Shown in pieces: positions 1-64,000 of a stretch of DNA of 64,000 nt. Source of the DNA: Siculibacillus lacustris (lineage in GTDB: Bacteria > Pseudomonadota > Alphaproteobacteria > Rhizobiales > Ancalomicrobiaceae). Made by a program: the position numbers and the translations under genes. The stretch covers positions 151,689 to 215,688 of the forward strand of contig NZ_SJFN01000002.1 of the NCBI RefSeq assembly GCF_004328075.1. The letters run 5' to 3'. The notes beneath the pieces were generated by a model. That model saw nothing but the letters and a program-made list of their open reading frames with translations, had not been told where the DNA came from and searched no databases. How positions within the stretch are numbered: position 1 is the first letter of the stretch; each line of letters begins with the position of its first letter.

Positions 1-376
1 GCTCGGCGGCCTTGGGAGCGCGGCGGCCGACCCAGCTGTCGATCTCGGCGCGGTCGATCACGCCGTCGTGATTGGTGTCGATCTTGTCGAAACGGGCGTC
101 GACGAAGGCCATCGCTTCGGCCAGGGTGACCGCGCCGTCCTTGTCGGTGTCGAGCTTGTCGAACATCCGGTCGACCATCTGGGCATGGCCCCAACCGTGC
201 GGGCCGGCCATGCCGCCCTTCATGCCGGGGCCGCCGGCGTGATCGCCCCAGGCGGGGCCGTAGCCCATCGTGTCGGGGTTGCCGCAGGCGCCCATCGGGC
301 CGCGGGCATGGGCGACGCCGGCGGCGGTGACCGCCAGGGCGGCGACACCGATCAACGCTTTGGTCCAGGTCTTCAT
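1..376 (-). CDS. Secreted EF-hand protein (3' end outside window)
   Basis: The gene begins at ATG 376 behind a GAGGAG ribosome binding site and runs off the left edge after 125 codons, so its C-terminus is missing. Residues 1-24 are a Sec-type signal peptide ending near AHA. A Gly/Met/His-rich linker follows to about residue 65. Two EF-hand loops are then visible, DTDKDGAVTLAE and DTNHDGVIDRAE, each with Asp at positions 1, 3 and 5 and Glu at position 12, so both should bind calcium. By family it is a periplasmic or secreted calcium-binding protein; the partner is unknown. It lies downstream of glnE on the same strand with a 119-bp gap. Confidence 0.85.
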   Translation of the reverse strand, partial: MKTWTKALIGVAALAVTAAGVAHARGPMGACGNPDTMGYGPAWGDHAGGPGMKGGMAGPHGWGHAQMVDRMFDKLDTDKDGAVTLAEAMAFVDARFDKIDTNHDGVIDRAEIDSWVGRRAPKAAE

Positions 377-495
377 GTGCGTGTCTCCTCGAAGGCGGCG
401 GACGGCGGCGATGCCGAGAGGAATCGCCCGGGCTTCGTCCCGCCCTTCGAAGACGACGCTAGCCCCTTCCACATTGCCGCGACTTTGTCGGCGGA

Positions 496-3492
496 TTACC
501 GATCGTTCATGCTTTCTGCCGCGGCAGCGGGTCGGCGCCCGCGCGAGCGGCCCAGGAGGCGCCGGCAGAGTGCGGCAGTGCGCTGCTCGGTGTCGCGCAG
601 ATGGGCTTCCAGCGTGGCGAAGTCGGGCAGTTCGCCGACCCGGGCGAGCAGGGTCAACATGCCGCGCGGCACGTCGGCCGGGTGGAACGGCCCGTCGGCG
701 GCGAGCCGCAGGGCCTGGGTGAGGCCCTGGAACAGATGCATCGCGGCGAGCAGCTCTTCGCCGGCCGCCGGATCGAGGCTGCCGTGGGCGACCAGGCGGC
801 GCAGGGCACCGGCGGTGTTGGTGTCGAGCACTCCGGGGTCGCGCGCCGCGTCGCGCAGCATCAGATACTGGGCGACGAACTCGACGTCGACGAGGCCGCC
901 CGCCACCTGCTTGATGTCCCAGGGGTCGGTGGTGCCCTTCTCGGTGGCGATCATCTCGCGCATCTCGACGACGTCGGCGCGCAGGCGATCGGGATCGCGC
1001 GGCCGGGCCAGCACGGTGCGCACCGCCGCGGCGACCCGAGCGGCGAAGTCGGCGGGACCGGCGATCACCCGGGCGCGAGTCAGCGCCATGTGTTCCCAGG
1101 TCCAGGCATCGCCCGCGTGGTAGCTCTCGAAGGCGGCGAGCCGCGTCGCCATCGGCCCCTTGTTGCCCGACGGGCGCAGGCGGAAATCGACCTCGTAGAG
1201 CAGGCCTTGGGCGGTCGGCGCCGAGAGGGCGGCGATCAGGCGCTGGGTCAGGCGGATGTAGTACTGGCTCGGGGCGAGCGGCCGCGGCCCGTCGGAGGCC
1301 TCGGCCTCGGCGTCGAAATCGTAGAGCAGCATCAGGTCGAGGTCGGAGGCCGCGGTGGTCTCGCGGCCGCCGAGCTTGCCGAGCGCCACCACCGCCGCGC
1401 GACCGCCGGGCACCCGGCCGTGGATCGTCGCGAACTCGGCCTCGACGGCGTCGAACAGGCGGCGCACCACCACCTCGGCGAGGGTGGCATAGGCGACGCC
1501 GGCCTCGACCGCCGACAGGGTGCCGGTCAGCACCCGCACGCCGACCAGGAAGATCTGCTCCTGGCCGAAGATACGGGCGCGGTCGAGCAGGTCCTCATAG
1601 GTCGCGGCCTCGGCGAAGGCGCGGGCGAGGTTGCGCTCGAGATCGGCGGCGCTCGGCACCGCGTCGAAGAAGGCGGGATCCATCAGGGTGTCGAAGACGT
1701 GGGGCCGGCGGCCGAGGGTATCGGCGAGCTTGGGCGCCACGCCCATCACCAGGGCGAGCAGCTCGAGCAGGGCCGGATGGGAGCACAGCAGCGAGAACAG
1801 TTGCACCCCGGTCGGCAGGTGGGCGAGCATCCGGTCGAAGGCGAGGAAGGCGGCGCCGGCGTTGTCGGTGGCGGCCAGCGCGGTCAGCAGCGACGGCGTC
1901 AGTTCGGTCAGGCGCTCGCGGGCGACCGTCGAGCGGGTCGCCGGGTAGCGGCCGAAGTGCCAGGCCCGCACCGCCGCGGTGACGTCGCGCGGCCGCTCGT
2001 AGCCCATGGCGGTCAGCGCATCGAGGGTGCCGGGGTCGTCCTCGTCGCCGGTGAAGACCAGATTGCCGGTGCCGCTCGACAGGTCGGGGGCATTCTCGAA
2101 CAGCCGGGCATAGTGGCCCTGGACGCAGGTCAGGCGGCGGCGCAGGGCGGCGGCGAAGTCGCGGGCGCCGCGGAAGCCCATCATCCGGCCGATCCGCGCG
2201 ACGCCGGCGTCGTCGTCGGGCAGGCAGTGAGACTGCTCGTCGGCGACCATCTGGATGCGGTGTTCGACGTTGCGCAGGAAGCCGTAGGCCTCGGTCAGCT
2301 CGTCGCGCGCCACCGCCTCGATCCAACCCTCTTCCGCCAGCCGGGCGAGCATGTCGAGGGTGCCGCGGCCGCGCAAATTCGGGTTGCGGCCGCCGGCGAT
2401 CAGCTGCTGGGTCTGGACGAAGAATTCGATCTCGCGGATGCCGCCGCGACCGAGCTTGACGTTGTGGCCGTGGACGGCGATCTCGCCATGGCCCTTGTGG
2501 GCGTGGATCTGACGTTTGATCGAATGGACGTCGGCGATCGCCGCATAGTCGAAATACTTGCGCCAGATGAAGGGTCGGATCTCCGAGACGAAGTTCCAGC
2601 CGGCGGCGAGGTCGCCGGCCACCGGGCGCGCCTTGATCAGCGCGGCGCGCTCCCAGTTCTGGCCCATGCTCTCGTAATATTGGAAGGCGCCGTCGAGCGA
2701 CATGGCGATCGGCGTGGCGCCGGGATCGGGGCGCAGGCGCAGGTCGACCCGGAAGACGTAACCGTCGACGGTGCGCTCCTGCATGATCTTGACCATGCGC
2801 TTGGTCAGTTTGACGAACAGATCGACCGCCTCGTCGGGATCGGCGAGCTTGGCGCGCGAGCGGTCGAAGAACACGATCAGATCGATGTCGGAGGAATAGT
2901 TGAGTTCGTGGGCGCCGTATTTGCCCATGCCGAGCAGCACCCAGCCGGAGCCGGCCGCCGGGTCTGCCGGGTCGGGCAGGATCAGCTTGCCGCGGGCGAC
3001 CGCGTCGGCGAGGCAGAAGCGCACCGCGGCCCCGAGCGTCGCATCGGCGAGGCGGGTCAGCGCATCGGTGACCCGGACGATGTCCCAGACGCCGCCGAGA
3101 TCGGCGAGTGCGATGGTCAGGGCGGCGCCCTGCTTGATGTGCCGCAGCGCCGTCATCAGCGCGGCTTCGTCGGGCGCGGCGAGACCGTCGGCGGCGGCGA
3201 CCAGCTCGGCGAGGATCGCCGCCGGGTCGCTCGCCAGGATCCGGGCGAGGCGGGCGGGATCGCGCATCGCCAGATCGGTGAGATGGGGGGAATTGCCGAA
3301 GACCCCGAGCAGCACCCGGCGGATGCGCGGATCGGCGGCGAGCGCGGCGCGGAAGGGGGCGCCCGCCGGGCCGGCGGCGCGCTCGAGGACGCGCGAGAGG
3401 CCGATCTCGGCGGCCTTGCGGTCGCCGGGGGCCAGGGGCCGGACGATCCGATCGATCAGTGCGCCGGCGTCGCCGCCCGTATCAACGTCCAT
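496..3492 (-). CDS. glnE: Bifunctional glutamine synthetase adenylyltransferase/adenylyl-removing enzyme
   Basis: GlnE attaches AMP to glutamine synthetase when nitrogen is plentiful and removes it when nitrogen is scarce, under control of PII protein. The product is 998 aa, normal for the family. It has two nucleotidyltransferase modules: the N-terminal one carries SDID at residues 201-204 after a GMGK loop, and the C-terminal one carries SDLD near residue 740 after GKLGG. The frame is open further upstream, but I chose ATG 3492 because an AAGGA site lies about 10 bases before it and because the extra 64 residues are low-complexity Arg/Pro sequence. It closes a minus-strand block with the two-component pair and Deg protease, an order seen in many Hyphomicrobiales. 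Confidence 0.96.
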   Translation of the reverse strand: MDVDTGGDAGALIDRIVRPLAPGDRKAAEIGLSRVLERAAGPAGAPFRAALAADPRIRRVLLGVFGNSPHLTDLAMRDPARLARILASDPAAILAELVAAADGLAAPDEAALMTALRHIKQGAALTIALADLGGVWDIVRVTDALTRLADATLGAAVRFCLADAVARGKLILPDPADPAAGSGWVLLGMGKYGAHELNYSSDIDLIVFFDRSRAKLADPDEAVDLFVKLTKRMVKIMQERTVDGYVFRVDLRLRPDPGATPIAMSLDGAFQYYESMGQNWERAALIKARPVAGDLAAGWNFVSEIRPFIWRKYFDYAAIADVHSIKRQIHAHKGHGEIAVHGHNVKLGRGGIREIEFFVQTQQLIAGGRNPNLRGRGTLDMLARLAEEGWIEAVARDELTEAYGFLRNVEHRIQMVADEQSHCLPDDDAGVARIGRMMGFRGARDFAAALRRRLTCVQGHYARLFENAPDLSSGTGNLVFTGDEDDPGTLDALTAMGYERPRDVTAAVRAWHFGRYPATRSTVARERLTELTPSLLTALAATDNAGAAFLAFDRMLAHLPTGVQLFSLLCSHPALLELLALVMGVAPKLADTLGRRPHVFDTLMDPAFFDAVPSAADLERNLARAFAEAATYEDLLDRARIFGQEQIFLVGVRVLTGTLSAVEAGVAYATLAEVVVRRLFDAVEAEFATIHGRVPGGRAAVVALGKLGGRETTAASDLDLMLLYDFDAEAEASDGPRPLAPSQYYIRLTQRLIAALSAPTAQGLLYEVDFRLRPSGNKGPMATRLAAFESYHAGDAWTWEHMALTRARVIAGPADFAARVAAAVRTVLARPRDPDRLRADVVEMREMIATEKGTTDPWDIKQVAGGLVDVEFVAQYLMLRDAARDPGVLDTNTAGALRRLVAHGSLDPAAGEELLAAMHLFQGLTQALRLAADGPFHPADVPRGMLTLLARVGELPDFATLEAHLRDTEQRTAALCRRLLGRSRGRRPAAAAESMNDR

Positions 3493-3599
3493 CGCCGTCG
3501 AGTCCTTCCCGCCGATCCCGCGCGGATCGTCGCCCCGAGATGACGGTGCCGGGGCGGTGCGGTCAAGCCGACCTTGGACGCGTCGACGGGGTTCTACGA

Positions 3600-3637
3600 C
3601 GAAATCGCCCGTCCGGCGGACCGAACGGGCGGTTTCG
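3600..3637 (-). terminator. Hairpin downstream of carbonic anhydrase
   Basis: Inverted repeat with 13-bp arms (one mismatch) at 3600-3612 and 3625-3637, in the 213-bp gap between the carbonic anhydrase stop and glnE. No long T-run follows, so it may be a weak terminator or a transcript-stabilising hairpin. Confidence 0.45.
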
Positions 3638-3705
3638 AGGCGCGGATTTCGCGAACTCGGCGCGACGGAAGCGCGATTTTTCACGCGCAGGCCGATTCGC
3701 GGCGA

Positions 3706-4422
3706 TCAGGCGAGGAACTCGACCTTGCCGGTATCGAGGGCGTAATAGGCGGCGACGATCTTGACCTTCCCCTCGTGGACGAGGTGGGAAAGGATCTTGC
3801 TGCGTCCGGGGATCTTGGCGGCGGTGCGGCGGGCGCTCTCGTGCACCGTGGCGTCGACCAGATCGGTGGCGCCGGCCTTCTGCGCCGCCTTCACCGCCGG
3901 CAGGATCGGCTCGACCATCGGCCCGATCGAGCCGGGCAACTTGGCCTTCTTGGTCACCACGTCGCAGGCCGCGGCAACCGCGCCGCAACGCTGGTGGCCC
4001 ATCACCACGATCAGCGGCGAGCCGAGATGTTCCGCGCCGTATTCCATGGTGCCGAGCACGTCGGTGTCGATCATGTTGCCGGCGTTGCGGCACACGAACA
4101 ATTCCCCGAGCCCGAGCCCGCCGAACAGCAGTTCCGGGGGGACGCGGCTGTCGGCGCAGGACAACACCGTCGCCCAGGGCGCCTGCCCGCCGGCGACGCT
4201 CGAGCGCTGGCCGGAGAGATCGGCGGCGCAGACCTGCGGCTGGGCGAGGAAGCGGGCGTTGCCGTCCTTCAGCTTGGCGAGCGCCTGATCGGCGGTGAGC
4301 CCGGTCGGCGCGGCGGCGGCCGGCCGCGGCGCGAGGCCGAGGCCAGCGGCGGCGGCGGCCATGCCGGCGAGCCCGAGGAAGGCGCGGCGCTTCATACCGA
4401 TTCCCAGACATTGGTCACACAT
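3706..4422 (-). CDS. Beta-class carbonic anhydrase, Tat-exported
   Basis: Interconverts CO2 and bicarbonate with a zinc cofactor. The beta-class signature is intact: CADSR supplies the first Cys plus the Asp-Arg pair, and HQRCGA supplies His and the second Cys. The N-terminus reads MCDQCLGIGMKRRAFLGLAG, a twin-arginine signal followed by an Ala-rich hydrophobic stretch and an AAAA cleavage region, so the folded enzyme should be periplasmic. ATG 4422 is preferred because a GAGGGGGA site lies 7-8 bases upstream; it gives 238 aa. An ATG at 4395 would start just at KRRAF. It sits between the histidine kinase gene and glnE on the same strand. Confidence 0.92.
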   Translation of the reverse strand: MCDQCLGIGMKRRAFLGLAGMAAAAAGLGLAPRPAAAAPTGLTADQALAKLKDGNARFLAQPQVCAADLSGQRSSVAGGQAPWATVLSCADSRVPPELLFGGLGLGELFVCRNAGNMIDTDVLGTMEYGAEHLGSPLIVVMGHQRCGAVAAACDVVTKKAKLPGSIGPMVEPILPAVKAAQKAGATDLVDATVHESARRTAAKIPGRSKILSHLVHEGKVKIVAAYYALDTGKVEFLA

Positions 4423-4543
4423 GGATGGTTTCCCCCTCGATCGCCGCATCGGCCGACGCAGCGTCGGGGAAGAATGGCCGAGAAGAAGCGCGCCGCCAAT
4501 GTCCCGGAGTCTGCGAACGCGAAGAATTCGCAGAAATCGCGAC

Positions 4544-5965
4544 TCAAGGCGCCGGGAAGCGCAGCACCACCCGCAGGCCGGGGGTGGCCTCTTCCAACGT
4601 CAGGGTGGCCCGGTGTTGCTGCGCCACCGCCGCGACCAGCGAGAGGCCGAGGCCGGAGCCGGGGGCGTTGCGGCTGGCCTCCAGGCGGACGAAGCGGCCG
4701 AGCACGCGCTCGCGGTCGGCTTCGGGAATGCCGGGACCGTCGTCGGCGACCGACAGGGCGGCGCCGGCGGGACCGGTGGTCACCGCCAGGGTGATGGTCG
4801 CCGGGCGATCGCCGGGGTGGCCGTATTTCAGGGCGTTGTCGACGAGGTTGGTCACGGCGAGCGCCAGGAGCTCGCGATTGCCCGAGACGGTGGCGGGCTC
4901 GGCCTTCACCGTCAGACTGGTACCGGCGTCCTCGGCGACCGGCTCGTAGAGTTCGGCGATCTCACGCACCAGGGCGGCGAGGTCGACCGGTTCGGGCGTG
5001 GTCAGGGCGGAGCCGGCCTCGACCCGGGTGATCATCAGCAGGGCGTCGAAGGTGCGGATCAGCGCGTCGGATTCCTCGATCGTCGCCTCCAGCGCCTCCC
5101 GCCAGCGCTCGAGGTCGGGCGGGCCGGACAGCGCGCCCTCGACGCGGTTGCGCAGCCGGGTCAGCGGCGTCTTGAGATCATGGGCGACGTTGTCGGAGAC
5201 GTCCTTGAGGCCCTTCATCAGGTCGACGATCTTGGCCAACATGCCGTTGAGCGCGACGGCGAGGCGGTCGAACTCGTCGCCGGCGCCGGTCACCGGCAGG
5301 CGGCCGGAGAGGTCGCCGGCGACGATCCGGCCGGAGGTCTCGGAGACCTGATCGATGCGGCGCAGGACGCGGCGCGACAGGAACAGCCAAGTGACGCCGC
5401 CGAGCACCACCAGCATCAGGACCATCGCCCGGAAGGCGCGGCGGACCACCACGCGGAAGCGGTCGCGCTCGCCGAGATCGCGCCCGACCAGGACGCGGAA
5501 GCCGTTGTCGAGCGCGAAGGAGCGCACCAGGGCGACGTGCTGGATCGCCTTGCCGGCCTCGAAGCGCACGTAGTCGACCGGGCGGGCCTCGTCGTCGGTG
5601 TCGTCGAAGGCGGAGGGCGGCAGTTCGGCGACGTTGCCGGCGATCGGATTGCCCGAGGTGTCGACCACGTAATAGAGGCCGGCGTCGGGGCGGCGGCCGC
5701 GCTCGTCGAGGGCGTAGAACAGCCGCACCAGACCACCGAGCCGGTACTGATCCTCGAGCGCGGCGACGTCGACGTCGATCGCCTCGTGGAGCTGCAGCGT
5801 CATGATCCGGGCGGCGTCGTGGGACACCACCACCACCAGGAAGAACGAGAAGATCGAGAACACCACGAGATGGAGGATCGACAGTCGCACCGCGGTAGTG
5901 CGCGAGGCGCGCGCGAGGCGGGCGAAGAGCGGTTCGCGCGCCGCCCCGGCCGGCCGGGCGGTCAT
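4544..5965 (-). CDS. Sensor histidine kinase (HAMP-HisKA-HATPase)
   Basis: Membrane sensor kinase of 473 aa. Transmembrane helices at about residues 27-47 and 180-196 flank a periplasmic sensor loop of about 130 residues. A HAMP linker follows, then the phosphoacceptor His262 in AHDLKTP, and a HATPase domain with the N box NLVDNALKYG and a DDGPGIP loop. Its ATG overlaps the stop codon of the upstream response regulator by 4 bases (ATGA), so the two are translationally coupled. The Deg protease gene lies just upstream, which suggests an envelope-stress role, but the signal is unknown. Confidence 0.93.
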   Translation of the reverse strand: MTARPAGAAREPLFARLARASRTTAVRLSILHLVVFSIFSFFLVVVVSHDAARIMTLQLHEAIDVDVAALEDQYRLGGLVRLFYALDERGRRPDAGLYYVVDTSGNPIAGNVAELPPSAFDDTDDEARPVDYVRFEAGKAIQHVALVRSFALDNGFRVLVGRDLGERDRFRVVVRRAFRAMVLMLVVLGGVTWLFLSRRVLRRIDQVSETSGRIVAGDLSGRLPVTGAGDEFDRLAVALNGMLAKIVDLMKGLKDVSDNVAHDLKTPLTRLRNRVEGALSGPPDLERWREALEATIEESDALIRTFDALLMITRVEAGSALTTPEPVDLAALVREIAELYEPVAEDAGTSLTVKAEPATVSGNRELLALAVTNLVDNALKYGHPGDRPATITLAVTTGPAGAALSVADDGPGIPEADRERVLGRFVRLEASRNAPGSGLGLSLVAAVAQQHRATLTLEEATPGLRVVLRFPAP

Positions 5966-6642
5966 CGCGGGGTCTCGCGGATCATGTAGCCGGCGCCGCG
6001 CACGGTGTGCAGCAGCGGCCGGTCCTGGCCCTTGTCGATCTTGGCGCGCAGCCGCGACATGTGGACGTCGATGACGTTGGTCTGGGGATCGAAGTGATAG
6101 TCCCAGACGTTCTCGAGCAGCATGGTGCGGGTCACCACCTGACCGGCGTTCTTCATCAGGAACTCGAGCAGGCGGAACTCGCGCGGCTGCAGCACGATCT
6201 CCTCGCCGGCGCGGGTCACGGTGTGGGACAGCCGATCGAGCATCAGGTCGCCGACCCGGTAGCTGGTGTCGACGGCGCCGGGGGCGTGGCGGCGGGCCAG
6301 CGCTTCGACCCGGGCGAGGAGCTCGGTGAAGGCATAGGGCTTGGCGAGATAGTCGTCGCCGCCGGCGCGCAGGCCCTCGACCCGGTCGTCGACCTGACCG
6401 AGTGCCGAGAGCACCAGGACGGGCGTGTGGTCGCCGCGCCGCCGCATCTCCTGGACGATGCCGAGACCGTCGCGCTTGGGCAACATCCGGTCCATCACCA
6501 CCACGTCGTAGTCGCCGGTCGCGGCGGCATGGGCGCCGCCCTCGCCGTCGGCTTCGTGTTCGACGAGATGACCGGCCTCGCGCAGGGCCTTGATCAGATA
6601 GGTCGCCGCTTCGCGGTCGTCTTCGACGAGGAGGATTCGCAT
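5962..6642 (-). CDS. OmpR/PhoB-family response regulator
   Basis: DNA-binding partner of the kinase at 4544-5965. The 226-aa protein has a receiver domain with the acidic pair at residues 8-9, phospho-acceptor Asp51 (VVVMDRMLP) and the conserved Lys in AKPY. A C-terminal winged helix ends in the usual TVRGAGYMI. Its stop overlaps the kinase start. It lies 150 bases downstream of the Deg protease stop, with a hairpin in the gap, so it may have its own promoter. Confidence 0.94.
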   Translation of the reverse strand: MRILLVEDDREAATYLIKALREAGHLVEHEADGEGGAHAAATGDYDVVVMDRMLPKRDGLGIVQEMRRRGDHTPVLVLSALGQVDDRVEGLRAGGDDYLAKPYAFTELLARVEALARRHAPGAVDTSYRVGDLMLDRLSHTVTRAGEEIVLQPREFRLLEFLMKNAGQVVTRTMLLENVWDYHFDPQTNVIDVHMSRLRAKIDKGQDRPLLHTVRGAGYMIRETPR

Positions 6643-6705
6643 GGGACCACTCTAGTCGGGTTCGGCGATCGACGGAATTCTCCGAATATCGGCCGATCGA
6701 AGGAC

Positions 6706-6739
6706 GACCGGCGGCGGACCCGAAGGTCCACCGCCGGTC
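6706..6739 (-). terminator. Hairpin after the Deg protease gene
   Basis: Inverted repeat with arms 6706-6720 and 6725-6739 (14 of 15 paired) and a 4-base loop, located 55 bases beyond the deg stop. No clear T-run follows. Confidence 0.5.
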
Positions 6740-6793
6740 TCGGCACACCGCGGCGAGGGGCTGGGGGGCGAGCGCCGCGGCGGCGATCGCGGG

Positions 6794-8377
6794 TCAGGAG
6801 GCGCCGATCGGCACCGGCACGAAGCGCGTGCCCTCGGGCGAACGGACGCGCATCAGAACCGCCTTGCGGCCTTCGGTGCGCGCCGCCTTGACCGCCTCGC
6901 CGACGTCGGCGGCGGTGGCGACGGTGCGGCCCTGGACCTCGACGATGACGTCGCCGACCCGGATGCCGCGAGCCGCGGCCGGTCCGCGCGGATCGACCTT
7001 GACCACCGCGACGCCGTCGCCGGTCTCACCGACCTCGGAGGCCGGAGCGATCATCAGCCCGAGATCGGCGAGCGACGTCGGGGCGCCGTCGGTGGCGGCG
7101 GGGGTCGAGGCCCGCGCCTCGGCCTGCATGCGGGCGAGATCGACCTCGATGGTCTGCTCCTTGCCGGCGCGGACGATGGTCACCTTGACCTTGCTGCCGG
7201 GATCGTAGCCGGCGATGGTCCGCGACAGGTCGCGGGCGTTCTTGATCGGCTTGCCCTCGACCGCCAGGATCGCGTCGCCGGCCTTGATGCCGGCCTTGGC
7301 GGCCGGGCCGTCGGGCAGGGCTTCGGCGACCAGGGCGCCGCGGGCGTCCTTCAGACCGAGACCATCGGCCATGTCGCGGCCGATCGGCTGGATCTGCACG
7401 CCGAGCCAGCCGCGCACCACTTCGCCGGTCTTCTCGAGTTGGGCGATGACCTTCTGGACGGTGGTCGAGGGAATGGCGAAGCCGATGCCGATCGAGCCGC
7501 CGGAGGGCGAATAGATCGCGGTGTTCATGCCGACGACGTTGCCGGCGAGGTCGAAGGTCGGACCGCCGGAATTGCCGTGGTTGATCGGCGCGTCGATCTG
7601 GAGGAAGTCGTCGTAGGGGCCGGCGCCGATCTCGCGGCCGCGGGCCGAGACGATGCCGGCGGTGACCGAGCCGCCGAGGCCGAAGGGATTGCCGACCGCC
7701 AGAACCCAGTCGCCCGGGCGGATCTCGCCGGTCGCGAAGGGTACGGTCGGAAAGTCGGTGCGGCCGCCCTGGATCTTCAGCAGCGCCACGTCGGTCTTCT
7801 CGTCGGAGCCGAGGACCTTGGCCTTGTACTCGGTGCCGTCGTCGGTCAGCACGGTGACTTCCGCCGCGTCCTTGACGACGTGGAAGTTGGTCACGACCTT
7901 GCCGTCGGGCGAAATGATGAAGCCCGAACCCTGGGACATCACGACTTCGCCGCGGCCGGGACCGCGACCCTGACCCGGGCCCTGGGGACCCATGCCGCGA
8001 CCACCGGGCCGGCCGGGGCCGTTCCATTCGCGGAAGAAGCGCTCGAAGGGACTGCCTTCGGGGAGATCGGGGAAGGTCTCCATGAAGCTCTCGCGGTTCG
8101 GGCGGGCTTCGCCGCGCACCCGGATCGACACCACGGCGGGACGCACCCGCTCGACGATCGGCGCGAAGGAGAAGTTCTGGAGCAGGGGGGAGACGACCGA
8201 GGGGGACGCGGCCGGGGTCTCGGCGCGCACGCTCGGCATATGGCCGAGCATGTCGACGGCGGTCAGGCCGCCGACCACGGCGAGCGAGACGGCACCGGCG
8301 AGGATCGCCTTGCGGCGAATCGCGCGCGCTTCGGCGGTGGCGCGGGGATCGGGGAATCCATGGGTCATGTGGCGCAT
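6794..8377 (-). CDS. Periplasmic Do/DegP-like serine endopeptidase
   Basis: HtrA-family protease that degrades or refolds damaged envelope proteins. The 527-aa product has a membrane-anchor or signal helix at about residues 23-45, then a trypsin-like domain with the full triad His166 (NFHVV), Asp196 (TDVALLKI) and Ser270 (GNSGGP). Two PDZ domains follow, at about 315-400 and 435-520. A Gly/Pro/Arg-rich insert (about 120-143) lies before the protease core. Two starts are possible, ATG 8377 and ATG 8368, and neither has a strong ribosome site. It heads the group with the two-component pair and glnE and is upstream-flanked by a small MarR-like gene. Confidence 0.95.
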   Translation of the reverse strand: MRHMTHGFPDPRATAEARAIRRKAILAGAVSLAVVGGLTAVDMLGHMPSVRAETPAASPSVVSPLLQNFSFAPIVERVRPAVVSIRVRGEARPNRESFMETFPDLPEGSPFERFFREWNGPGRPGGRGMGPQGPGQGRGPGRGEVVMSQGSGFIISPDGKVVTNFHVVKDAAEVTVLTDDGTEYKAKVLGSDEKTDVALLKIQGGRTDFPTVPFATGEIRPGDWVLAVGNPFGLGGSVTAGIVSARGREIGAGPYDDFLQIDAPINHGNSGGPTFDLAGNVVGMNTAIYSPSGGSIGIGFAIPSTTVQKVIAQLEKTGEVVRGWLGVQIQPIGRDMADGLGLKDARGALVAEALPDGPAAKAGIKAGDAILAVEGKPIKNARDLSRTIAGYDPGSKVKVTIVRAGKEQTIEVDLARMQAEARASTPAATDGAPTSLADLGLMIAPASEVGETGDGVAVVKVDPRGPAAARGIRVGDVIVEVQGRTVATAADVGEAVKAARTEGRKAVLMRVRSPEGTRFVPVPIGAS

Positions 8378-8493
8378 CCGGTGGGTTGATCGGTTCGGCG
8401 GAGGCTCACCCCGTCGTTGATCCCGATCATCGCCGCCGTCGCCTTACGGCCCGCTTGCATGGGGATTAAAGATCGGTAACCTTCGATAGACAT
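8365..8493 (-). CDS. Possible 42-aa leader ORF overlapping the Deg start
   Basis: A short frame starts at ATG 8493 behind an AGGGGG run. It ends in a TGA that overlaps the alternative deg start at 8368 as ATGA, the usual layout for translational coupling. The peptide has no recognisable motif or membrane segment. It could be a real leader peptide that feeds ribosomes into deg, which itself lacks a good ribosome site, or it could be chance. No family is recognised. Confidence 0.25.
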   Translation of the reverse strand: MSIEGYRSLIPMQAGRKATAAMIGINDGVSLRRTDQPTGCAT

Positions 8494-8525
8494 GAAACTA
8501 ACCCCCTGAGATGATCGCACCATCG

Positions 8526-8924
8526 TCAACGCCGTGACTCGCGCCCGGTTGGGACCTTCCAGGCCAAGGCCGCATCGTCTCCGGCAATTGCCTTGATCAT
8601 CTCTCGTGCAATCATCCTTCCCTGTGCGGTGAGGTAGTGCTGGAGCGGCCCCCCATTGAGGTCGAGGACTTGCTCGATCAGGGGCGTTTCCATCGTCTTG
8701 CGTCCCGCACCGGGCTTGCTCGCCAGTGACGAGATCTGCCGAGAGACCGAGGCCAAGGAGAGGTCTTCCCCCGAGTTTCCCAAAGCCACCACGATGTTGT
8801 CCAAGCTGCAACCCGGCGCCTTGGCCACGGCCAGAAAAACCCGGATGCGCTGCGATGGCATTTGCCAATCGCGCGAGCGGATGGCGTTCAACGCTTCGAT
8901 CAGTACTTGCACGATATCAATCAT
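8526..8924 (-). CDS. MarR-like winged-helix protein, possibly acquired
   Basis: A 132-aa protein that starts at ATG 8924, chosen because AGGAGT lies 8 bases upstream. The central part (about residues 20-95) looks like a winged helix: IRVFLAVAKAPG, then a segment with SLASVSRQISSLA as recognition helix, then LTAQGR like the MarR wing. I recognise no close family. It interrupts the ccmH-deg junction, where these genes usually sit next to each other in this order of bacteria. Its base composition and codon use look clearly less GC-rich than its neighbours, so recent gain is likely. The target genes are unknown. Confidence 0.75.
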   Translation of the reverse strand: MIDIVQVLIEALNAIRSRDWQMPSQRIRVFLAVAKAPGCSLDNIVVALGNSGEDLSLASVSRQISSLASKPGAGRKTMETPLIEQVLDLNGGPLQHYLTAQGRMIAREMIKAIAGDDAALAWKVPTGRESRR

Positions 8925-8996
8925 AGGTTGTACTCCTTGCAGCGTTACGCACATAAGACGGTAGCTGCGATTTCACATCGGTAATGCGAGCCGCTT

Positions 8997-9461
8997 TCAA
9001 CGATCCTCGGCGAGCAGCGCGGCGAGGCGGGCGCGCTCGTCGTCGTCGAGCGGCGCGGCCGGTGCGGCGGCGGCGCGGCGGCGCACGCCCCGGGCGATCG
9101 CCAGACCGCCGAGCGCCAGCACCGCGAAGGGCGTCAGCCACAGGAGCGCGGTCTGGAGATTGAAGCGCGGGCGCAGCAGCACGAACTCGCCGTAGCGGGC
9201 GACCAGATAGTCGAGGACGCCGCGGTCGCTGTCGCCGGCGGCGATGCGCTCGCGCACCAGCAGGCGCAGGTCGCGAGCGAGATCGGCGTCGCTGTCGTCG
9301 ATCGACTGGTTCTGGCAGACGAGGCAGCGCAGTTCTTCCGACAGGGCGCGGGCGCGCGACTCGAGGCGCGGATCGGCGAGCATCTCGTCGGGCTTCACCG
9401 CCCCGGCCGGCAGGGCGGAGAGGAGGAGCAGCGCCAGGGCGGCGACGGCGGGCAAACGCAT
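8997..9461 (-). CDS. ccmH: Cytochrome c maturation protein CcmH/CycL
   Basis: Thiol-disulfide component of the System I haem lyase that reduces the apocytochrome c CXXCH motif before haem attachment. The 154-aa protein has a signal peptide (1-21), the diagnostic LRCLVCQNQSI motif with redox cysteines 46 and 49, and a C-terminal membrane helix at about 105-125. An AGGAGG site 6 bases upstream supports ATG 9461. The gene follows ccmF with almost no gap, and the ribosome site lies at the ccmF stop. Last gene of ccmI-ccmE-ccmF-ccmH. Confidence 0.95.
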   Translation of the reverse strand: MRLPAVAALALLLLSALPAGAVKPDEMLADPRLESRARALSEELRCLVCQNQSIDDSDADLARDLRLLVRERIAAGDSDRGVLDYLVARYGEFVLLRPRFNLQTALLWLTPFAVLALGGLAIARGVRRRAAAAPAAPLDDDERARLAALLAEDR

Positions 9462-9472
9462 GGGTCGCCTCC

Positions 9473-11473
9473 TCATTCGGCCGGTTGCGGATCGCCGGCC
9501 GGCGGTTCGGCGGCAACCCGGTGCGGACGCGGCGCGCCGATGCGCAGGCGGCGGTCGGTCAGCGAGATGCATCCGCCGAGCGCCATGGCGACGCAGCCGA
9601 GCCAGATCAGCAGCACCAGCGGCTTCCAATAGATGCGCATGGCGACGCCGCCGTCGGCCTGGGTGTCGCCCAGCGACAGGTAGAGTTGGGAGAAGCCGTC
9701 GTAGGTGGCGATCGCCGTCTCGGTCGTGGGCATCGGCCGGGCGCGGAAGGTGCGCTTGGACGGCTCCATGCGGAACGGCCGGCCGCCGCCGTCGCGCACC
9801 GCGAAGCCGGCGACCGCCTCGTCGAAATTGGGACCGCGGCGCATCACCACGCCGTCGAAGGCGAGCGAGAAGCGGCCGACCTGCACGGTGTCGCCGGGCT
9901 TCATGACGAGGATCGATTCGATCCGCCAATTGCTCTCGGCGACGATGCCGAGCAGCGTCAGGCCGAGGCCGAGATGGGCGAACATCGTGCCCCAGGCCGA
10001 GCGCGGCAGGCCGACGGCGCGGCGAAGCGCATTGCGCGGCGCCTCGGAGAACAGGTGGACGCGGAAGGCGACCTCGGCCAGCGCCCCGAGCACCAGCCAC
10101 AGCGCCAGTCCGACCCCGAGCGGCGCCAGCACCGGGCCACCGCGGGTCGCCCACCAGGTGACCGCGAAGCCGGCCATGGCCAGCGCCAGCACCGCAGCGA
10201 GGCGCTGGGCGACGGCGAGCAGGTCGCCGCGTTTCCAGGCGAGGAACGGGCCGATCGGCACGGCGATCAGCAGAGGCACCATCAGGGGCCCGAAGGTCGC
10301 GTCGAAGAACGGCGCGCCGACCGAGATCTTGGCGCCGGTCGCCGCCTCCAGCATCAGCGGATAGAGCGTGCCGAAGAACACCGCGGCGCAGGCCGAAGTC
10401 AGGAACAGATTGTTGAAGACCAGGGCGCCCTCGCGGCTGATCGGCGCGAACAATCCGCCCTTGGTCAGGCCGGGGGCGCGGATCGCGAACAGGGTCAGCG
10501 AGCCGCCGATGAAGGCCACCAGGATGGCCAGAATGAACACGCCGCGGGTCGGATCGGAGGCGAAGGCGTGGACCGAGGTCAGGACGCCGGAGCGCACCAG
10601 GAAGGTGCCGAGCAGCGACAGGGAGAAGGCCAGGACCGCCAACAGGATGGTCCAGATCTTCAGCGCGTCGCGCTTTTCCATGACGATCGCCGAATGGAGC
10701 AGCGCGGTGCCGGCGAGCCAGGGCATCAGGGACGCGTTCTCGACCGGATCCCAGAACCACCAGCCGCCCCAGCCGAGCTCGTAATAGGCCCAGTAGGAGC
10801 CCATGGCGATGCCGAGCGTCAGGAACACCCAGGCGGCGAGCGTCCACGGCCGGACCCAGCGCGCCCAGGCGGCATCGATGCGGCCTTCGATCAGCGCGGC
10901 GACCGCGAAGGAGAAGGCGATCGAGAAGCCGACATAACCGAGGTAGAGCAGCGGCGGATGGATCGCCAGGCCCGGATCCTGGAGGACCGGATTGAGGTCG
11001 CGACCCTCGAGCGGCGGCGAGACGAGCCGGGCGAAGGGGTTCGATGTGACCAGCACGAACAGGTAGAAGGCGGCGGCGACCCAGGCCTGGACGCCGAGCA
11101 CGTCGGCCTTGAGGATCGGCGGCAGATTGCGGCCGAACACGGCGACCAGGGCCCCGAACAGCGCCAGGATGGTCACCCACAGCAGCATCGAGCCCTCGTG
11201 GTTCCCCCACACGCCGGAGATCTTGTAGATCATCGGCTTCAGCGAATGGGAGTTCTCGAAGACGTTGGCGACCGAGAAGTCGGAGACCACGTGGGCCCAG
11301 GTCAGCGCCGCAAAGGACAGCGCGACGAACAGGAACTGGCCGGCGGCGGTCGGGCCGGCGGTGGCCATCAGCGCGGCGTCGCCGATCCGGGCCCCCCAGA
11401 TCGGCACCACCGCCTGCACCAGGGCGAGGGCGAGAGCCAGGACCAGGGCATAATGTCCGAGTTCGACGATCAT
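9473..11473 (-). CDS. ccmF: Haem lyase subunit CcmF/CycK
   Basis: Integral membrane subunit of the cytochrome c haem lyase that takes haem from holo-CcmE and passes it to apocytochrome. The 666-aa protein is almost entirely transmembrane helices. It carries the tryptophan-rich WWD haem-handling motif WGGWWFWDPVEN at about residues 235-246. Conserved periplasmic histidines are seen in GNHEGS and AIHPPLLY. A GGGGAG site lies about 10 bases before ATG 11473. It is separated from ccmE by 321 bases containing a palindromic repeat, unlike the tight spacing elsewhere in the operon. Confidence 0.97.
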   Translation of the reverse strand: MIVELGHYALVLALALALVQAVVPIWGARIGDAALMATAGPTAAGQFLFVALSFAALTWAHVVSDFSVANVFENSHSLKPMIYKISGVWGNHEGSMLLWVTILALFGALVAVFGRNLPPILKADVLGVQAWVAAAFYLFVLVTSNPFARLVSPPLEGRDLNPVLQDPGLAIHPPLLYLGYVGFSIAFSFAVAALIEGRIDAAWARWVRPWTLAAWVFLTLGIAMGSYWAYYELGWGGWWFWDPVENASLMPWLAGTALLHSAIVMEKRDALKIWTILLAVLAFSLSLLGTFLVRSGVLTSVHAFASDPTRGVFILAILVAFIGGSLTLFAIRAPGLTKGGLFAPISREGALVFNNLFLTSACAAVFFGTLYPLMLEAATGAKISVGAPFFDATFGPLMVPLLIAVPIGPFLAWKRGDLLAVAQRLAAVLALAMAGFAVTWWATRGGPVLAPLGVGLALWLVLGALAEVAFRVHLFSEAPRNALRRAVGLPRSAWGTMFAHLGLGLTLLGIVAESNWRIESILVMKPGDTVQVGRFSLAFDGVVMRRGPNFDEAVAGFAVRDGGGRPFRMEPSKRTFRARPMPTTETAIATYDGFSQLYLSLGDTQADGGVAMRIYWKPLVLLIWLGCVAMALGGCISLTDRRLRIGAPRPHRVAAEPPAGDPQPAE

Positions 11474-11590
11474 TCCGGCTCCCCTCCCCTCGTTCCGCCG
11501 ATCGGCGGTTCGTCTGCGGATCCGAAGATCCGATTCTTGCGTTGCGCCCGGCCCCGAACGGCGCGCGATCCCGTTGCGGGCGAAGCCCGG

Positions 11591-11730
11591 TTCCCTTCTC
11601 CCCTTGCGGGAGAAGGGGACGCGTCAGCGCCGGATGAGTGGTCTCGACCTCACCACCGACGCCGCATCGCGGGGAACCGCTCTCCCCCTCATCCGCCCTT
11701 CGGGCACCTTCTCCCACGAGGGGAGAAGGA
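11591..11730. repeat. Two inverted copies of an intergenic palindromic repeat
   Basis: The 321-bp ccmF-ccmE gap holds two related elements in opposite orientation. The right copy (about 11681-11730) reads through CCCTCATCCG to a hairpin of type CTTCTCCC...GGGGAGAAG. The left copy (about 11591-11640) is the reverse complement of the same pattern, with stem CCCTTCTCC/GGAGAAGGG at 11593-11619 and CGGATGAG at its outer end. This pattern is common between genes in Hyphomicrobiales. As RNA the pair could fold into a long hairpin between the two genes. Confidence 0.7.
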
Positions 11731-11794
11731 AGCGCCCGCGGCTCCGCGAAACTCACAGGGTCACCCGCCATCGGCGGCGGGCGCCCCCCGCCCG

Positions 11795-12253
11795 TCACCG
11801 CTTCGGCGTCGCCTTGGCGGCATCCTCCTGCCAGTGGCCGCTCGCCTTGAGTGCGTCGGCGACCTCCTTGGGCATGTATTTCTCGTCGTGTTTGGCCAGC
11901 ACCGTGTCGGCGCGGAAGCTGCCGTCGGCGGCGAGCGTGCCCTCCGCCACCGTGCCCTGACCCTCGCGGAACAGGTCCGGCAGGATCCCGGTATAGGACA
12001 CCGCGACCGATTTGGCACCGTCGGTGACGCGGAAACGCACGGTGGTGCCGGTGTCGCGCTCGACCGAGCCCGGCTCGACCAGCCCGCCGAGGCGCAGGCG
12101 GGTGCCCGGGCGCAGGTGGCCGTCGGCGAGGTCGCTGGGCGAGGTGAAGAAGGTGATCTTGTCGCCGAGCGCCATCAGCACCAGGCCGACCGCCGCCACC
12201 AGGACGAGACCGGCGAGGCCGATCAGGGTCAGTCGCTTCTGCTTGCGGGTCAT
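11795..12253 (-). CDS. ccmE: Cytochrome c maturation haem chaperone CcmE/CycJ
   Basis: Periplasmic haem chaperone that binds haem covalently and delivers it to CcmF. The 152-aa protein has an N-terminal membrane anchor (residues 8-29), an OB-fold beta barrel, and the conserved haem-binding His122 with Tyr126 in the motif [12 protein letters not shown]. The start overlaps the ccmI stop as ATGA. The C-terminus is a short charged tail, as usual in the family. Confidence 0.96.
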
Positions 12254-13413
12254 GGTGCCTTCCCCTCCCCGTCGCCGGCGGCGAGGGCGTCGAGCCGCGT
12301 CTGCGCCGCCGGATCGGCGGCCAGCGCGGCGCGGGCCCGGACCAGCGTCGCCGCGGCGGCGTCGCGTTGTCCGAGCGTGCGTTGCGAACGGATCAATCGT
12401 TCCCAGTCGTCGATGCCGCCGCCGTCGCGCTTCAGGCGCTCGTCGAGCCGGGCGACCATCGCCTCGATCATGCCCGCGCGCTCGGCCGCGGTCATCCGCG
12501 ACGCCGCTTCGACCTCGGCCGGGGTGGGCGCGGGCGACGGCGGGGCGGCGCCGGGGGCGGCCGCTTCGCGGGCCGCGGCCTCGACCTTGGCGAGTTCGGC
12601 GCGGGCCACCGGCAGCCAGGCGTCGGCCTCGGTGCCGGCGGCGATCAGGCGGCGCCAGAGCTCGGCGGATTCGTCGAGGCGGCCGGCCTGGGCGCGCTCG
12701 AGCGCCAGATACATGCGCGGCAGCACGCCGGCCGGGGCGACGGTCAGCGAGGCCTCGAAAGCGGCCTTGGCCTCGGGCCCGACGTCGCCGTCCGCCGCGG
12801 CGGTCAGCGCCTCGCCGAGGCCGTTCTGGCGGAGCTCGGTGGCGCCGGCGAGGCGAATGGCGGTGCGGAAGGCTTCCGCGGCATCGGCCGGGCGGTTCAG
12901 CCGCATGTAGATCGGCCCGAGCACGTCCCAGCCGCGAGCGTCGTTCGGCTCGGCGGCGAGATGGGCCTCGACGCGGGCGACCAGTTCGTCGATCGACTGG
13001 CCCTCGGGGCGGGCGGCGAGTCGGGACGCGAGCGGCCGATCGGGCACGTCGGGACGGCCGAGCGCCAGATAGCCGCCGACCGCGACCAGCGGCAGGACGA
13101 TCACGGCGATCGCTGCGACGGCGCGGCGGCGCAGCCGAGCGGCGGCGGAGGCGGGATCGCCGAGCATGTCGGAGCGGCGGGCGGCGCGCAGCAGGCGGCG
13201 GGCGATCTCGGCGCGCGCGGCTTCGCCCTCGCCGTCGCCGACCCGGCCCTCGGCGAGATCGCGATCGAGCTCGGCGAGTTGGTCGCGATAGACCGAGGCG
13301 TCGCCGCTCTCGGTCGCGGCACCGACGCCGGCGCGCCCGCGACGGGCGAGCGGTACGAGGACGATCAGCGCGGCGAGCGCGGTCATCGCGGCGAACAGGG
13401 CCCAGATCAGCAT
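12250..13413 (-). CDS. ccmI: Cytochrome c maturation protein CcmI/CycH
   Basis: Chaperone that holds apocytochrome c for the haem lyase. The 387-aa product begins with two membrane helices (about 2-22 and 98-118) separated by a cytoplasmic, charged loop containing [11 protein letters not shown], the usual CcmI N-terminus. A periplasmic TPR domain follows (about 150-270). ATG 13413 is taken because the protein then starts in a membrane helix as expected; a GAGGAG site lies about 14 bases upstream. It is the first gene of the ccm operon and its stop overlaps ccmE. Confidence 0.94.
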
Positions 13414-13595
13414 CGTGTGGACACCCGCTCCTCGTCGTCTCGGCATCGACCGGCGCCCGTCGTCGATCGACGCGGGACGCGCTCCCGAACGGTCAGATAC
13501 GCGGAGCGCGACCGAGGAGCAATGGTGCACGACCGTATCGTCGGGCGCCACACGGGGTATTGACCGGGATCAAGCGACCGCGGGGAGCGGCGAGA

Positions 13596-15029
13596 TCAGC
13601 CGGCGGCCTTGGCCGGCTTCTGCAGGGCGTTGTCGCGGCTCTTGCGCAGCACCGCGGCATAATCCTCGCCGAAGACGATCGCCGCGAGGCGAATCGCCGC
13701 GTCGCTGGCGTCGACCAGGGCGCGTCGGTCGAGCGACGGCGAGGCCTTGAGATCGGCCAGGAGCTTGCCGGAGATGTGCTCCAGCGTCGTCTCGATCTGC
13801 TTGCGGATGCGCCCGACCACCTCGTTGACGGCGAGGGTCTCGGCGGCGAGGCGGGCTTCGATCGACAGGCGCACCGCGAATTCGGCGTCCTCGACCGCTT
13901 CCGGGTCGAAGCGCGAACCGTATTGGCCGCCCGAGGCTTCGACGCGCAGCGCCCGGCGGACGAGGCCCGGCGCCACTTCGATGCGCTGCGACACGGCTTC
14001 CGACATCACGACGCGGGCGGCGCCGAGGCGACGGAACCAGGTCGGCACGTCCTCGATGACGAAGACATGGCCGAAGGAGCGGCTGATGTCGTGATAGCTG
14101 CGCAGATCCGAGAAGAAGCGAGTGCGCGACTGCGGATCGGTGCCGCGGCTTTTGGCGCAGGCGGCGTGGCGCTCGATCAGGGCGAGCAGACCTTCGATCA
14201 GGCAGGCGTAACGGCTGCCGGCGACGAGGCGCGGATCGCTCGAGCCGACCAGACGGCAGGCGAGATGGGCGACCACCACCGGATTGGCGGTGCGGGTCAG
14301 CACCGCGGCGGTAATCCACTCCAGCGTCATCTGCACCTGTTCGATCGAGGCGCGGATCACATCGGCGAGACGCGAGGGCTCGGCCACGTCGAAGGTGGTG
14401 ATGTTGGAGGGCAGCTGCGCGAACAGATTGGCGAAGGCCGCTTCGTTCTGGAGCACATAGGCGACGTCGACGAGATCGCGATAGATCGCCTCGCCACCGA
14501 GTTGGCCGATCAGTTTCTGGCGGGCGCGCGATTCGGTGCCGGCGTCGCGCAGGAAGCCGACCACCTGGACCATTGCGTCGCGGCGCAGCTTGCGGGCGAC
14601 CGGAGTGGCGTCGGCGGCGGCGTCGTAGGGGTCGGCGGCGAGCGCCCGATCGACGTCCTCGGCGGCCGCGTCGCGGCGGATCCAGTTCCAGATCACCGGC
14701 AGATGGGCGCGGGCGATGCGACCGGTGAGATGCGGCGTGACCGAATCGTCGACCAGGAACGGCGCCAGCGGCGCGAAGAACGCCGATTCCAGGCGCTGCG
14801 ACCAGGGTTCGCCGACGGTCGGCGCGGGCGCGGAAGCGGGCCGCCGCACCGGGGTCGTCGGTTCGCCGGCGATCTCCAGGCCCTCGATGGCGGCCAGGAT
14901 GACCTCGTTGGGAATGTCGCCATGCGACGCCGAAGCGCGCAGCGAGCGCACCAGCATGGCGCGCGCCATCGGAGTGAGCGACTCCATGTAGGCGCGGACC
15001 TTGGACGTGAGCAGCCCGGGTTCGGGCAT
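13596..15029 (-). CDS. Conserved protein of unknown function, 477 aa
   Basis: I do not recognise a family with certainty. The protein is soluble, mostly alpha-helical and without signal peptide or membrane segments. The N-terminal 50 residues contain repeated SL/SHGDIP helices of the type seen in HEAT-like or DUF2336-like proteins. An Ala/Pro linker at about 55-70 leads into a helical body. A GGGGGT site precedes ATG 15029. It is a single gene between ccmI and a lipoprotein gene, all on the minus strand. The reading frame continues far upstream, but that part is Arg/Pro-rich and crosses the lipoprotein gene in another frame. Confidence 0.8.
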   Translation of the reverse strand: MPEPGLLTSKVRAYMESLTPMARAMLVRSLRASASHGDIPNEVILAAIEGLEIAGEPTTPVRRPASAPAPTVGEPWSQRLESAFFAPLAPFLVDDSVTPHLTGRIARAHLPVIWNWIRRDAAAEDVDRALAADPYDAAADATPVARKLRRDAMVQVVGFLRDAGTESRARQKLIGQLGGEAIYRDLVDVAYVLQNEAAFANLFAQLPSNITTFDVAEPSRLADVIRASIEQVQMTLEWITAAVLTRTANPVVVAHLACRLVGSSDPRLVAGSRYACLIEGLLALIERHAACAKSRGTDPQSRTRFFSDLRSYHDISRSFGHVFVIEDVPTWFRRLGAARVVMSEAVSQRIEVAPGLVRRALRVEASGGQYGSRFDPEAVEDAEFAVRLSIEARLAAETLAVNEVVGRIRKQIETTLEHISGKLLADLKASPSLDRRALVDASDAAIRLAAIVFGEDYAAVLRKSRDNALQKPAKAAG

Positions 15030-15220
15030 CGGCGACCCCCGTTCGAAACAGAACCGATCGCCCGCGCGCTCCATCGCGAGCGCGCGTCGACCCGACGACG
15101 TCACCGGAAGCGACGAACCCGACCGGTTCGACGACGCCCCGGCACTTCCGCCGTCACCTACAAGATGGTTCGGATATTTTAAGAATTGATGAGTGACGAC
15201 GAGGGATCGTCGCGGGATGC

Positions 15221-15691
15221 TCAGCCGAGCGGGCGCCAGCTGCCGTCGGGCTGGCGGCAGGCGGTGGCACGGTGAGCCTCGGGCCGATCCTCGATGGTCA
15301 CCACGTCGACGTAATCGCGGCAGGTGTACTGATTGACCGAGTAGGGCGCGCCGGGCGTGACCGTGCCGCGGCGGCCGGTCGCCGGGTTCTGCCAATCGCG
15401 CGCGGCACCGGCGGCGCCGGTCTCCAGCGCGTCGAATTCGGCCTCCGCGGCGATCTGGCGATCGCGTTCGTCGAGGCGGCGGCCGAGTTCGGTTCCCGCC
15501 CAGGCGTCGGCGAGAGCCGCGGCTTCCGGGGACGTCGGGCGATGGGCGGCCTTGCCGCCCTTGGTGCCGATCAGGCCGCCGGTCAGCGAGCCGGCGACCG
15601 ATCCGAGCGTGGGCTTCGGGTCGGAGGTGGCGGTACAGCCGGCGACCGAAGCCGAAAGGACGAGGATCAGGAACGGACGGCGGAGCGGCAT
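15221..15691 (-). CDS. Glycine-zipper lipoprotein, 17-kDa surface antigen type
   Basis: A 156-aa outer-membrane lipoprotein candidate. The signal peptide ends in a lipobox SVAGC with the acylated Cys at residue 19. A short glycine-zipper-like segment (LGSVAGSLTGGLIGTKGGKAA) follows, then a soluble domain. Near the C-terminus CRDYVDVVTI and CRQPDGSWRPLG match the end of RT0821/Lpp0805-type surface proteins, where two cysteines are conserved. The start ATG 15691 is preferred over an ATG 39 bases upstream because the signal peptide then begins normally. Confidence 0.85.
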   Translation of the reverse strand: MPLRRPFLILVLSASVAGCTATSDPKPTLGSVAGSLTGGLIGTKGGKAAHRPTSPEAAALADAWAGTELGRRLDERDRQIAAEAEFDALETGAAGAARDWQNPATGRRGTVTPGAPYSVNQYTCRDYVDVVTIEDRPEAHRATACRQPDGSWRPLG

Positions 15692-15866
15692 GGAGGACTT
15701 CCCGCAATGGCGGTCCGATCCTGCGCCCACCGGGCGGCGGGCGAGAAGCGACGATCGGACGGGTCGAAGAAGCGGGCGGCGGAATCGCCACCGGACCCCG
15801 ACCTCTTGGCCATGCCATCATGGCCGAATTGGGCCGAGACTCCCAGCAGAGATCGGGGAAGCGCGA

Positions 15867-17243
15867 TCACAGGGCGGGTAGGCGCAGATCGCAACGCAGA
15901 CCGCCCTCGGGCGCGGCCGCGAGCACCAGGCTACCGCCGTAGAGCGCGGCGAGCTCCGCGACGATCGACAGGCCGAGCCCCGAGCCCGGGACCTTCTCGT
16001 CGAGGCGATGGCCGCGGGCCAGCACCGCGGCGCGCTGATCGGGATCGAGGCCGGGGCCGTCGTCGTCGACCCGGGCGAGGAGATGGCGGCGATCGTCGGC
16101 CCCGTCGGGCGGCAGCGCCCGCACCGACACGGCGACGCGGGTCGCACACCACTTGCAGGCATTGTCGAGGAGATTGCCGAGCGCCTCCTCGAGGTCCTCG
16201 CGCTCGCCGCGGAAGCGCAGGCCGGAATCGAGCGCCAGGGTGATCTCGGGGTTCTTGTCCTCGTGGATCCGGCGCATGGCGCGGATCAGCCGCTCGACCA
16301 CCGGCTCGACCTCGGTGACCACGCCGATGGTGCGCCGCTGGGCGACCATGCGGGCGCGGTCGAGGTGATGGGCGAGGTGGCTCTGGATCAGTTCGGCCTG
16401 TTCGACGACCCGGAGCGCCATCGGCTGATCGGAGGCGCGGGCCTCGTTGACGATCACCGACAGGGGCGTCTTCAGCGCATGGGCGAGGTTGCCGACATGG
16501 GTGCGGGCGCGTTCGGTGGCCTCGCGATTGGCCTCGATCAGGGCGTTGAGCTCCTGGGCGAGCGGGTCGATCTCGGCGGCGAAGCGGCCCTCCAGGCGCT
16601 CGGAACGGCCGGAGCGGATGCGCCACAGGGCCCGCCGCATGCGTTCGAGCGGCGCCAATGCGATACGCACCAGGACCAGGGTGGCGACCACCAGACCGAG
16701 GCCGACCAGCCCGAGCAGGAAGGCGGTGCGCCAGGAGAAGCGCGAAATGTCGGCTTCCAGATCGCCGGCGTTGCCGGCCACGGCGATGCGGAAGCGCTCG
16801 CGGCCGTCGAAATCGACGATCCGCTCGAGGATGCGCAGATGTTGGCGATCCGGCCCTTCGGAATAGGCGCGCAGGATGTGGTCGCGACCGGCGGTGGCGC
16901 CGAGGTCGCCGGGCAGGCGCAGGACTTCGCCGACCAGCGAGCGCGAGATTGCGGCGATGCCGTCGTCGGAGACGCGACGGACCACCCAGTACCAGCCCGA
17001 CAGCGGCAGTTCGAACCGCGCCTCGCCGGGGTTCTCGGGCTGGCGGAAGGTGCCGGCGCCGTCGGCCTGGGCGGCGAGCGCGCCGATCAGGGTCTTCAGG
17101 TGGACCGCCAGCCGCTCGTCGAAGGCGGCCTCCACCGACGAGCGATAGGCGGTGATCAGCACGAAGCCGGCGGAAGCCAGCGACAGGGCGCTCCACAGCG
17201 CGATCAGCACGAACAATCGACGAGCGAGGGAACTACCCGGCAT
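15867..17243 (-). CDS. PhoQ/FeuQ-like sensor histidine kinase
   Basis: A 458-aa membrane kinase, partner of the regulator at 17233-17904. Helices at about 9-32 and 174-194 flank a periplasmic sensor domain of about 140 residues. His255 in GNLAHALKTPLSV is the phospho-acceptor; the AHALKTP form is typical of PhoQ-like kinases. The HATPase domain has an N box NLLDNACKW and a DDGPGL loop. The start overlaps the regulator gene by 11 bases. Order and sequence resemble FeuPQ of rhizobia, which controls cyclic glucan export or iron responses; that assignment is inference. Confidence 0.92.
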   Translation of the reverse strand: MPGSSLARRLFVLIALWSALSLASAGFVLITAYRSSVEAAFDERLAVHLKTLIGALAAQADGAGTFRQPENPGEARFELPLSGWYWVVRRVSDDGIAAISRSLVGEVLRLPGDLGATAGRDHILRAYSEGPDRQHLRILERIVDFDGRERFRIAVAGNAGDLEADISRFSWRTAFLLGLVGLGLVVATLVLVRIALAPLERMRRALWRIRSGRSERLEGRFAAEIDPLAQELNALIEANREATERARTHVGNLAHALKTPLSVIVNEARASDQPMALRVVEQAELIQSHLAHHLDRARMVAQRRTIGVVTEVEPVVERLIRAMRRIHEDKNPEITLALDSGLRFRGEREDLEEALGNLLDNACKWCATRVAVSVRALPPDGADDRRHLLARVDDDGPGLDPDQRAAVLARGHRLDEKVPGSGLGLSIVAELAALYGGSLVLAAAPEGGLRCDLRLPAL

Positions 17244-17904
17244 CGGCGGTGGCGCCCACGCTGTAGCCGAGCCCCCGCACCGTCTGGATCAGGTCGACCC
17301 CGAGCTTCTTGCGCAGGCGCCCGACGAAGACCTCGATCGTGTTGGAATCGCGATCGAAGTCCTGATCGTAGAGATGTTCCACGAGCTCGGTGCGCGACAC
17401 CACCCGCCCCTGGTGGAGCATCAGATAGGCGAGCAGACGATATTCGTGGGAGGTCAGTTTGACCGTCGCCCCGGACACGGTGACGCGGCCGGCGCGGGTG
17501 TCGAGGACGACCGGGCCGACCACCATCTCGTTGGAGGCGCGGCCGGCGGCGCGGCGCACCAGGGCGCGGATTCGGGCCAGCACCTCTTCCATGTGGAAGG
17601 GCTTGGCGACGTAGTCGTCGGCGCCGGCGTCGATGCCGGCGACCTTGTCGGACCAGCGGTCGCGGGCGGTGAGGATCAGCACCGGCATGCGGCGACCGGC
17701 GCGACGCCAGGTCTCCAACACGGTGATGCCGTCCATGCCGGGCAGGCCGATGTCGAGCACCACCGCGTCATAGGGCTCGGTGTCGCCGAGGAAATGACCC
17801 TCGGTGCCGTCGACGGCGCTGTCGACGACGTAACCCGCTTCGACCAGCGCATCGACGATTTGCCGATTCAGGTTCCGATCGTCCTCGACCACCAGCAGAC
17901 GCAC
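17233..17904 (-). CDS. PhoP/FeuP-like response regulator
   Basis: OmpR-family regulator of 223 aa. The receiver domain has DD at 8-9, Asp51 (VVLDIGLPG) and Lys in AKPF. The winged helix contains HEYRLLAYLMLHQGRVVSRTE-type sequence and DRDSNTIEVFVGRLRKKL, strongly like FeuP/PhoP of Hyphomicrobiales. It is followed with an 11-base overlap by its kinase gene and preceded at 45 bases by a small PepSY-type gene, forming a three-gene operon. Confidence 0.94.
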   Translation of the reverse strand: MRLLVVEDDRNLNRQIVDALVEAGYVVDSAVDGTEGHFLGDTEPYDAVVLDIGLPGMDGITVLETWRRAGRRMPVLILTARDRWSDKVAGIDAGADDYVAKPFHMEEVLARIRALVRRAAGRASNEMVVGPVVLDTRAGRVTVSGATVKLTSHEYRLLAYLMLHQGRVVSRTELVEHLYDQDFDRDSNTIEVFVGRLRKKLGVDLIQTVRGLGYSVGATADAG

Positions 17905-17949
17905 GTCACACCTCGCGAATCGACAGCGCTGACCGCCCTTCGCGGGCGG

Positions 17950-18288
17950 TCAGCGGCCATCGTACATCATCCGTCCCGAGGTGGCATCGATCTGCAGACG
18001 GCGCACCCGGCCGCCGTGGTCGAGGACGGTGACCCGGTAGAGCAGCGTGTCGTCGGAGCGACAGAGATCGGCGCGCAGCAGGTCGCCGTCGAGATCGCGT
18101 CCGACCTCGGCGAAGCGGCGGGCGCGGCCGTCGCGGATCGCCCCTTGCGCGGCGGCGGTGCCGAGGCAGACGATCTCGGCGGGCGGGGTCAGGCTGCGAC
18201 CGCCGTTGCCGGGCGGAAGCAGAGGCTCCTCGGCCGCGACGGGCAGAGACGAGACGATCAGGGCGAGGACGGCGAGGAGACGCTTCAT
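17950..18288 (-). CDS. Small periplasmic PepSY-like protein
   Basis: A 112-aa exported protein. Residues 1-19 form a signal peptide that ends in VAA. The mature part has two cysteines and a C-terminal PepSY-type half motif (VTVLDHGGRVRRLQIDATSGRM split around a turn). ATG 18288 follows an AGGATGG site. It lies 45 bases upstream of the response regulator gene in the same operon. In Sinorhizobium the small periplasmic protein FeuN occupies the same place before feuPQ and restrains the kinase, so this protein may do the same; homology is not shown here. Confidence 0.8.
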   Translation of the reverse strand: MKRLLAVLALIVSSLPVAAEEPLLPPGNGGRSLTPPAEIVCLGTAAAQGAIRDGRARRFAEVGRDLDGDLLRADLCRSDDTLLYRVTVLDHGGRVRRLQIDATSGRMMYDGR

Positions 18289-18333
18289 GGGGTCCATCCT
18301 GCGGAGCGGCCGCTGAATGCACCATGAACGACG

Positions 18334-18361
18334 GCGCGACGCCGGGGGGCCGGCGTCGCGC
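18334..18361 (-). terminator. Perfect 12-bp hairpin at the distal end of the GTA cluster
   Basis: Arms 18334-18345 and 18350-18361 are fully complementary with a 4-base loop. It lies 7 bases beyond the stop of the last GTA-associated gene (18368) and upstream of the PepSY operon. There is no T-run, but its position suggests that it ends GTA transcripts or protects their 3' end. Confidence 0.6.
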
Positions 18362-18367
18362 ACGCGG

Positions 18368-18556
18368 TCACGCGCCGGTGCGGGCGCCGCCGACCGGACC
18401 GTCGGTGAAGAAGCGCAGCACGGTGTTGGCGAGGCCGAGGCCGCCGACCACCAGACCGGCGGTCTTCGGATCGGCGACGGCGCCCCAGTCGGTCGACATC
18501 AGGGCACCGAGGACGGCGGCGACGGTGTTGAGAGCGATGGTACGATAACCCTTCAT
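18368..18556 (-). CDS. Small holin-like membrane protein
   Basis: A 62-aa protein with a good ribosome site (AGAGGT) before ATG 18556. It has two hydrophobic stretches, about residues 6-22 and 34-50, with a short loop that contains DWG, and a basic N-terminus (MKGYR). The FFTDGPVGG end resembles the RFVTTTPVG ending of small phage proteins placed next to lysis genes. It may be a holin or a membrane protein helping particle release. No endolysin gene is beside it. It is the last gene before the terminal hairpin. Confidence 0.7.
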   Translation of the reverse strand: MKGYRTIALNTVAAVLGALMSTDWGAVADPKTAGLVVGGLGLANTVLRFFTDGPVGGARTGA

Positions 18557-18673
18557 CTTGGCACCTCTTGGAGGAAAGCGCGGGTCCGCGACGCGCGGAC
18601 GGACGCGTGCGTGAGCCGCCGGCGGGCGCGAGCCCCGACCGGTGGCAGCGGGCGCCGAAGGGCGCCGTTCGGT

Positions 18674-20053
18674 TCAGGTCCCGGCCATCTCGCGCAGGAT
18701 CGCCGTGGCGCGCAGCTTGTCGCCGGCGAGCGTCGGATGGACGGAATCGGCCTGGATCAGCGACGCCACGACGGCGCCGTCGGCGCCCCAGAAGTCGCGG
18801 GCGGTGTCGATGCAGCGCACCCCGTTGCGGGCACACCACATCGGCAGCTGGGCTTGTCGGGCGAGATGGCGGACCGGGTAGTAGCCATCCGGCGACGTCG
18901 GCGCCTGGGGGTTCTGGGTCAGCGCGACGAGGTCGGCGTCGGGGTTGCGGGCTTTCGCCGCCGTCGCCCAAGCCGCGAGCTGGGCGGTCCACGAAGGGCC
19001 GACCAGGGCGCCCTCGTTGTGGCCGTCGTTGAGGACGTGGACGAGCGGCCACGCCTTGGGCACGGTCTTGGGGAAGCGCGTCGCGTCGGCGTGATAGGCG
19101 ATGTTCTTCTGGGCGGCGGAGGCGTTGTAGAGGTAGAGGGTCGGCGAGCCGACGACCGCGCAACCGTCGGTGCCGAAATAGGGCCGTGCGGTCTCGAGCG
19201 GCTTCGGCAGAAGGTCGGCGCCGGAGGCGAGGCCGTCGAGCCAGATCGCCTCGAAGATCGTGCCGTTCATGCCGCCGGATCCGGCGGCCGCCGCGGCCCC
19301 GAACGACGAACCGACCTCGACGTTCATCGTCGAGGCATAGGGTGCGGATGCCCCGGCGGTCGTCGTGGTGGCGATCTGCGCCCAGGTGGCGCCGTCGTCG
19401 AGCGACTGCGACATGGTCAGAACGCGCTGACCGGCCCCGTTGTTGACCTGATAGGCGAGCCGGAATCGGGTCGGGGCGCCATTCGCGGGCACCGTCCAGG
19501 CCCCGGCCGTCGCCGGGAAGTACTGCGAGGCGATGCCGTCCAACGAATACTCGAACATGATGGCGTTGGCGGTCGTCTTGCCGAAGCGGAGGCGCCGGCC
19601 GGACGCGGTGGGGAGGTTCCATTGCGAGAGGAACCAGCGATTGAGGGCGGCGTCGCTCCATTCGTTGAGCGCGACCTTGACCTCGAGCAGGAAGTCGCCG
19701 GCCGGACTGCCGACTTCCGTCGCCGTCCAATATCGGCCGTTGGTGGTGCCCATCGAGATCCCGCGCTCGCCGCTCGCGCCGGCCTGGGCGACGGCCCACG
19801 GGGCATGGGTCTGGGTGGCGTCGGACCACAGCCGCGACTGGATCCGCGCCCGCGGCACCAGCGGCGCGAGTTGGGTGAACAGCGACGAGAACAGGAAGCC
19901 GTAGCCCGGGGAGACGACCTCGGCCGAGGTCGAATCGCCATTGACCGCCAGCACCACGGAATTGAGGTTGCGGGCGAGCGTATCGACGATCGAGCCGAGA
20001 CCGGTGACGATCGGCCGGCGCGGCGAACCGCCGGCGAAATTTCCGTAGGTCAT
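18674..20053 (-). CDS. SGNH/GDSL hydrolase, tail-associated
   Basis: A 459-aa protein with the SGNH hydrolase blocks: GDST with Ser41, an Asn in NDGHNE near residue 347, and DSVHP with Asp436 and His439. Between block I and the rest is an inserted beta-rich region of about 250 residues resembling phage tail lectin or spike domains. The start lies 4 bases after the stop of the upstream gene at 20058. Next to a fibre gene, the likely role is de-esterification of a surface polysaccharide during GTA attachment; this is inferred from context. Confidence 0.82.
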   Translation of the reverse strand: MTYGNFAGGSPRRPIVTGLGSIVDTLARNLNSVVLAVNGDSTSAEVVSPGYGFLFSSLFTQLAPLVPRARIQSRLWSDATQTHAPWAVAQAGASGERGISMGTTNGRYWTATEVGSPAGDFLLEVKVALNEWSDAALNRWFLSQWNLPTASGRRLRFGKTTANAIMFEYSLDGIASQYFPATAGAWTVPANGAPTRFRLAYQVNNGAGQRVLTMSQSLDDGATWAQIATTTTAGASAPYASTMNVEVGSSFGAAAAAGSGGMNGTIFEAIWLDGLASGADLLPKPLETARPYFGTDGCAVVGSPTLYLYNASAAQKNIAYHADATRFPKTVPKAWPLVHVLNDGHNEGALVGPSWTAQLAAWATAAKARNPDADLVALTQNPQAPTSPDGYYPVRHLARQAQLPMWCARNGVRCIDTARDFWGADGAVVASLIQADSVHPTLAGDKLRATAILREMAGT

Positions 20054-20057
20054 GGGC

Positions 20058-20396
20058 TCACTCCGTCAACAGGATGACTTCGACCGTGCCGGCGGCGAGA
20101 CCGGCGGCGAGGCCGGTCGAGCCGGTCGACCAGATGCGGCGCACGGCGATCGCCTCGTAGCCGACGACGCCGGCCGGCACGGAGAGGGGAACGGCGCCGG
20201 CGAGGCCGTCGTCGGCGTTCTTGATCGGCGTCACCAGGAGCGTGATCTTGCCGCCGGTGCCGTTCCAGACACGCAGCGCCTTGGCGCAGACCGGCAGGTC
20301 GACGGTGTCGGAAAGCGCGAGGGTGGTGAGCGTCGTGGCCTCGACCGCCGGCGTCTCGCGGGTCGGCGACGTCGACCCGAAACGATCTTCCGTCAT
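20058..20396 (-). CDS. Small tail-module protein of unknown function
   Basis: A 112-aa protein starting at ATG 20396, with GGAGGA 7 bases upstream. It is rich in Val, Thr and Ala, predicted to be mainly beta strand, and has no signal peptide. The pattern CAKALRVWNGTGG...ITLLVTP and a C-terminal GTVEVILLTE look like small phage proteins that accompany tail fibres. No family is recognised. It sits between the fibre and the SGNH hydrolase genes. Confidence 0.7.
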   Translation of the reverse strand: MTEDRFGSTSPTRETPAVEATTLTTLALSDTVDLPVCAKALRVWNGTGGKITLLVTPIKNADDGLAGAVPLSVPAGVVGYEAIAVRRIWSTGSTGLAAGLAAGTVEVILLTE

Positions 20397-20524
20397 GCTG
20401 ATGTCCTCCGGACAGGGGGGCTCGCGTGCGCGGCCCGCGGGATCTTCCCACCCGATTTCGGGGATCGGCGTCGCCTCGGGCGGCAGGGGCGGCGACGTCG
20501 GGGCGGCATCGACCGCCCGGCGCG

Positions 20525-21976
20525 TCAACTCGGTCTGGCGTCGCGCGGGCGATCCGCCGCGGCGGCGGCTTCCAGCGCCCGCACCCGCGCCCGCAGCGCG
20601 CGGAGCTCGGCCCACAGCACCGGGATCAGCTGATCCGGCCGCAGCCACTGGCGGCTCTGCGGATCGGCCTTGTCGTCGAGGCCCCAGGCGCCGAACTCGA
20701 CGTCGAGGGCGTCCATCGCCGCCTTGAGGTCCTGGGCGCGGAAGCCGGCATGCAGGCGGACGCCCGGACGCGGTACGTCGCGATGGGTCGGAGCGAGGAT
20801 CGGCGAGCCGTCGTCGTTGCGACCGATCGGCGCTTCACCGGTCTCGACCACGTCGATGCCGCCGATCCGCCAGCGGAACAGGATCGGATCGACGGCGTCG
20901 ATCAGATTTCCGGCGATCGCACCGAGACCGCCGACGATGATCTTGTCGCGGGCGTCCGAGGTGTTGATGGTGCCGTTGGCAGCGTAGATGGTCGCCCAGC
21001 GCAGGGCGGCGGTGCCGAGGGTCAGGCTGTTGTCGACATCGGGGGCGGTGGTGCCGCCCAACGCGATCGGCGTCGCCGCGGTGCGCCAGGAGCGCAGGCC
21101 GACGGCGCCGCCATAGGGCTGGAACATCCAGTTGCCCTTGACATTGGCCTGATCGGCGACCTCGACGAGGAAGGTGTTGTAGGCCTGCTGGGCGAAGACC
21201 ACGCGGGTCGCCTGCGACCCGTCGGCGTTGTTCCAGACGTTGAAACGGGCCGTCTGCGCGTAGGCGGTGTTGCCGGCGGGATTGTCGACGGTCAACCAGT
21301 CGGTCGGGGTGCCGCGGCCGAAGGCGCATTTGCCGGTCGCCCGGTCGATGGTCAGCGCGCTCCGCCAGACCGATCCGTCGCTCGACACCTTGACGTGGAG
21401 ATCGTCGTCGCCGGCGAGCCCGATCTCGGCGCGACCGGAAAAGGCGTCCTGGAACAGCAGCGAGGCGGTGCGGGCGGCGGCGTCCTTGGAGAGGACGAAG
21501 CGCAGATCGCCGCTGCCGCCGCTCGCCGTCGGCTCGGCCTCGAACAGGGCGGCGGGGGCGCGCACGTGCAGGCGGTTGACCGCATCGGGGGTGGTGCCGA
21601 TGCCGACGCCGGCGAGGTTGCCGAAGGTCGCGACCAACTCGTGGGTCGGCACCCAGGTGGTGCCGGTCCACACCACCGCGCGGTGTTCGTCGGCGACCCA
21701 CAGCTGCCAGCCGAGGGCCGGCACGAGGAAGTCCCAGGCGCCGCCGTCCCAGACCGCGACGGCGCCGACGCGGCCGGCCCAGGCGCCGGTCGGCGACGAC
21801 CCGACGATCCAGGCGGCGCCGTCGTCGGGGGCGGCGGGCGGCGTGCCGGAGCCGCGCCCGGCGACCACCGGCTGGACCAGGGCGTCGAGGCGGCGCAGTG
21901 TCTCGTTGTGGGTGACGTGTTTCTGGGCCTGGGCCGCTTCGATGACGGGCAGGCCGAGACGCGGGGTGGTCGACAT
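20525..21976 (-). CDS. DUF2793 tail fibre with C-terminal S74 intramolecular chaperone
   Basis: A 483-aa fibre-like protein. Residues 1-110 are a DUF2793 domain, opening with LPVIEAAQAQKHVTHNE and an aromatic AVWDGGAWDFLVP stretch. The middle is beta-rich. From about residue 350 comes a peptidase S74-type chaperone marked by NTSDARDK, which trims itself after trimer assembly, then a C-terminal coiled-coil-like helix (ALRARVRALEAA). ATG 21976 follows a GGAG site. In phages this architecture is a receptor-binding fibre, so it probably sets which cells the GTA particle can dock to. Confidence 0.85.
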   Translation of the reverse strand: MSTTPRLGLPVIEAAQAQKHVTHNETLRRLDALVQPVVAGRGSGTPPAAPDDGAAWIVGSSPTGAWAGRVGAVAVWDGGAWDFLVPALGWQLWVADEHRAVVWTGTTWVPTHELVATFGNLAGVGIGTTPDAVNRLHVRAPAALFEAEPTASGGSGDLRFVLSKDAAARTASLLFQDAFSGRAEIGLAGDDDLHVKVSSDGSVWRSALTIDRATGKCAFGRGTPTDWLTVDNPAGNTAYAQTARFNVWNNADGSQATRVVFAQQAYNTFLVEVADQANVKGNWMFQPYGGAVGLRSWRTAATPIALGGTTAPDVDNSLTLGTAALRWATIYAANGTINTSDARDKIIVGGLGAIAGNLIDAVDPILFRWRIGGIDVVETGEAPIGRNDDGSPILAPTHRDVPRPGVRLHAGFRAQDLKAAMDALDVEFGAWGLDDKADPQSRQWLRPDQLIPVLWAELRALRARVRALEAAAAADRPRDARPS

Positions 21977-22044
21977 GGCATCGAACTCCGGCGGCGACCG
22001 GCGAGGCCGGCGCGGGGTGGCGGGCAAGCGAGGCGGGAGGCCGC

Positions 22045-25000
22045 TCAGAGGCGCAGGGCGCGGCGGGCGGGAATGCCGGGGCCGAGGCTCGCGGCGCACT
22101 GGGCGACGCTGACCACGACGTCGGCGAGATCGGCACCGAGCGCGGCGTCGCGATCGGCGCGGGTCCAGGTCCAGGTCGGTGTGGCGACGTCGACGCGGCG
22201 CAGGACGGTTCCGGCGCGGGCGATCTCCAGCCGGTAGGCTTCCGGCGGATCGACCTCGGGCACTTCCTCGAGGACCCAGGAATCGGCGGCGGCGGCGCGG
22301 CTGCGGCGCACCCAGGCGAACACCAGATCGCCGCCGGTCGCCGCTCCGGTCACCCCGAGATGGGCCGGGCTCCACGGCTTCAGCCCGCGGGCCTGCGGCG
22401 TGACCCGGAGCTCGATGGTGCCGGACGCGGTGTAGTCGCGATCGGCGGCGCCGATGCGGAGCGTGATCTCGCGGCCGACGTCGTCGGGGCGGGTCGGCAG
22501 CAGGGCGAGCGCCGCGTCGAGGACCACGAAGGCGGCCCCGGCGGGGATCGACGCGATCCCGTCCCAGGCGTCGTCCGAGCCGCCCTGACGACGCAGCAGA
22601 TCGCCGAGGCGCCAGGTCGCCGGGCCGATCAGCTCGGCGGCGGCGTATTGCAGGATCTCCCAGGCGCCATTGGGTGAGCGCACAGCGGCGCGGCCGGCGC
22701 CGTCGAGGACGGCGGCGCGGCCGGACGACGCCAGCGTGCCGCCGGCGAGGCGGACGTCGAGGATCGTGGCGCGATCCCACAGGGCGGTCGGGCCGGGGGC
22801 GAGATCGGTCACGGTCTCGCCCAGGGTCGCCGGACGGTCGAGGGCGGCGACGAGGTCGTAGCCGCCGTCGGCGAGCCGGCGCCACACCGCGAGGGACCCC
22901 GGCCAGGGTGCGGCGAAGGCGGCGAGATAGGGTCGGTGGGCATTCGCATCGGCGTCGGCATGGGGGATGTCGAGGACATGGACGACCGGGTCGGCGCGGG
23001 CGATCGGCAACTCGCCGCCGCGCCGGCGGGTCACCGCGCGGACCGGGCCGTAGAGCTCGGGATCGAGGCTGCGGGCCTCGACGGCGCGGTGGGCGCCGTC
23101 GGTCAGGCTCTCGATCAGCAGCCGCTCGGTGCGGTCGGCGACGACGAGATCGACGACGTCTCCGGGCTCCAGCGCGATGCGGGTCGGGTCGAGGGCGAAG
23201 CGGCCGACGGTGCGGCTCGCCCACAGGTCGGCGAGCCAGGCGTCGGCGACCCCGACCATCGCCTCGATCGGCGCGACCACCGCCAGATCGGCGTCGGAGG
23301 TGCGATGGGCCGCGCCGGCGAGGCGGCGCGAGGTGACGGTGGTGCGGCGATGGTCGAGCAGCGCATCGGAGAAGGTCACCGCGACCTCGTGCGGCAGTTC
23401 GGATTCCTGCCCGCGGCGCAGTTCGACGAGATGGGTCGCACCGGTGTCGACGAGATCGTCGACGGTCAGGGTCATGACCGGGCGGCGGGCCCGACCGGCG
23501 AAGCGGATCGCCGTGCCGGAGTCGACGGCGTCGATGCCGAAGGCGGCGAGCAGCGGCTCCAGCGCCTCGCGCGCCGACATCCGGCGATCGATGTAGACAC
23601 CGTCGAGATGGCCGGCCACGGCCCGAAAGGCGACGTCGGCAAAGCCGTGATCGGCGAGGATCGCGCCGATCGCCGCCTCGAGCGAGCAACCGCCGAGGCG
23701 ACCGTTGAGCCAATGGCCGGTGGCCCAGGATGCCCCGTCCGACCACACGTCGAGGGCGGTCGGAAAGGCCGGGAAGGGCCGCGCGTCCCAGGTCCACAGA
23801 TGAATGCCGTCGAGATCGACCATCGGCCCGCCGTAGACCGGTGAGAGCGGATTGGCGGCGGGGTCGCGGGCCGGGTCCCAGGCGTCGATCACCGCCTCGA
23901 GGGTGCGGCGCTGCTGCAGATCGTCGCGGCTCCCGATCGAGAACCACGGCACGCCGCCCTCCGAAGAGCGCGGATCGGGGAAGACGTTGGGCTGATCGGC
24001 GCCGAGATCGACCGCCGGGCAGCCGAGTTCGGTCAGCCAGATCGGCTTGGCGCCGGGCACCCAGGCGGTGGGCGTGGGGCGTTCGACGCCGCCGACCCGG
24101 TCGAAATGGCGGTTCTCCCACCAGCTGCGCAGGTCCTTGGCGCGCCACACCCAGGGCTTGGCCGTGGCGCCGTCGGCGATCGGCGTGCGAACTTGGGCGC
24201 GGCGGGCGGCGTCGCTCGCATAGTACCAGTCCCAGTCCTCGCCGCCGGTCACGCCGGCGCGCAGATAGGCGAGATCGGTCGGCAGATCGGCGATCGCCCG
24301 GTCGAGATGGGGGCCGGGCCGCCAGTCGGCGAGCGGGGCGTAGAAGTCGATGCCGACGACGTCGACCGCCGGGCTCGCCCACAGCGGATCGAGGTGGAAG
24401 GTCAGATCGCCCGAGCCGTCGGCCGGACGGTGGCCGTTCCATTCGCTCCAGTCGGCGCCATAGGTGAGGCGGGTCGAAGGTCCGAGCACGGCGCGGACGT
24501 CGGCGGCGAGCGCCACCAGGGCGGCGACGTGGGGGTGACCGCCGGCGGCGTCGCGCACGGCGTTGAGCGCCACCCATTCCGAGCCGAGCAGGAAGGCGTC
24601 GACGCCGCCGGCGGCGAGCGCCAGATGGGCGTGGTGGAGGATCATGCGGCGCAGCGACCACTCCGCCGGACCGGTATAGACCACCGCCCCGTCGGCGACC
24701 GCGAAGTCGGCGGGCCGGGCGGTGCCGACGAAGGCGGCGATCTGGGCTGTGGCAGTGGCGCTGCGGTCGACGGTGCCGACCCGGCCCGGCGCCGGGTCGC
24801 AGGTGATGCGGCCGCGCCAGGGGAAGGCGGCCTGCTCGGCGCCGCCCCAGGGATCGGAGAGGCCGTTGCCGGCCGGAACATCCATCGACACGAAGGGATA
24901 GAGCAGGACCTCGAGGCCGCGGCCGCGGATCTCGCGGATCGCCTCGATCACACTGGCGTCTGCCGGGGTGCCGCCGAAGGCGGCGCGGCCGTCGATCTGC

Positions 25001-25932
25001 GTCACTTCCCGCGCCTCGGCGCGGGTCAGACCGGCCACCGACCAGACGAGCGGCGCGGTGGTCTTGTCGGCGGCGTCGACCCCGGGGCGCAGGCGACAAT
25101 GGCCGGCGCGCAGGTCGTCGCCGAACCAGGTCACCACCAGAGCGATGCGGCGCAGGTTGGGACAGAGCTCGCAGAGTTCGTCGAGAGAGGCGAGGAAATC
25201 GGTGGCGGCGGCGACGGTGTGGCGGTTCTCGCTCGCCGCGGCGCCGATCCCGGTGGTGCGGGTGACCGGGGTGGTGGCATAGCCGAACTCGGTGCCGCCG
25301 GGGATCATGGTGACGGCGCGGACCCGCGCTTCGAGCGTGTCGACGACGCGGATCACCTCGAAGGTCAGTTGCGGAATGCGGTTGCCCCAGGGCTCGAGCG
25401 GCAGGCGCTCGAACACCACATAGGCGAGGCCGCGATAGGCCGGCACTTCGCCGCCCTGGCGAGCGAGGATCAGCGGATCGGGCGCCTGGGTCTCGGTTCC
25501 GGGGTAGACGCGCCAGGTGATCGCGGTCAGATCGAGGGCGGTGCCGTCGGCCCACACCCGCGAGATCCGGGCGATCGGGCCCTCGCACAGGCCGACCGCG
25601 AAATTGGCGTAGTAGCGATAGCTGCGGGTCGAGACGCCGCCCTTGCCGCCCGACGACGAGCGCACCACGGTCTCCTCGTGGCGGGTCGCCCAGATCACCT
25701 GACCGGCGATGCGGACGCGGCCGTAGACGCGGGGAATCGGTTCGCCCTCGGTGGAGCTCTGGACGTCGAGATCGGAAAGCCGCGGGCCGGTCACCGACAT
25801 CGTCGAGCGGATCAGCGTGCGGTCGATCACCGCGCCGGCGACGCCGCCCAGCGCCTGACCGATCGCGGCACCGACGCCACCGAGCGCGCCGCCGAGGGCG
25901 CTACCGGCGGCGGCGAGAAGCAGGGTGGCCAT
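22045..25932 (-). CDS. GTA baseplate megatron protein (RcGTA g15), TIM-barrel
   Basis: The largest protein in the window (1295 aa), matching RcGTA gp15, which forms the tail tip and penetrates the recipient envelope. The N-terminus (1-38) is a Gly/Ala hydrophobic stretch with a membrane-insertion look. A phage-tail domain follows. The GTA TIM-barrel domain spans about 400-730 with aromatic and acidic motifs such as YGADWSEWNG, VVGIDFYAPL and PIWLTELGCPAVD. A phage-tail_3-type domain lies at about 790-950, and a beta-rich C-terminal part ends at ARRALRL. The start is 7 bases from the g14 stop. Confidence 0.95.
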   Translation of the reverse strand: MATLLLAAAGSALGGALGGVGAAIGQALGGVAGAVIDRTLIRSTMSVTGPRLSDLDVQSSTEGEPIPRVYGRVRIAGQVIWATRHEETVVRSSSGGKGGVSTRSYRYYANFAVGLCEGPIARISRVWADGTALDLTAITWRVYPGTETQAPDPLILARQGGEVPAYRGLAYVVFERLPLEPWGNRIPQLTFEVIRVVDTLEARVRAVTMIPGGTEFGYATTPVTRTTGIGAAASENRHTVAAATDFLASLDELCELCPNLRRIALVVTWFGDDLRAGHCRLRPGVDAADKTTAPLVWSVAGLTRAEAREVTQIDGRAAFGGTPADASVIEAIREIRGRGLEVLLYPFVSMDVPAGNGLSDPWGGAEQAAFPWRGRITCDPAPGRVGTVDRSATATAQIAAFVGTARPADFAVADGAVVYTGPAEWSLRRMILHHAHLALAAGGVDAFLLGSEWVALNAVRDAAGGHPHVAALVALAADVRAVLGPSTRLTYGADWSEWNGHRPADGSGDLTFHLDPLWASPAVDVVGIDFYAPLADWRPGPHLDRAIADLPTDLAYLRAGVTGGEDWDWYYASDAARRAQVRTPIADGATAKPWVWRAKDLRSWWENRHFDRVGGVERPTPTAWVPGAKPIWLTELGCPAVDLGADQPNVFPDPRSSEGGVPWFSIGSRDDLQQRRTLEAVIDAWDPARDPAANPLSPVYGGPMVDLDGIHLWTWDARPFPAFPTALDVWSDGASWATGHWLNGRLGGCSLEAAIGAILADHGFADVAFRAVAGHLDGVYIDRRMSAREALEPLLAAFGIDAVDSGTAIRFAGRARRPVMTLTVDDLVDTGATHLVELRRGQESELPHEVAVTFSDALLDHRRTTVTSRRLAGAAHRTSDADLAVVAPIEAMVGVADAWLADLWASRTVGRFALDPTRIALEPGDVVDLVVADRTERLLIESLTDGAHRAVEARSLDPELYGPVRAVTRRRGGELPIARADPVVHVLDIPHADADANAHRPYLAAFAAPWPGSLAVWRRLADGGYDLVAALDRPATLGETVTDLAPGPTALWDRATILDVRLAGGTLASSGRAAVLDGAGRAAVRSPNGAWEILQYAAAELIGPATWRLGDLLRRQGGSDDAWDGIASIPAGAAFVVLDAALALLPTRPDDVGREITLRIGAADRDYTASGTIELRVTPQARGLKPWSPAHLGVTGAATGGDLVFAWVRRSRAAAADSWVLEEVPEVDPPEAYRLEIARAGTVLRRVDVATPTWTWTRADRDAALGADLADVVVSVAQCAASLGPGIPARRALRL

Positions 25933-25938
25933 CGTGGA

Positions 25939-26430
25939 TCACTCCGAAGCGGGGGCGCCGGTGTCCCCCGGCGCGAGGCCGGGGAAGGCGAAGGCGGCGG
26001 CGAGGCGGCGGCGCCACCAGGGGCCGAGCGGGCTCTCGACCACCGCGGCACCGTCATAGGCGTGGACGAAGCGGTCGGGGGCGCCGAGGATGCCGGCGTG
26101 TTTGGCCGGCAGGTCGGGGCGCCAGCGGAACAGCAGGACGTCGCCGGGCAGAATCGCGGCGAGCGGTACCGCCACGAGATGGCGGCGGCCGGCGTCGATC
26201 AGCCGTTCGGCGCGCGAGGCCTCGGCCCAGTCGGGGCCGTAGGCTTCGACCGCTTCGGGCTCGGCGCCGTAGAATTCGCGCCACAGGCCGCGGACGAGGC
26301 CGAGGCAGTCGCAGCCGACGCCTTCGAGGGAAGCCTGATGGACATAGGGCGTGCCGATCCAGCGGCGCGCCGCGGCGACGATGCGGGCGCGGTCGAAGGG
26401 CGCAGCGAGAGGACGCGGGGACTCGGTCAC
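25939..26430 (-). CDS. NlpC/P60 cell-wall peptidase (RcGTA g14)
   Basis: A 163-aa tail peptidase that opens peptidoglycan for DNA entry. The catalytic Cys lies in GCDCLGLVRG and the catalytic His in KHAGIL, with FVHAY further on. It starts at GTG 26430, overlapping the g13 stop as GTGA, so translation is coupled. There is no signal peptide, as expected for a particle component. The gene is directly upstream of g15. Confidence 0.93.
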   Translation of the reverse strand: MTESPRPLAAPFDRARIVAAARRWIGTPYVHQASLEGVGCDCLGLVRGLWREFYGAEPEAVEAYGPDWAEASRAERLIDAGRRHLVAVPLAAILPGDVLLFRWRPDLPAKHAGILGAPDRFVHAYDGAAVVESPLGPWWRRRLAAAFAFPGLAPGDTGAPASE

Positions 26431-27305
26431 GGCACCAGCGCTCCGCCATCGGTGATCATGCCGGCGTCCGGCGAGGCCACCAGGAAGTCGTTGCCGGGAA
26501 TATGGGGAAAGCCGCGGAAGGCGCGGGCGTTGGAAAAGCGGTCGCGGCAGGTCTCGAAGCGCTTGTCGCAGCCCTCCGACACGGTGACGGCGTCGCCGAC
26601 GGCGAGCGCCGCGCTCGGCGTCTGCCACAGTTCCAGCGTCACCTCGCCCGCGTCGACCCGGTGGACCTTGACCTCCACCGCCAGACCGGCACAGGCGCCG
26701 GAGGCGACGCGCAGCAGGCCGCGATCGAGGGCGCCTTCGGCCACGCCGGCAAGCCCGGCGACGGCGATGCGGCGGCGATCGATGACGCGCGTGACGGTGC
26801 CGGCGCGGGCGATCGGCGCGACGCCGCAACGGGCGTCGCCGAGGTCGGCGTCGCAGCGGTGCTGGAACAGGCGGCCGCCGGTCTCGTCGAGGCGATGGGC
26901 GAGCGAGCGGATCTCGGCGCGGAAGGCGCCGTCGAGACGGGTGATCTCGCCGAGGCTGCCGCGGCGCAGGCGCAGGCGCCGGCTCGGATCGCTCCAGTCG
27001 ACGAGATCGATCTCGACCGCGGCGGCGTCGAACAGGCCCGCCTCGATGTCGGTGGCGGTGAGGGTCGGCGACGACAGGGCGCCGTCGACCTCGAGGCCGC
27101 CGACCGACAGATCGGCGCGGGCCACGGCTTCCGACGCGGTGAAGCCGGTCGCCGCCTCGTGGGTGACGCCTCCGAAAACCAGCGGACGGTCGTGATCGGT
27201 GAAGCCGAGGACGCGGCCGTCGGCGAGGATCAGGCGCCAGCAGGTGGCGAGCGTGGTGACGCCGCCGGCGAGGGTGGCGGCGAGCTCGGGCGCGACGGTC
27301 TTCAC
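26427..27305 (-). CDS. Baseplate hub protein, DUF2163 (RcGTA g13)
   Basis: A 292-aa hub protein at the junction of tail tube and tail tip. The DUF2163/BR0599 domain carries four conserved cysteines arranged as two pairs: HRCDADLGDARCGV in the middle and GCDKRFETC near the end. In RcGTA the hub is reported to bind an iron-sulfur cluster; these residues are the likely ligands. The C-terminal FRGFPHIPGNDFL is a family signature. The start overlaps the g12 stop as ATGA. Confidence 0.93.
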   Translation of the reverse strand: MKTVAPELAATLAGGVTTLATCWRLILADGRVLGFTDHDRPLVFGGVTHEAATGFTASEAVARADLSVGGLEVDGALSSPTLTATDIEAGLFDAAAVEIDLVDWSDPSRRLRLRRGSLGEITRLDGAFRAEIRSLAHRLDETGGRLFQHRCDADLGDARCGVAPIARAGTVTRVIDRRRIAVAGLAGVAEGALDRGLLRVASGACAGLAVEVKVHRVDAGEVTLELWQTPSAALAVGDAVTVSEGCDKRFETCRDRFSNARAFRGFPHIPGNDFLVASPDAGMITDGGALVP

Positions 27306-27952
27306 GGGCGGATCTCCACCAGCGGAATGGACGGAATCTCGCCGGCCAGGAAGGCGGCGAGGTCGACGCGAATCTCGTCGGTGTCGAAACGCACCGGCAC
27401 CAGGAACTCGAAACCGGCGGTGATCGCCACGCCGGCCGGCGGCACCGCGGCACCGGCGAAAGTCACCAGGCCGCCGATCGCCGCGACCGCGAAATCGATG
27501 CCGGCGCGCCGCTCGACGCCGGCGACCGCGACCCGCACCGAGGCGGCGAGCGGTCGCTCGATCGCCCGGCTCCAGGCGCGGGCGCCGTCACCGTAGCGCT
27601 TGGCGAGCGCGAAGGCCGTGGTGACGCCGTCGCCGGTGCCGAGCGGCTGGTCGAGCGGCGTCGGCGCGCGCGACGGCGGGCCGGAGCGATGGTCGACCGG
27701 ATCGCGGTAGAGGAAGCCGTGGAGACGGCCGCGCCGGGCTTCGAAGAAGGCGAGAACGGCGTGGAGATCGTCGAGCGAGCGCAGGCCCGAGCCGGCGTCG
27801 TAGCGCCGGCGGCTGTCGGCCCAGCGCGCGTTGCGGACCTCGCGGCCGGAGCCGAGGGCGACGATCTCGGTGCGCCGTTCCGGTCCGCCGGCGGCGCGCA
27901 GGGCGACGTCGAGGGGGAAGATCACCTCGTCGAAAACGGGGGTTCCGGTCAT
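27302..27952 (-). CDS. Distal tail protein, DUF2460 (RcGTA g12)
   Basis: A 216-aa protein that caps the tail tube and joins it to the hub. DUF2460 signatures are FDEVIFPLDVALRAAGGPE at the N-terminus, RYDAGSG in the middle, LHGFLYRDPVDH and the C-terminal FEFLVPVRFDTD. ATG 27952 is preceded by GAGGT. Upstream, the cluster is broken by a gene on the other strand (28038-28295), so g12 to g15 are not directly joined to g11. Confidence 0.93.
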   Translation of the reverse strand: MTGTPVFDEVIFPLDVALRAAGGPERRTEIVALGSGREVRNARWADSRRRYDAGSGLRSLDDLHAVLAFFEARRGRLHGFLYRDPVDHRSGPPSRAPTPLDQPLGTGDGVTTAFALAKRYGDGARAWSRAIERPLAASVRVAVAGVERRAGIDFAVAAIGGLVTFAGAAVPPAGVAITAGFEFLVPVRFDTDEIRVDLAAFLAGEIPSIPLVEIRP

Positions 27953-28037
27953 CGTCACGAACCTCACACACTTTGATCTTCCGCAAGGACGATCACCCAC
28001 GGTCCGGGTAACGATCGGGTCACGGAGGAAGAGACAA

Positions 28038-28295
28038 ATGATGAGCCTTTCTTCACATGACCTTGTCGAAGAGTTCCCGGGCCAGGCCGAGCAAATTCGG
28101 GACCTGGCCGCTGCGGATCTACATTTCTCGAACGCCGTCGCCGCTTACACGGAGGTCAACCGAGAGGTTCTCCGGATCGAGAGCGAGATGGAACCTGCGT
28201 CCGACGAGTATTTGGAAACGCTCAAGAAGAAACGGCTGCGGCACCTGGACGAGATCCACGAGAAGCTGCTGCGGCAGAGGCACACCGGAACCTGA
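28038..28295 (+). CDS. DUF465 (YdcH-like) protein inserted in the GTA cluster
   Basis: An 85-aa protein on the strand opposite to all GTA genes, in the 366-bp g11-g12 gap. It is a helical hairpin: HFSNAVAAYTEVNREVLRIE and TLKKKRLRHLDEIHEKLLRQ match the DUF465 pattern of small antiparallel coiled coils. A strong GGAGGA site lies 8 bases before ATG 28038. Its codon use is less GC-rich than that of the neighbours. DUF465 proteins have no established function. This is probably a later insertion with its own promoter in 27953-28037. Confidence 0.8.
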   Translation: MMSLSSHDLVEEFPGQAEQIRDLAAADLHFSNAVAAYTEVNREVLRIESEMEPASDEYLETLKKKRLRHLDEIHEKLLRQRHTGT

Positions 28296-28318
28296 GCCCC
28301 TCCTCGTTGGGTCCGGTG

Positions 28319-28912
28319 TCAGAGCCCGCGCCGTCCCCGTCCGACGGCGCGGGCCAACATCCCGGTCACCTGTGCTTCGGCCCGGCGGAAGCTCGCCGCG
28401 TCCGGCGTGGTGACGTTGAAGGTGACGTTGGCGCCGGCGCCGTTGCCCTGGGTGGCGATGCCGAGGCGTCCATCGGCGCCACGAGCGAGCGGTAGGATCG
28501 CCTCCGGGCCGGCCTCGCCGAGGAGCCCGGTGCGCCCGCCGGTCATCGGGAAATAGGTCGGAGTCGCGACCACGCCGCCACTGGCGAAGGGCACAACGCC
28601 GCCGCCGGCGAAGACGCCGCCGCGGGCGAAGCCGAGGGCCGAGCCGAGACTCTTCAACAGCGATCCGGTCCCGCTGGCGATCAGGCTGGTCAGCGGCGAC
28701 AGCGCCGTGTCGAGGGCCTTGCTCGACAGCCGCTCGGCGATGCCGCGCAGCACCACGTCGAGGGCCTTGCCCTGGACCGCCGCGCCCTTGAAGGCGGCGG
28801 TGAGCGAGCGACCGAAGCTCTTGGAGAGACCGTCGAGGCTGCCGAGCGAGACGGCGAGCGACTGCGTGGTGTCGGTGGCGGCGGTGACGTCGCCGCTCTC
28901 GGCGTCGGCCAT
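28319..28912 (-). CDS. Tail tape measure protein (RcGTA g11)
   Basis: A 197-aa protein, short as expected for the small GTA tail, which sets tail length. The N-terminal half is amphipathic helix (SLAVSLGSLDGLSKSFG). A Gly-rich segment FARGGVFAGGGVVPFASGG and GLLGEAGPEAILPLARG are hallmarks of phage tape measure C-termini. GGAGGT lies 5 bases before ATG 28912. A terminator and an unrelated gene separate it from g10.1. Confidence 0.9.
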   Translation of the reverse strand: MADAESGDVTAATDTTQSLAVSLGSLDGLSKSFGRSLTAAFKGAAVQGKALDVVLRGIAERLSSKALDTALSPLTSLIASGTGSLLKSLGSALGFARGGVFAGGGVVPFASGGVVATPTYFPMTGGRTGLLGEAGPEAILPLARGADGRLGIATQGNGAGANVTFNVTTPDAASFRRAEAQVTGMLARAVGRGRRGL

Positions 28913-28963
28913 GGCGGACCTCCGGTCGGACGAGTGAACCCGAATGGTGCAGGGACACAGAAA

Positions 28964-28995
28964 GAGCGCGGCTCGACCTCGATCGAACCGCGCTC
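28964..28995 (-). terminator. Intrinsic terminator inside the GTA cluster
   Basis: Arms 28964-28976 and 28983-28995 pair at 12 of 13 positions, with a 6-base loop. Read on the minus strand the GC-rich stem is followed directly by TTTCT, so this is the best intrinsic terminator in the region. It ends the DUF4440 gene but also stands between GTA genes g1-g10.1 and g11-g15. Confidence 0.75.
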
Positions 28996-29028
28996 CGGAC
29001 TCCGGCGAGACGCCGTCCCGCGAACCGC

Positions 29029-29490
29029 TCAGACCTTGAGCGGCGTCGACTGACGGGCGAGCAGCTTCCAGGCGCCCTTGTCGAGCTTCCACACCTGCAG
29101 CACGCGGATGTGGGCGGTGCTGGTCTTGCCCTCGGGCAGGTTGTTGACCGAATCGAAGGTGTGGCGGACCAGCGCGTTGTCGCCGACCACGTCGACGATC
29201 TGGTCGGACAGCGCCAGGGACTTGAAGGAATTGGTCCCGTCGAGGCTCTTCAGGAACGACTCCTTGGTGTCGAGGTGGCCGTCGGAATGGACGTAGACGA
29301 GTTGGTCGAACACCAGCGCGGCGAGCGCCTTGCCGTCGCCGGCGACCATCGCGACGCGCAGCGCTTCGACGGCGGCGGCCACGGCGGCGGCGTCGTCGGC
29401 CGCGACGGCCGGGGCGGCGAAGGCGGTGGCGACGAGCGCGGCACCGACCGTCGCCAGGGCGGCGCGGCGGGTCTGTACGATCCGGGTCAT
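29029..29490 (-). CDS. Secreted DUF4440/SnoaL-like protein inserted in the GTA cluster
   Basis: A 153-aa protein with a cleavable, Ala-rich signal peptide (1-30, ending AVAA). The mature part has the NTF2-like cone fold pattern of DUF4440: AAVEALRVAMVAGDGKALAALV, then HTFDSVNN and RVLQVWKLDKGAWKLLARQSTP, split by strands. Function in the periplasm is unknown. ATG 29490 has an AGGAT site. It does not belong to known GTA gene sets and separates g10.1 from g11, where RcGTA genes are contiguous. It has its own terminator at 28964-28995 and an AT-richer upstream region at about 29590-29670. Confidence 0.85.
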   Translation of the reverse strand: MTRIVQTRRAALATVGAALVATAFAAPAVAADDAAAVAAAVEALRVAMVAGDGKALAALVFDQLVYVHSDGHLDTKESFLKSLDGTNSFKSLALSDQIVDVVGDNALVRHTFDSVNNLPEGKTSTAHIRVLQVWKLDKGAWKLLARQSTPLKV

Positions 29491-29677
29491 GATTGCGATC
29501 CTCGTGTGTTTCGATCGGCGGCACGCCCTGGAGGGCTGCGATTGATCGGCGCCGATCTCTCCCCTGTCGGCGGACATCGCCGACGAGGCTCTTATACGGG
29601 ATCGCCGGTGGCCTGACCAGATCCTGGTATGGTACGAAATGCCATTTTGACGCTGGGTCATGCGAATTCGCATGTCG

Positions 29678-29839
29678 TCAGGCCGGCGGATCGGGGAAAC
29701 GACGCATCAGCCGCTCGAAAGCCCCACGATCGGTGGCCGCAGTACCCGGGGCCGGCCCGAGGGCCGCGGCGATTTCACGCGGGGTCAGGGCCCAGAAGGC
29801 GGCCGGCGCCAGGCCCCAGCGGGTGAAGGCGAGGCGCAT
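29678..29839 (-). CDS. Tail assembly protein (RcGTA g10.1, TIGR02216 type)
   Basis: A 53-aa protein whose MRLAFTRWGLAPAAFWALTP resembles the very short TIGR02216 phage family, probably a tail assembly chaperone partner of g10. ATG 29839 overlaps the g10 stop by one base (TGATG). The frame upstream of the ATG codes for AFPWDDL, and family members usually have FPW before MRL, so translation may begin slightly upstream at a non-ATG codon or by a shift from g10. The end is Phe-Pro-Asp-Pro-Pro. Confidence 0.75.
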   Translation of the reverse strand: MRLAFTRWGLAPAAFWALTPREIAAALGPAPGTAATDRGAFERLMRRFPDPPA

Positions 29840-30243
29840 CAGATCGTCCCAGGGGAAGGCGCCGGGCCCCCCGAGACGGCCGGAGGGACGGCCCCGCCCT
29901 CCCCTCGGTCGATCGGCGGATCGGCCGGTTGGGGATCGCGGCCGAAGGTCGCGGCGAGGAGCTCGCCGACCACCGCGGCGGCGCCGAGCAGGCCGCCGTC
30001 GATCGGCAGCGCCGCGACCTCGGCGTCGGAGATCGCCGTGCCACCGCCGCGCAGGCCGCAGGCGAGCACCCGCAGGATGTCGCGCGCCGACAGCCGCCCC
30101 GAGGCGAAGCGCGCCGCGAGGGCCGCGAGATCGTCGACGCCGAAGGCCGTTTCGAGTTCGCACAGTGCGCCGAGGGTCAGGCACAGGACGACCGGACGGC
30201 CGTCGACGAGCGCCTCGACCTCGCCGCGACGACGATTGGCCAT
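29839..30243 (-). CDS. GTA gp10 tail assembly chaperone family protein
   Basis: A 134-aa protein. The N-terminal half fits the GTA gp10 family: MANRRRGEVEALVDGRPVVL, LCELETAFGV and ARDILRVLACGLRGGG. The C-terminal 40 residues are a Pro/Gly-rich tail. GGAGGA is 6 bases upstream of ATG 30243. It follows the tail tube gene g9 at 28 bases, the position of tail assembly chaperones in phages. Confidence 0.88.
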   Translation of the reverse strand: MANRRRGEVEALVDGRPVVLCLTLGALCELETAFGVDDLAALAARFASGRLSARDILRVLACGLRGGGTAISDAEVAALPIDGGLLGAAAVVGELLAATFGRDPQPADPPIDRGEGGAVPPAVSGGPAPSPGTI

Positions 30244-30271
30244 GGGAGGATCCTCCGATGAGAGGGCGGGA

Positions 30272-30685
30272 TCAGTGGGCGGTGAAGACCAGGGCGCCGG
30301 CCGATTCGAGGGTCAGCTCGAAGGTCATCTCGCCGTCGTGGTCGCCGGCGAATTCGAGCGCGGTGATCTGGAACGGCCCTTGGACGGTGCCGAAGTCGGG
30401 CAGCACCACCTGCCAGTCGCGCGCGGCACCGGCGAAGAAGGTGCCGCGGACGCTGGCGTCGGAAGCCGCGTCGCGGAACACGCCGGCGCCGGAGACATGG
30501 GCGCGGCGCACGCCGGCGCCGGCCAGGAGCTCGCGCCAGCGGTCGGGGCTGTCGGCGGTGGTGACGTCGACGGTGTCGGAGGAGAAGGCGAGGCGGCGGG
30601 CGCGCAGGCCGGCGACGGTGACGAAGCTGCCGGCACCGGTGTCGTCGAGTTTCAGCAAGAGGTCCTTGCCGCGTTGGATGGCCAT
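30272..30685 (-). CDS. Major tail (tube) protein, TP901-1 type (RcGTA g9)
   Basis: A 137-aa tail tube subunit. The family pattern is clear: MAIQRGKDLLLKLDD at the start, TVAGLRARRLAFSSDTVDVT, then WRELLAGAGVRRAHVSGAGVF and a C-terminal beta domain with GPFQITALEFAGDHDGE. It would polymerise around the tape measure. It is 13 bases downstream of g8. Confidence 0.93.
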   Translation of the reverse strand: MAIQRGKDLLLKLDDTGAGSFVTVAGLRARRLAFSSDTVDVTTADSPDRWRELLAGAGVRRAHVSGAGVFRDAASDASVRGTFFAGAARDWQVVLPDFGTVQGPFQITALEFAGDHDGEMTFELTLESAGALVFTAH

Positions 30686-30698
30686 GGCGGGCTCCCGG

Positions 30699-31118
30699 TC
30701 AGGGGTCGGTTGCGAGCGGTTCGGTGAGGGCGACGAAGCGCAGCAGCACCTCGGCGGTGGTGCGGTCCTTGAGCAGCCGGCTCTCCAGGCCCTCGCGGGC
30801 GAGGCCGACCAGCCGGTGGCCGGCGAGGCTCAGGCCGGGCGCCAACAGTGCGCGTTCGACCGCGGCGGCGAGGCCGGAGGCTTCGCCGCGCCCGCCGGCC
30901 CGCGACAGGATCCGCAGCGTCAGACGATGCTCGTCCAGTGGCGCGTCGAGACCGGAGCGGTCGCGGCTGGTGATCGCGTCGACCACCAGATGGGGAAAGG
31001 CGGCGTCGCGGGGTGGGGCGTCGAAGACGCGGCCGGCGAGCGGCGGCGCGGCGAGGCCAGCGTCGGCGCGCAGGCGGGCGAGGATCACCGTCAGGAGAGC
31101 ATGGGCCGCGGTGGTCAC
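30699..31118 (-). CDS. Tail terminator, DUF3168 (RcGTA g8)
   Basis: A 139-aa protein that forms the ring closing the head-proximal end of the tail. DUF3168 features: an early LLTVILARLRADAGLAA, FDAPPRDAAFPHLVVD, and LTLRILSRAGGRGEA followed by a helix. It starts at GTG 31118, overlapping the g7 stop (GTGA), with GGAGGAG just upstream. Confidence 0.9.
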   Translation of the reverse strand: MTTAAHALLTVILARLRADAGLAAPPLAGRVFDAPPRDAAFPHLVVDAITSRDRSGLDAPLDEHRLTLRILSRAGGRGEASGLAAAVERALLAPGLSLAGHRLVGLAREGLESRLLKDRTTAEVLLRFVALTEPLATDP

Positions 31119-31438
31119 GGAGTCTCCTCCTCGGCGAGGATCGCCAGTCGGCGGCGGCGTTGATCGAGATCGCGCACCGCCAGGATGCGGAAGATGCGGG
31201 TGCCGCGGCGCAGCCGGTCGGCACTGGTCAGGTCGTCGCGCCAGCGGCATTCGATCCGCCAGCCGGTGCGACCGGCGAGCGCGGCGCCGCGCTCGGCCTC
31301 GCCGTCGGAGGTGGGCGACAGGGCGGCCCACAGGGTCGCGGCGGCGGTCCAGGCGACGGTGCCGTCGGCGGCGGTCGCGGCGCGTTCGAGGACGAGGCGG
31401 CTGCGCAGAGCGGCGATGGAGGCGGGCGCGAGGGTCAC
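31115..31438 (-). CDS. Head closure/head-tail adaptor (RcGTA g7)
   Basis: A 107-aa head-tail joining protein of the SPP1 gp16/HK97 gp10-like type. Typical features are LRSRLVLERAATAADGTVAW near the start, a WAALSP strand and FRILAVRDLDQRRRRLAILA at the end. GTG 31438 overlaps the g6 stop (GTGA), and the g7 stop overlaps g8, so g6-g7-g8 are translationally coupled. Confidence 0.88.
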   Translation of the reverse strand: MTLAPASIAALRSRLVLERAATAADGTVAWTAAATLWAALSPTSDGEAERGAALAGRTGWRIECRWRDDLTSADRLRRGTRIFRILAVRDLDQRRRRLAILAEEETP

Positions 31439-32010
31439 GTCAGCCTCCGGATCCGATGCGGGGCGACCAGCGCCTCGAAGGCGTCGGCGATCGACGAAGG
31501 CACCACGCCATAGGCGTAGCCCTCGCGGTTCTCGTACCAGCGCGCCACCAGGATCATGATCGCCAGACGCAGCGGCTGCGGCACGTCGATGCCGGAGGGT
31601 CCGTAGCCGGCGACCAGATCGATCTCCAGGCCGTTCATCCGGCGCAGGCGCGCCGGCGGCGGCGTGGTGAAGACGAGGCGGGCGGGCACGCTCGCCGCAT
31701 CGAGGGTCCAGGCGGCGGGCGGCAAGGTCTCGGGGCGGCCGTCGGCGTCGTAGACGACGATCTCGGCGATCGAGCGCACCGGCGCCACCGGCAAGGTCAG
31801 GCGCCCGTCGCCGGGCCAGTCGTCGCGCCACACTCGCCAGGTCTGGTCGATCAGGACACGGCGGATCGCCGTCTCCACCTGCATCCGCGCCGCGGTGATC
31901 ATCGCGGCGAGGTAGTCGTCGTCGTCGCCGGAGTCGATCCGCAGATGGGCCTTGGCCTCGGCGAGCAACACCGGCTCGAGGGCCGGCGGGGTGATCAGGA
32001 GCACGGGCAT
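31435..32010 (-). CDS. Head-tail connector (RcGTA g6, phiE125 gp8 type)
   Basis: A 191-aa adaptor that attaches below the portal. Signatures: LAEAKAHLRIDSGDDDDYLA, ARMQVETAIRRVLIDQTW and a C-terminal helix pair ending in SIADAFEALVAPHRIRRL. It is 120 bases downstream of the capsid gene, with a strong hairpin (32034-32070) in that gap. Confidence 0.92.
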   Translation of the reverse strand: MPVLLITPPALEPVLLAEAKAHLRIDSGDDDDYLAAMITAARMQVETAIRRVLIDQTWRVWRDDWPGDGRLTLPVAPVRSIAEIVVYDADGRPETLPPAAWTLDAASVPARLVFTTPPPARLRRMNGLEIDLVAGYGPSGIDVPQPLRLAIMILVARWYENREGYAYGVVPSSIADAFEALVAPHRIRRLT

Positions 32011-32033
32011 GGGAGCTCTCGGGTCGGGAGGGG

Positions 32034-32070
32034 GCGGCCCGGTGGCGGGGGAGGCGCGCCACCGGGCCGC
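32034..32070 (-). terminator. 13-bp hairpin between capsid and connector genes
   Basis: Arms 32034-32046 and 32058-32070 are perfectly complementary, with an 11-base loop. No T-run follows. Phage genomes often place such a hairpin after the capsid gene to stabilise its message or reduce downstream transcription, so that capsid exceeds connector. Confidence 0.6.
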
Positions 32071-32130
32071 ATCGGCGACGACGGACTTCGGGACCGACGG
32101 CGGCAGGACGGGCGTCCGCCGGACCCGGTC

Positions 32131-33438
32131 TCAGGCCGTGCCGAACTTCAGGAGCTTGATCGCGTCGAAGTCCTGGACGCCGCCGCCGACCCGTTTGGTG
32201 GTGTAGAACAGCACGTAGGGCTTGGCGGAGAAGGGATCGCGCAGGACGCGCACCCCCAGCCGGTCGACCACCAGATAGCCGCGGCGGAAGTCGCCGAAGG
32301 CGATCGGGCAGGCATCGGCGGCGATCGCCGGCATGTCCTCGGCCTCGACGACGGGGAAGTTCATCAGCGTCGCCTGGGCGCCGGCCGAGGCCGGCGGCTG
32401 CCAGAGATAGTTGCCCTGGCCGTCCTTGAGCTTGCGGATCTCGGCTTGGGTCTTGCGGTTCATCACCCAGGCGGCGTTCTGGCGGTAGCCGGCCTTCACC
32501 GCATAGACCAGATCGACCAGCTTGTCGGAGGGGTTGCTGGTCGGCAGCGCCCCGGCGGCGCCGGTGACCAGATAGCCGAGCTTGCCCCACACCCAGCTCG
32601 CCGCGGCGACCCGGTCATAGGCCATGAAGCCCTTGGGCTGGGTGGAACCGTCGCCATTGACGAAGGCGGCGCCCTCCTGCTCGGCGAAGGCCTGCTGGAC
32701 CTCCTCGGCGATCCAGCTCTCGACGTCGATCGCCGCGTCGTCGAGCAGCGCGGCGGTCGCCGACGGCATGGCGTAGAGCTCCATGGTCGGGAACGACAGC
32801 TGCTGCAGCTGCGGGGTCGCGGTCTGCGGCCGCGCCGCGGTCTCGCCGACCCAGCCGACGGCCGGGCCGGTCGCCGAGAAGGGCTTGGCGAAGACCGCAC
32901 CGGAGACCTGGCGGTTGCCGGCGATGGCGCGGATCGGCGAGATCTGCGCCAGCCGCAGCGTCACTTCGCGTTCGAGCTCGGTCGGCACCAGATAGCCGCC
33001 GTCGGTGCCCGAGCCGATCGACAGGGCCTTCTCCTCGAGCGGCCGCAGGCCCTGGCTGGCGCCGGTGCGGACGTAGCTCTCGAAGGCGGCGCGGTGTTCC
33101 GGCGCCAGCGGCGACGCGGCGCGGGTCTCGCGGCCGAGGTGCGGCCGGGCGGCGTCGAGGGCGCGGCGATCGGCGCGCCGGCGGTCCTCGTCGAGGGCGC
33201 GGTCCATGCGGGCGAGTTTCTCGTCGAGGAGCGGATCGGCGTGACCGCGCTTCTCGATTTCGGCGAGGCGGCGGTCGTTGTCGGCGCGATAGGTCTCGAA
33301 GGTCCGCAGGAATTCCTCGAAGGCGGAATCGAGGGCGCCGGGCGAGGGCTCGGCGGACTTGATCTCGGGCGCCGCGACGGCGTCGCCGGAGAATTCGCAG
33401 GCCGCGAGAGCCTCGCGGGAGATCGGGGTGTCGGTCAT
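32131..33438 (-). CDS. HK97-family major capsid protein (RcGTA g5)
   Basis: A 435-aa capsid precursor. Residues 1-115 are a charged, coiled-coil delta (scaffold) region (EEFLRTFETYRADNDRRLAE) that the g4 protease should remove. The mature HK97 fold begins about LRPLEEKALSIGSGTDGGYL and includes SGAVFAKPF, the E-loop region, WIAEEVQQAFAEQEGAAF and the C-terminal A domain with YLVVDRLGVRVLRDPF. It is 8 bases from g4. Confidence 0.96.
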   Translation of the reverse strand: MTDTPISREALAACEFSGDAVAAPEIKSAEPSPGALDSAFEEFLRTFETYRADNDRRLAEIEKRGHADPLLDEKLARMDRALDEDRRRADRRALDAARPHLGRETRAASPLAPEHRAAFESYVRTGASQGLRPLEEKALSIGSGTDGGYLVPTELEREVTLRLAQISPIRAIAGNRQVSGAVFAKPFSATGPAVGWVGETAARPQTATPQLQQLSFPTMELYAMPSATAALLDDAAIDVESWIAEEVQQAFAEQEGAAFVNGDGSTQPKGFMAYDRVAAASWVWGKLGYLVTGAAGALPTSNPSDKLVDLVYAVKAGYRQNAAWVMNRKTQAEIRKLKDGQGNYLWQPPASAGAQATLMNFPVVEAEDMPAIAADACPIAFGDFRRGYLVVDRLGVRVLRDPFSAKPYVLFYTTKRVGGGVQDFDAIKLLKFGTA

Positions 33439-33445
33439 GGGATGG

Positions 33446-34006
33446 TCACCTCGTGGTGCGGATGAGGGCGGTGGCCCGGCGGATGGTGGCGAGGAGGTGG
33501 GCGCGCGCCCGCGGGTCCGCGCCGGCGGTCTCGACCGCGGCGATGCGGGCTTCGGGCTGCATCGGGAAGGTCACCAGCGAGATCTCCCAGAGGTCGATCT
33601 CGGTCAGGCGGCGGATGCCCGACTTGCGGTCGCGCGCGCCGCGCACGGCGCGGAAGCCGATCGACAGGCCGTCGAGGACGCCGGCGCGCATCAGCGTCGC
33701 GGCTTCGCGGCCACGGGCCAGCCCGTCGAGCAGGCGGCCGCGGACGAACAGGCCGCGGGCGTCCTCGCGGACCTCCAGCCAGCGACCGATCGGCTCGGCC
33801 GGGTCGTGATGCCACAGCATCTTGACCCCGGCGGCGCCGCGGCGGGCGAGCGAGGCGAGGAAGGCGCCGCGCTCGACCACGTCGTGGGCGAGGTCCTCGG
33901 CGCCGAACACGCAGGCGTGGCCGGAGAAGGTGCCGTCGGCGGCGACGGCGTCGACCTCGCCGGCGAGGCGTTTGACTTCAGGCGCGGCGAGCGGCAGGAG
34001 CGGCAT
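33446..34006 (-). CDS. HK97 prohead protease (RcGTA g4)
   Basis: A 186-aa maturation protease that trims the capsid delta domain. The herpesvirus-assemblin-like catalytic residues are visible: His in LWHHDPAEPIGRW, Ser in LDGLSIGF, and Glu in DLWEISLVTFP. ATG 34006 has a GAGGT site. An upstream in-frame ATG at 34144 would add an Arg/Pro-rich extension lying over another gene and is rejected. Confidence 0.94.
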   Translation of the reverse strand: MPLLPLAAPEVKRLAGEVDAVAADGTFSGHACVFGAEDLAHDVVERGAFLASLARRGAAGVKMLWHHDPAEPIGRWLEVREDARGLFVRGRLLDGLARGREAATLMRAGVLDGLSIGFRAVRGARDRKSGIRRLTEIDLWEISLVTFPMQPEARIAAVETAGADPRARAHLLATIRRATALIRTTR

Positions 34007-34008
34007 GG

Positions 34009-34152
34009 TCAGACCTCGCGGGAAACGGAGCGCTCGGGCCGCGGCAGACGCGCGGCGAGGCGGTCGACGAAACGGGCGAAGACCTCGCGGTGATCGGCCG
34101 TCGGGCGGGCGGCGAGCGGGGTGGCGCAGAGACGCGCGATCCATTCGGTCAT
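34009..34152 (-). CDS. Small hypothetical GTA protein between g3.5 and g4
   Basis: A 47-aa frame, from ATG 34152 (GAGG 7 bases upstream) to a stop 3 bases before the g4 start. The sequence is helical and amphipathic (MTEWIARLCATPLAA, then FARFVDRLAARLP). It has no known domain. It fills a gap that would otherwise be empty in this tightly packed cluster, and it keeps the same strand, so it is probably real. Confidence 0.55.
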   Translation of the reverse strand: MTEWIARLCATPLAARPTADHREVFARFVDRLAARLPRPERSVSREV

Positions 34153-34169
34153 GGCGGAGCCTCGGAGGA

Positions 34170-34358
34170 TCAGTCGGGATCGGCGAACAGCCGTTCGAGC
34201 CGGGCGATCTCGGTGACGAAGTCGTTGAACCGGCGGTTGGAGGCGGCGAGTTCGCGCAGCGCCCAGACCAGCAGGGCGGAGGCGCCGGACGCCCACAGGA
34301 ACAGGGCGAGATGGGCGAGATCGCCGCGTTCGGCGAAGACGGCGGCGAGATCGCTCAT
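34170..34358 (-). CDS. Small membrane-associated GTA protein (g3.5 position)
   Basis: A 62-aa protein. A hydrophobic helix at about residues 12-35 (LAHLALFLWASGASALLVWAL) is followed by an amphipathic helix NRRFNDFVTEIARLERLF. The start overlaps the portal stop as ATGA. RcGTA also has a small g3.5 gene between portal and protease; its function is not known. Confidence 0.72.
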   Translation of the reverse strand: MSDLAAVFAERGDLAHLALFLWASGASALLVWALRELAASNRRFNDFVTEIARLERLFADPD

Positions 34359-35563
34359 CGCGGGCCGCCCGGATCGGCGGGCGCGGCCGGGCCGTAGCCG
34401 ACCGCGGCGCGCTTCTCGTCGGTGGTGAGGAAGTCGGCGGTGCCGACCCGGGTCCACACCGCCTCGCGCTCGACGGCGAGGGCGGCGACCGCATCGGTGT
34501 CCCAGCCGAGCCGCAGCGCGTCGCCCCACACGGGAGCGAGCCAGGCCTCGAGGGCGGCGGCGGTGCGGGCGACCAGCGGCAGCACGGTGAGCCGCCAGAA
34601 GGCGCGGTTGGCCTCGACGTAGTTGGCGTAGGTGTTGTCGCCGGGAATGCCGAGCATCATCGGCGGCACCCCGAAGGCGAGGCAGATCTCGCGGGCGGCT
34701 TCGCGCTTGGCCTCGATGAAGTCCATCTCCTTCGGGGAGTAGCCCATCGCCTTCCAGTCGAGCCCGCCCTCGAGCAGCAGCGGCCGGCCGGCGTTGGCCG
34801 CGCCCTGGAAGCCGTCCTCGAGTTCGCGCTTGAGGCGTTCGAACTGCTCGTCGGAGAGATTGGCGCCGCCGTCGGCGCGATAGACCAGGGCGCCGGAGGG
34901 CCGCGCGGAATTGTCGAGCAGCGCCTTGGTCCAGGCGGAGGCCTGGTTGTGGATGTCGAGGCCGATCTGGGCGGCCTCGAGCGGGGCGAGGCCGTAGTGA
35001 TCGTTGAGCGGGTGGAAGGTCTTCAGCTGGAGGATCGGTCGCGGCCCGTCGCCGTCGGCGCGGAAGCGCAAGGTGCGCTCGCCGACGCCGTAGTCCCAGG
35101 CCTCGGGCCAGCCGTCGGGGCCGGGCACCACCTTCATGCGGTCGGGGCGCAGCGCATAGAGTTCGCGCGGGACCCCGTCGACCGCCACCAGCTCGATCCA
35201 GGCGTTGCCGGCGACCAGCAGGTGGCCGTAGACCTCCTCGAGGAAGGTCGGGCCGGCCTGATGGGCATTGGGGCGGGCGAGCAGGGCGAGCAGCGGATGG
35301 GTGGTCAGCTCGCGATCGTCCTCGTAGAGCAGCCACGGCACCGAGGCGGCGGCCTCGCCGACCAGCCGCACCGCGCGGTGGACGACCGGATTGCGGACAT
35401 AGCCTTCGCGGGCGAGCGCGGCGTAGTCGCGCGGCGTCCACACCGGCCGGCCCTGGGAGGCCCAGGCGAGGAGCGGGCCGACCCGCGAGGCCTTGGTCTC
35501 GGACACGGGCGGTCGACCGGCGGCGGGTCGGACCCGATGCCGGAGGCGGGAGAGGAGGGACAT
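34355..35563 (-). CDS. Phage portal protein, HK97 family (RcGTA g3)
   Basis: A 402-aa portal that forms the dodecameric channel through which DNA is packaged. Typical features: NPVVHRAVRLVGEAAASVPW, a DRMKVVPG strand, FHPLNDHYGLAPLEAAQ, NSARPSGAL, and the channel helix region with CLAFGVPPMMLGIPGDNTYANYVEA split over the core. ATG 35563 is preferred because MSLLSRLRHRVRP is the usual portal N-terminus. Upstream frame is Arg/Pro-rich. Confidence 0.95.
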   Translation of the reverse strand: MSLLSRLRHRVRPAAGRPPVSETKASRVGPLLAWASQGRPVWTPRDYAALAREGYVRNPVVHRAVRLVGEAAASVPWLLYEDDRELTTHPLLALLARPNAHQAGPTFLEEVYGHLLVAGNAWIELVAVDGVPRELYALRPDRMKVVPGPDGWPEAWDYGVGERTLRFRADGDGPRPILQLKTFHPLNDHYGLAPLEAAQIGLDIHNQASAWTKALLDNSARPSGALVYRADGGANLSDEQFERLKRELEDGFQGAANAGRPLLLEGGLDWKAMGYSPKEMDFIEAKREAAREICLAFGVPPMMLGIPGDNTYANYVEANRAFWRLTVLPLVARTAAALEAWLAPVWGDALRLGWDTDAVAALAVEREAVWTRVGTADFLTTDEKRAAVGYGPAAPADPGGPR

Positions 35564-35658
35564 GGGCGGAGGTCCTCGGGGGGGCGTGGTGTGCCTGGAG
35601 GCAGGGTGCAGGGTCGTAGGGTGCATGGAGCGCAGCGACTTGCACCGCGGCGGTGGCG

Positions 35659-36990
35659 TCACAGTCCGCGCACCTTCGGCCGGCCGCGGCCCTTGAGCAT
35701 CAGGGCGGTGAGCGCCCAGACCAAGGCGTCGAGGCGGTCGGGCGAGCGGCCGGACGACAGACCCTGGGGGCCGAAGTCGCAGAGCTCGTCCTCGAGTTCG
35801 GGGAAGGGGCCGACGTGGCGGACCCGACCCTGGGCGTAGAGGGCGGCGATCGGCTCGGCGCGCAGCCATTTGCCCCGCGTCGCCCGGACCGCCTCGATCG
35901 CCACGCCGGGCTCGATCTCGCGCAGCACCGCCTCGACCATCTCGCCGCCCTGATTGACCTCGACCACCAGAGCGTCGGCGTCGAGGGTCTCGTGCAGGGC
36001 CAGCGCGCGCGCCGCCCATTCGCTCGGACGCAGGCCGCGGGCCGAGGCATCGGCGAGCACATGGGCCACGCCGTCCTCGCCGAGGCCGGCGGCGACGATG
36101 CCGCAGGCGTCGGCGCTGGCCCCCGAGGTCGCCGGCGGATCGACCGCGACGACGATGCGGGTCATGGGCGGGGCGACGTCGAGGCGGCCGCGCTCGATCT
36201 CGTCGCGGCGCCACAGGGCGTCGTCGCGATCCTCGATCAGCTCGCCGTCGAGTTCCTGGCGGCCGAGGCGGGTGCCCTGGTAGCGGCCGACCACCGCGTC
36301 GAGGAAGCGCGGCGCGAGGTTCCAGGCATTGGCGCGGGTCGAGGCGCGCGACACCGCACAGGCGGGATCGCCGACCAGCCGCTTGACCAGCGCCACCGGG
36401 CGCGGCGTGGTGGTGGCGACCTGGCGGGGGCGGTCGCCCAGGCGCAATCCGAATTGCAACATGTCCCAGACCTCCTCGGCATGGCGCCATTTGGCGATCT
36501 CGTCGGCCCAGGCGATCTCGAACTGGGGGCCGCGCAGGGCTTCCGGGTCTTCCGACGAAAAGGCCTGGGCGACGGCGCCGTTCGGCCATTCGAGCCGGCG
36601 CAGTGACGATTTCCATTGCGGCCGCTCGGCGCGGCGGTGGATCCGCAGCAGGCCGGAGACGCCTTCGATCATCACGTCGCGCACGTCGGCATGGGTCTCG
36701 CCGACCAGGGCGATGCGCCCGGCCGGTCGGTCGGCGAAGGGCGGGCGGCCCAGCGCCATGGCCTTGACCCATTCGGCGCCGGCGCGGGTCTTGCCGGCAC
36801 CGCGGCCGCCGAGCAGCAGCCAGGTGGTCCAGTCGCCGTCGGGCGGCAACTGGTCCGGGCGGGCCCAGATCGACCAGTCGTCGCGCAGGCGTTCGCGCTC
36901 GGCGGCGGTCAGCGCCAGCACGGCGCGGTCGAGTTCAGTCCGTTCGTCGCAGGCTCTCAAGGCGGCGCGCAAGATCGAGGCGGAACTCAT
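35659..36990 (-). CDS. Large terminase (RcGTA g2)
   Basis: A 443-aa packaging motor ATPase and nuclease that fills heads with random host DNA. The Walker A motif GGRGAGKT lies at residues 61-68, and Walker B-like acid residues in IAWADE. The RNase H-like nuclease part starts with RIVVAVDPPATSG, with later acidic residues in VVEVNQGGEM and DALVWALTAL. GGAG lies 9 bases before ATG 36990. The start overlaps the end of g1 by 56 bases. Confidence 0.95.
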   Translation of the reverse strand: MSSASILRAALRACDERTELDRAVLALTAAERERLRDDWSIWARPDQLPPDGDWTTWLLLGGRGAGKTRAGAEWVKAMALGRPPFADRPAGRIALVGETHADVRDVMIEGVSGLLRIHRRAERPQWKSSLRRLEWPNGAVAQAFSSEDPEALRGPQFEIAWADEIAKWRHAEEVWDMLQFGLRLGDRPRQVATTTPRPVALVKRLVGDPACAVSRASTRANAWNLAPRFLDAVVGRYQGTRLGRQELDGELIEDRDDALWRRDEIERGRLDVAPPMTRIVVAVDPPATSGASADACGIVAAGLGEDGVAHVLADASARGLRPSEWAARALALHETLDADALVVEVNQGGEMVEAVLREIEPGVAIEAVRATRGKWLRAEPIAALYAQGRVRHVGPFPELEDELCDFGPQGLSSGRSPDRLDALVWALTALMLKGRGRPKVRGL

Positions 36991-37186
36991 CGATGTCGGG
37001 CTCCGCTGCGGTCGGGTCGCGACCGGCCTGTTTCTCCAGGCCGATCAGGAGTTCGAGGGTGCGGGCCAGCGCCCCGAGGGTGCGGGCGTCCTTCTCCTCG
37101 AGGCTCGGCGGCGCGGCGCCGTCGAAGCGGCGTTCGATCTCGGCGATCTGCCGCTCGACCGCCCGGAACAGCCGCTCGACCAGCAC
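36935..37186 (-). CDS. Small terminase-like protein (RcGTA g1), start unresolved
   Basis: The only canonical start in frame is GTG 37186 (83 aa), with no ribosome site. The C-terminal part is a helical oligomerisation region (LFRAVERQIAEIERRF, ALARTLELLIGLEKQAG). The same frame stays open upstream and codes for what looks like a helix-turn-helix, GAIAEVYGVTAALIYARIRR followed by EDWPRRR (about 37244-37315), as in small terminases. So the true gene is longer, to about 37420. A TTG with GGGGG upstream at 37429 is in another frame, so a frameshift is possible. Confidence 0.6.
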   Translation of the reverse strand: MLVERLFRAVERQIAEIERRFDGAAPPSLEEKDARTLGALARTLELLIGLEKQAGRDPTAAEPDIDEFRLDLARRLESLRRTD

Positions 37187-37429
37187 GCCGCGGTCGAGCG
37201 CCGGGGCGGCCGGCGGGGTCGCGGCGGTCCCGCGGCGGCGGCGGCGCGGCCAGTCCTCGCGACGGATGCGGGCATAGATCAGCGCGGCGGTGACGCCGTA
37301 GACCTCGGCGATGGCGCCGACCGCCAGGGCCGAGCCCTCGTAGGCGCGCGGATCTCCGCCCAGGGCGGCGACGCGGGCGCGGGTCGCGCGACCGGCGGCG
37401 CGGCGGATGCGGACGAAGTGTCGGTCAAG

Positions 37430-37751
37430 ACGCGCCCCCCGTGGGACGAGGACGAAGGGCCCGACGGCGACGGGCGATGCCGCGCGGCCGAGGAGCCTCG
37501 GGCAATGGGACGTCGACGGACGGAATGGGGTTTGAACGAACGCGGGTCGGGCGGCGGGGCCGGGAGGGCGGCGACCCTCCCCGGGCGGGGTGATCGGCGC
37601 CGGGGCGGCCGGGCTTCACCGACACCACTGCGATCGTGAGGAAAGAGTGCCGAAGCAACGTACGGTCGTCAAGAAAAAGCGACCGAAGTCAGGAATATTT
37701 TCCTGAACCGGTCGCCGAGATTCGTTCAACCCTTTGATTTCACGACGCTCG
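37430..37751. other. Region upstream of the GTA cluster; probable GTA promoter
   Basis: No convincing gene lies here; short frames are Arg/Pro-rich. The part from 37630 to 37740 is clearly more AT-rich than its surroundings. It is the natural place for the leftward promoter of the GTA operon and contains the palindrome described at 37689-37706. The exact promoter elements cannot be named from sequence alone. Confidence 0.45.
37689..37706. promoter_or_regulatory. Palindrome TCAGGAA-N4-TTCCTGA upstream of g1
   Basis: Two perfect 7-bp arms separated by the 4 bases TATT in the AT-rich stretch upstream of the GTA genes. There is no T-run, so it looks more like an operator than a terminator. It could bind a GTA regulator, or serve the YcgN gene that ends at 37752. 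Confidence 0.4.
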
Positions 37752-38258
37752 TCACGAACGCGGCGGCAGCGTCGTACCGTCGGGAACGAGGCCCGGCCAG
37801 TCGACGAGGTGATCCTCGAGGCGATCCTCGGGGACATCCACTTCCGATATCACCCGGTTGCGGATCGAGATGCCGGCGGCGTGGACGGTGTCGGGATCGC
37901 CGGAGACCAGCGGGTGCCACCACATCAGGTCGCGACCGCCGGCGATCAGGCGATAGCCGCAGGTCGGCGGCAGCCAGGTGTAGGTCTGCGAGACCACTTC
38001 GTCGGGATCGAGCTCGATGCAGTCGGGCACGAAATCGTGGCGATTCGGATAGGAGCTGCAGCAGGCAGAGGCGTGGTCGAGCAGGCGGCAGGCGACGTTG
38101 GTCCAGTAGATCTCGCCGGTCTCCTCGTCCTCGAGCTTGTTGAGGCAGCAGCGGCCGCAGCGGTCGCACAGGCTCTCCCACTCGTCGCGGTCGAGCTCCT
38201 CCAGGCGCTTGGTGCGCCAGAACGGCAAGGGCTCGGCAGGGGATTCGAAGTCGTCCAA
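37752..38258 (-). CDS. YcgN-family cysteine-cluster protein (UPF0260)
   Basis: A protein of 168 aa if it starts at TTG 38258, where GGGAG lies 8 bases upstream; an ATG at 38351 would add 31 residues not typical of the family. The family core is clear: [11 protein letters not shown], then [20 protein letters not shown] with a CxxCxxCC cluster, a further [14 protein letters not shown] and CIEL. This cysteine cluster is thought to bind zinc or iron. The precise role is unknown. Confidence 0.88.
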
Positions 38259-38413
38259 GGCGGGAACTCCCGGTTTTGCGGCGCGGCGAAGGATCGATCG
38301 GTCGAAGCTCTCGACCCGGACATGGGCTTTGCTTAAACTCCCGTCAACCATGCGGCCCGCGTCCCTCGCCTGGGCGGGGGGCGCGAAGGCCGGCAACCGA
38401 CGGATCCGAACCC

Positions 38414-40744
38414 TTGTCCGACCCGACCCCGAGCCCCGACGACGCAGACGGCCGGCCGCCCGCCGGCGACGATCCGTCCGCGACGCCGGCCGTTCCGACG
38501 CCCGATCCGGCGCCGCCGCGGCCGAGTTTCGGGGCGCGGCTGAAGCGGCGGATGCTGATCGTCGACGCCTGGGTCGACACCACGGTCTATCGCGCCTTCG
38601 TCGGTTCGGTCGAGCGCTATCGGCGGCTGTCGCTGGCGATGCGGGCGTTCCGCCTGCGCGGGATCTCGCGATTCGCCGTCGAGATCCTCGACGACGCGGT
38701 GACCTTCGGGGCCGCCGGGGCGGTGTTGGCGCTGGCGCTGGCCGTGCCGGCCTTCGAGGTGACCCGCCACGACTGGCGCAAGAACGCCGACTATGCGGTC
38801 AATTTCCTCGACCGCTACGGCAACGAGATCGGCCGGCGCGGCATCGTGCTCAACGACACGGTGCCGCTCGAGGCCTTCCCCGATCATCTGATCAAGGCGC
38901 TGCTGGCCACCGAGGACCGGCGCTTCTTCGAGCATTTCGGCATCGACGTGATCGGCACGGCGCGCGCCGTGGTCGCCAACCTGCGCCACAAGACGGTGGT
39001 CCAGGGCGGCTCGTCGCTGACCCAGCAGCTCGCCAAGAACCTGTTCCTCACCAACGAGCGGTCGATCGAGCGCAAGATCAAGGAAGCCTTCCTGGCGATG
39101 TGGATCGAGACCCACATGACCAAGCGGGAGATCCTCAAGCTCTATCTCGACCGCGCCTACATGGGCGGCGGCAATTTCGGGGTGGCGGCGGCGAGCGACT
39201 TCTACTTCGGCAAGTCGGTGCGCGACATCGACCTGTCGGAAGCGGCGATGCTCGCCGGCCTGTTCAAGGCGCCGACCAAATACGCCCCCCACGCCAACCT
39301 GCCGGCGGCGCGGGCGCGGGCCAACGACGTGCTGTCGAACATGGTGGCGGCGGGTTTCCTGACCGAGGGCCAGGTGATCGGCGCGCGGCGGCGGCCGGCC
39401 AAGCCGATCGACCGGGCGCGGACCTATTCGCCGGACTATTTCCTCGACTACGCCTTCGACCAGCTCGAGGAGATGGCGCCGGCCGATCATACGCTCACCG
39501 TGCGCACCACCATCGACATCGGCATCCAGAAGAAGGCCGAAGAGGCGATCGAGAACCAGTTGCGCCAGCGCGGCGAGGAACTCGACATCAGCCAGGCGGC
39601 GGCGGTGGTGCTGGAGCCCAACGGCGCGGTGCGGGCGATGGTCGGCGGCCGCGACTATTCGACCAGCCAGTTCAACCGGGCGACCGACGCGGCGCGCCAG
39701 CCGGGCTCGTCGTTCAAGCCCTACGTCTACACCGCGGCGCTGCTGGCCGGAAAGACGCCGACCAGCGTGGTCACCGACCAGCCGGTGTGCATCGGCAACT
39801 GGTGCCCGAAGAACTACGGCGGCGGCTATTACGGCCGGGTCACCCTGCTCGAGGCGATCGCCCGCTCGCTCAACTCGATTCCGGTTCAATTGGCCCAGCA
39901 GATCGGTCGCGAGCGGGTGGCGGCGGTGGCGCGGATGTTCGGCATCGATCTGCCGGTCAAGCCGGACTGGCCCTTCGTGATCGGTTCGGTCGAGGTCCAC
40001 ATGATCGACCACGCCGCCGGCTATGCGGTGTTCGCCAGCGGCGGCCTGAAGGTGACGCCCTTCGCGATCGAACAGATCGCCACCTCCAAGGGCGAGGTCC
40101 TGTGGGAGCGGTCGAAGAACCTGCCGCCGCCGGAACGGATCTTCCCGGCCGACAAGATGACCGAGATCACCTCGATGCTCTACAACGCGGTCGAGACCGG
40201 CACCGGCCGCAACGCCAAACTCGACGGCGTGCCGGCCGGCGGCAAGACCGGCACCACCTCGGATTCGCGCGACGCGTGGTTCTGCGGCTTCACCGGCAAC
40301 TACGTCGGGGTGGTGTGGGTCGGCAACGACGACTACCGGCCGATGGAGCGGGTCACCGGCGGCATGGTGCCGGCGCCGATCTGGCACGACATCATGACCT
40401 ACGCCCATCAGAACATCGACCTGAAGCAGGCTTCCGGCATGCCGCCGCCGAAACGCGGCGCACCGGCGGTGGCGGCGGGCGATCGGCCGCCGTCGGGCGG
40501 TCTCGCCGACGTCGCTGCGGCGGCCGGGGCCCAACGTCCGAAGCCGCTGTCGGCCAAGGCGATCGGCGCCCTGACCGACCTCGAAGGGCGCCTCAAGGCC
40601 GCCCCGAGCCTGCCGGCCCCGGCCGCACCCACGGCCCCGGCGCTGCGCACCGGGCTGGTGCCGCTCGGCGGCGAGGGCGGCGGCCTGACCCGATTGGCGG
40701 CCCACGGCGACGGCCTGACGGCGATCGGCGGCGCAGCCCGCTGA
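38414..40744 (+). CDS. Class A penicillin-binding protein (1A family)
   Basis: Bifunctional peptidoglycan polymerase of about 776 aa. A Pro/Asp-rich cytoplasmic tail is followed by a membrane helix at about residues 98-118. The GT51 glycosyltransferase domain has [12 protein letters not shown] (catalytic Glu167) and [12 protein letters not shown]. The transpeptidase domain has SSFK with nucleophile Ser432 and Lys435, SLN, and [14 protein letters not shown] Pro/Ala-rich C-terminal tail closes it. I chose TTG 38414, giving a normal N-terminus; an ATG at 38276 is also in frame but codes for Arg/Pro-rich sequence. Confidence 0.93.
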
Positions 40745-40921
40745 CCGGGGGAGCGCTCGCGATGCGCGGTCCCTGCGAAGTCCGGCGCCGCCGCCATTGA
40801 CGGCGCGCGCCGGGGCGCCGAGGATCCGGCAGCCGCGACGGCGTCGATTCCGCGCGCCGGTGTCGTCCTTCCCCTCCTGCCGCGCCGAGGGCGCGGCGTC
40901 GGCCGCATCGGACCGCTGACC

Positions 40922-41491
40922 TTGCGATTCTTCGTGCTGATCCTCCTGCCGCCGATCGTCGCGCTCGCTCTGGGGCTCGGCTCGGCGTGGTACATGATCT
41001 CGGCGCCGCATTACGGCACCGTCGCCTTCGGCGCGTGGCGGCTGAACCTGCCGGTCGACGCCGAAACCGTCGATCCCTATACCCGCGCCCGCATCGCCCG
41101 CACCGGCGAGATCGTCTCGGGCGCCGGCGAAGGCTTGGTGTTCCGCGCGACGCAGGACGACGCCGGCCACGGCCTCGATGCGCGCTGCGACTACGCGGTC
41201 GCCGGATCGATGCCCTCGGCGCGGCTGTGGACCCTGTCGGTGCTCGATCCCCAGGGCCGCCTGCCGGCCAACCCGATCGGCCGCACCCATGTTCACGGCC
41301 GCGAGGTGACGCGGGCCCCCGACGGCACCTTCGAAGTGATGGTCTCGGCCGAGGCCCGTCCGGGCCTGTGGCTGCCGGGACCGGCGAGCGGCGCGCCGAC
41401 CCTGGTGCTGCGCCTCTACGACACGCCGGTGGCCGCCGGCACCGATACGCCGGCCGACCTGCCGCACGTGATCCGACGGGGGTGCCGATGA
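40922..41491 (+). CDS. DUF1214 membrane-anchored protein
   Basis: A 189-aa protein starting at TTG 40922, as no ATG fits. An N-terminal membrane helix (3-25) anchors it to the inner membrane. The periplasmic domain matches DUF1214: YAVAGSMPSARLWTLSVLDP, then GLWLPGP and LRLYDTP near the end. The gene overlaps the following DUF1254 gene as ATGA. DUF1254 and DUF1214 often occur as one protein; here they are two coupled genes. Function is not known. Confidence 0.85.
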   Translation: MRFFVLILLPPIVALALGLGSAWYMISAPHYGTVAFGAWRLNLPVDAETVDPYTRARIARTGEIVSGAGEGLVFRATQDDAGHGLDARCDYAVAGSMPSARLWTLSVLDPQGRLPANPIGRTHVHGREVTRAPDGTFEVMVSAEARPGLWLPGPASGAPTLVLRLYDTPVAAGTDTPADLPHVIRRGCR

Positions 41492-42042
41492 TCCGTCTCC
41501 TGGTCGGCCTGATCGGCGCCGTGTTGCTGGCCGGCATCGTCCACATCGTCACGGTGTTCGGGGTGCCGCGCTACGCGGTCGCCGACCCCTGGGCGGAGAT
41601 CGCCGCCTTCGGCGCCGACGGGGTGTTCCGCCGCCTGCCGCCGGCCGAACCGGGCAAGGCCACCGCCCTGCCCGGCCTCGATCCGGCGATGCGCCATGCG
41701 ATCTGCCGCTTCACCCTCGACGGCGGCCCGGTGCGGATCAAGGCGACCCCCGGCGACGGCTATTGGATCCTCGAGCTCTACGACCGGCGCGGCCTGCCGG
41801 TCTACGGCATCGACGACCGCGCCGCTTCGCAGAAGGCGGTCGACGTGCTGATCGCCACCGCGTCCCAAGTGGCGCGGCTGCGCGAGAACCCGCCCGAGGA
41901 ACTCGACGACATCGTGGTGGTCGATTGGAAGGACCGCGGCGGCTTCGCGCTGCTGAAGATCTTCGTGCCGCTCGCCTCGCAGGCCGCCGAGATCGATGCG
42001 GCGCTGGCCACCGCCGAATGCCGGACCACCGTACTGCCGTGA
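41488..42042 (+). CDS. DUF1254-type membrane-anchored protein
   Basis: A 184-aa partner of the preceding gene, with which it shares 4 bases. A membrane helix lies at residues 3-25. The periplasmic domain has VPRYAVADPWAEIAAFG, ICRFTLDGGPV and YWILELYDRRG, as in the short DUF1254-type proteins of Hyphomicrobiales. It ends 7 bases before the convergent lipoprotein gene. Confidence 0.82.
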   Translation: MIRLLVGLIGAVLLAGIVHIVTVFGVPRYAVADPWAEIAAFGADGVFRRLPPAEPGKATALPGLDPAMRHAICRFTLDGGPVRIKATPGDGYWILELYDRRGLPVYGIDDRAASQKAVDVLIATASQVARLRENPPEELDDIVVVDWKDRGGFALLKIFVPLASQAAEIDAALATAECRTTVLP

Positions 42043-42049
42043 GGCCGGC

Positions 42050-42856
42050 TCACTTCTGCGGCACGTCCTCGTGGATGCCGGCGCCGGTGGCGTAGCGCGA
42101 GCGGCCGGGAGGCTCGGGGGCGGTGCCGTGCGGGGCGGCGGGGAAGTCGCGCTCGGCGGCGTCGACCGCGGCCTTCAGGGCGTTCCAGGCGAGATTGGCG
42201 GTGTAGAGGCGATCGGACGGCGTCTCCACCTCGATCCGATCGATGGCGCGGCGATAGGCGGCGAGGCGCAGGCGCATCGACCGCCACACCCAGTCGACCA
42301 CCCGGGCGTTCTCGTCGATGCGGGCATAGGCGTCCTTCAACTCCGGCGGCGCGACGTCGCGGCGGCCGTCGACCTCGCCGAGTCGGGCGCGGTCGTCGTC
42401 GCGGACGCGGCGCGCCTCGGCCCAGAACGGGCCGACCAGGGCGGCGTCGGCGCGCATGTCGGCGATCATCCGGTTCCACCGCGCCTCGCTCGAGCGGAAG
42501 GGATCGCGGCGCAGGTAGTTGTAGTAGCCGTCGGGGTCGAAGCGGGGATCGACGGTCGGCAGGATGCGGGTGCGCTGCCACTCGACCAGCGAGGCGCCGA
42601 ACCAGTCGCGGGCATGGGGCGGGCGCACCAGGCTCCAGGCGCGGTCGCGCAACACGCCCTCGCGGTCGGTGCGGTTGAAGTCGGAGACCAGTTCGCCGCG
42701 CCCGTGGCGGGCGATCTGGTCGCCGAGCGCCGGCAACCAGGAATCGTCGACGACGTTGCGTTCGGCACGCCCGAAGTCACCAGTCGCGCGACCGCAGCCG
42801 GCGAGGCCGAGGACGGCGGCGACGATCACCGTCGCGTGGAGGACTGCGGGAGTCAT
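42050..42856 (-). CDS. Conserved lipoprotein of unknown function
   Basis: A 268-aa lipoprotein: the signal peptide ends in LGLAGC with Cys at residue 21. The mature part is helical and rich in Arg, Asp and Trp, with repeated aromatic-acidic motifs (WLPALGDQIARHG, DWFGASLVEWQ, YYNYLRRDPFR, WVWRSMRLRL). I do not recognise the family. It is convergent with the DUF1254 gene and shares direction with the small gene at 42905-43111. Confidence 0.8.
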   Translation of the reverse strand: MTPAVLHATVIVAAVLGLAGCGRATGDFGRAERNVVDDSWLPALGDQIARHGRGELVSDFNRTDREGVLRDRAWSLVRPPHARDWFGASLVEWQRTRILPTVDPRFDPDGYYNYLRRDPFRSSEARWNRMIADMRADAALVGPFWAEARRVRDDDRARLGEVDGRRDVAPPELKDAYARIDENARVVDWVWRSMRLRLAAYRRAIDRIEVETPSDRLYTANLAWNALKAAVDAAERDFPAAPHGTAPEPPGRSRYATGAGIHEDVPQK

Positions 42857-42904
42857 GGCGCTCTCCGGGCGGCGGCCGAGGGGCGGCGGGACCCGCGACG
42901 GGCC

Positions 42905-43111
42905 TCAGAGGGCACGGCGGCGGTGCTTCCGGCGCGGATTCGGCGGCACCACGCCCGGCGGTTCGTCGTGACGATCGGGCGGGAGCGCGGTCCAGCGTTC
43001 GATGCGGACCCCGGTGAAGAACACCACTTCGCCCATCGCCCCGGCGAGCGGCGGCGCTCCCCGCGAGGTGCGCGGGCGGGGCAGCGGCGGAAAGGCAAGG
43101 ACGTCACCCAT
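42905..43111 (-). CDS. Small conserved protein (GEVVFFTGVR type)
   Basis: A 68-aa protein with GAGGGA 5-6 bases before ATG 43111. It starts MGDVLAFPP and contains GEVVFFTGVRIERW; this pair of motifs recurs in small unannotated proteins of Hyphomicrobiales, from memory. The rest is Pro/Arg-rich and disordered. No function is known. It lies upstream of the lipoprotein gene on the same strand. Confidence 0.65.
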   Translation of the reverse strand: MGDVLAFPPLPRPRTSRGAPPLAGAMGEVVFFTGVRIERWTALPPDRHDEPPGVVPPNPRRKHRRRAL

Positions 43112-43255
43112 GGTGTTCCCTCGCGTCTTCGGAAGAGGAATGCGGTCGCCGAGGCCGCCCAGCGACGGCGGCAGGCGATCACGACCCGACGGTCCACGTC
43201 CGGGTCCGGACGCGTCCGATACGCACTTTCTGCGACGATCTGTGCCCCTTCATGG

Positions 43256-43270
43256 TTAACGAAGCGTTAA
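43256..43270 (+). promoter_or_regulatory. CtrA-type box TTAA-N7-TTAA
   Basis: A perfect TTAA, 7 bases, TTAA, 80 bases upstream of the DUF2336 gene start and 145 bases upstream of the divergent small gene. This is the full consensus for the alphaproteobacterial cell-cycle regulator CtrA. In this GC-rich DNA such a match by chance is unlikely. Confidence 0.7.
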
Positions 43271-43349
43271 ATACAATCTTCGAAACTGATTCTCGGCGGG
43301 ACCGTGGTCGCGTCGCCTCACCGCCGAACGACAACGAGAAGGGGACCCG

Positions 43350-44459
43350 ATGCCCCACAGTACCGACGACCCGATCGCGCCGTCCTCCCCGCCCCCGACC
43401 TCGACCACCTCCGCCTCGGTCCTGCGCAACGCCGTGGATCTGTTCGTCCGGGATCCGTCCCACGAAAAGGCGGAAATCCGCACCTTCGCCGATCTGGTCG
43501 GGGGGCTTCTCGACGACGTCGGGCTCGAGGATCGGTGCGAGGTGTCGAATCGGCTCGCCGGGCGCGCCGACCTGCTGCCGGCCCTGGCGCGGCGTCTGGC
43601 GATGGACGATCCGCGGGTCGCCGCGCCGATGGTGGTGCGCTCGCCGGTGCTGACCTCGGCCGATCTGGTGCAGATCATGCGCTGCGGGCCGGGGCACGTG
43701 CGGCTGGTCGCCGAGCGGCTCGATCTCGCCCCCGACGTCGCCGCCTCGCTGACCCGGCCGATGCCCTTCGATCTGGCGCCGTCCGAGGCGCGGCCGCGAC
43801 CGCACGCCACCGAACCGGTCGCCGCGGCGATCGTCGTGCCGGCGGCCGAGCCGCCGACCGCCTCGCCGTCGCGCTCGGCGACGGAGGCGCGGGCGGAGCC
43901 GCGGGTCACCAGCGTGGCGACCTTCCTGGCGCTCGATCCGGCGACCCGTTGGCGGGCGATCCAGGACGGTGCCACCGCCGCGGCGCTCGGCGCGGCCCCG
44001 AGCCGGTCGCGGCGCAAGGCGGTCGAGGCGATCGGGCCGCGGCTGTTCGCGGCGCTGGTGATCCACGACCGCCTCGCCTTCCGCGACGATCTCGCGGCGG
44101 CGTTGCGGCTCGATGTCGACGACGTCGCGCGGATCCTCGCCGACCCCCATGGGGAAGCCCTGGCGGTGTGTCTCGCCGCCCTCGGCATCGACGAACGTTC
44201 GGCGACCTCGATCCTGCTGCTCCACACCGGCGAACACGCCACCCTCGGTCAGATGCAGGACCTGTCGTCGCTGACTGCGCGGATCGGGTGGCGCACCGCC
44301 GAACATCTCCTCGGCCAATGGCGCGGGGTGGCGGCGACGCGGGGCGAGGCGCAAAGGGTGCTCGATCCGGCGGAGCGGCGCGACGACCGGCGCGAGACCG
44401 CGGTGCCGCGGCGCGAGGCGACCCGCGAGACCACGCCGCGGCGGCTCGGGGCGGAGTGA
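43350..44459 (+). CDS. DUF2336 protein
   Basis: A 369-aa soluble helical-repeat protein. DUF2336 features are VLRNAVDLFVRDPSHEKAE, FADLVGGLLDDV, ISNRLAG-like NRLAGRADLLPALARRLAMD, and SPVLTSADLVQIM. A Pro/Ala-rich linker (about 145-185) leads to a second helical part. The family is common in alphaproteobacteria and some members affect motility or cell cycle, but function here is unknown. The gene lies behind a perfect CtrA box. Confidence 0.87.
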   Translation: MPHSTDDPIAPSSPPPTSTTSASVLRNAVDLFVRDPSHEKAEIRTFADLVGGLLDDVGLEDRCEVSNRLAGRADLLPALARRLAMDDPRVAAPMVVRSPVLTSADLVQIMRCGPGHVRLVAERLDLAPDVAASLTRPMPFDLAPSEARPRPHATEPVAAAIVVPAAEPPTASPSRSATEARAEPRVTSVATFLALDPATRWRAIQDGATAAALGAAPSRSRRKAVEAIGPRLFAALVIHDRLAFRDDLAAALRLDVDDVARILADPHGEALAVCLAALGIDERSATSILLLHTGEHATLGQMQDLSSLTARIGWRTAEHLLGQWRGVAATRGEAQRVLDPAERRDDRRETAVPRREATRETTPRRLGAE

Positions 44460-44477
44460 ACGGACGGACGGCGGCGA

Positions 44478-44870
44478 TCAGCCGCGCGGCGGCCATTCGA
44501 CCGGCGGCGGCGACGGCCGGGCGGGATCATACGGCGGCGGCTCGATGAAGCAGCGCCCGTCGCGATCCTCGACGTCGACCAGCCACAGGTCCGAATCGAA
44601 GCGGCGTTCCGAGGCGATGCGGGCGAGCATGGTCGGGCGGTCGACGCGCGACAGCACCCGCTCGAAGGTGCGGGTGCCCTCGGCCGTCTCGCCGTCGTCG
44701 AGGCTCTGGGGGCGCGGCCCGTAGAGATCGCAGGTGCCGTCGAGGCGGTCGACGGTGACGAACACCGCACCGGCGATGGCGTCGCCGCCGTGGGCGACCG
44801 CGGCATGGGCCCCGGCGCCGAAGGCTCGGCGGATGAGGGCGGCGACCCAGATGTCGGAACGCAGGCGCAT
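44478..44870 (-). CDS. DUF1491 family protein
   Basis: A 130-aa protein matching DUF1491: MRLRSDIWVAALIRRAFGAG, AGAVFVTVDRLDG, DLYGPRPQ and a C-terminal LWLVDVEDRDGRCFIEPP. It is soluble and small, and has no known role; members are near-universal in Hyphomicrobiales. It is convergent with the DUF2336 gene, 18 bases apart. Confidence 0.88.
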   Translation of the reverse strand: MRLRSDIWVAALIRRAFGAGAHAAVAHGGDAIAGAVFVTVDRLDGTCDLYGPRPQSLDDGETAEGTRTFERVLSRVDRPTMLARIASERRFDSDLWLVDVEDRDGRCFIEPPPYDPARPSPPPVEWPPRG

Positions 44871-44911
44871 GCGGGCCTCCTCGGTGGCGGGGGGCGCGAT
44901 GCGGCGATCGG

Positions 44912-45847
44912 TCAGCGTCGCGCCTGGGCGCCACCGAGCATCAGATCATAGACCAGACGATCGGACGGCTTGCCGGTCACCGGCCAGCCGCGATCGGCCT
45001 CGTAGCGACGCACCGCCGAGGTGGCGTGATCGTCCCAGCGGCCATCGGCCTTGAGCGGACCATAGCCCGCGCCGATCAGGGCGCGCTGAATCTTCTGCAG
45101 GCGTTCGTCGCCGCCGCGGGCCAGCGGTTCGCGCGCCGCGCGGCGGATGGTGGCGGTGGCGACCGGCGCCTCGACCTCGAGCGGCGCGACTTCCGCCGCG
45201 GCCGGCCAGGCGACCGCATCGGCGGCGGGCACGCGCAACGGCGGCGTCGGTCCGGTGGCGACGGCGCGGGCCGGCACCGTCGGGGCGGCCGGGGGCGGCG
45301 GCGGGGTGGGCGCCGCGGCGACGCTCGGCAAGGGCGGGGTGGCGCGCACCGCGGCGATCAGCAGATCGGTCGGCTCGCCGGTCTGCGGCGCCCCGAGGCG
45401 ACGCTCGAAGGCGCGGATGGCGTCGGCGGTGGCCGGACCGACCACGCCGTCGAGCGGGCCGGTATAGAATCCGCGGTCGCGCAGGGCCAGTTGCAGATCC
45501 TGGATCGCCTGGGGCTGGTCGAGGGCGGCGGCGGGCTTGGGCCGCGGCAGCACGCTCGGCACCACCGGCGCGGTCGGTACGGCGGCGCCGCCGGTCGGGG
45601 CGGTCCGCGCCGGATCGGCGAGGCGGGTGGTGAAGAACGGATGGGGATGGGGCTTGGGCTGATTGGCGAAGGCGTTGGCGACGATCACCCCGACCATCAC
45701 CAGCGACACGAAGATGCCGCCGGAGGTCACCGGATTGCGCAACACCGTCTCGACCATCCGGATCGGCAGGCTGCCGGCCACGTCGGGACCGTCGACCACG
45801 GAGCGGGCGTCCCGGGAGGTCGGACGAAGGGATCGCGGGGCGGTCAT
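44912..45847 (-). CDS. Peptidoglycan-binding membrane protein
   Basis: A 311-aa inner-membrane protein. A single helix lies at about residues 42-62. The periplasmic part holds two PG-binding-1 domains (about 115-165, [20 protein letters not shown]; and about 250-305, [18 protein letters not shown]), joined by a long Pro/Ala/Val linker. The ATG overlaps the stop of the upstream DivJ-like kinase, so the two are coupled. The pairing suggests linkage of cell-cycle signalling to cell-wall growth; that is inference. Confidence 0.88.
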
Positions 45848-47667
45848 GCGCGTTTCTGCCTGGGCTCGGAGACGGGGACGACGGGGACGAGATCGACGAC
45901 GCGGGCGGTGCGGGGCGGCGCCGCGGCTTCGCCCGCGAAGGGCAGGCGCACGGTGACGCAGGTGCCTTCGCCGAGGCGGCTCTCGATGCGCATCGATCCG
46001 CCGTGCAGTTCGGCCAGACCCTTGACCACGGAGAGACCGAGCCCGGTGCCCTCGTGACGACGATCGTAGCCGGAATCGGCCTGGACGAAGGGCGTGCCGA
46101 GGCGCACCACGTCCTTTTCGGCGATGCCGATGCCGGTGTCGCGCACCCACAGGGCGACGTCGGTGCCGTCGCGGCGGGCGCCGAAGGTCACGGCGCCGCC
46201 GCGGTCGGTGAACTTCACGGCATTGGACAGGAGATTGATCAGGATCTGGCGGCAGGCGCGGCGATCGGCGACCACCTCCGGCATCTCGGGCAGCGGCTGC
46301 AGCGCCAGCGTCAGGCCGCGCTCCTCGGCCTGATGGGTCATCATGTGGCCGATGCCGGACATCAGATCGGCGAGTTCGAAGGCTTCCGGCGCGACGTCGA
46401 AAGTCCCGGTCTCGATCTTCGACATGTCGAGGATGTCGTTGACCACCTGCAGCAGATGGGCCCCGGACTGGTGGATCAGGCCGACGTATTCCCGCTGGCG
46501 CGGATCGGGGAGCGCCCCGCAGATCTCGGTGCCGAGCATCTCGGAGAAGCCGATGATCGCGTTGAGCGGGGTGCGCAACTCGTGACTGACGTTGGCGAGG
46601 AAGCGGGTCTTGGCCTGGCTGGCGACTTCCGCCGCCTCGCGGGCCCGGATCACTTCGGCCTCCTGGGCCTTGCGCTCGGTGATGTCGCGGGTCACCGCGA
46701 CGATCTTGGCGCTGCCCGACAGGGGATCGAATTCGCCGAGCGGCCGGCAGCGCATCTCCAGCCACAGCCAGCGGCCGCGGCCTTCGCCGGTCTCGCCGAC
46801 GTGCAGGCGGAACTCGACCTGACTGGTCAATCCGCGAGTGACGGCGTCGGACAGGGCGGTGAGATAGGCCGGGCGGTCGCCGACATGGACCATGCGAAAC
46901 AGCCCGTCGCCGCGGATGCTCGACGGCGGCACGCCGAGGACGCGTTCGACCGCGGGGGTCACGAAGACGATGTCGCCGTTGCCGGCATGGCCGGTGACGA
47001 TGTCGGAGATGTTGTCGGCGACCAGGCGATAGTGGAGGCCGCGGCGACGGGCGACCTCTTCGCTGGCGCGGTGCAGCGCCTCCATGCGCAGCGCCAGGGC
47101 GCCGGTGTAGAGGACCGCGAGGATCGGGACCAGGGACCGCAGGCCGGCTCCGGCGGCGACGCTGGCCGGCAGGCTGCCGGCGACGTCGAAGGCGGCGACG
47201 AGGGCCAGCGCGGCCAGGGCGATGACGAATGCGGTGCGGGTGACGTCGCGACGGCCCGACAGCGCCGCTTCCATCGGCACGATGCCGAGGGCGAACAGGG
47301 CATAGGAGCCGAGGCCGCCGGTGAAGGCGCCGATCCAGGCGAGCAGCGCGCTGGTGATCACCGCGGCGAGGAGATGGCCGGCCATCAGGCGGCCGGTCTG
47401 GGACACGTAGAGGGCGAGCGGCGCCGGCGCGGTCAGGCCGATCAGCGCCACCGCTTCGACCAGTCCGGGGCGTCCCCAGACGCTGAGGTAGAGCGGCAGC
47501 AGGCCGAGCGCGAGCAGCCCGACGAACAGGTTGGCGGCGATGAAGGCGCGATGGCGGCGCCACACCAGGGGGTCGACGGTGGCCCGGACGTGCACGAGCC
47601 CGTCGACGAACCGATCGAACGGCGCCTGCAGGCCCTGATGACGTAACTCGCTCACTGGCTCACTCAC
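45844..47667 (-). CDS. PAS-containing hybrid-free sensor histidine kinase, DivJ-like
   Basis: A 607-aa kinase. Five to six membrane helices fill about residues 40-190. A PAS domain follows (about 225-340), then His in [23 protein letters not shown] (His about 366), and a HATPase domain with LLSNAVKFT and DTGIGI. Membrane helices plus PAS plus this HisKA type resemble DivJ/PdhS cell-cycle kinases. I take GTG 47667 as start: the frame upstream to ATG 47799 is low-complexity. It is coupled to the peptidoglycan-binding protein gene. Confidence 0.88.
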
Positions 47668-47994
47668 AACTCGTGATACGCGGGGGCGGGTTGGTCCGCG
47701 ACCTCCGGAAGCTTCGCATCCCGGACTTAACAGGCTGTTGAAGAGCGGTGGACCGGGGGGCACGCGGGCCCTCGGAAGGGGCCGTTCCGGGGCTCTCACC
47801 CCTCCTGGGAAGCCCTCCGCGACGGCGATCGGTGGTCATGGTGAACGTAGCGTTACCTCGCCGATCGATCCAATTTGAACGATCGCTCCAACCGGGACTT
47901 CACGGCTCTGCGCTAGGGTCGGACACGGATGGAAGCGGGATCGCCGTCGGCGCGCCCCTCCCTCCGGCCGGTCCGTCCTGCGAGGGTCACGTCC
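47668..47994. other. Divergent intergenic region, 327 bp
   Basis: No gene is supported here. It separates the DivJ-like kinase (leftward) from the DUF5330 gene (rightward) and should hold both promoters. It contains the CtrA-like site at 47727-47741 and several GATCG repeats around 47840-47890. Confidence 0.5.
47727..47741. promoter_or_regulatory. CtrA-like box TTAA-N7-TTGA
   Basis: One mismatch from TTAA-N7-TTAA, 60 bases upstream of the DivJ-like kinase start. It would place this kinase under CtrA control, as expected for cell-cycle circuits, but the match is imperfect. Confidence 0.4.
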
Positions 47995-48384
47995 ATGTTC
48001 TTCCTGCTCAGAGCCGCCTTCTGGCTCTCCCTGGTGGTGCTCCTGATCCCCTCCGGCGAAGAGGCGGCGCCGAGCGTGCCCGCGGCCCGTGCGGTCTCGA
48101 CCTTCGAGGCGGTCGGCGCGGCCCATTCCACCTACGAAGATCTCAAGGGCTTCTGCGGCCGCAATCCCGACGCCTGCCAGACCGGCCGGGCCTTCGCCGA
48201 CACGTTCTCGGCCAAGGCCCGCCACGGCGCACGATGGGTCTACGACCAGCTCGAGCCCAAGGACACGGCGCCGACCGGCTCGACCCCGTCGGCGACCGCC
48301 GGTCCTGCCCAGCCGCGCAACGGCCGGCCAATCGACGGACCGTTGCCGGTGCCGCGCCCGGCCTTCCGGCCCTCGCCGGCGTGA
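47995..48384 (+). CDS. DUF5330 family protein
   Basis: A 129-aa protein with an N-terminal membrane helix or uncleaved signal (MFFLLRAAFWLSLVVLLIP). The DUF5330 core follows: VGAAHSTYEDLKGFCGRNPD, ACQTGRAFADTFSAKARHGA and RWVYDQL, with two Cys. The C-terminus is Pro-rich. GAGGG precedes ATG 47995. Function is unknown; the family is confined to Hyphomicrobiales. Confidence 0.85.
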   Translation: MFFLLRAAFWLSLVVLLIPSGEEAAPSVPAARAVSTFEAVGAAHSTYEDLKGFCGRNPDACQTGRAFADTFSAKARHGARWVYDQLEPKDTAPTGSTPSATAGPAQPRNGRPIDGPLPVPRPAFRPSPA

Positions 48385-48449
48385 CGCCGAGGCCGGTTCC
48401 CCCCTCCGCCGCGGCGGGGTATAGAGGGGCGAACCGGGAGACCCCGCCT

Positions 48450-48878
48450 TTGCCGAGCCTCGACGACATCCTCTCCGACTTCGACGTGATCGACGATTGG
48501 GAGGAGCGGTACCGCTACCTGATCGAACTCGGCCGCGGCCTGCCGCCCCTCGACGAGGCGGAGCGCACCGACGCCAACAAGGTGCGCGGCTGCGCCAGCC
48601 AGGTGTGGCTGTCGACGCGGATCGAAGCGGACGTCCCCGGGGACCCGCGTCTGTGGCTGACCGGCGATTCGGACGCCCACATCGTCAAGGGGCTGGTGGC
48701 GGTGATCCTGGCGATGTTCTCCGGCCGGCGGGCGAGCGAGATCCTCGCCCTCGATCCCGAGCCGACCTTCGCCGCCCTGCACCTGCGCGAACACCTCACG
48801 CCGCAGCGCGCCAACGGCGTCGCCTCGATGATCGAGCGCATCCGCCACGAGGCGCGCACCGCCCGCGCCGGGGTTTGA
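48450..48878 (+). CDS. sufE: SufE family sulfur acceptor
   Basis: SufE accepts sulfur from cysteine desulfurase for Fe-S cluster assembly. The 142-aa protein has the active Cys48 in KVRGCASQVW, preceded by LPPLDEAERTDANK, and the ending ANGVASMIERIR, all typical. No ATG is available; TTG 48450 has GGGAG 9 bases upstream and gives the normal N-terminus LPSLDDILSDFD. It is 65 bases downstream of the DUF5330 gene on the same strand. No other suf genes are in the window. Confidence 0.93.
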   Translation: MPSLDDILSDFDVIDDWEERYRYLIELGRGLPPLDEAERTDANKVRGCASQVWLSTRIEADVPGDPRLWLTGDSDAHIVKGLVAVILAMFSGRRASEILALDPEPTFAALHLREHLTPQRANGVASMIERIRHEARTARAGV

Positions 48879-48956
48879 GAGAGCGCCCGATCGGAATGCA
48901 GTGAGTCGACGGCGGCGCACGGCGATCGGACCGATTCGGCTCGATCGGCGCTCACC

Positions 48957-49796
48957 CTAATCGCGACCCGCCGCCGTCCCGCCTCCGACGCTCGGCCGAT
49001 AATCGGCCGCGCCCCAACGCCGGGTGCGGCCGGGGCCGTCGCGGCCGCGGGCTTCCTCGGCGAGACCGTAGTGCACGGCGAGCCGGCCGAGGGCGATGTC
49101 GAGCACCACCTTGGCCGAGCGCGCCGGCCAGTGACGCAGGCTCTCCACCGTCTCCAGTCCCTGCAGGAAACAGCAGACGTCGAGCAGGACGTCGGCGAGA
49201 TCGCCGCGGCCGACCGTGTCGAGGGCGGCGTGGACCCTGTCGCGGGCGGCGAGCGCGCGGTCGGTGAGATCGCCGGGGCCGCCGGGCGGGCCGCCGCCGG
49301 TGCGACCGATCGACCAGTTGGAGGTCACGGTCGGCATCATCCGGGCGAGGGTGAAGTCGCGGCGCAGGCGTTCGCCGGCGGCGATGCGGGCCGGCGCGAG
49401 GAGGGCACGGCCGTCGCGATCGCGGCGGCGGGCGAGGCGGCCGAGCGGGCTCTCGGCCTCGTCGACCAGCACCGCCGGACCGGCCGGCTCGACCGCGCGG
49501 CGCACGACGTCGCCGTGGGCGGCGCGAAACCGGTCGACACCGAAGCCGCCGCGCAGGGCGTGACCAGCAGCGGTGAGGATCACCCGGTCGCCGCCGGCGG
49601 CGGCCTCGATGCGGATCACGCCCTCGGCGGCGAGGGCGGCGAGGAGATCCGGATCGACCCGCAGGCGACGCAGACCCTCGGATCCGAGGAGGCGCAGGAC
49701 CGGCGGCGGACCGCCGTCGACGATCGCTTCGGCATCGCCGAGGAGGGCGATCAGGCGATCGCGGCGGCGGGTGGCGCGTTCGTCGCGGGAGGTCAT
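48957..49796 (-). CDS. DUF6456 protein, candidate GafZ-like GTA regulator
   Basis: A 279-aa protein. The C-terminal half fits DUF6456: SPLGRLARRRDRDGRALLAP, AGERLRRDFTLARMMPTVTSNW split by the family core, DRVHAALDTVGRGDLADVLLDVCCF, then LETVESLRHWPARSAKVVL. The N-terminal half looks like a winged helix (LRLLGSEGLRRL, RLLAALAAEGVI). Its start overlaps the stop of the DnaA-like gene (ATGA). In Rhodobacter GafA combines a DnaA-like domain with a further domain, and in Caulobacter these are split as GafY and GafZ; this pair has the same layout. Assignment is inference. Confidence 0.82.
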   Translation of the reverse strand: MTSRDERATRRRDRLIALLGDAEAIVDGGPPPVLRLLGSEGLRRLRVDPDLLAALAAEGVIRIEAAAGGDRVILTAAGHALRGGFGVDRFRAAHGDVVRRAVEPAGPAVLVDEAESPLGRLARRRDRDGRALLAPARIAAGERLRRDFTLARMMPTVTSNWSIGRTGGGPPGGPGDLTDRALAARDRVHAALDTVGRGDLADVLLDVCCFLQGLETVESLRHWPARSAKVVLDIALGRLAVHYGLAEEARGRDGPGRTRRWGAADYRPSVGGGTAAGRD

Positions 49797-50257
49797 GCGT
49801 CGGTCCCCAGTCCACGGGCCAGGCGCTGGCCGAGATCGGCGGCGGTCTCGATGGCCGCCACCACGCGATCGACGCGCGGGTCGTCGCGGCGGTCTTCGAC
49901 CACCCGACAGGCATGGGCGACGGTGGTGCGGTCGCGATCGAAACGGCGGCCGACCTCGGTCAGCGACAGGGCGAACCAGACGTGGGCGACATACATCGCC
50001 ACCTGGCGGGCGAAGGCGATGTGGGCGCCGCCGCGGCTGTCGGAGCGCAACTGATCGAGGCTGGTCTGGAAGGCCTGGGCGACGATCGCCTCCAGGCATC
50101 GGCACTGGGCGTCGATGGCATCGCCGCCGTCGATGCGGCCGCGGGCGCGGCGGCGCCGCGGGCGGCGTTGCGACGGCGTCCAGGGCCGCAGGGGCCCACG
50201 AAGGGCGGCCGCACCGGCCTCCGACCGGCCGGCACTCCCACATTCCGAAAACCGCAT
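49793..50257 (-). CDS. DnaA-domain-IV-like HTH protein, candidate GafY-like GTA activator
   Basis: A 154-aa protein. The first 45 residues are basic and disordered. Residues about 55-135 match DnaA domain IV: ARQVAMYVAHVWFALSLTEV, RRFDRDRTTVAHACRVV, the latter the DnaA-box-reading signature. There is no ATPase domain, so it is a DNA-binding regulator rather than an initiator. GGAGGA lies 7 bases before ATG 50257. It is translationally coupled to the DUF6456 gene. GafY of Caulobacter and the GafA of Rhodobacter have such a domain and activate GTA genes. Confidence 0.85.
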   Translation of the reverse strand: MRFSECGSAGRSEAGAAALRGPLRPWTPSQRRPRRRRARGRIDGGDAIDAQCRCLEAIVAQAFQTSLDQLRSDSRGGAHIAFARQVAMYVAHVWFALSLTEVGRRFDRDRTTVAHACRVVEDRRDDPRVDRVVAAIETAADLGQRLARGLGTDA

Positions 50258-50445
50258 GGTGAATTCCTCCGTCCGAGCGCGATAGGAATAAATACCTTTC
50301 GATTATCGGAGACGTTCGGCGGGCGGGGATAACTAACGAGTTGTATGGTGAATTCGGACAATCATTCGGTGCGGGGACAAGTGCCGCACCGATCCCCGGG
50401 TGCGGGAGGGGTGCGAAGATCGGGACCTCGAACGAGGAGATCCCG
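50258..50445. promoter_or_regulatory. Divergent promoter region of the DnaA-like and DUF6477-like genes
   Basis: A 188-bp gap between divergent genes with an AT-rich core at about 50280-50360, against very GC-rich flanks. Both genes have strong ribosome sites at its borders (GGAGGA for the left gene, GAGGAG for the right). I cannot assign -35/-10 boxes with confidence. Confidence 0.5.
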
Positions 50446-50844
50446 ATGACGGCGACGAAGAGCGAGACGGGGACGGCCGGCCGGAGCGGCGCGGCCACGC
50501 CGGGGTGGGCGACGAGGATCGCCGGACGCGAGGCCTATCGGCGCGAGCGGATGTTGCCGCGCCTGATCGCGGTCGGCCCCGAGGAGATCGCCGACGACAC
50601 GGCGAGCGGGCGTTCGGCGGTGTTGCGGCGGCTGTTGCGGGCCCTGCGCGGCGAGCGGATGCGCGGGCGCGCCGGCCACTGGAGCTACAGTCTCGACCGC
50701 CATGTCGGGCTGGTGCAGGCGGCCGCCGCCGAGCGGCGCGCCCTGGCGCGGCAGCGGGTCCGCGAATGCGCCGCGATCCCAGGTGCGCCCGCCGGTGCGG
50801 CATCTCGCCTCGGGCCGGCCGATCGGCGCGGCGACGACGGCTGA
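50446..50844 (+). CDS. DUF6477-like protein
   Basis: A 132-aa protein, start ATG 50446 after GAGGAG. It has AYRRERMLPRLIAVG, LRRLLRALRGERMRGRAG and WSYSLDRHVGLVQAAAAERR, similar to the YRRERDLRRLL...YSVARHVEVLIALMGEA pattern of DUF6477. The protein is basic and helical, without membrane segments. It diverges from the DnaA-like regulator and is convergent with mucR, with a strong terminator between. Function is unknown. Confidence 0.72.
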   Translation: MTATKSETGTAGRSGAATPGWATRIAGREAYRRERMLPRLIAVGPEEIADDTASGRSAVLRRLLRALRGERMRGRAGHWSYSLDRHVGLVQAAAAERRALARQRVRECAAIPGAPAGAASRLGPADRRGDDG

Positions 50845-50894
50845 CGATCGACGCCGAATCGCGAGGCCCGGCCCGCCCCGCCCCCCCGGATACG

Positions 50895-50930
50895 ACGAAG
50901 CCGCCGACCCGATCCGGGCGGCGGCTTCGT
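50895..50930. terminator. Bidirectional terminator between DUF6477-like and mucR genes
   Basis: Arms 50895-50906 and 50919-50930 are perfectly complementary (12 bp) with a 12-base loop. It lies between two convergent genes, 24 bases beyond the mucR stop, and can serve both. Confidence 0.7.
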
Positions 50931-50954
50931 GCGATCGTCGGATCGAGCGGAGGC

Positions 50955-51377
50955 TCAGCGGGCGCCGCGGCGACGCTGCTGACCGAGGCCCATCTTCTTG
51001 GCGAGGTCGGAACGAGCCTGGGCGTAGTTGGGGGCGACCATCGGATAATCGGCCGGCAGACCCCACTTCTCGCGGTACTCTTCCGGAGTCATGTTGTACT
51101 GGGTGCGCAGATGGCGCTTCAGCGACTTGAACTTCTTGCCGTCTTCGAGGCAGATGATGTAGTCCGGGGTGACGGACTTCTTCAGCGGCACGGCGGGCTT
51201 CAGCGGCTCCGGCAGGGGCTCGGGAGCCACGCCCGAGGACGTGCGCTGCAGAGCGGCATAGACCTCGGCGATCAGCCCGGCCAATTCGGCCGACGGGACC
51301 GTATTGTTGCTGACGTAGGCCGACACGATGTCGGCCGCCAGATCGATCAGGTTGCTGCTTCCCGAAATGTCGCTCAT
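50955..51377 (-). CDS. MucR/Ros family transcriptional regulator with altered zinc site
   Basis: A 140-aa H-NS-like global repressor. The N-terminal oligomerisation domain spans about 1-50 ([16 protein letters not shown]). The DNA-binding part is [20 protein letters not shown], then [20 protein letters not shown] and [20 protein letters not shown]. In Ros the zinc is held by Cys-Cys/Asp-His-His; here the positions read Cys76, Asp79, His89, Gln93, so the last ligand is missing. Some Mesorhizobium relatives also lack zinc. It is followed by a bidirectional terminator. Confidence 0.93.
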
Positions 51378-52065
51378 TTGTCACCTGTCTCACATGAGGA
51401 ACGCCGCACGGCCGTTCCGATTACAACGCATTCGATTCGGGGTTCACGCCGAATGTCGATTTCGAATCTGTTCCGAATTCGCACTCCCGAGCAATGAATC
51501 GCTTCGGCCCTCGATCGTATGCTTCCTATAGGCAGAACTTCACCAGAGCACAAGATATTGAAACCCCTCACGGGCGTTATTTCGCAGTCGACCATCGAAA
51601 AACGCATGTCCGCTCCATCATTGCGGCAAGGCGTGGCCGACGCCGCCAAGCAAAGTGCCGACGAGAGACCCTGCTCAGCCTCCGGCTATCGCGCTCGTAG
51701 GCCGCGAAGAAGGCTCGAGTCCGGAGCCGATGTTGGCGGCCGAGACACGCGAATCCCCCCGGCATCCGGCGCGAACTCGGGTCGATGGTTCCCCTTCTCC
51801 CCGGGGCACCTGCGATCGCGGGTGCGAGTGGGCGGACGCGACCGCGCACGGCCGGCGTCGGCGCCCAACAAAAGGTGGATCGGCGCGAGGATCGGCGAAG
51901 ATGAACCGGGATGACGATCGCCCGGCGCCGAGTATCGATTTCGCCGGGGTTCGCCTGCCGAACGGCGAATCGCCGGGTCGTTCGCGACGGGCCTCCCCCG
52001 ACCGGCCCGCACTGTTGTATGAACGAGCCGACGCTCGATCCGAGCCCGGACACGAAGGACGACCG
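51378..52065. other. Intergenic region between mucR and oligopeptidase B, 688 bp
   Basis: I see no supported gene. The 51380-51620 part is the most AT-rich stretch nearby and probably holds the mucR promoter, where MucR itself could bind. The 51640-52060 part is GC-rich, and its frames on both strands are Arg/Ser/Pro-rich without family features. Confidence 0.5.
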
Positions 52066-54171
52066 ATGACCGACATTTCCTGGGACGCCGGCCTCGCCGC
52101 ACCGGAAGCCGCGCGGCGCCCGACGATGCGCCACGTCCACGGCGTCGCGCTCGGCGACGACTATGCCTGGCTGCGGGCCGACAACTGGCGCGAGGTGATG
52201 CGCGATCCGAACCGGCTCGATCCCGAGATCCGTGCCCATCTCGACGCCGAGAACGCCTATTGCGCGGCGATGCTGGCCGGCACCGAGGCGCTCCAGACCC
52301 GCCTCTATGCGGAAGCCGAAGGCCGCATCAAGCAGGACGATTCCAGCGTGCCGGCGCCCGACGGGCCCTGGGCCTATGGGCTGCGCTTCGCCCCCGGCGG
52401 TCAGCATCCGATCCACGTCCGCAGCCCCCGCGACGGTGGTCCCGAGGAGATCCTCCTCGACGGCGACGCGCGGGCGGCCGGGACCGCCTATTTCCGCCTG
52501 TCCGGCGTCGTCCATGCCCCCGACCATCGCCGTATCGTGTGGGGCGCAGACGAGAACGGCTCGGAATTCTTCACGCTGCGGGTGCGCGATCTGACAATGG
52601 GGGTCGATCTCGACGACCGCATCGAAGAGACCGGCGGCGAAGCGGTGTGGGCGGCCGACGGCCAGAGCTTCTTCTACGTCCGGCTCGATGCCGAACATCG
52701 GCCGTCGCGGGTGTTGCGCCATGTGATCGGCCGGCCGAGCGCCGAGGATTCGCTGGTCTACGAGGAGGCCGATGCCGGCTTCTTCGTCGGGCTCGACAAG
52801 ACCCGCTCGGGCGCCTTCGTGGTGATCTCGGTGCACGACCACGAGACCTCGGAAGCCCTGGTGATCCCGGCCGATGCGCCGGCGACGCCGCCGCGGCTGA
52901 TCGCGCCGCGGATCACCGCCGAGGAATACGAGATCGAGCACTGCGGCGATGCCTTCGTGATCCTGACCAACCACGGCGGCGCCGAGGACTTCCAGATCCT
53001 GACCACGCCGATCGACGCGACGGCCCGCGACTCGTGGCGGCCCCTGGTGCCGCACGTCGCCGGACGTCTGATCCTGTCGATGATCGCACTGGCCGACCAC
53101 TTGGTGCGGCTGGAGCGGGTCGACGGTCTGCCGCGGCTGATCGTCCGCCGCCTCGCCGACGGCGCCGAACATGCGATCGCCTTCGACGAGGAGGCCTATT
53201 CGCTCGGCGCCTCGGCCGGCTACGAATTCGCCACCACCACGCTGCGCTTCACCTATTCGTCGATGACCACGCCGGTGCGGGTGTGGGACTACGACCTGGA
53301 GACCCGCGACCGGGTGCTGCGCAAGGAGCAGGAGGTGCCGAGCGGTCACGATCCGGCGGCCTATGTGACGCGCCGTCTGCAGATCGTCGCGCCCGACGGC
53401 GAAACCGTGCCGGTGTCGGTGCTGCACCGGCGCGACACGCCGATCGACGGATCGGCCCCCGCCCTGCTCTACGGCTACGGCGCCTATGGCATCGCCATTC
53501 CGGCGGCCTTCTCGACCGACATCCTGTCGCTGGTCGACCGTGGCTTCGTCTATGCCATTGCGCACGTGCGCGGCGGCAAGGACAAGGGCTGGCGTTGGTA
53601 CGCGCTCGGCCGGCGCGAGCACAAGACCAACACCTTCGACGACTTCGTCACCGCCGCCGACGGCCTGATCGCCCACGGCTTCACCGCCGCCGGGCGGATC
53701 GTGGCGCGCGGCGGCTCGGCCGGCGGCATGCTGATGGGGGCGGTGGCCAATCGCGCCGGCGCGCTGTTCGGGGGAATCGTCGCGGAAGTGCCGTTCGTCG
53801 ACGTGCTGACCACCATGCTCGACGCAAGCCTGCCCTTGACCCCGCCGGAATGGCCGGAATGGGGCAACCCGATCGAGGACGAGGCGGCGTTCCGCACCAT
53901 CCTCGGCTACAGCCCCTACGACAACGTCGCCGCCCAGCCCTATCCGCCGATCCTGGCGCTGGCCGGGCTGACCGATCCGCGGGTGACCTATTGGGAACCG
54001 GCGAAATGGGTGGCCAAGCTGCGCGCCACCCGCACCGACGATCGCCCGGTGCTGCTCAAGACCGACATGGACTCCGGCCACGGCGGCGCCGCCGGCCGAT
54101 TCGCGCGGCTGAAGGACGTCGCCCTGGTCCAGGCCTTCGCGCTCCTGGCGGTCGGCCGGGCGGGGGCCTGA
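52066..54171 (+). CDS. ptrB: Oligopeptidase B (S9A serine peptidase)
   Basis: Cytosolic peptidase that cleaves short peptides after Arg or Lys. The 701-aa protein has the N-terminal seven-bladed propeller (about 75-410) and the alpha/beta hydrolase domain. The triad is Ser551 (RGGSAGGML), Asp637 (LAGLTDPRV) and His672 (DSGHGG). YGYGAYGIAIP and GWRWY also fit the family. AAGGA lies 7 bases before ATG 52066; the frame upstream is not convincing. Confidence 0.95.
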   Translation: MTDISWDAGLAAPEAARRPTMRHVHGVALGDDYAWLRADNWREVMRDPNRLDPEIRAHLDAENAYCAAMLAGTEALQTRLYAEAEGRIKQDDSSVPAPDGPWAYGLRFAPGGQHPIHVRSPRDGGPEEILLDGDARAAGTAYFRLSGVVHAPDHRRIVWGADENGSEFFTLRVRDLTMGVDLDDRIEETGGEAVWAADGQSFFYVRLDAEHRPSRVLRHVIGRPSAEDSLVYEEADAGFFVGLDKTRSGAFVVISVHDHETSEALVIPADAPATPPRLIAPRITAEEYEIEHCGDAFVILTNHGGAEDFQILTTPIDATARDSWRPLVPHVAGRLILSMIALADHLVRLERVDGLPRLIVRRLADGAEHAIAFDEEAYSLGASAGYEFATTTLRFTYSSMTTPVRVWDYDLETRDRVLRKEQEVPSGHDPAAYVTRRLQIVAPDGETVPVSVLHRRDTPIDGSAPALLYGYGAYGIAIPAAFSTDILSLVDRGFVYAIAHVRGGKDKGWRWYALGRREHKTNTFDDFVTAADGLIAHGFTAAGRIVARGGSAGGMLMGAVANRAGALFGGIVAEVPFVDVLTTMLDASLPLTPPEWPEWGNPIEDEAAFRTILGYSPYDNVAAQPYPPILALAGLTDPRVTYWEPAKWVAKLRATRTDDRPVLLKTDMDSGHGGAAGRFARLKDVALVQAFALLAVGRAGA

Positions 54172-54222
54172 CCGCGCCGACGCGGATCCCGTCGGCGCCG
54201 CGGCGGCGGCGACGGGCCTCGC

Positions 54223-54429
54223 TCAGCGCTTGTCGATCGGGCAGGTGTTGATGCCGAGGAGCGTATAGGCCGGGCAGAAATTGAGGAAGGCGGTGGCGAG
54301 CGGCACGACGCCGATCCAGCCGATCCACTTCCATCCGAGGCTCGCCGGCGCCAGCAGAGCGAAGGCGATCAGCGCCAGCCCCACCACGATGCGCGCGATC
54401 TTGTCGATTCCACCGACGTTGCTGGTCAT
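54223..54429 (-). CDS. DUF2892 (YgaP-like) small membrane protein
   Basis: A 68-aa protein with two membrane helices (about 10-28 and 33-50). The family pattern is clear: MTSNVGGIDKIARIVVGLAL, then WIGVVPLATAFLNFCPAYTLLGINTC. The last Cys-Pro motif is typical of DUF2892. GGAGA lies before ATG 54429. It lies downstream of a Crp/Fnr regulator gene on the same strand, a common pairing that suggests control by that regulator. Confidence 0.9.
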   Translation of the reverse strand: MTSNVGGIDKIARIVVGLALIAFALLAPASLGWKWIGWIGVVPLATAFLNFCPAYTLLGINTCPIDKR

Positions 54430-54514
54430 GACGCTCTCCGGTCGATTGCGGACGACGCGCCGGCGGCGCGGCGGCTCCGATCCCCGACCCTGACACGTCG
54501 ACGAGCGGCCGTCG

Positions 54515-54527
54515 GTGACTTGGTCAC
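54515..54527. promoter_or_regulatory. Palindrome GTGAC-N3-GTCAC
   Basis: A perfect 5-bp inverted repeat in the 134-bp gap between the Crp/Fnr gene and the DUF2892 gene, 86 bases upstream of the DUF2892 start. Its spacing differs from classic Fnr or Crp sites, but it could be the operator of the neighbouring regulator. Confidence 0.4.
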
Positions 54528-54563
54528 ACGGACGCGGCGCCTGCCCCCCGACCTTCGGACCGA

Positions 54564-55229
54564 TCAATCGACCGGCGCGGCGAGCCGAGCGAGCGCGGCG
54601 GGATCGAGGATGTCGACGGCGCCGCGGCGGCGGCGCACCAGGCCGCGGCGCTCGAAGGCCTCGAGGTGGCGGCTGATCACTTCGCGGGCGGTGCCGAGTT
54701 CCACCGCGAGATCCTGATGGGTGACGGCGAGCGAGCCGCCCGGCGCCGCCGCGAGGTGACGGGCGAGGCGCCGCTCGATGCGGTGGAACACCGCCCGCTG
54801 CATGCAGTCGAGGATGCCGGCGACACGGTGGCCGAAGCCGGCGAAGACGAAGCGGCGGAACACGCCGGAATCGGCGAGCAGGCGCTCGAACAGGCGGCGC
54901 GGCAGCACCACCGCGCGGGTCGGCGCCTCGACCACGCCTTCGGCGGCATAGGCCTCGCCGGCGACCAGGGCGGCGGCGGTGAGCAGGCAGGATTGACCGG
55001 CGGCGACTCGGTAGAGGACGATTTCGCGGCCGGTGTCGGCGAGCATCTGGACACGGATCGAGCCGTCGAGCACCAGGAGATAGAGCTCGCACGGGGTACC
55101 GGGCGTGAACAGCACCGTCGACGGCGCCAAAGCGACCTCGCGCCCGTCGGCCAGCAGGCGGGCCCGGTCGGCCGCGGCGAGATCGGCGAGGTCGGGAAAG
55201 GCGTCGAGCCAGAGGGCGGGCACGGTCAC
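54564..55229 (-). CDS. Crp/Fnr family transcriptional regulator
   Basis: A 221-aa regulator starting at GTG 55229 (an alternative GTG lies at 55223). The cNMP-binding-like domain (about 20-130) has LFTPGTPCELYLLVLDGSIR and LYRVAAGQSCLL. The HTH is at about 165-200: HQDLAVELGTAREVISRHLE, the standard Fnr-type helix. There is no N-terminal cysteine cluster for an Fe-S oxygen sensor; a Cys in QSCLL is also found in the related regulators next to DUF2892 genes, so a sulfur or redox signal is possible. Confidence 0.9.
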   Translation of the reverse strand: MTVPALWLDAFPDLADLAAADRARLLADGREVALAPSTVLFTPGTPCELYLLVLDGSIRVQMLADTGREIVLYRVAAGQSCLLTAAALVAGEAYAAEGVVEAPTRAVVLPRRLFERLLADSGVFRRFVFAGFGHRVAGILDCMQRAVFHRIERRLARHLAAAPGGSLAVTHQDLAVELGTAREVISRHLEAFERRGLVRRRRGAVDILDPAALARLAAPVD

Positions 55230-55281
55230 GGGGACACCGGAGCGTCGCCGCCCCCGGCCGGACGATCCACCGGGCTGCGGC

Positions 55282-55881
55282 TCAATCGAGGAACATCGTA
55301 TCGAGAACATGGGCCGGCGTCTCGCGCAACGCCACGTCGAGCCCGGGCACGGTGCGCGCCGGTTCGCGCCGGGGACGCGGGGACGCGCCGGCTTCGACGA
55401 TCGGCGCGACGATCTCGGCGCGGCGGCGGCCGTGCAGGTCGGGGCCGTAGTAGCCGTCGCCCGAACGGACGTAGGGGAACGGCCGCTTCAGGGTGGTGGC
55501 GACGTGGCGCCGCAGCGAATCGGGCGACAGCGGCTTGACCAGGAAGCCGTCGGCACCGGCGTCGATCGCCGCCTCGACGATGCGCTTGTCGGAATGGCCG
55601 GTGACCATGACGATGGCCATCTCGGGATTGCTCAACCGATCGGTGCGGCGGGCGGCGCGGACCCAGTCGAGGCCGCTCTCGCCGGGCATCACCAGATCGA
55701 CGAAGGCGAGGTCGACCGGCGCCCCGACGGCATGGCGGCGGGCCTCGGCGGGTTCGGAAAACAAGTCGATCCGCCGGAATCCGATGTGACGCAACATGGT
55801 GCGCAGCAGATTCTGGAAGTTGCGGTTGTCGTCGAGGACGAGGACGCGGACGTCGTCGAAAGTATCGTCCCGCTCCGTCAT
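55282..55881 (-). CDS. Single-domain response regulator with C-terminal tail
   Basis: A 199-aa protein. ATG 55881 follows GGGGAGGG. The receiver domain (about 10-130) has the acidic pair in VLDD, phospho-Asp in AFVDLVMPG and Lys in LVKPL. There is no output domain; the last 65 residues are basic and disordered apart from YYGPDLHGRRR, which recurs in a family of alphaproteobacterial CheY-like proteins. No kinase is next to it. It probably relays phosphate to partner proteins. Confidence 0.88.
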   Translation of the reverse strand: MTERDDTFDDVRVLVLDDNRNFQNLLRTMLRHIGFRRIDLFSEPAEARRHAVGAPVDLAFVDLVMPGESGLDWVRAARRTDRLSNPEMAIVMVTGHSDKRIVEAAIDAGADGFLVKPLSPDSLRRHVATTLKRPFPYVRSGDGYYGPDLHGRRRAEIVAPIVEAGASPRPRREPARTVPGLDVALRETPAHVLDTMFLD

Positions 55882-55993
55882 CGCCCCCTCCCCTACGTCA
55901 GGTCTCACGGCTCGACATAGCGGCAGGACCCTAATTTTCGGTTTCCGCAGTGTTTCCGTCGGGCGGTGATTCGGCCGGGCCGCAGAGACGAAA

Positions 55994-56016
55994 CGGCCGG
56001 GCGCGAGGCCCGGCCG
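55994..56016 (-). terminator. Intrinsic terminator of the sod gene
   Basis: Arms 55994-56002 and 56008-56016 are perfectly complementary (9 bp) with a 5-base loop, followed on the minus strand by TTTC. It lies 28 bases beyond the sod stop. Confidence 0.7.
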
Positions 56017-56043
56017 TAAAGAAACTTCCGAGGGACGCGACGA

Positions 56044-56643
56044 TCACACCGCGGCTTCGTAGCGTTCCAGGACGTAATCCCAGTTGAGCAGGTGATCGAC
56101 GAAGGCCTCGAGGAACTTGAGGCGCAGGTTGCGATAGTCGATGTAGTAGCCGTGTTCCCAGACGTCGGCGGTCAGGATCGGCGTGGCGCCGGTGACCAGG
56201 GGGTTCTCGGCGTTCGAGGTCTTGGTGATCGACAGCTTGCCGTCCTTCAGCGCCAGCCAGGCCCAGCCCGACCCGAACTGGGTGACGCCGGCCTGGATGA
56301 AGTCGGCGCGGAACTTGTCGTAGCCGCCGAGGTCGCGGTCGATCAGCGTCTGGATCTTGCCCGGGATCTTCTTGCCGCCGCCGCCCTTCTTCTGCCACAG
56401 CCAGAAATGGTGATGGTTGTAGTGCTGGGCGGCGTTGTTGAAGATCGGGACGTTCTTGCCGAAGCTGCCGGTGATCACGTCCTCGAGCGACTTGCCCTCG
56501 AACTCCGTCCCCTTGATCAGGTTGTTGAGGTTGGTGACGTAGGTCGCATGATGCTTGTCGTGATGAAATTCGAGGGTCTCGGCCGAGGTAAAGGGCGCGA
56601 GCGCGTCATAGGCATAAGGCAGCGGAGCGAGTTCGAAAGCCAT
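56044..56643 (-). CDS. Superoxide dismutase, Fe/Mn family
   Basis: Converts superoxide to hydrogen peroxide and oxygen. The 199-aa protein has metal ligands His27 (FHHDKHH), His77 (YNHHHFW), Asp160 and His164 (DVWEHGYYIDY). GAAQH... is AAQHYNHH here, closer to Fe-type than Mn-type proteins, though metal choice cannot be settled by sequence alone. AGGAG lies 8 bases before ATG 56643. No signal peptide is present, so it is cytosolic. A terminator follows. Confidence 0.95.
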   Translation of the reverse strand: MAFELAPLPYAYDALAPFTSAETLEFHHDKHHATYVTNLNNLIKGTEFEGKSLEDVITGSFGKNVPIFNNAAQHYNHHHFWLWQKKGGGGKKIPGKIQTLIDRDLGGYDKFRADFIQAGVTQFGSGWAWLALKDGKLSITKTSNAENPLVTGATPILTADVWEHGYYIDYRNLRLKFLEAFVDHLLNWDYVLERYEAAV

Positions 56644-56843
56644 CGCAAAACTCCTTCGTCGTCGGGAGGATCTCGGTCGACCGGGCGCAGGGCGCGGCGT
56701 CGCGAGGGAAGAGGGGCCGAGACGAAACATAGGGTTCCCTACGGATCGCGGCAACCTTCATGCTATGTTTTCGTTCGGTTTCGTCCTCGGTCGAGACCGA
56801 TCCGCCGGTCTTCCCGCCGTTCCGGCCGACAGATGCGAGTCTC

Positions 56844-58007
56844 ATGCCGCCCGTTCCGCCCCTCGCCACAACGATCCGCGAGATCCTCGCCCGCCTCGAC
56901 GGCGTCGTGCGCCGGTCGCCGCAGGACGCCCCGCCGAACCCACGAAGCGGTTCGGCCGAGGCGTCCGCGCCGCCGCCGCGAGACGCAGTTCCGGCGGATG
57001 CCGCGCCCGACACCGCGGAAGCCGAGATCGGAGCGACGCCGGCGGTCCCGACGGCGAACCCCGATGTGACGCCGGTCCCGAGCGCCGAAGCAGCACCGGC
57101 CCCCGCCGAGACCGAGCCCGCGGCCGTGGCCGGTTTCATCCGATCGGCGGTGACGTCGCTCCGCGTGCCGCCGGTGGTGATCGGTGCGGTCGCCGGGGCG
57201 GTGCTGGTCGGGCTGGCGGTGGCGGCGCTGGTCGCGGCACGGCGCTCCGAGCCGCCGCCGGCGGTCGCCCCCCCGTCGGCGCCGGTCGCCGCCGTCGAGC
57301 GCCCGCGTGCGCTGTCGACCGAGGCGCAGATCGCGGCGCGACGGCTCGAGGCCTTCGCCGCACCGTCGACCTCGGAGATCGCCGAAGCGGCGCCGCCGGC
57401 GGCCGGTTTCGAGATGGCGTTCCGGGCCCAACCGCCCTTCGACGCCATCGATTCGGTGCTGTTCGACACGTTGCGGCAGCGCCTGAAGCTCCACGGCGTG
57501 GTTCCGGTGGGGCGCAACGAAATCTGTCTCGCCGAAGACGGGCGCCGCTTCGCCTGCGGCCTGATGGCCCGCGCCACCCTGCAGAACCACATCGCCGGCA
57601 AGGAACCGACCTGTGAGCGGGCGTTCCTCGCCGAGGATGCCCGCGCCGAGATGCTCGAGGTGCGCTGCAGCGTCGACGGCGAGGATCTGGCGCTGCACAT
57701 GATCCGGGCCGGCTTCGCCTTTCCGGCGCTCCATGCCGGCGCGCACCATTTCGAGGCCCTGGCCGAGGCGAAGGCCCGCCGCGCCGGGGTCTGGGCCGGT
57801 CCCTACGAGCCGGCCCTCGAAGATCGGTCACGGGACGATTCGCGCGCCACGCCGTTCGGTTCGACGCGGGTGCGCAGCCCCTCGCCGAGCGAGGCCGGCA
57901 CGACCCTGCCGGCGCTGATGAAGCCGAACGGCAACGCCCGACCGCTACCGCGCGGCCCCGAAGGCGCGGGCGGCGGCGTTCAGCCGCCGTGGGCGAAGTC
58001 CCAGTAG
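56844..58007 (+). CDS. Membrane protein with degenerate SNase-like domain
   Basis: A 387-aa protein. Residues 1-95 are Pro/Ala-rich and cytoplasmic; a membrane helix lies at about 113-133. The C-terminal domain (about 205-340) has the thermonuclease fold pattern LHGVVPV, RRFACGLMARATLQNHIAGK, then CER, DLALHMIRAGFAFP and AKARRAGVWAGPYEP. The usual catalytic stretch RLxGIDAPE is replaced by LKLHGVVPV, lacking the Asp and Glu. It is probably not an active nuclease. ATG 56760 is an alternative start. The 3' end overlaps the convergent aminotransferase gene by 28 bases. Confidence 0.78.
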   Translation: MPPVPPLATTIREILARLDGVVRRSPQDAPPNPRSGSAEASAPPPRDAVPADAAPDTAEAEIGATPAVPTANPDVTPVPSAEAAPAPAETEPAAVAGFIRSAVTSLRVPPVVIGAVAGAVLVGLAVAALVAARRSEPPPAVAPPSAPVAAVERPRALSTEAQIAARRLEAFAAPSTSEIAEAAPPAAGFEMAFRAQPPFDAIDSVLFDTLRQRLKLHGVVPVGRNEICLAEDGRRFACGLMARATLQNHIAGKEPTCERAFLAEDARAEMLEVRCSVDGEDLALHMIRAGFAFPALHAGAHHFEALAEAKARRAGVWAGPYEPALEDRSRDDSRATPFGSTRVRSPSPSEAGTTLPALMKPNGNARPLPRGPEGAGGGVQPPWAKSQ

Positions 58008-58849
58008 AGCCGGCGAGCGAGGCGATAGACCGGGCCGGGCTCGAGGACGCGGTGCTCGAAGCGGATGATCGGCATCACCTTGGTGTAGTTGCCGGTGGAG
58101 AACATCTCGTCGGCCTCGAGGAAATCCTCGTAGCGCAGGGTCTTCTCGACCACCGCGGTGCCGGCCTTGCGCAACAGATCGATGGTGCGCGCCCGGGTGA
58201 TGCCGGCGAGATAGGTGCCGTTGGCGGCGGGGGTCAGGACGACGCCGTCCTTGACCATGAAGACGTTGGCGGACGCCAGTTCGGCGACGTTGCCGAGCAG
58301 ATCGAGAACCAGGGCGTTGTCGAAGCCCTTGTCGCGGGCCTCGCGGGCGGCGCGGGCGTTGTTGGGATAGAGGCAGCTCGCCTTGGCGTTGGTCGGCATG
58401 CATTCCAGCGACGGGCGGCGGAAGCGCGACAGGGTCACCGAGATACCGGTGGGCTCGTGCATCGGCGCTTCCCACAAGGTCATGGCGAAGCGGGTGGAGG
58501 CGGGATCGGCACCGATCACCAGGGTCGGGTCGTCGAGTTCGCCCCAGTAGCTCGGCCGGATGTACAGCGCGGCGTCGCGAGCGAAGCGGCGGCGGCCTTC
58601 TTCGGCGAGTTCGATGATCTCCTCGCCGCGCAGCGTCGGGGCGAGACCGACCGCCAGAGCCGAAGCGTTGACCCGATGACAGTGGCGGTCGAGGTCGGGG
58701 GCCACGCCCTCGAAGGCGCGCGCCCCGTCGAACACCGAGGTGCCGAGCCAGAAGGCATGGGACCGCGGGCCGATCAGCGGCGGATTGCCCTCCAGCCAAC
58801 GGCCGTCATACCAGGTCCAGGACATCGGCACTTCGTTTCCGTGGCTCAT
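57980..58849 (-). CDS. Branched-chain amino acid aminotransferase-like (class IV PLP)
   Basis: Fold-type IV aminotransferase of 289 aa, transferring amino groups between branched-chain amino acids and 2-oxoglutarate. The PLP Lys is probably Lys156 in MPTNAKASCLYPNNARAARE. The conserved Glu for the cofactor ring lies in NVAELASANVFMV, and substrate-loop residues in FEGVA. GAGGAGA lies 6 bases before ATG 58849. The LECMPTNAK motif differs from the classic IlvE one, so it may be a D-amino-acid- or beta-amino-acid-acting relative. Confidence 0.88.
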   Translation of the reverse strand: MSHGNEVPMSWTWYDGRWLEGNPPLIGPRSHAFWLGTSVFDGARAFEGVAPDLDRHCHRVNASALAVGLAPTLRGEEIIELAEEGRRRFARDAALYIRPSYWGELDDPTLVIGADPASTRFAMTLWEAPMHEPTGISVTLSRFRRPSLECMPTNAKASCLYPNNARAAREARDKGFDNALVLDLLGNVAELASANVFMVKDGVVLTPAANGTYLAGITRARTIDLLRKAGTAVVEKTLRYEDFLEADEMFSTGNYTKVMPIIRFEHRVLEPGPVYRLARRLYWDFAHGG

Positions 58850-59028
58850 CGATCTCTCCTCGGGACGCCGGAACGGGGTGCGGACCACCGAGCGGTCCGC
58901 GGATGTTCGATCTTATACGATCGTCCGACAGGCGCACAACGCAGATCGGAATCCGCAGATCGGCCGTGCAAGAGAGTTCACACGGGGAGCGTTCCGGTAC
59001 ATGGTTCCGATCGATCCCGGAGAGACGC

Positions 59029-59691
59029 ATGGCCCATTCGATCTATGTCTTCGACGCCTATGGCACGCTGTTCGACGTCCATGCCGCCGTGCGGCGCCAC
59101 GCCGACGAGGTCGGACCGGAGGGCCAGTTGGTATCCGCCCTGTGGCGGGCCAAGCAACTGGAATATTCCTGGATGCTGACCATGATGGGTCGCTACCGGG
59201 ACTTCTGGACGCTGACCGAGGAGGCGCTCGACTACGCCTTCGCGCGCGTCCCCCAGGCCAACCGCGCCAGCCGCGCCGCCCTGCTCGACAGCTACTGGAG
59301 CTGCGACGTCCATCCGGACGTGCCGGAGGTGCTGAAGCAGTTGAAGATGCGCGGCGCCAAACTGGTGATCCTGTCGAACGGCACCACCAAGATGCTGGAG
59401 GCGGCCTGCCGCTCGGGCGGCATCGACGACGTCATCGACGACATCGTCTCGGTCGACGAGATCCGGGTCTACAAGCCCGATCCGCGGGTCTACGACATGG
59501 TCGCGACCAAGTACCGGGTGTTCCCGGAAGCGGTGTCGTTCCAGTCGTCCAACCGCTGGGACGCCGCCGGGGCGACGGCCTTCGGCTTCCGCTCGGTGTG
59601 GGTCAACCGCAACAACCTGCCCGAGGAATATCACGACTTCCGCCCGGCCGCGGTGCTGCCGAGCCTCGAGGGCCTGCTGACCCTCGCCTGA
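59029..59691 (+). CDS. (S)-2-haloacid dehalogenase, type II
   Basis: HAD-superfamily hydrolase that removes halogen from L-2-haloacids. The 220-aa protein has the nucleophile Asp9 (VFDAYGTLFDV), Ser in ILSNGT, Lys in YKPDPRVY, and SSNRWDAAGATAFG, all as in type II dehalogenases. GGAGAG lies 4 bases before ATG 59029. It is divergent from the aminotransferase gene. The natural substrate is not known. Confidence 0.93.
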   Translation: MAHSIYVFDAYGTLFDVHAAVRRHADEVGPEGQLVSALWRAKQLEYSWMLTMMGRYRDFWTLTEEALDYAFARVPQANRASRAALLDSYWSCDVHPDVPEVLKQLKMRGAKLVILSNGTTKMLEAACRSGGIDDVIDDIVSVDEIRVYKPDPRVYDMVATKYRVFPEAVSFQSSNRWDAAGATAFGFRSVWVNRNNLPEEYHDFRPAAVLPSLEGLLTLA

Positions 59692-59810
59692 GCGCCCCGC
59701 GCAATACCGCGTCGCCCGGCGTCCGCGCGACCGGCCTCGCGCGGGCCTCGATGCGACGACCGGGGGAGGCGCCGAGCCCCTCCCCCCCGCCGCGATGTGC
59801 GCTGCGCCGA

Positions 59811-60095
59811 TCACTTCGCCTGCAGGAAGTCCTCGACCTCGAGCAGGACGAACTCGTTGTCGTCGTTCTCGTCGAGGGCACGGCCGGCCGAGTCGGGGAA
59901 GTTGTTGTCGTTGCCGACGACGATGTGGGTCGGATCGACCACGTCGACGTTCTCGATGGTGACGAGGGGGAAGCTCGGCTTGCCGTCCTTGCCACCCTGG
60001 CGGGCGAGCTTGTTCGGGTCCTGGATGTCGAGGAGATCGAGGGCGTAGTTCCAGGAGCGACCGGTCCGGTCGCGCTTGTCGATCGAGAATTCGGC
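59811..60095 (-). pseudogene. 3' remnant of a phytase-like esterase gene
   Basis: An open frame of 94 codons with no start codon codes for the C-terminus of an esterase-like phytase family protein. Diagnostic segments are [44 protein letters not shown] and [17 protein letters not shown]. The upstream three-quarters of the gene is absent: beyond about 60095 the similarity stops and the CorA gene begins 100 bases away on the other strand. This is a truncated relic. Confidence 0.8.
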
Positions 60096-60198
60096 GCTCC
60101 TGCGACGGGCCGCGGCCGTCGACAGCGCCGATCCGAGCGACTATGACGGCAACGACGGGATGGCACGGCGGCGACGCCGGAATGCGGAGCACAGGCGC

Positions 60199-61233
60199 AT
60201 GGCGAGCGATGCGAACGTGACGCGAAACGCGAAGACGGCGCTGGGCGGCCTCGCGGAGGCCCTGCCGGGGCTGGTCTGCGCCTACGGCTTCGACGACGAA
60301 GGCGGCGGCCGGCTGCTCGGCAGCGCCGATCTCGCCACCGAATTGACCGCGACCTCCGGCTGGCTGTGGCTGCACTTCAACCTCGCCAACGCCCGCGCCC
60401 GCGACTGGATCGAAGAACACGCACCGCTGCCCGATTCGGCCAAGGAACTGCTGCTCGAAACCGACGACCATCTGTGTCTGATCGCCGAGGACGACGCGCT
60501 GCTCGGGGTGTTCGCCGACTTCCGCCGCGAGCTCGACCACGACACCCAGGACATCGCCCGACTGAAGTTCGCGCTGCATCGCCGCACCCTGGTGACCGGC
60601 CGGCGTCAGGCGCTGCATTCGGTCGACGAGGCGCGGCGCGCCATCGCCCAGGGCCAGACCTTCGAGGCCGGCGGCACCCTGCTGGAGCAGATCTTCGACA
60701 ATTTCTCCAATCAGGTCGCGACCATGACGCGCGAGCTCGCCGACAAGCTGGAGACCATCGAGGACCGGGTGGTCGACGATCGGGTCGATCCTGACGACCT
60801 CCGGGTCGGTCCGGTCCGGCGCATGGCGCTGCGGCTCAACCGTCAGGTCGGCGCGCTGCGGATCCATTTCGCGGCGCTGGTCGAAAACCCCGAACGCGAT
60901 CTGCCGGAAGACGTCTTCGCGATGACCGAGCGGGTGTCGCTGCGGCTCACCTCGCTCGGGCGCGACGTCGAAGCGATCCAGGAACGGGCGCGGATCATTC
61001 AGGAAGAAGTGTCGGCCAAGGCCGCCGAACACATGAACCGCCAGCTCTCGACCCTGTCGATCCTGACCGCCCTGTTCCTGCCGGCGACTCTGGTCACGGG
61101 CCTGTTCGGGATGAACACCAAGGGCCTGCCGTTCGACAGCGAAGAGATCGGCTTCTGGTACGCCTTCCTGGTGTGCATCGGCGGATCGGGGATCGTCTAC
61201 CTGATCCTGCGCCGGCTCGGCGTGGTGAAGTGA
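60199..61233 (+). CDS. CorA/ZntB-family divalent cation transporter
   Basis: A 344-aa membrane channel for divalent metals. A long cytoplasmic funnel domain (1-285) is followed by two membrane helices with the signature GMN at about 304-306 (GLFGMNTKGLPF). The N-terminal segment WLWLHFNLANARARDWIEE and the LPF after GMN resemble ZntB, a zinc transporter. ATG 60199 has GGAG about 10 bases upstream; upstream frame overlaps the pseudogene. Confidence 0.93.
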   Translation: MASDANVTRNAKTALGGLAEALPGLVCAYGFDDEGGGRLLGSADLATELTATSGWLWLHFNLANARARDWIEEHAPLPDSAKELLLETDDHLCLIAEDDALLGVFADFRRELDHDTQDIARLKFALHRRTLVTGRRQALHSVDEARRAIAQGQTFEAGGTLLEQIFDNFSNQVATMTRELADKLETIEDRVVDDRVDPDDLRVGPVRRMALRLNRQVGALRIHFAALVENPERDLPEDVFAMTERVSLRLTSLGRDVEAIQERARIIQEEVSAKAAEHMNRQLSTLSILTALFLPATLVTGLFGMNTKGLPFDSEEIGFWYAFLVCIGGSGIVYLILRRLGVVK

Positions 61234-61264
61234 CGGCGGGCGCAGGTCCCGCCGTCGATTTCGT

Positions 61265-62650
61265 TCATTCCGCCAGCGCCGTCAGGATGCGCGCCCAGGA
61301 GCGGATGCCCTTGTGGAAGCTCTCGAGGTCGTACTTTTCGTTCGGCGAATGAATGCGGTCGTCGTCGAGGCCGAAGCCGACCAGCAGCGAGCGCATGCCG
61401 AGGATCCGCTCGAACGAGCCGACCACCGGAATCGAGCCGCCACCGCCGATCACCACCGCCGGCACGCCCCATTCCGCCTCGAGCGCGGTCAGGCCGACCT
61501 TCAGCCACGGGCTGTCCCAGGGCAGGGCCAGACCGGGGCTGCCGCCGTGGGGATGGAAGCTCGCGGTGGCGTCGGGCGGCAGGCGATCGCGGACATGAGC
61601 GCGGAAGGCCTCGCGGATCTTCGCCGGATCCTGACCGACGACCAGCCGGAACGACACCTTGGCCGAGGCGGTGGCCGGCAGCACGGTCTTGAAGCCGTCG
61701 CCGGTGTAGCCGCCGAGGATGCCGTTGAACTCGCAGGTCGGACGCGCCCAGACCTGTTCGAGGATCGAGCGGCCGACTTCGCCGGCCGGGGTCTTCAGAC
61801 CGACCGGCGCAAGGAAGGTCGCCTCGGTGGTGCCGAGCGCCTCCCAGGACTTCCACACCTCGTCGGGCAGATCGCCGACGCCGTCGTAGAAGCCGGGCAA
61901 GGTGACGCGGCCGTCGGCGTCGTGGAGATCGGCGAGGACGTGGGTGAGGAGGCGGATCGGGTTCCAGGCGGGGCCGCCGAACAGCCCCGAATGGAGGTCG
62001 CGATCGGCGCAGGCGATGGTCACCTCCTCGCCGACCAGACCCCGCAGGCTGGCGGTGATCGCCGGGCGGCGGCGCGCCCACATGTTGGTGTCGCAGACCA
62101 GCGCCACGTCGCGGGCGAGTTCGTCCTTGTGGGCGGCGAGGAAGGGCTCGAGCGAAGGGGAGCCGGATTCCTCCTCGCCCTCGAGCAGCACGGTGACGCG
62201 CACCGGCAGGCGGCCGTCCTCGGCGAGCAGCGCCCGCACCGCTTCGATGAAGGTCAGGGTCTGGCCCTTGTCGTCGGCGGCGCCGCGGCCGACGATCACC
62301 TTCACGCCGTCCTGGACTTCGATCTTGGGATCGAAGGGATCGGAGCGCCACAGGTGCAGCGGATCGACCGGCTGGACGTCGTAATGGCCGTAGAACAGCA
62401 CGTGGCGGGCTTCATCGGCGACCGGGCCGGTCCAATGGGCGACGACCATCGGATGGCCGGGGGTCTCGCGCAACGACGCTTCGAAGCCGAGGCCCTCGAG
62501 TTCGGCGACGCACCAGGTGCCGGCCATGCGGACTTCGTCGGCGTAGGCGGGATCGGCGGAGATCGACTTCAGGCGCACGAAGGCGAACAGGCGCTCGAGG
62601 CTCGCCGGCAGAGCGGCGTCGATACGGTCGAGGGCGGAAGCGAGGGACAT
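61265..62650 (-). CDS. M20-family metallodipeptidase
   Basis: A 461-aa zinc peptidase. Metal and catalytic residues: His89 in FYGHYDVQP, Asp126 in GRGAADDKG, the Glu159-Glu160 pair in LEGEEESG, and Asp in VCDTNMW. The long sequence between 200 and 330 is the dimerisation domain (DLHSGLFGGPAWNP). GGGAAGG lies 8 bases before ATG 62650. The family covers dipeptidases and succinyl-diaminopimelate desuccinylase relatives; substrate cannot be fixed. Confidence 0.92.
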   Translation of the reverse strand: MSLASALDRIDAALPASLERLFAFVRLKSISADPAYADEVRMAGTWCVAELEGLGFEASLRETPGHPMVVAHWTGPVADEARHVLFYGHYDVQPVDPLHLWRSDPFDPKIEVQDGVKVIVGRGAADDKGQTLTFIEAVRALLAEDGRLPVRVTVLLEGEEESGSPSLEPFLAAHKDELARDVALVCDTNMWARRRPAITASLRGLVGEEVTIACADRDLHSGLFGGPAWNPIRLLTHVLADLHDADGRVTLPGFYDGVGDLPDEVWKSWEALGTTEATFLAPVGLKTPAGEVGRSILEQVWARPTCEFNGILGGYTGDGFKTVLPATASAKVSFRLVVGQDPAKIREAFRAHVRDRLPPDATASFHPHGGSPGLALPWDSPWLKVGLTALEAEWGVPAVVIGGGGSIPVVGSFERILGMRSLLVGFGLDDDRIHSPNEKYDLESFHKGIRSWARILTALAE

Positions 62651-62679
62651 CGGCGGAACCTTCCCGGGTCGGATGGAGA

Positions 62680-64000
62680 TCAACGCTTGAGGAGAGAGCC
62701 GAGCACGCCGCGCACCAGGGCATTGGTGATCTGGCGTCCGGCGGCGGAAGCGGCGGAGCGGGCGGCCGAGGTCAGGATCGCCTCGCCGAGGGTCTGGGAG
62801 CGCGGGCCGCCGACGCGACGCGAGGCGAGCCCGCCGACGCTCGACAGGACGCCGCCGAGCATGCCGTCGAAGAAGCCGCCGCCGCTCGGTGCGGGCGCCG
62901 ACTCGCTCGGGGCGGGGGCGGCGACCTTGCCGCGCAGTTTTTCCCAGGCCGAGGGGCGATCGACGGTGACGTCGTAGCGGCCGGCGAGCCGCGAGGCGGC
63001 GACCGCCGCGGTGCGCTCGGCGGGGGTCAGCGGGCCGACGCGGGCCTCGGGCGGGCGGATCAGGGTGCGCTGGACGATCGACGGCACGCCCTTGCCGTGC
63101 AGCATCGACACCAGCGCCTCGCCCACCGCCAGTTCGGTGATCGCCGCTTCGGTGGAGAAGGCCGGGTTGGGGCGGAAGGTCTCGGCGGCGGCGCGTACCG
63201 CCTTCTGCTCGCGCGGCGTGAAGGCGCGCAGCGCGTGCTGGATGCGATTGCCGAGCTGAGCGGAGACGCTGTCGGGGACGTCGAGGGGGTTCTGGGTGAC
63301 GAACCACACGCCGACCCCCTTGGAGCGGATCAGCCGGACCACCTGTTCGATCTTGGCGAGCAGGGCCGGCGGCGCCTCGTCGAACAAGAGATGGGCCTCG
63401 TCGAAGAAGAAGACGAGCTTCGGCCGGTCGAGATCGCCGACCTCGGGCAGTTCCTCGAACAGTTCCGACAGGAGCCACAGCAGGAAGGTGGCGTAGAGGC
63501 GCGGATTGGCCATCAGTCGATCGGCGGCCAGCACGTTGACGGTGCCGCGGCCCTGGGCATCGGTGGCGATCAGATCGGCGACGGCCAGCGCCGGCTCGCC
63601 GAAGAAATGCACCGCGCCCTGCTGTTCGAGCACCAGCAACTGGCGCTGGATGGCGCCGACGCTGGCCTTGGAGACGTTGCCGTAGTCGACGGTCAGCTGA
63701 TCGGCGCGCTCGGCGACATGGGCCAGCGCGGCACGCAGATCCTTGAGGTCGAGGAGCAGGAGGCCTTCCTCGTCGGCGAGCTTGAAGACGATGGCGAGCA
63801 CGCCCTCCTGGGTGTCGTTGAGCCCCATCAGGCGCGACAGCAGGAGCGGCCCCATCTCCGAAACGGTGGCGCGGATCGGATGACCCTGCTCGCCGAACAG
63901 GTCCCAGAAGACGACCGGGAAGGTCTTCGGCGCCCAGTCGTCGAGGCCGATCGCCCGGCAGCGGGCGTCGATCCAGTCCTTGCGGGTGCCGGGCGCGGCG
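62680..64000 (-). CDS. DUF853/HerA-like ATPase (5' end outside window)
   Basis: The C-terminal 439 residues of a P-loop ATPase. The Walker B segment KLVFFFDEAHLLFDEAP is visible at about 63400, with RSKGVGVWFVTQNPLDVPDS after it, as in DUF853. Other signatures: WDLFGEQGHPIRATVSEMGP and LDLKDLRAALAHVAE. The Walker A motif lies beyond the right edge. The tail is Ala/Ser-rich with GGGFFDGMLGG. No membrane segments are seen. It is upstream of the M20 peptidase gene with a 29-bp gap. Confidence 0.92.
   Translation of the reverse strand, partial: AAPGTRKDWIDARCRAIGLDDWAPKTFPVVFWDLFGEQGHPIRATVSEMGPLLLSRLMGLNDTQEGVLAIVFKLADEEGLLLLDLKDLRAALAHVAERADQLTVDYGNVSKASVGAIQRQLLVLEQQGAVHFFGEPALAVADLIATDAQGRGTVNVLAADRLMANPRLYATFLLWLLSELFEELPEVGDLDRPKLVFFFDEAHLLFDEAPPALLAKIEQVVRLIRSKGVGVWFVTQNPLDVPDSVSAQLGNRIQHALRAFTPREQKAVRAAAETFRPNPAFSTEAAITELAVGEALVSMLHGKGVPSIVQRTLIRPPEARVGPLTPAERTAAVAASRLAGRYDVTVDRPSAWEKLRGKVAAPAPSESAPAPSGGGFFDGMLGGVLSSVGGLASRRVGGPRSQTLGEAILTSAARSAASAAGRQITNALVRGVLGSLLKR

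Follow-up and report, generated by a model that had tools for sequence, protein, structure and literature searches.

The four genes that follow g15 in the window, the 64,000-nucleotide stretch of the Siculibacillus lacustris genome that we analysed, are read here, with a probability of roughly 0.7, as the adsorption and release genes of the bacterium's own RcGTA-type GTA, kept in the head-tail cluster and including an SGNH protein as a substitute for the head-spike fibre. A first-pass annotation of the same DNA had assumed an extra hydrolase, whereas comparison with sister loci shows the SGNH protein in place of their head-spike fibre.

A GTA cluster with four genes behind g15

Family matches run on one strand and in RcGTA order, from portal, prohead protease and HK97 capsid over g6-g14 through g15 (Table 1), with the g11 match (172 bits) below its cut-off of 220 and with a g2 that we take to be this gene from its Walker A motif alone. 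A megatron above its curated cut-off and a head-tail set in order give the locus the gene make-up of an RcGTA-type GTA. An exported DUF4440 gene also lies within the cluster. Behind the megatron match, we found four minus-strand coding-like ORFs of 483, 112, 459 and 62 aa, in line with the four same-strand genes of the first-pass annotation, and GC3 is of coding type (at least 0.9) in the three larger genes. Megatron, DUF2793 protein and spike-base match each occur once in the genome, and all three lie here. Since these are single copies in one place and the arrangement is common to related genera, the proposal that a receptor-binding and release set is tied to the GTA is supported. In contrast, the assumption that RcGTA-like clusters normally end with g15 fails in this order, and so does the idea of an extra module added beyond it. 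Each of the genes has a known counterpart in RcGTA, and a DUF2793 gene lies directly behind the megatron, within 1.4 kb, in at least 50 of the 84 sampled genomes of the order that have both, a lower bound because of contig breaks (6 of 95 megatron genomes were left out since their match did not reach the C terminus).

Table 1. Features of the GTA locus and its downstream slot, with positions in the window
Feature	Position	Strand	Basis
GTA head-tail genes g2 to g14	25939..36990	-	profile matches; g2 by Walker A motif
g15, baseplate "megatron"	22045..25932	-	NCBIfam GTA_megatron NF048004, 1700 bits vs cut-off 800
Predicted tail fibre, Rcc00171 type: DUF2793 adapter and S74-like C-terminal chaperone	20525..21976	-	PF10983 E 7e-30
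Predicted head-spike base, Rcc01079 type, divergent	20058..20396	-	NF048002 E 5.8e-6, 26.5 bits vs cut-off 28
SGNH hydrolase at head-spike fibre position, 459 aa	18674..20053	-	31% identity to Shoya tail fibre (428 aligned columns)
Holin-like protein, 62 aa	18368..18556	-	homologues L005 8.6e-31, L010 5e-9, L008 4.5e-5
Strong hairpin, possible GTA transcript end	18334..18361	-	z -3.44, 0/200 shuffles
Small exported PepSY-like gene, first of host trio	17950..18288	-	conserved behind slot in related loci
OmpR-type response regulator of trio	17233..17904	-	
Sensor kinase of trio	15867..17243	-	

The 483-aa protein, with its N-terminal DUF2793 domain behind the megatron, is of the Rcc00171 type, and its N terminus aligns with a DUF2793-type chain in 8gtc at E 6e-19. 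The suggestion that it is a DUF2793 fibre with an S74 chaperone stands for the DUF2793 domain and for a cleavage-type motif, NTSDARDK at residue 338, but the S74 domain alone scores 14.7 bits against a Pfam cut-off of 22. Its C-terminal half matches relatives, among which L007, L017 and L020 exceed that cut-off. When 36 DUF2793 proteins were compared, the first 115 residues matched in all 630 pairs; among the 30 longer ones, a match past residue 230 was seen in only 30 of 435 pairs. The protein would be a tail fibre whose conserved first ~115 residues attach to the baseplate and whose distal half, made with the S74-like chaperone, is the exchangeable part. A predicted tRNA-Ser (21456-21524) was rejected because it is antisense within the DUF2793 gene.

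The 62-aa protein had been called holin-like, a name that is backed by its homologues in L008 and L010, which sit directly behind phage lysozyme genes, but less so by its moderate hydropathy (peaks of 1.18 and 1.37; best 19-residue mean 1.37) and the lack of any match in family databases. That the module is complete, as had been claimed, is doubtful: no endolysin is visible in the window's slot, and a PF00959 profile search of the genome was empty although controls were found. A PF05838 search of the genome, in which the controls were silent too, also gave no match. The 62-aa protein may aid lysis of the producer, with an endolysin encoded elsewhere. The hairpin lies directly past the holin stop and has no T run; consensus scans for promoters and terminators yielded no site.

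The head-spike base and the SGNH protein behind it

The 112-aa protein had been described as a small tail-type protein. We rejected a tail role because its best PDB profile and fold matches are head-spike bases, which makes it a head part. Although its single-sequence score is 1.5 bits short of the NCBIfam NF048002 cut-off, that cut-off is exceeded by relatives (32.2 bits for L005, the same protein as in L066, and 33.1 for L067), and a profile of the protein with 8 relatives reaches Rcc01079 at E 4e-10. Its predicted fold matches the spike bases 8cjz (Z 8.4) and 6tb9 (Z 8.0), and 6tb9 ranks first in Foldseek (E 4.8e-3). Plain phmmer against the PDB returned only chance matches to NS3, and a phage sequence search with the window's spike base returned none; several of its phage relatives are annotated as "tail fibre". 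Judged by profile and modelled fold, the protein is a divergent homologue of the Rcc01079 head-spike base. For RcGTA, the available text of PMC7296036 describes a head-spike base pentamer and an anchor peptide; the window's protein would form pentamers at the capsid vertices.

The next gene, which starts 4 bases past the spike-base stop, encodes the SGNH protein rather than an anchored spike fibre. As a single sequence it has no match in Pfam and NCBIfam scans, and its AlphaFold single-sequence model has a pLDDT of 32. Its nearest relative is the tail fibre of Arthrobacter phage Shoya (gp25). The ~198 residues at the start of that fibre, which probably serve for attachment, have no counterpart here; a search of the PDB with the Shoya fibre found no match. 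A three-sequence profile finds the GDSL lipase 3p94 at 3.6e-6, plus further acylhydrolases, and G39 D40 S41, H345 N346 (HNE 345-347), D436 and H439 are invariant in the three aligned proteins. The HNE would supply the Asn of block III; a Gly of block II could not be placed. The GDS serine, the DxxH dyad and the fold relatives together identify an SGNH/GDSL hydrolase; the triad had been named correctly at first pass, with Ser41 in GDS and Asp436 and His439 in DSVHP. Among 15 genomes of the family and 289 of the class, no other had a relative, so the variant is rare, and scans of viral and genome contigs confirmed none.

The spike-fibre domain NF048003 is absent from the SGNH protein and from the whole genome at E 0.001. 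Also absent is the alternating hydrophobic-glycine N-terminal anchor, the protein beginning MTYGNFAGGSPRRPIVTGLGS. A Gly-Leu anchor peptide is present in 13 of the 20 entered neighbours of spike bases (background, 4 of 299), a set that takes in the window, L071/L077 and four phages; the count becomes 13/25 when the motif-less next genes of L052 and L060-L063 are added, and L045, L048, L049, L056 and L058 have no usable close follower gene. With the anchor peptide missing, attachment of the SGNH protein to the capsid is our inference. The protein takes the place of the head-spike fibre and would be expressed with the GTA and carried by its particles. As a probable acetylesterase, it would bind the capsule or exopolysaccharide of the recipient, its presumed substrate, and strip it of acetyl groups, which would provide a first reversible contact ahead of tail-fibre docking. 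Phage SGNH receptor-binding proteins are active acetyl esterases, as reported in the available text of PMC13123978.

The slot across the order and other explanations

Between DUF2793 and the host trio of PepSY, response regulator and kinase lies a variable slot, which often contains lysozyme or CHAP genes and a holin. Its contents vary from genus to genus, and the response regulator closes it in 29 of 40 fetched loci. In brief, genes in these loci were called with a simple GC-position caller (L027 and L028 gave none, L038 spans 1.1 kb at a contig end, and L071 and L072 are one contig), and 10 of the 99 slot proteins listed were chosen by eye for an endolysin scan. Nine of these matched a cell-wall hydrolase at E 0.001, those of L024 (GH19) and of L006 and L037 (CHAP) staying below the Pfam domain cut-off. 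In L070, the entire set is present, with a GH108 endolysin. The two closest relatives, Pinisolibacter aquiterrae B13 (L066) and the MAG MS_R2_11 (L067), both keep a curated head-spike fibre with a glycine-leucine anchor: GTA_spike_fiber is found at the slot at E 1e-16 and 2e-32, and the order is spike base, GTA_spike_fiber, a ~110 aa gene, the same holin and PepSY-RR-HK (the L066 trio was read in L005, from the same genome).

At least three further GTA-type loci have independently come to carry an esterase-type gene next to a spike base. These are 1) L068, with a GDSL protein beside the spike base, 2) L071-type clusters (7 contigs), where a GDSL/SGNH protein likewise without an anchor peptide lies by the spike base and the SGNH gene is paired with an acyltransferase-3 gene, and 3) L055, where an anchor peptide is fused to a SASA acetylesterase and a lectin-like domain. 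The best reading is that GTA head spikes have repeatedly been re-armed with acetylesterases. Tentatively, and at somewhat less than even odds, we extend this to several alphaproteobacterial lineages, in which acetylesterases would have taken the place of the flexible, sugar-binding head-spike fibre or been joined to it, so that the head deacetylates the recipient capsule. The host-range part of a probably vertically kept particle would then evolve as in phages, through the exchange of domains at a fixed slot.

The missing anchor and the missing attachment part of its tail-fibre relative would also suit an SGNH protein that sits off the capsid, either as a loosely bound or secreted enzyme like TspA, which comes off RcGTA particles according to the available text of PMC13420450, or bound to the tail fibre. 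We regard this as less likely than a capsid location, since the gene occupies the very place of the head-spike fibre in L066, L067 and L070 and pairs of spike base and SGNH gene are found repeatedly. It is less likely still that the SGNH gene is host cargo for surface-polysaccharide editing in a tolerant slot. While the acyltransferase-3 pairing resembles polysaccharide O-acetylation and the DUF4440 gene likewise lies inside the cluster, the SGNH protein is homologous to the tips of phage tail fibres, which carry a lectin-like insert, and not to cellular enzymes, and no signal peptide was seen by eye at its start.

That same similarity to phage tail fibres, together with slot contents unlike between genera, could be taken to mean that another prophage fell next to the GTA and left the genes behind g15 as its remnants. 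We consider this very improbable because in many genomes the slot has two conserved borders, g15 and the host trio; the frequent DUF2793 adjacency and the closing response regulator, the holin and spike base kept in the same order in L066 and L067, and the coding-type GC3 also argue against it. This locus suggests a fixed place in the chromosome where one receptor-binding tip can be swapped for another behind an unchanged adapter. To our knowledge, recipient choice by GTAs outside Rhodobacter is hardly known. If head spikes bear acetylesterases, the slot could reveal the host range of a GTA, which is testable with purified proteins and capsule types.

Comparison with known systems

In Rhodobacter capsulatus, rcc00171, rcc01079-rcc01080 and rcc00555-rcc00556 are separate RcGTA loci, as given in the available text of PMC8601537. 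The window shares with these satellite loci a DUF2793 tail fibre, a head-spike base, a protein at the head-fibre position and a holin-like protein, and by its g15 it is of the same GTA type, but it has them in one slot behind g15, with no endolysin seen there and with an SGNH protein that lacks the anchor peptide in place of the head fibre Rcc01080. Pinisolibacter aquiterrae B13 (L066, L005) and MS_R2_11 (L067) have the same order of DUF2793, spike base, fibre, holin and PepSY-RR-HK after g15. They differ in their GTA_spike_fiber protein with the anchor MLGLALGVGV or MFGLGLSL, in the additional ~110 aa gene and in a glycine-rich DUF2793 tip, as opposed to the S74-like one in the window.

By its description, the detachable RcGTA tailspike TspA is a comparable GTA-linked enzyme acting on extracellular polysaccharide. 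The available text of PMC13420450 reports that it departs from RcGTA particles and that it is conserved in Rhodobacterales and lacking in other megatron-encoding Alphaproteobacteria. Our literature search found no paper linking GTAs to SGNH enzymes. Phage SGNH receptor-binding proteins, such as G7C gp63.1, the Klebsiella prophage fibres and Shoya gp25, are located in the tail, as annotated or reported, whereas the window's protein neighbours a head-spike base and has no N-terminal attachment part; what they have in common with it is an SGNH esterase domain as the fibre tip.

A compact set of GTA parts behind g15

The window carries an RcGTA-type head-tail cluster on its minus strand, with matches for the portal, protease, capsid, g6 to g10 and g12 to g14 as well as the g15 megatron, and with g11 at 172 bits, below its own cut-off of 220. 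Four open reading frames follow g15, each backed by clear homologues or by a base composition of coding type, and next comes a trio of small PepSY-like gene, response regulator and kinase. We refer to the stretch between g15 and this trio as the slot.

Features discussed, in the window and in fetched loci of other genomes or contigs (L-numbers)
Feature	Location	Strand	Remarks
g15 megatron	window 25932-22045	-	NCBIfam, 1700 bits against a cut-off of 800
ORF 1 behind g15		-	483-aa DUF2793 protein
ORF 2 behind g15		-	112-aa protein
ORF 3 behind g15		-	459-aa protein with SGNH-type residues S41, D436, H439
ORF 4 behind g15		-	62-aa holin-like protein
PepSY-like gene, OmpR-type regulator, kinase	window 15867-18288	-	follow the slot in many genomes of this order
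Exported DUF4440/SnoaL-like gene	window 29029-29490	-	E 1.9e-14; between g10 and g11
tRNA-Ser (ARAGORN)	window 21456-21524	+	antisense within the DUF2793 gene; regarded as a false positive
Gene of ~103-120 aa behind head fibre	L005 3425-3778 (as turned); L067 11610-11921; L070 7637-7999		absent from the window
264-aa protein	L068 760-1551		second spike-base domain at C-terminus; adjoins a stand-alone spike base
Anchor-SASA fibre	L055 1126-2544	-	

Among 121 sampled genomes of the order, 95 have a megatron and 85 a DUF2793 protein. The first-pass annotation had proposed an extra fibre-hydrolase-holin module beyond g15, which is not borne out, since the genes are counterparts of known GTA parts and DUF2793 lies on the same strand, at most 1.4 kb behind the megatron, in 50 of the 84 genomes with both. 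According to one account of R. capsulatus, the tail fibre (rcc00171), the endolysin and holin (rcc00555-556) and the head spikes (rcc01079-1080) occupy separate loci (PMC8601537). Homologues of rcc00171 and rcc00555 are described as adjoining head-tail genes in prophage-linked clusters of Methylobacterium nodulans (PMC11409702), so adsorption and lysis genes beside such a cluster have already been seen.

Of 40 fetched loci, 29 have a response regulator at the far end of the slot. The PepSY-like gene, regulator and kinase, which resemble FeuN-FeuP-FeuQ, may mark the ancestral GTA site. Ten slot proteins, chosen by eye, comprised three phage lysozymes, four CHAP proteins (two below cut-off), one GH108, one weak GH19 and one without a match. 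The window's own genome has a single megatron, DUF2793 and spike-base match; two others (G064, G116) carry two megatrons, both followed by DUF2793, and two more (G100, G118) have further megatron pieces. The first pair, and perhaps the second, possibly hold two GTA or prophage clusters per genome. In the Hyphomicrobiales MAG MS_R2_11 (L067), g10 adjoins g11 without the DUF4440/SnoaL-like gene.

The 483-aa protein matches DUF2793 at E 7e-30, and its N-terminus matches one chain of 8gtc (phage R4C) at E 6e-19. The 36 DUF2793 proteins compared have a constant adapter and modular tips: their first 115 residues match in 630/630 pairs, but beyond residue 230 just 30/435 pairs of the 30 longer ones do so, and the tips include S74 chaperones in three loci (L007, L017, L020) and glycine-rich domains in two (L066, L067). 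DUF2793 is also the family name applied to the RcGTA tail fibre in one source (PMC10883770).

A head-spike base and an SGNH protein in place of the head fibre

The 112-aa protein, previously described as a small tail-type protein, is instead a head part, as its family, profile and fold matches indicate. Its match to the Rcc01079 spike-base family (E 5.8e-6) falls 1.5 bits short of the cut-off, which two relatives (62 and 63% identity) exceed. When it is combined with eight relatives, the resulting profile picks out the solved Rcc01079 (4e-10). The top Foldseek match of its model (pLDDT 82.5) is the RcGTA spike base, not strong alone at E 4.8e-3; in a second structural comparison two spike bases lead with Z 8.4 and 8.0, the next match having Z 6.0. 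Spike bases occur in 23/121 genomes at E 0.05 (17 above cut-off), lying in the slot in eight genomes of five families (G000, the window's own, and G002, G026, G027, G045, G077, G085, G120) and elsewhere in the others.

The two closest relatives found are Pinisolibacter aquiterrae B13 (L066) and L067; in both, the spike base is followed by a curated GTA_spike_fiber (E 1.3e-16 and 2.3e-32), starting MLGLALGVGV or MFGLGLSL. An anchor-type motif lies within the first 25 residues of 13/20 entered genes behind spike bases (13/25 with five un-entered followers added) versus 4/299 other locus genes. The window SGNH protein has neither this domain nor the motif, and a genome search found no GTA_spike_fiber in the window's genome. 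Relatives also have a ~103-120 aa gene behind the head fibre (phrog_18574 in L067, E 1e-7); being absent from the window, it may have left with the old fibre.

The SGNH protein aligns to the C-terminal part of the Arthrobacter phage Shoya tail fibre (31% identity). A profile of it with Shoya and Casserole has a GDSL lipase as best PDB match (3.6e-6), followed mostly by acylhydrolases, and residues ~130-280 look by eye like a lectin-type insert. Searches at E 0.001 of 15 genomes from the family and 289 from the class detected no relatives, and none were confirmed in contig scans.

Esterases beside spike bases in other loci

Scanning viral contigs with the spike-base pair yielded L068 and L071. 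In L068, a first spike base is followed by the second spike-base domain, an SGNH protein (PF13472, 7.8e-13), and holin-like and PepSY-like genes. The L071 SGNH protein retrieved seven contigs, including its own; in every one the portal gene is preceded by a run of three genes, for a 95-aa spike base, a GDSL protein and an acyltransferase-3-type protein (families scanned in L071; the GDSL protein also in L077). L071-L078 are GTA-type clusters with these genes between terminase and portal, so that acylating and deacylating enzyme types adjoin. In L055, the fibre behind the megatron end, DUF2793 and spike base combines the anchor MLGLGLN with a SASA acetylesterase domain (1.4e-20) and a lectin-like domain. 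Paracoccus phage Pben1 has MLIGLGIGIGF, then GHS and DGLH motifs, with no Pfam match.

BLAST and phmmer revealed no similarity of the window SGNH protein to those of L068 and L071, and the three therefore look, by sequence, like independent recruitments. Two GTA-linked SGNH proteins that are unrelated to each other both have their closest phage relatives among phages of Actinobacteria (Arthrobacter; Gordonia, Curtobacterium), as seen from L065, L092 and further phage matches.

Possible mode of action

Homologies, gene order and fibre replacement are direct results of computation; the mode of action is a proposal. RcGTA head spikes and tail fibres bind capsule according to one report (PMC10218006), and SGNH phage fibres are described as acetyl esterases in another (PMC13123978). 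The SGNH protein might be held by the spike base and cut acetyl groups off the capsule, the DUF2793 fibre would then dock, and the holin could aid release. No endolysin is seen in the slot, and a search of the window's genome found no phage lysozyme (PF00959), which is a gap in this mechanism; the Caulobacter GTA is likewise described as lacking recognised lysis genes (PMC9632790). Overall, the locus is an ordinary GTA part set, compactly arranged, with one unusual swap, an SGNH protein for the head fibre, that recurs elsewhere.

Follow-up and report, generated by a model that had tools for sequence, protein, structure and literature searches.

We analyzed a 64,000-nucleotide stretch of the Siculibacillus lacustris genome (hereafter, the window), in which two genes on the minus strand overlap by the sequence ATGA at 49796-49793. 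The upstream gene, gafY (49793..50257), codes for a 154-aa DNA-binding protein with a DnaA domain IV (Bac_DnaA_C) and without ATPase, and gafZ (48957..49796), which gafY directly precedes, codes for a 279-aa DUF6456 protein. The sole Pfam match of GafY was PF08299 Bac_DnaA_C (E = 2.8e-17, residues 57-119), the AAA+ domain being absent, and comparison with NCBIfam gave a PRK06030-type match of 8e-20, under the cut-off of that model. GafZ matched PF20057 DUF6456 (E = 5e-47, residues 111-244). The overlap and the division into a DnaA-type protein and a DUF6456 protein, both described in the initial annotation, were thus borne out. The pair was flanked upstream of gafY by mucR (50955..51377, minus strand; Pfam ROS_MUCR, 6.6e-54) and downstream of gafZ by sufE (48450..48878, plus strand; Pfam SufE, 9.6e-44). 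A DUF6477 gene (50446..50844, plus strand; Pfam, 4.1e-6) was placed divergently from gafYZ; its relatives were present in 55 of 130 gaf loci, and it may share the gafYZ control region.

DUF6456 was present as a single copy in the 5.02-Mb genome. When the DUF6456 model was run on 14 named control genomes, Caulobacter vibrioides was the only match, while 124 of the 150 genomes surveyed from the order possessed the domain. In this survey, gafY adjoined gafZ in 113 of 128 loci. In another genome of the same family the DUF6456 gene was found in two pieces (G156:C1:2704808-2705193, minus strand), suggesting a frameshifted gafZ. The pair itself is already known in kind: in Hyphomicrobiales, Sherlock and Fogg (2022, PMC9638019) described a "split gafA" with the same organization, in which a short gene for a DnaA-like protein precedes a DUF6456 gene, mucR being the upstream neighbour and sufE the downstream one. 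The gene organization is identical to that of our pair, and operators and GTA linkage are not described in the accessible part of that paper.

The AlphaFold2 model of GafZ, for which 52 sequences were used, had a pLDDT of 82.9. Its N-terminal half formed a winged helix and its C-terminal bundle was similar to sigma region 4. In a structure comparison (VIA), approximately residues 172-245 gave Z scores of 8.7 to ECF sigma L and 8.0 to sigma28, values which are borderline for a helical domain; Foldseek alone returned no significant match for the model. This borderline resemblance to sigma region 4 agrees with the sigma-like HTH that has been predicted in GafZ of Caulobacter. The same kinds of domain, DnaA-like and DUF6456/sigma-like, control the RcGTA-type cluster in Rhodobacter capsulatus GafA, but there they are joined in one polypeptide whose central region contacts the omega subunit of RNA polymerase, whereas here they are two proteins.

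An RcGTA-type structural cluster occupied 22045..37363 on the minus strand, from a small-terminase-like ORF at its head (36935-37363) to the GTA TIM-barrel gene, as delimited by Pfam matches and ORFs. It contained terminase, portal (Pfam, 8.3e-85), prohead protease, capsid, connector, gp8, tail tube, gp10 and its chaperone, gp12 (DUF2460), gp13 (baseplate hub), NlpC and the GTA TIM-barrel protein. Since this is the full structural set with the GTA-specific genes, the earlier description of a complete GTA about 12 kb from the pair held, with gafYZ 11.6 kb upstream. The cluster also enclosed a DUF4440/SnoaL-like gene (29029-29673, minus strand; 4.3e-14), flanked by the tail chaperone and the gp11 position.

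The initial annotation had further pointed out that a GTA and its switch may be encoded in one window. This was true here, but not as a special feature. The GTA TIM barrel was found in 110 of the 150 genomes of the order, and among the 56 genomes with both genes on one contig, gafZ lay 17-67 kb from the GTA TIM gene in 51, in every case with gafZ upstream of the GTA and, counted from the listed rows, with both on the same strand in 45. The distance in the remaining five was 0.38-3.2 Mb. Switch and cluster are thus generally linked in the order, and we dropped the idea that their linkage is a rarity. In Caulobacter crescentus gafYZ is not next to the GTA. The nearest named relative was Pinisolibacter aquiterrae, of the same family; a protein scan of contigs gave three loci, one of them in P. 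aquiterrae B13.

The region upstream of gafY (50258-50360) had a GC content of 50.5%, compared with 71.6% for the window, and only 0.27% of segments of the same size were as AT-rich, in agreement with the AT-rich promoter region noticed earlier. Three elements on the minus strand were recognized in it in the following order: a conserved DnaA-box-like element at the -35 position (TTATCCCCGC, 50323..50332), the copy in this genome of TTATCCCC; a -10-like GATAAT (50302..50307), 17-18 bp further on and assigned by position and resemblance; and a dyad, AGGTATTTATTCCT, that covers the position at which gafYZ transcription is predicted to begin, 26 bp before gafY (50284..50297). The element TTATCCCC was on the sense strand of 68 of the 113 gafY upstream regions, against a shuffled expectation of 1.2% for either strand. 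One genome without a GTA TIM match (G140, locus L017) nevertheless possessed gafYZ and the dyad, and its gafY promoter had TTGACA and TATAAT instead of TTATCCCC.

TTATCCCC resembles the DnaA box TTATCCACA, a likeness that fits a DnaA-type GafY. The recognition helix of GafY has RDRTTV where that of DnaA reads RDHTTV; the segment RDRTTVAH was common to the relatives, mostly in exactly that form. At GTA promoters TTATCCCC was not enriched (3 of 57, equal to background), although Caulobacter GafY binds there. Because of this background level, we demoted TTATCCCC from a general GafY site to a candidate one, and TTATCCCCGC is accordingly a possible site of GafY.

The GTA cluster promoter was also on the minus strand. 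A -35 element, TTGACG (37667..37672), was followed by a degenerate inverted repeat, ACCGTACGTT (37657..37666), and, with a 17-bp spacer, by a predicted -10-like CACTCT (37644..37649), which aligns with CATCTT/CATGCT of the relatives. The promoters of 34 relatives had TTGACA or TTGACG at the aligned -35 position, then an inverted repeat (AGCGTgACGCT or CCGTgACGG) and then a weak -10; these 34 were matched by a pattern that itself required part of the inverted repeat. The 8-mers TTGACAGC and ACAGCGTG were also enriched at GTA promoters in an unguided count. The GafZ-binding element (ZBE) in the GTA promoter of Caulobacter likewise lies between -35 and -10 (PMC11150451), and the repeat of S. lacustris at this place is imperfect. 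Caulobacter crescentus and this locus both have an inverted repeat there, degenerate in the latter, and a long leader before the first GTA gene, but its -35 is AATCAT, in contrast to TTGACG/TTGACA here.

The dyad of the gafYZ start region was present again in the GTA promoter (AGGAAAATATTCCT, 37691..37704, minus strand), 18 bp upstream of the -35. It is a 14-bp near-palindrome, AGGA-W6-TCCT; the GTA-promoter copy was exact, and the gafY copy had a mismatch in one half-site (GGTA). Exact matches to AGGWAWWTATTCCT, a pattern drawn from these sites, occurred in the 5.0-Mb genome only at these two promoters. A third dyad in the genome, AGGATTATATTCCT (L061 3782-3795; G000:C9:143781-143794), lay upstream of the trpG-trpD operon, and a similar site, AGGAAAATAATCCT, was seen upstream of trpG in the family member G158 (L053). 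Matches within the photolyase genes of two relatives looked like coding sequence.

The dyad was first spotted by eye in the window and only then looked for in other genomes; its relaxed form, AGGA-W6-TCCT, was picked after a first look at some of these test genomes. With up to one mismatch, this form preceded gafY in 67 of 113 loci, against 0.35% in shuffled sequences, and in 20 of 57 GTA promoters, against 0.6%. Control dyads with other half-sites of similar composition gave 0-7 hits over all sets, with the exception of AGGT, which is one mismatch from AGGA. The presence of an operator-like dyad common to the two promoters ties gafYZ to the GTA.

These observations bear on what gafYZ controls. 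GafY is DnaA-like, and Caulobacter gafY was once named hdaB, so that gafYZ might control a non-GTA process such as replication, its closeness to the GTA being inherited synteny only. In addition, the distance survey drew on a gafZ list of 119 genomes: both genes were recorded for 103 of them, and the others lacked an entry for the place of GTA_TIM (some drafts are incomplete). We consider control of such a non-GTA process very improbable, given the operator common to both promoters, the linkage in 51 of 56 genomes, and the reassignment of HdaB to GTA control in Caulobacter (PMC9632790). The GafY/GafZ reading of the initial annotation was supported by the domains, the gene order, the sufE/mucR flanks and the adjacent GTA, all of which match the split GafA (GafY + GafZ) known from Hyphomicrobiales (PMC9638019) and Caulobacter (PMC9632790, PMC11150451). 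We are therefore highly confident, on the basis of Pfam families, published descriptions and synteny, that the pair is the GafYZ switch of the neighbouring GTA. It corresponds to the two-gene activator/antiterminator of Caulobacter crescentus (PMC9632790, PMC11150451), here assigned from sequence.

Which protein would bind the dyad was judged from its distribution. A RogA-like protein (P0003, L103) with HTH and S24 domains was encoded at G000:C8:507-1172 on the minus strand (S24, 1.1e-9; weak HTH). The dyad was upstream of gafY in 60 of 86 RogA-positive loci but in only 2 of 18 RogA-negative ones, and the two exceptions were genomes only 61% and 56% complete. Among genomes at least 90% complete, 57 of 82 with RogA had the dyad at gafY (up to one mismatch), compared with 0 of 12 without. 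Related genomes are not independent, and counting by family, as a partial correction, gave 26 of 30 RogA-positive families against 0 of 11 RogA-negative ones (p = 4e-7, with the two exceptions left out). A genome of the same family outside the RogA survey, G152, had neither RogA nor the dyad. The core TATCCCC of TTATCCCC, the element used as an internal control, was independent of RogA (12 of 18 loci without it, 56 of 86 with it). Of 61 rows with rogA-like genes, 21 also had the dyad upstream of the gene; none was found in the promoter of this genome's own rogA, nor near gafY in G156, the genome with the split DUF6456 gene.

In Caulobacter, Gozzi et al. reported inverted repeats of the form GGAA-N4-TTCC in the DNA fragment of gafYZ to which RogA binds (PMC9632790). 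Our dyad has this sequence at its centre, and the gafYZ core promoter of S. lacustris has one copy with one mismatch, at 50284-50297, whereas the gafYZ promoter of Caulobacter crescentus has two. Our first idea, that the dyad was a GafY box, was dropped: because the dyad tracks the presence of RogA, precedes rogA, and contains the GGAA-N4-TTCC reported under RogA, we read it as an operator of RogA, which it probably is. In the work on Caulobacter, no GafY motif could be defined, and RogA was placed only upstream of the activators (PMC9632790, PMC11150451).

The dyad might instead be the operator of another XRE-family repressor acting at gafYZ, such as a CdxB- or RtrA/B-like protein. In Caulobacter, gafYZ is bound or repressed by CdxB and Rtr proteins as well (PMC13236601), and RogA-like genes exist in genomes whose gafY has no dyad, for example G022, G064 and G107. 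We regard this as unlikely in view of the family-level association with the RogA-like gene (26 of 30 against 0 of 11), the dyad before rogA itself (21 of 61), and the same GGAA-N4-TTCC in the RogA-bound fragment of Caulobacter.

Assigning the dyad to RogA raises the role of its second copy. In Caulobacter, enrichment of RogA was confined to gafYZ and CCNA_02002 and did not extend to the GTA promoter, whereas here the GTA promoter carries a RogA-type dyad too. The occurrence of such a site at both gafYZ and the particle genes points to a possible direct double lock, which would be new. We consider the chance that RogA directly represses the GTA promoter in this organism to be about even. The position of the dyad leaves room for doubt: its right arm overlaps the -35 (TTGACA) in most families that have it, but in the family of S. 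lacustris it is about 18 bp upstream, and only 20 of 57 GTA promoters had the dyad at up to one mismatch. The GTA-promoter copy in this family may thus be a remnant or an activator site rather than a repressor site, which we think possible but the less probable explanation, because three family members (G000, G027 and G158) have near-dyadic copies and the copy in S. lacustris is an exact AGGA-W6-TCCT.

The candidate RogA repressors differed in the residues needed for LexA-type self-cleavage. The RogA-like protein of S. lacustris had Thr and Gln at the positions of the LexA-type Ser and Lys, and none of the aligned members of its family kept both residues. Caulobacter RogA also lacks the LexA catalytic residues (PMC9632790). 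Among the RogA-like rows compared (L105-L133, L256-L268 and L270-L289), 32 aligned rows kept Ser and Lys, mostly with an Ala-Gly cleavage site. This result suggests that the predicted cleavability of RogA varies by lineage.

From these sequences we propose the following mechanism. In the off state, the RogA-like repressor would bind the dyad over the gafYZ start and would probably also occupy the second copy in the GTA promoter, so that both promoters are shut. Release of this block would allow GafY and GafZ to be made. GafY, as a DnaA-type DNA binder, would recruit sigma70 RNA polymerase, and GafZ would load at the GTA inverted repeat between the -35 and -10, then let the polymerase read through the 15-kb cluster; both the loading and the antitermination are carried over from Caulobacter.

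The operator allows predictions at the level of single bases for two promoters of the window, and it would serve as a marker for tracing GTA control across the order. More tentatively, and slightly short of an even chance in our estimate, one RogA may directly lock its own promoter and those of gafYZ and the GTA in many Rhizobiales, being SOS-cleavable where Ser-Lys and Ala-Gly are kept, with cleavage lost in the family of S. lacustris as in Caulobacter. The RogA relatives with LexA-type catalytic residues make a link between DNA damage and GTA release testable. If it is true, lineages with a Ser-Lys RogA would release their GTA after DNA damage, in the manner of a prophage.
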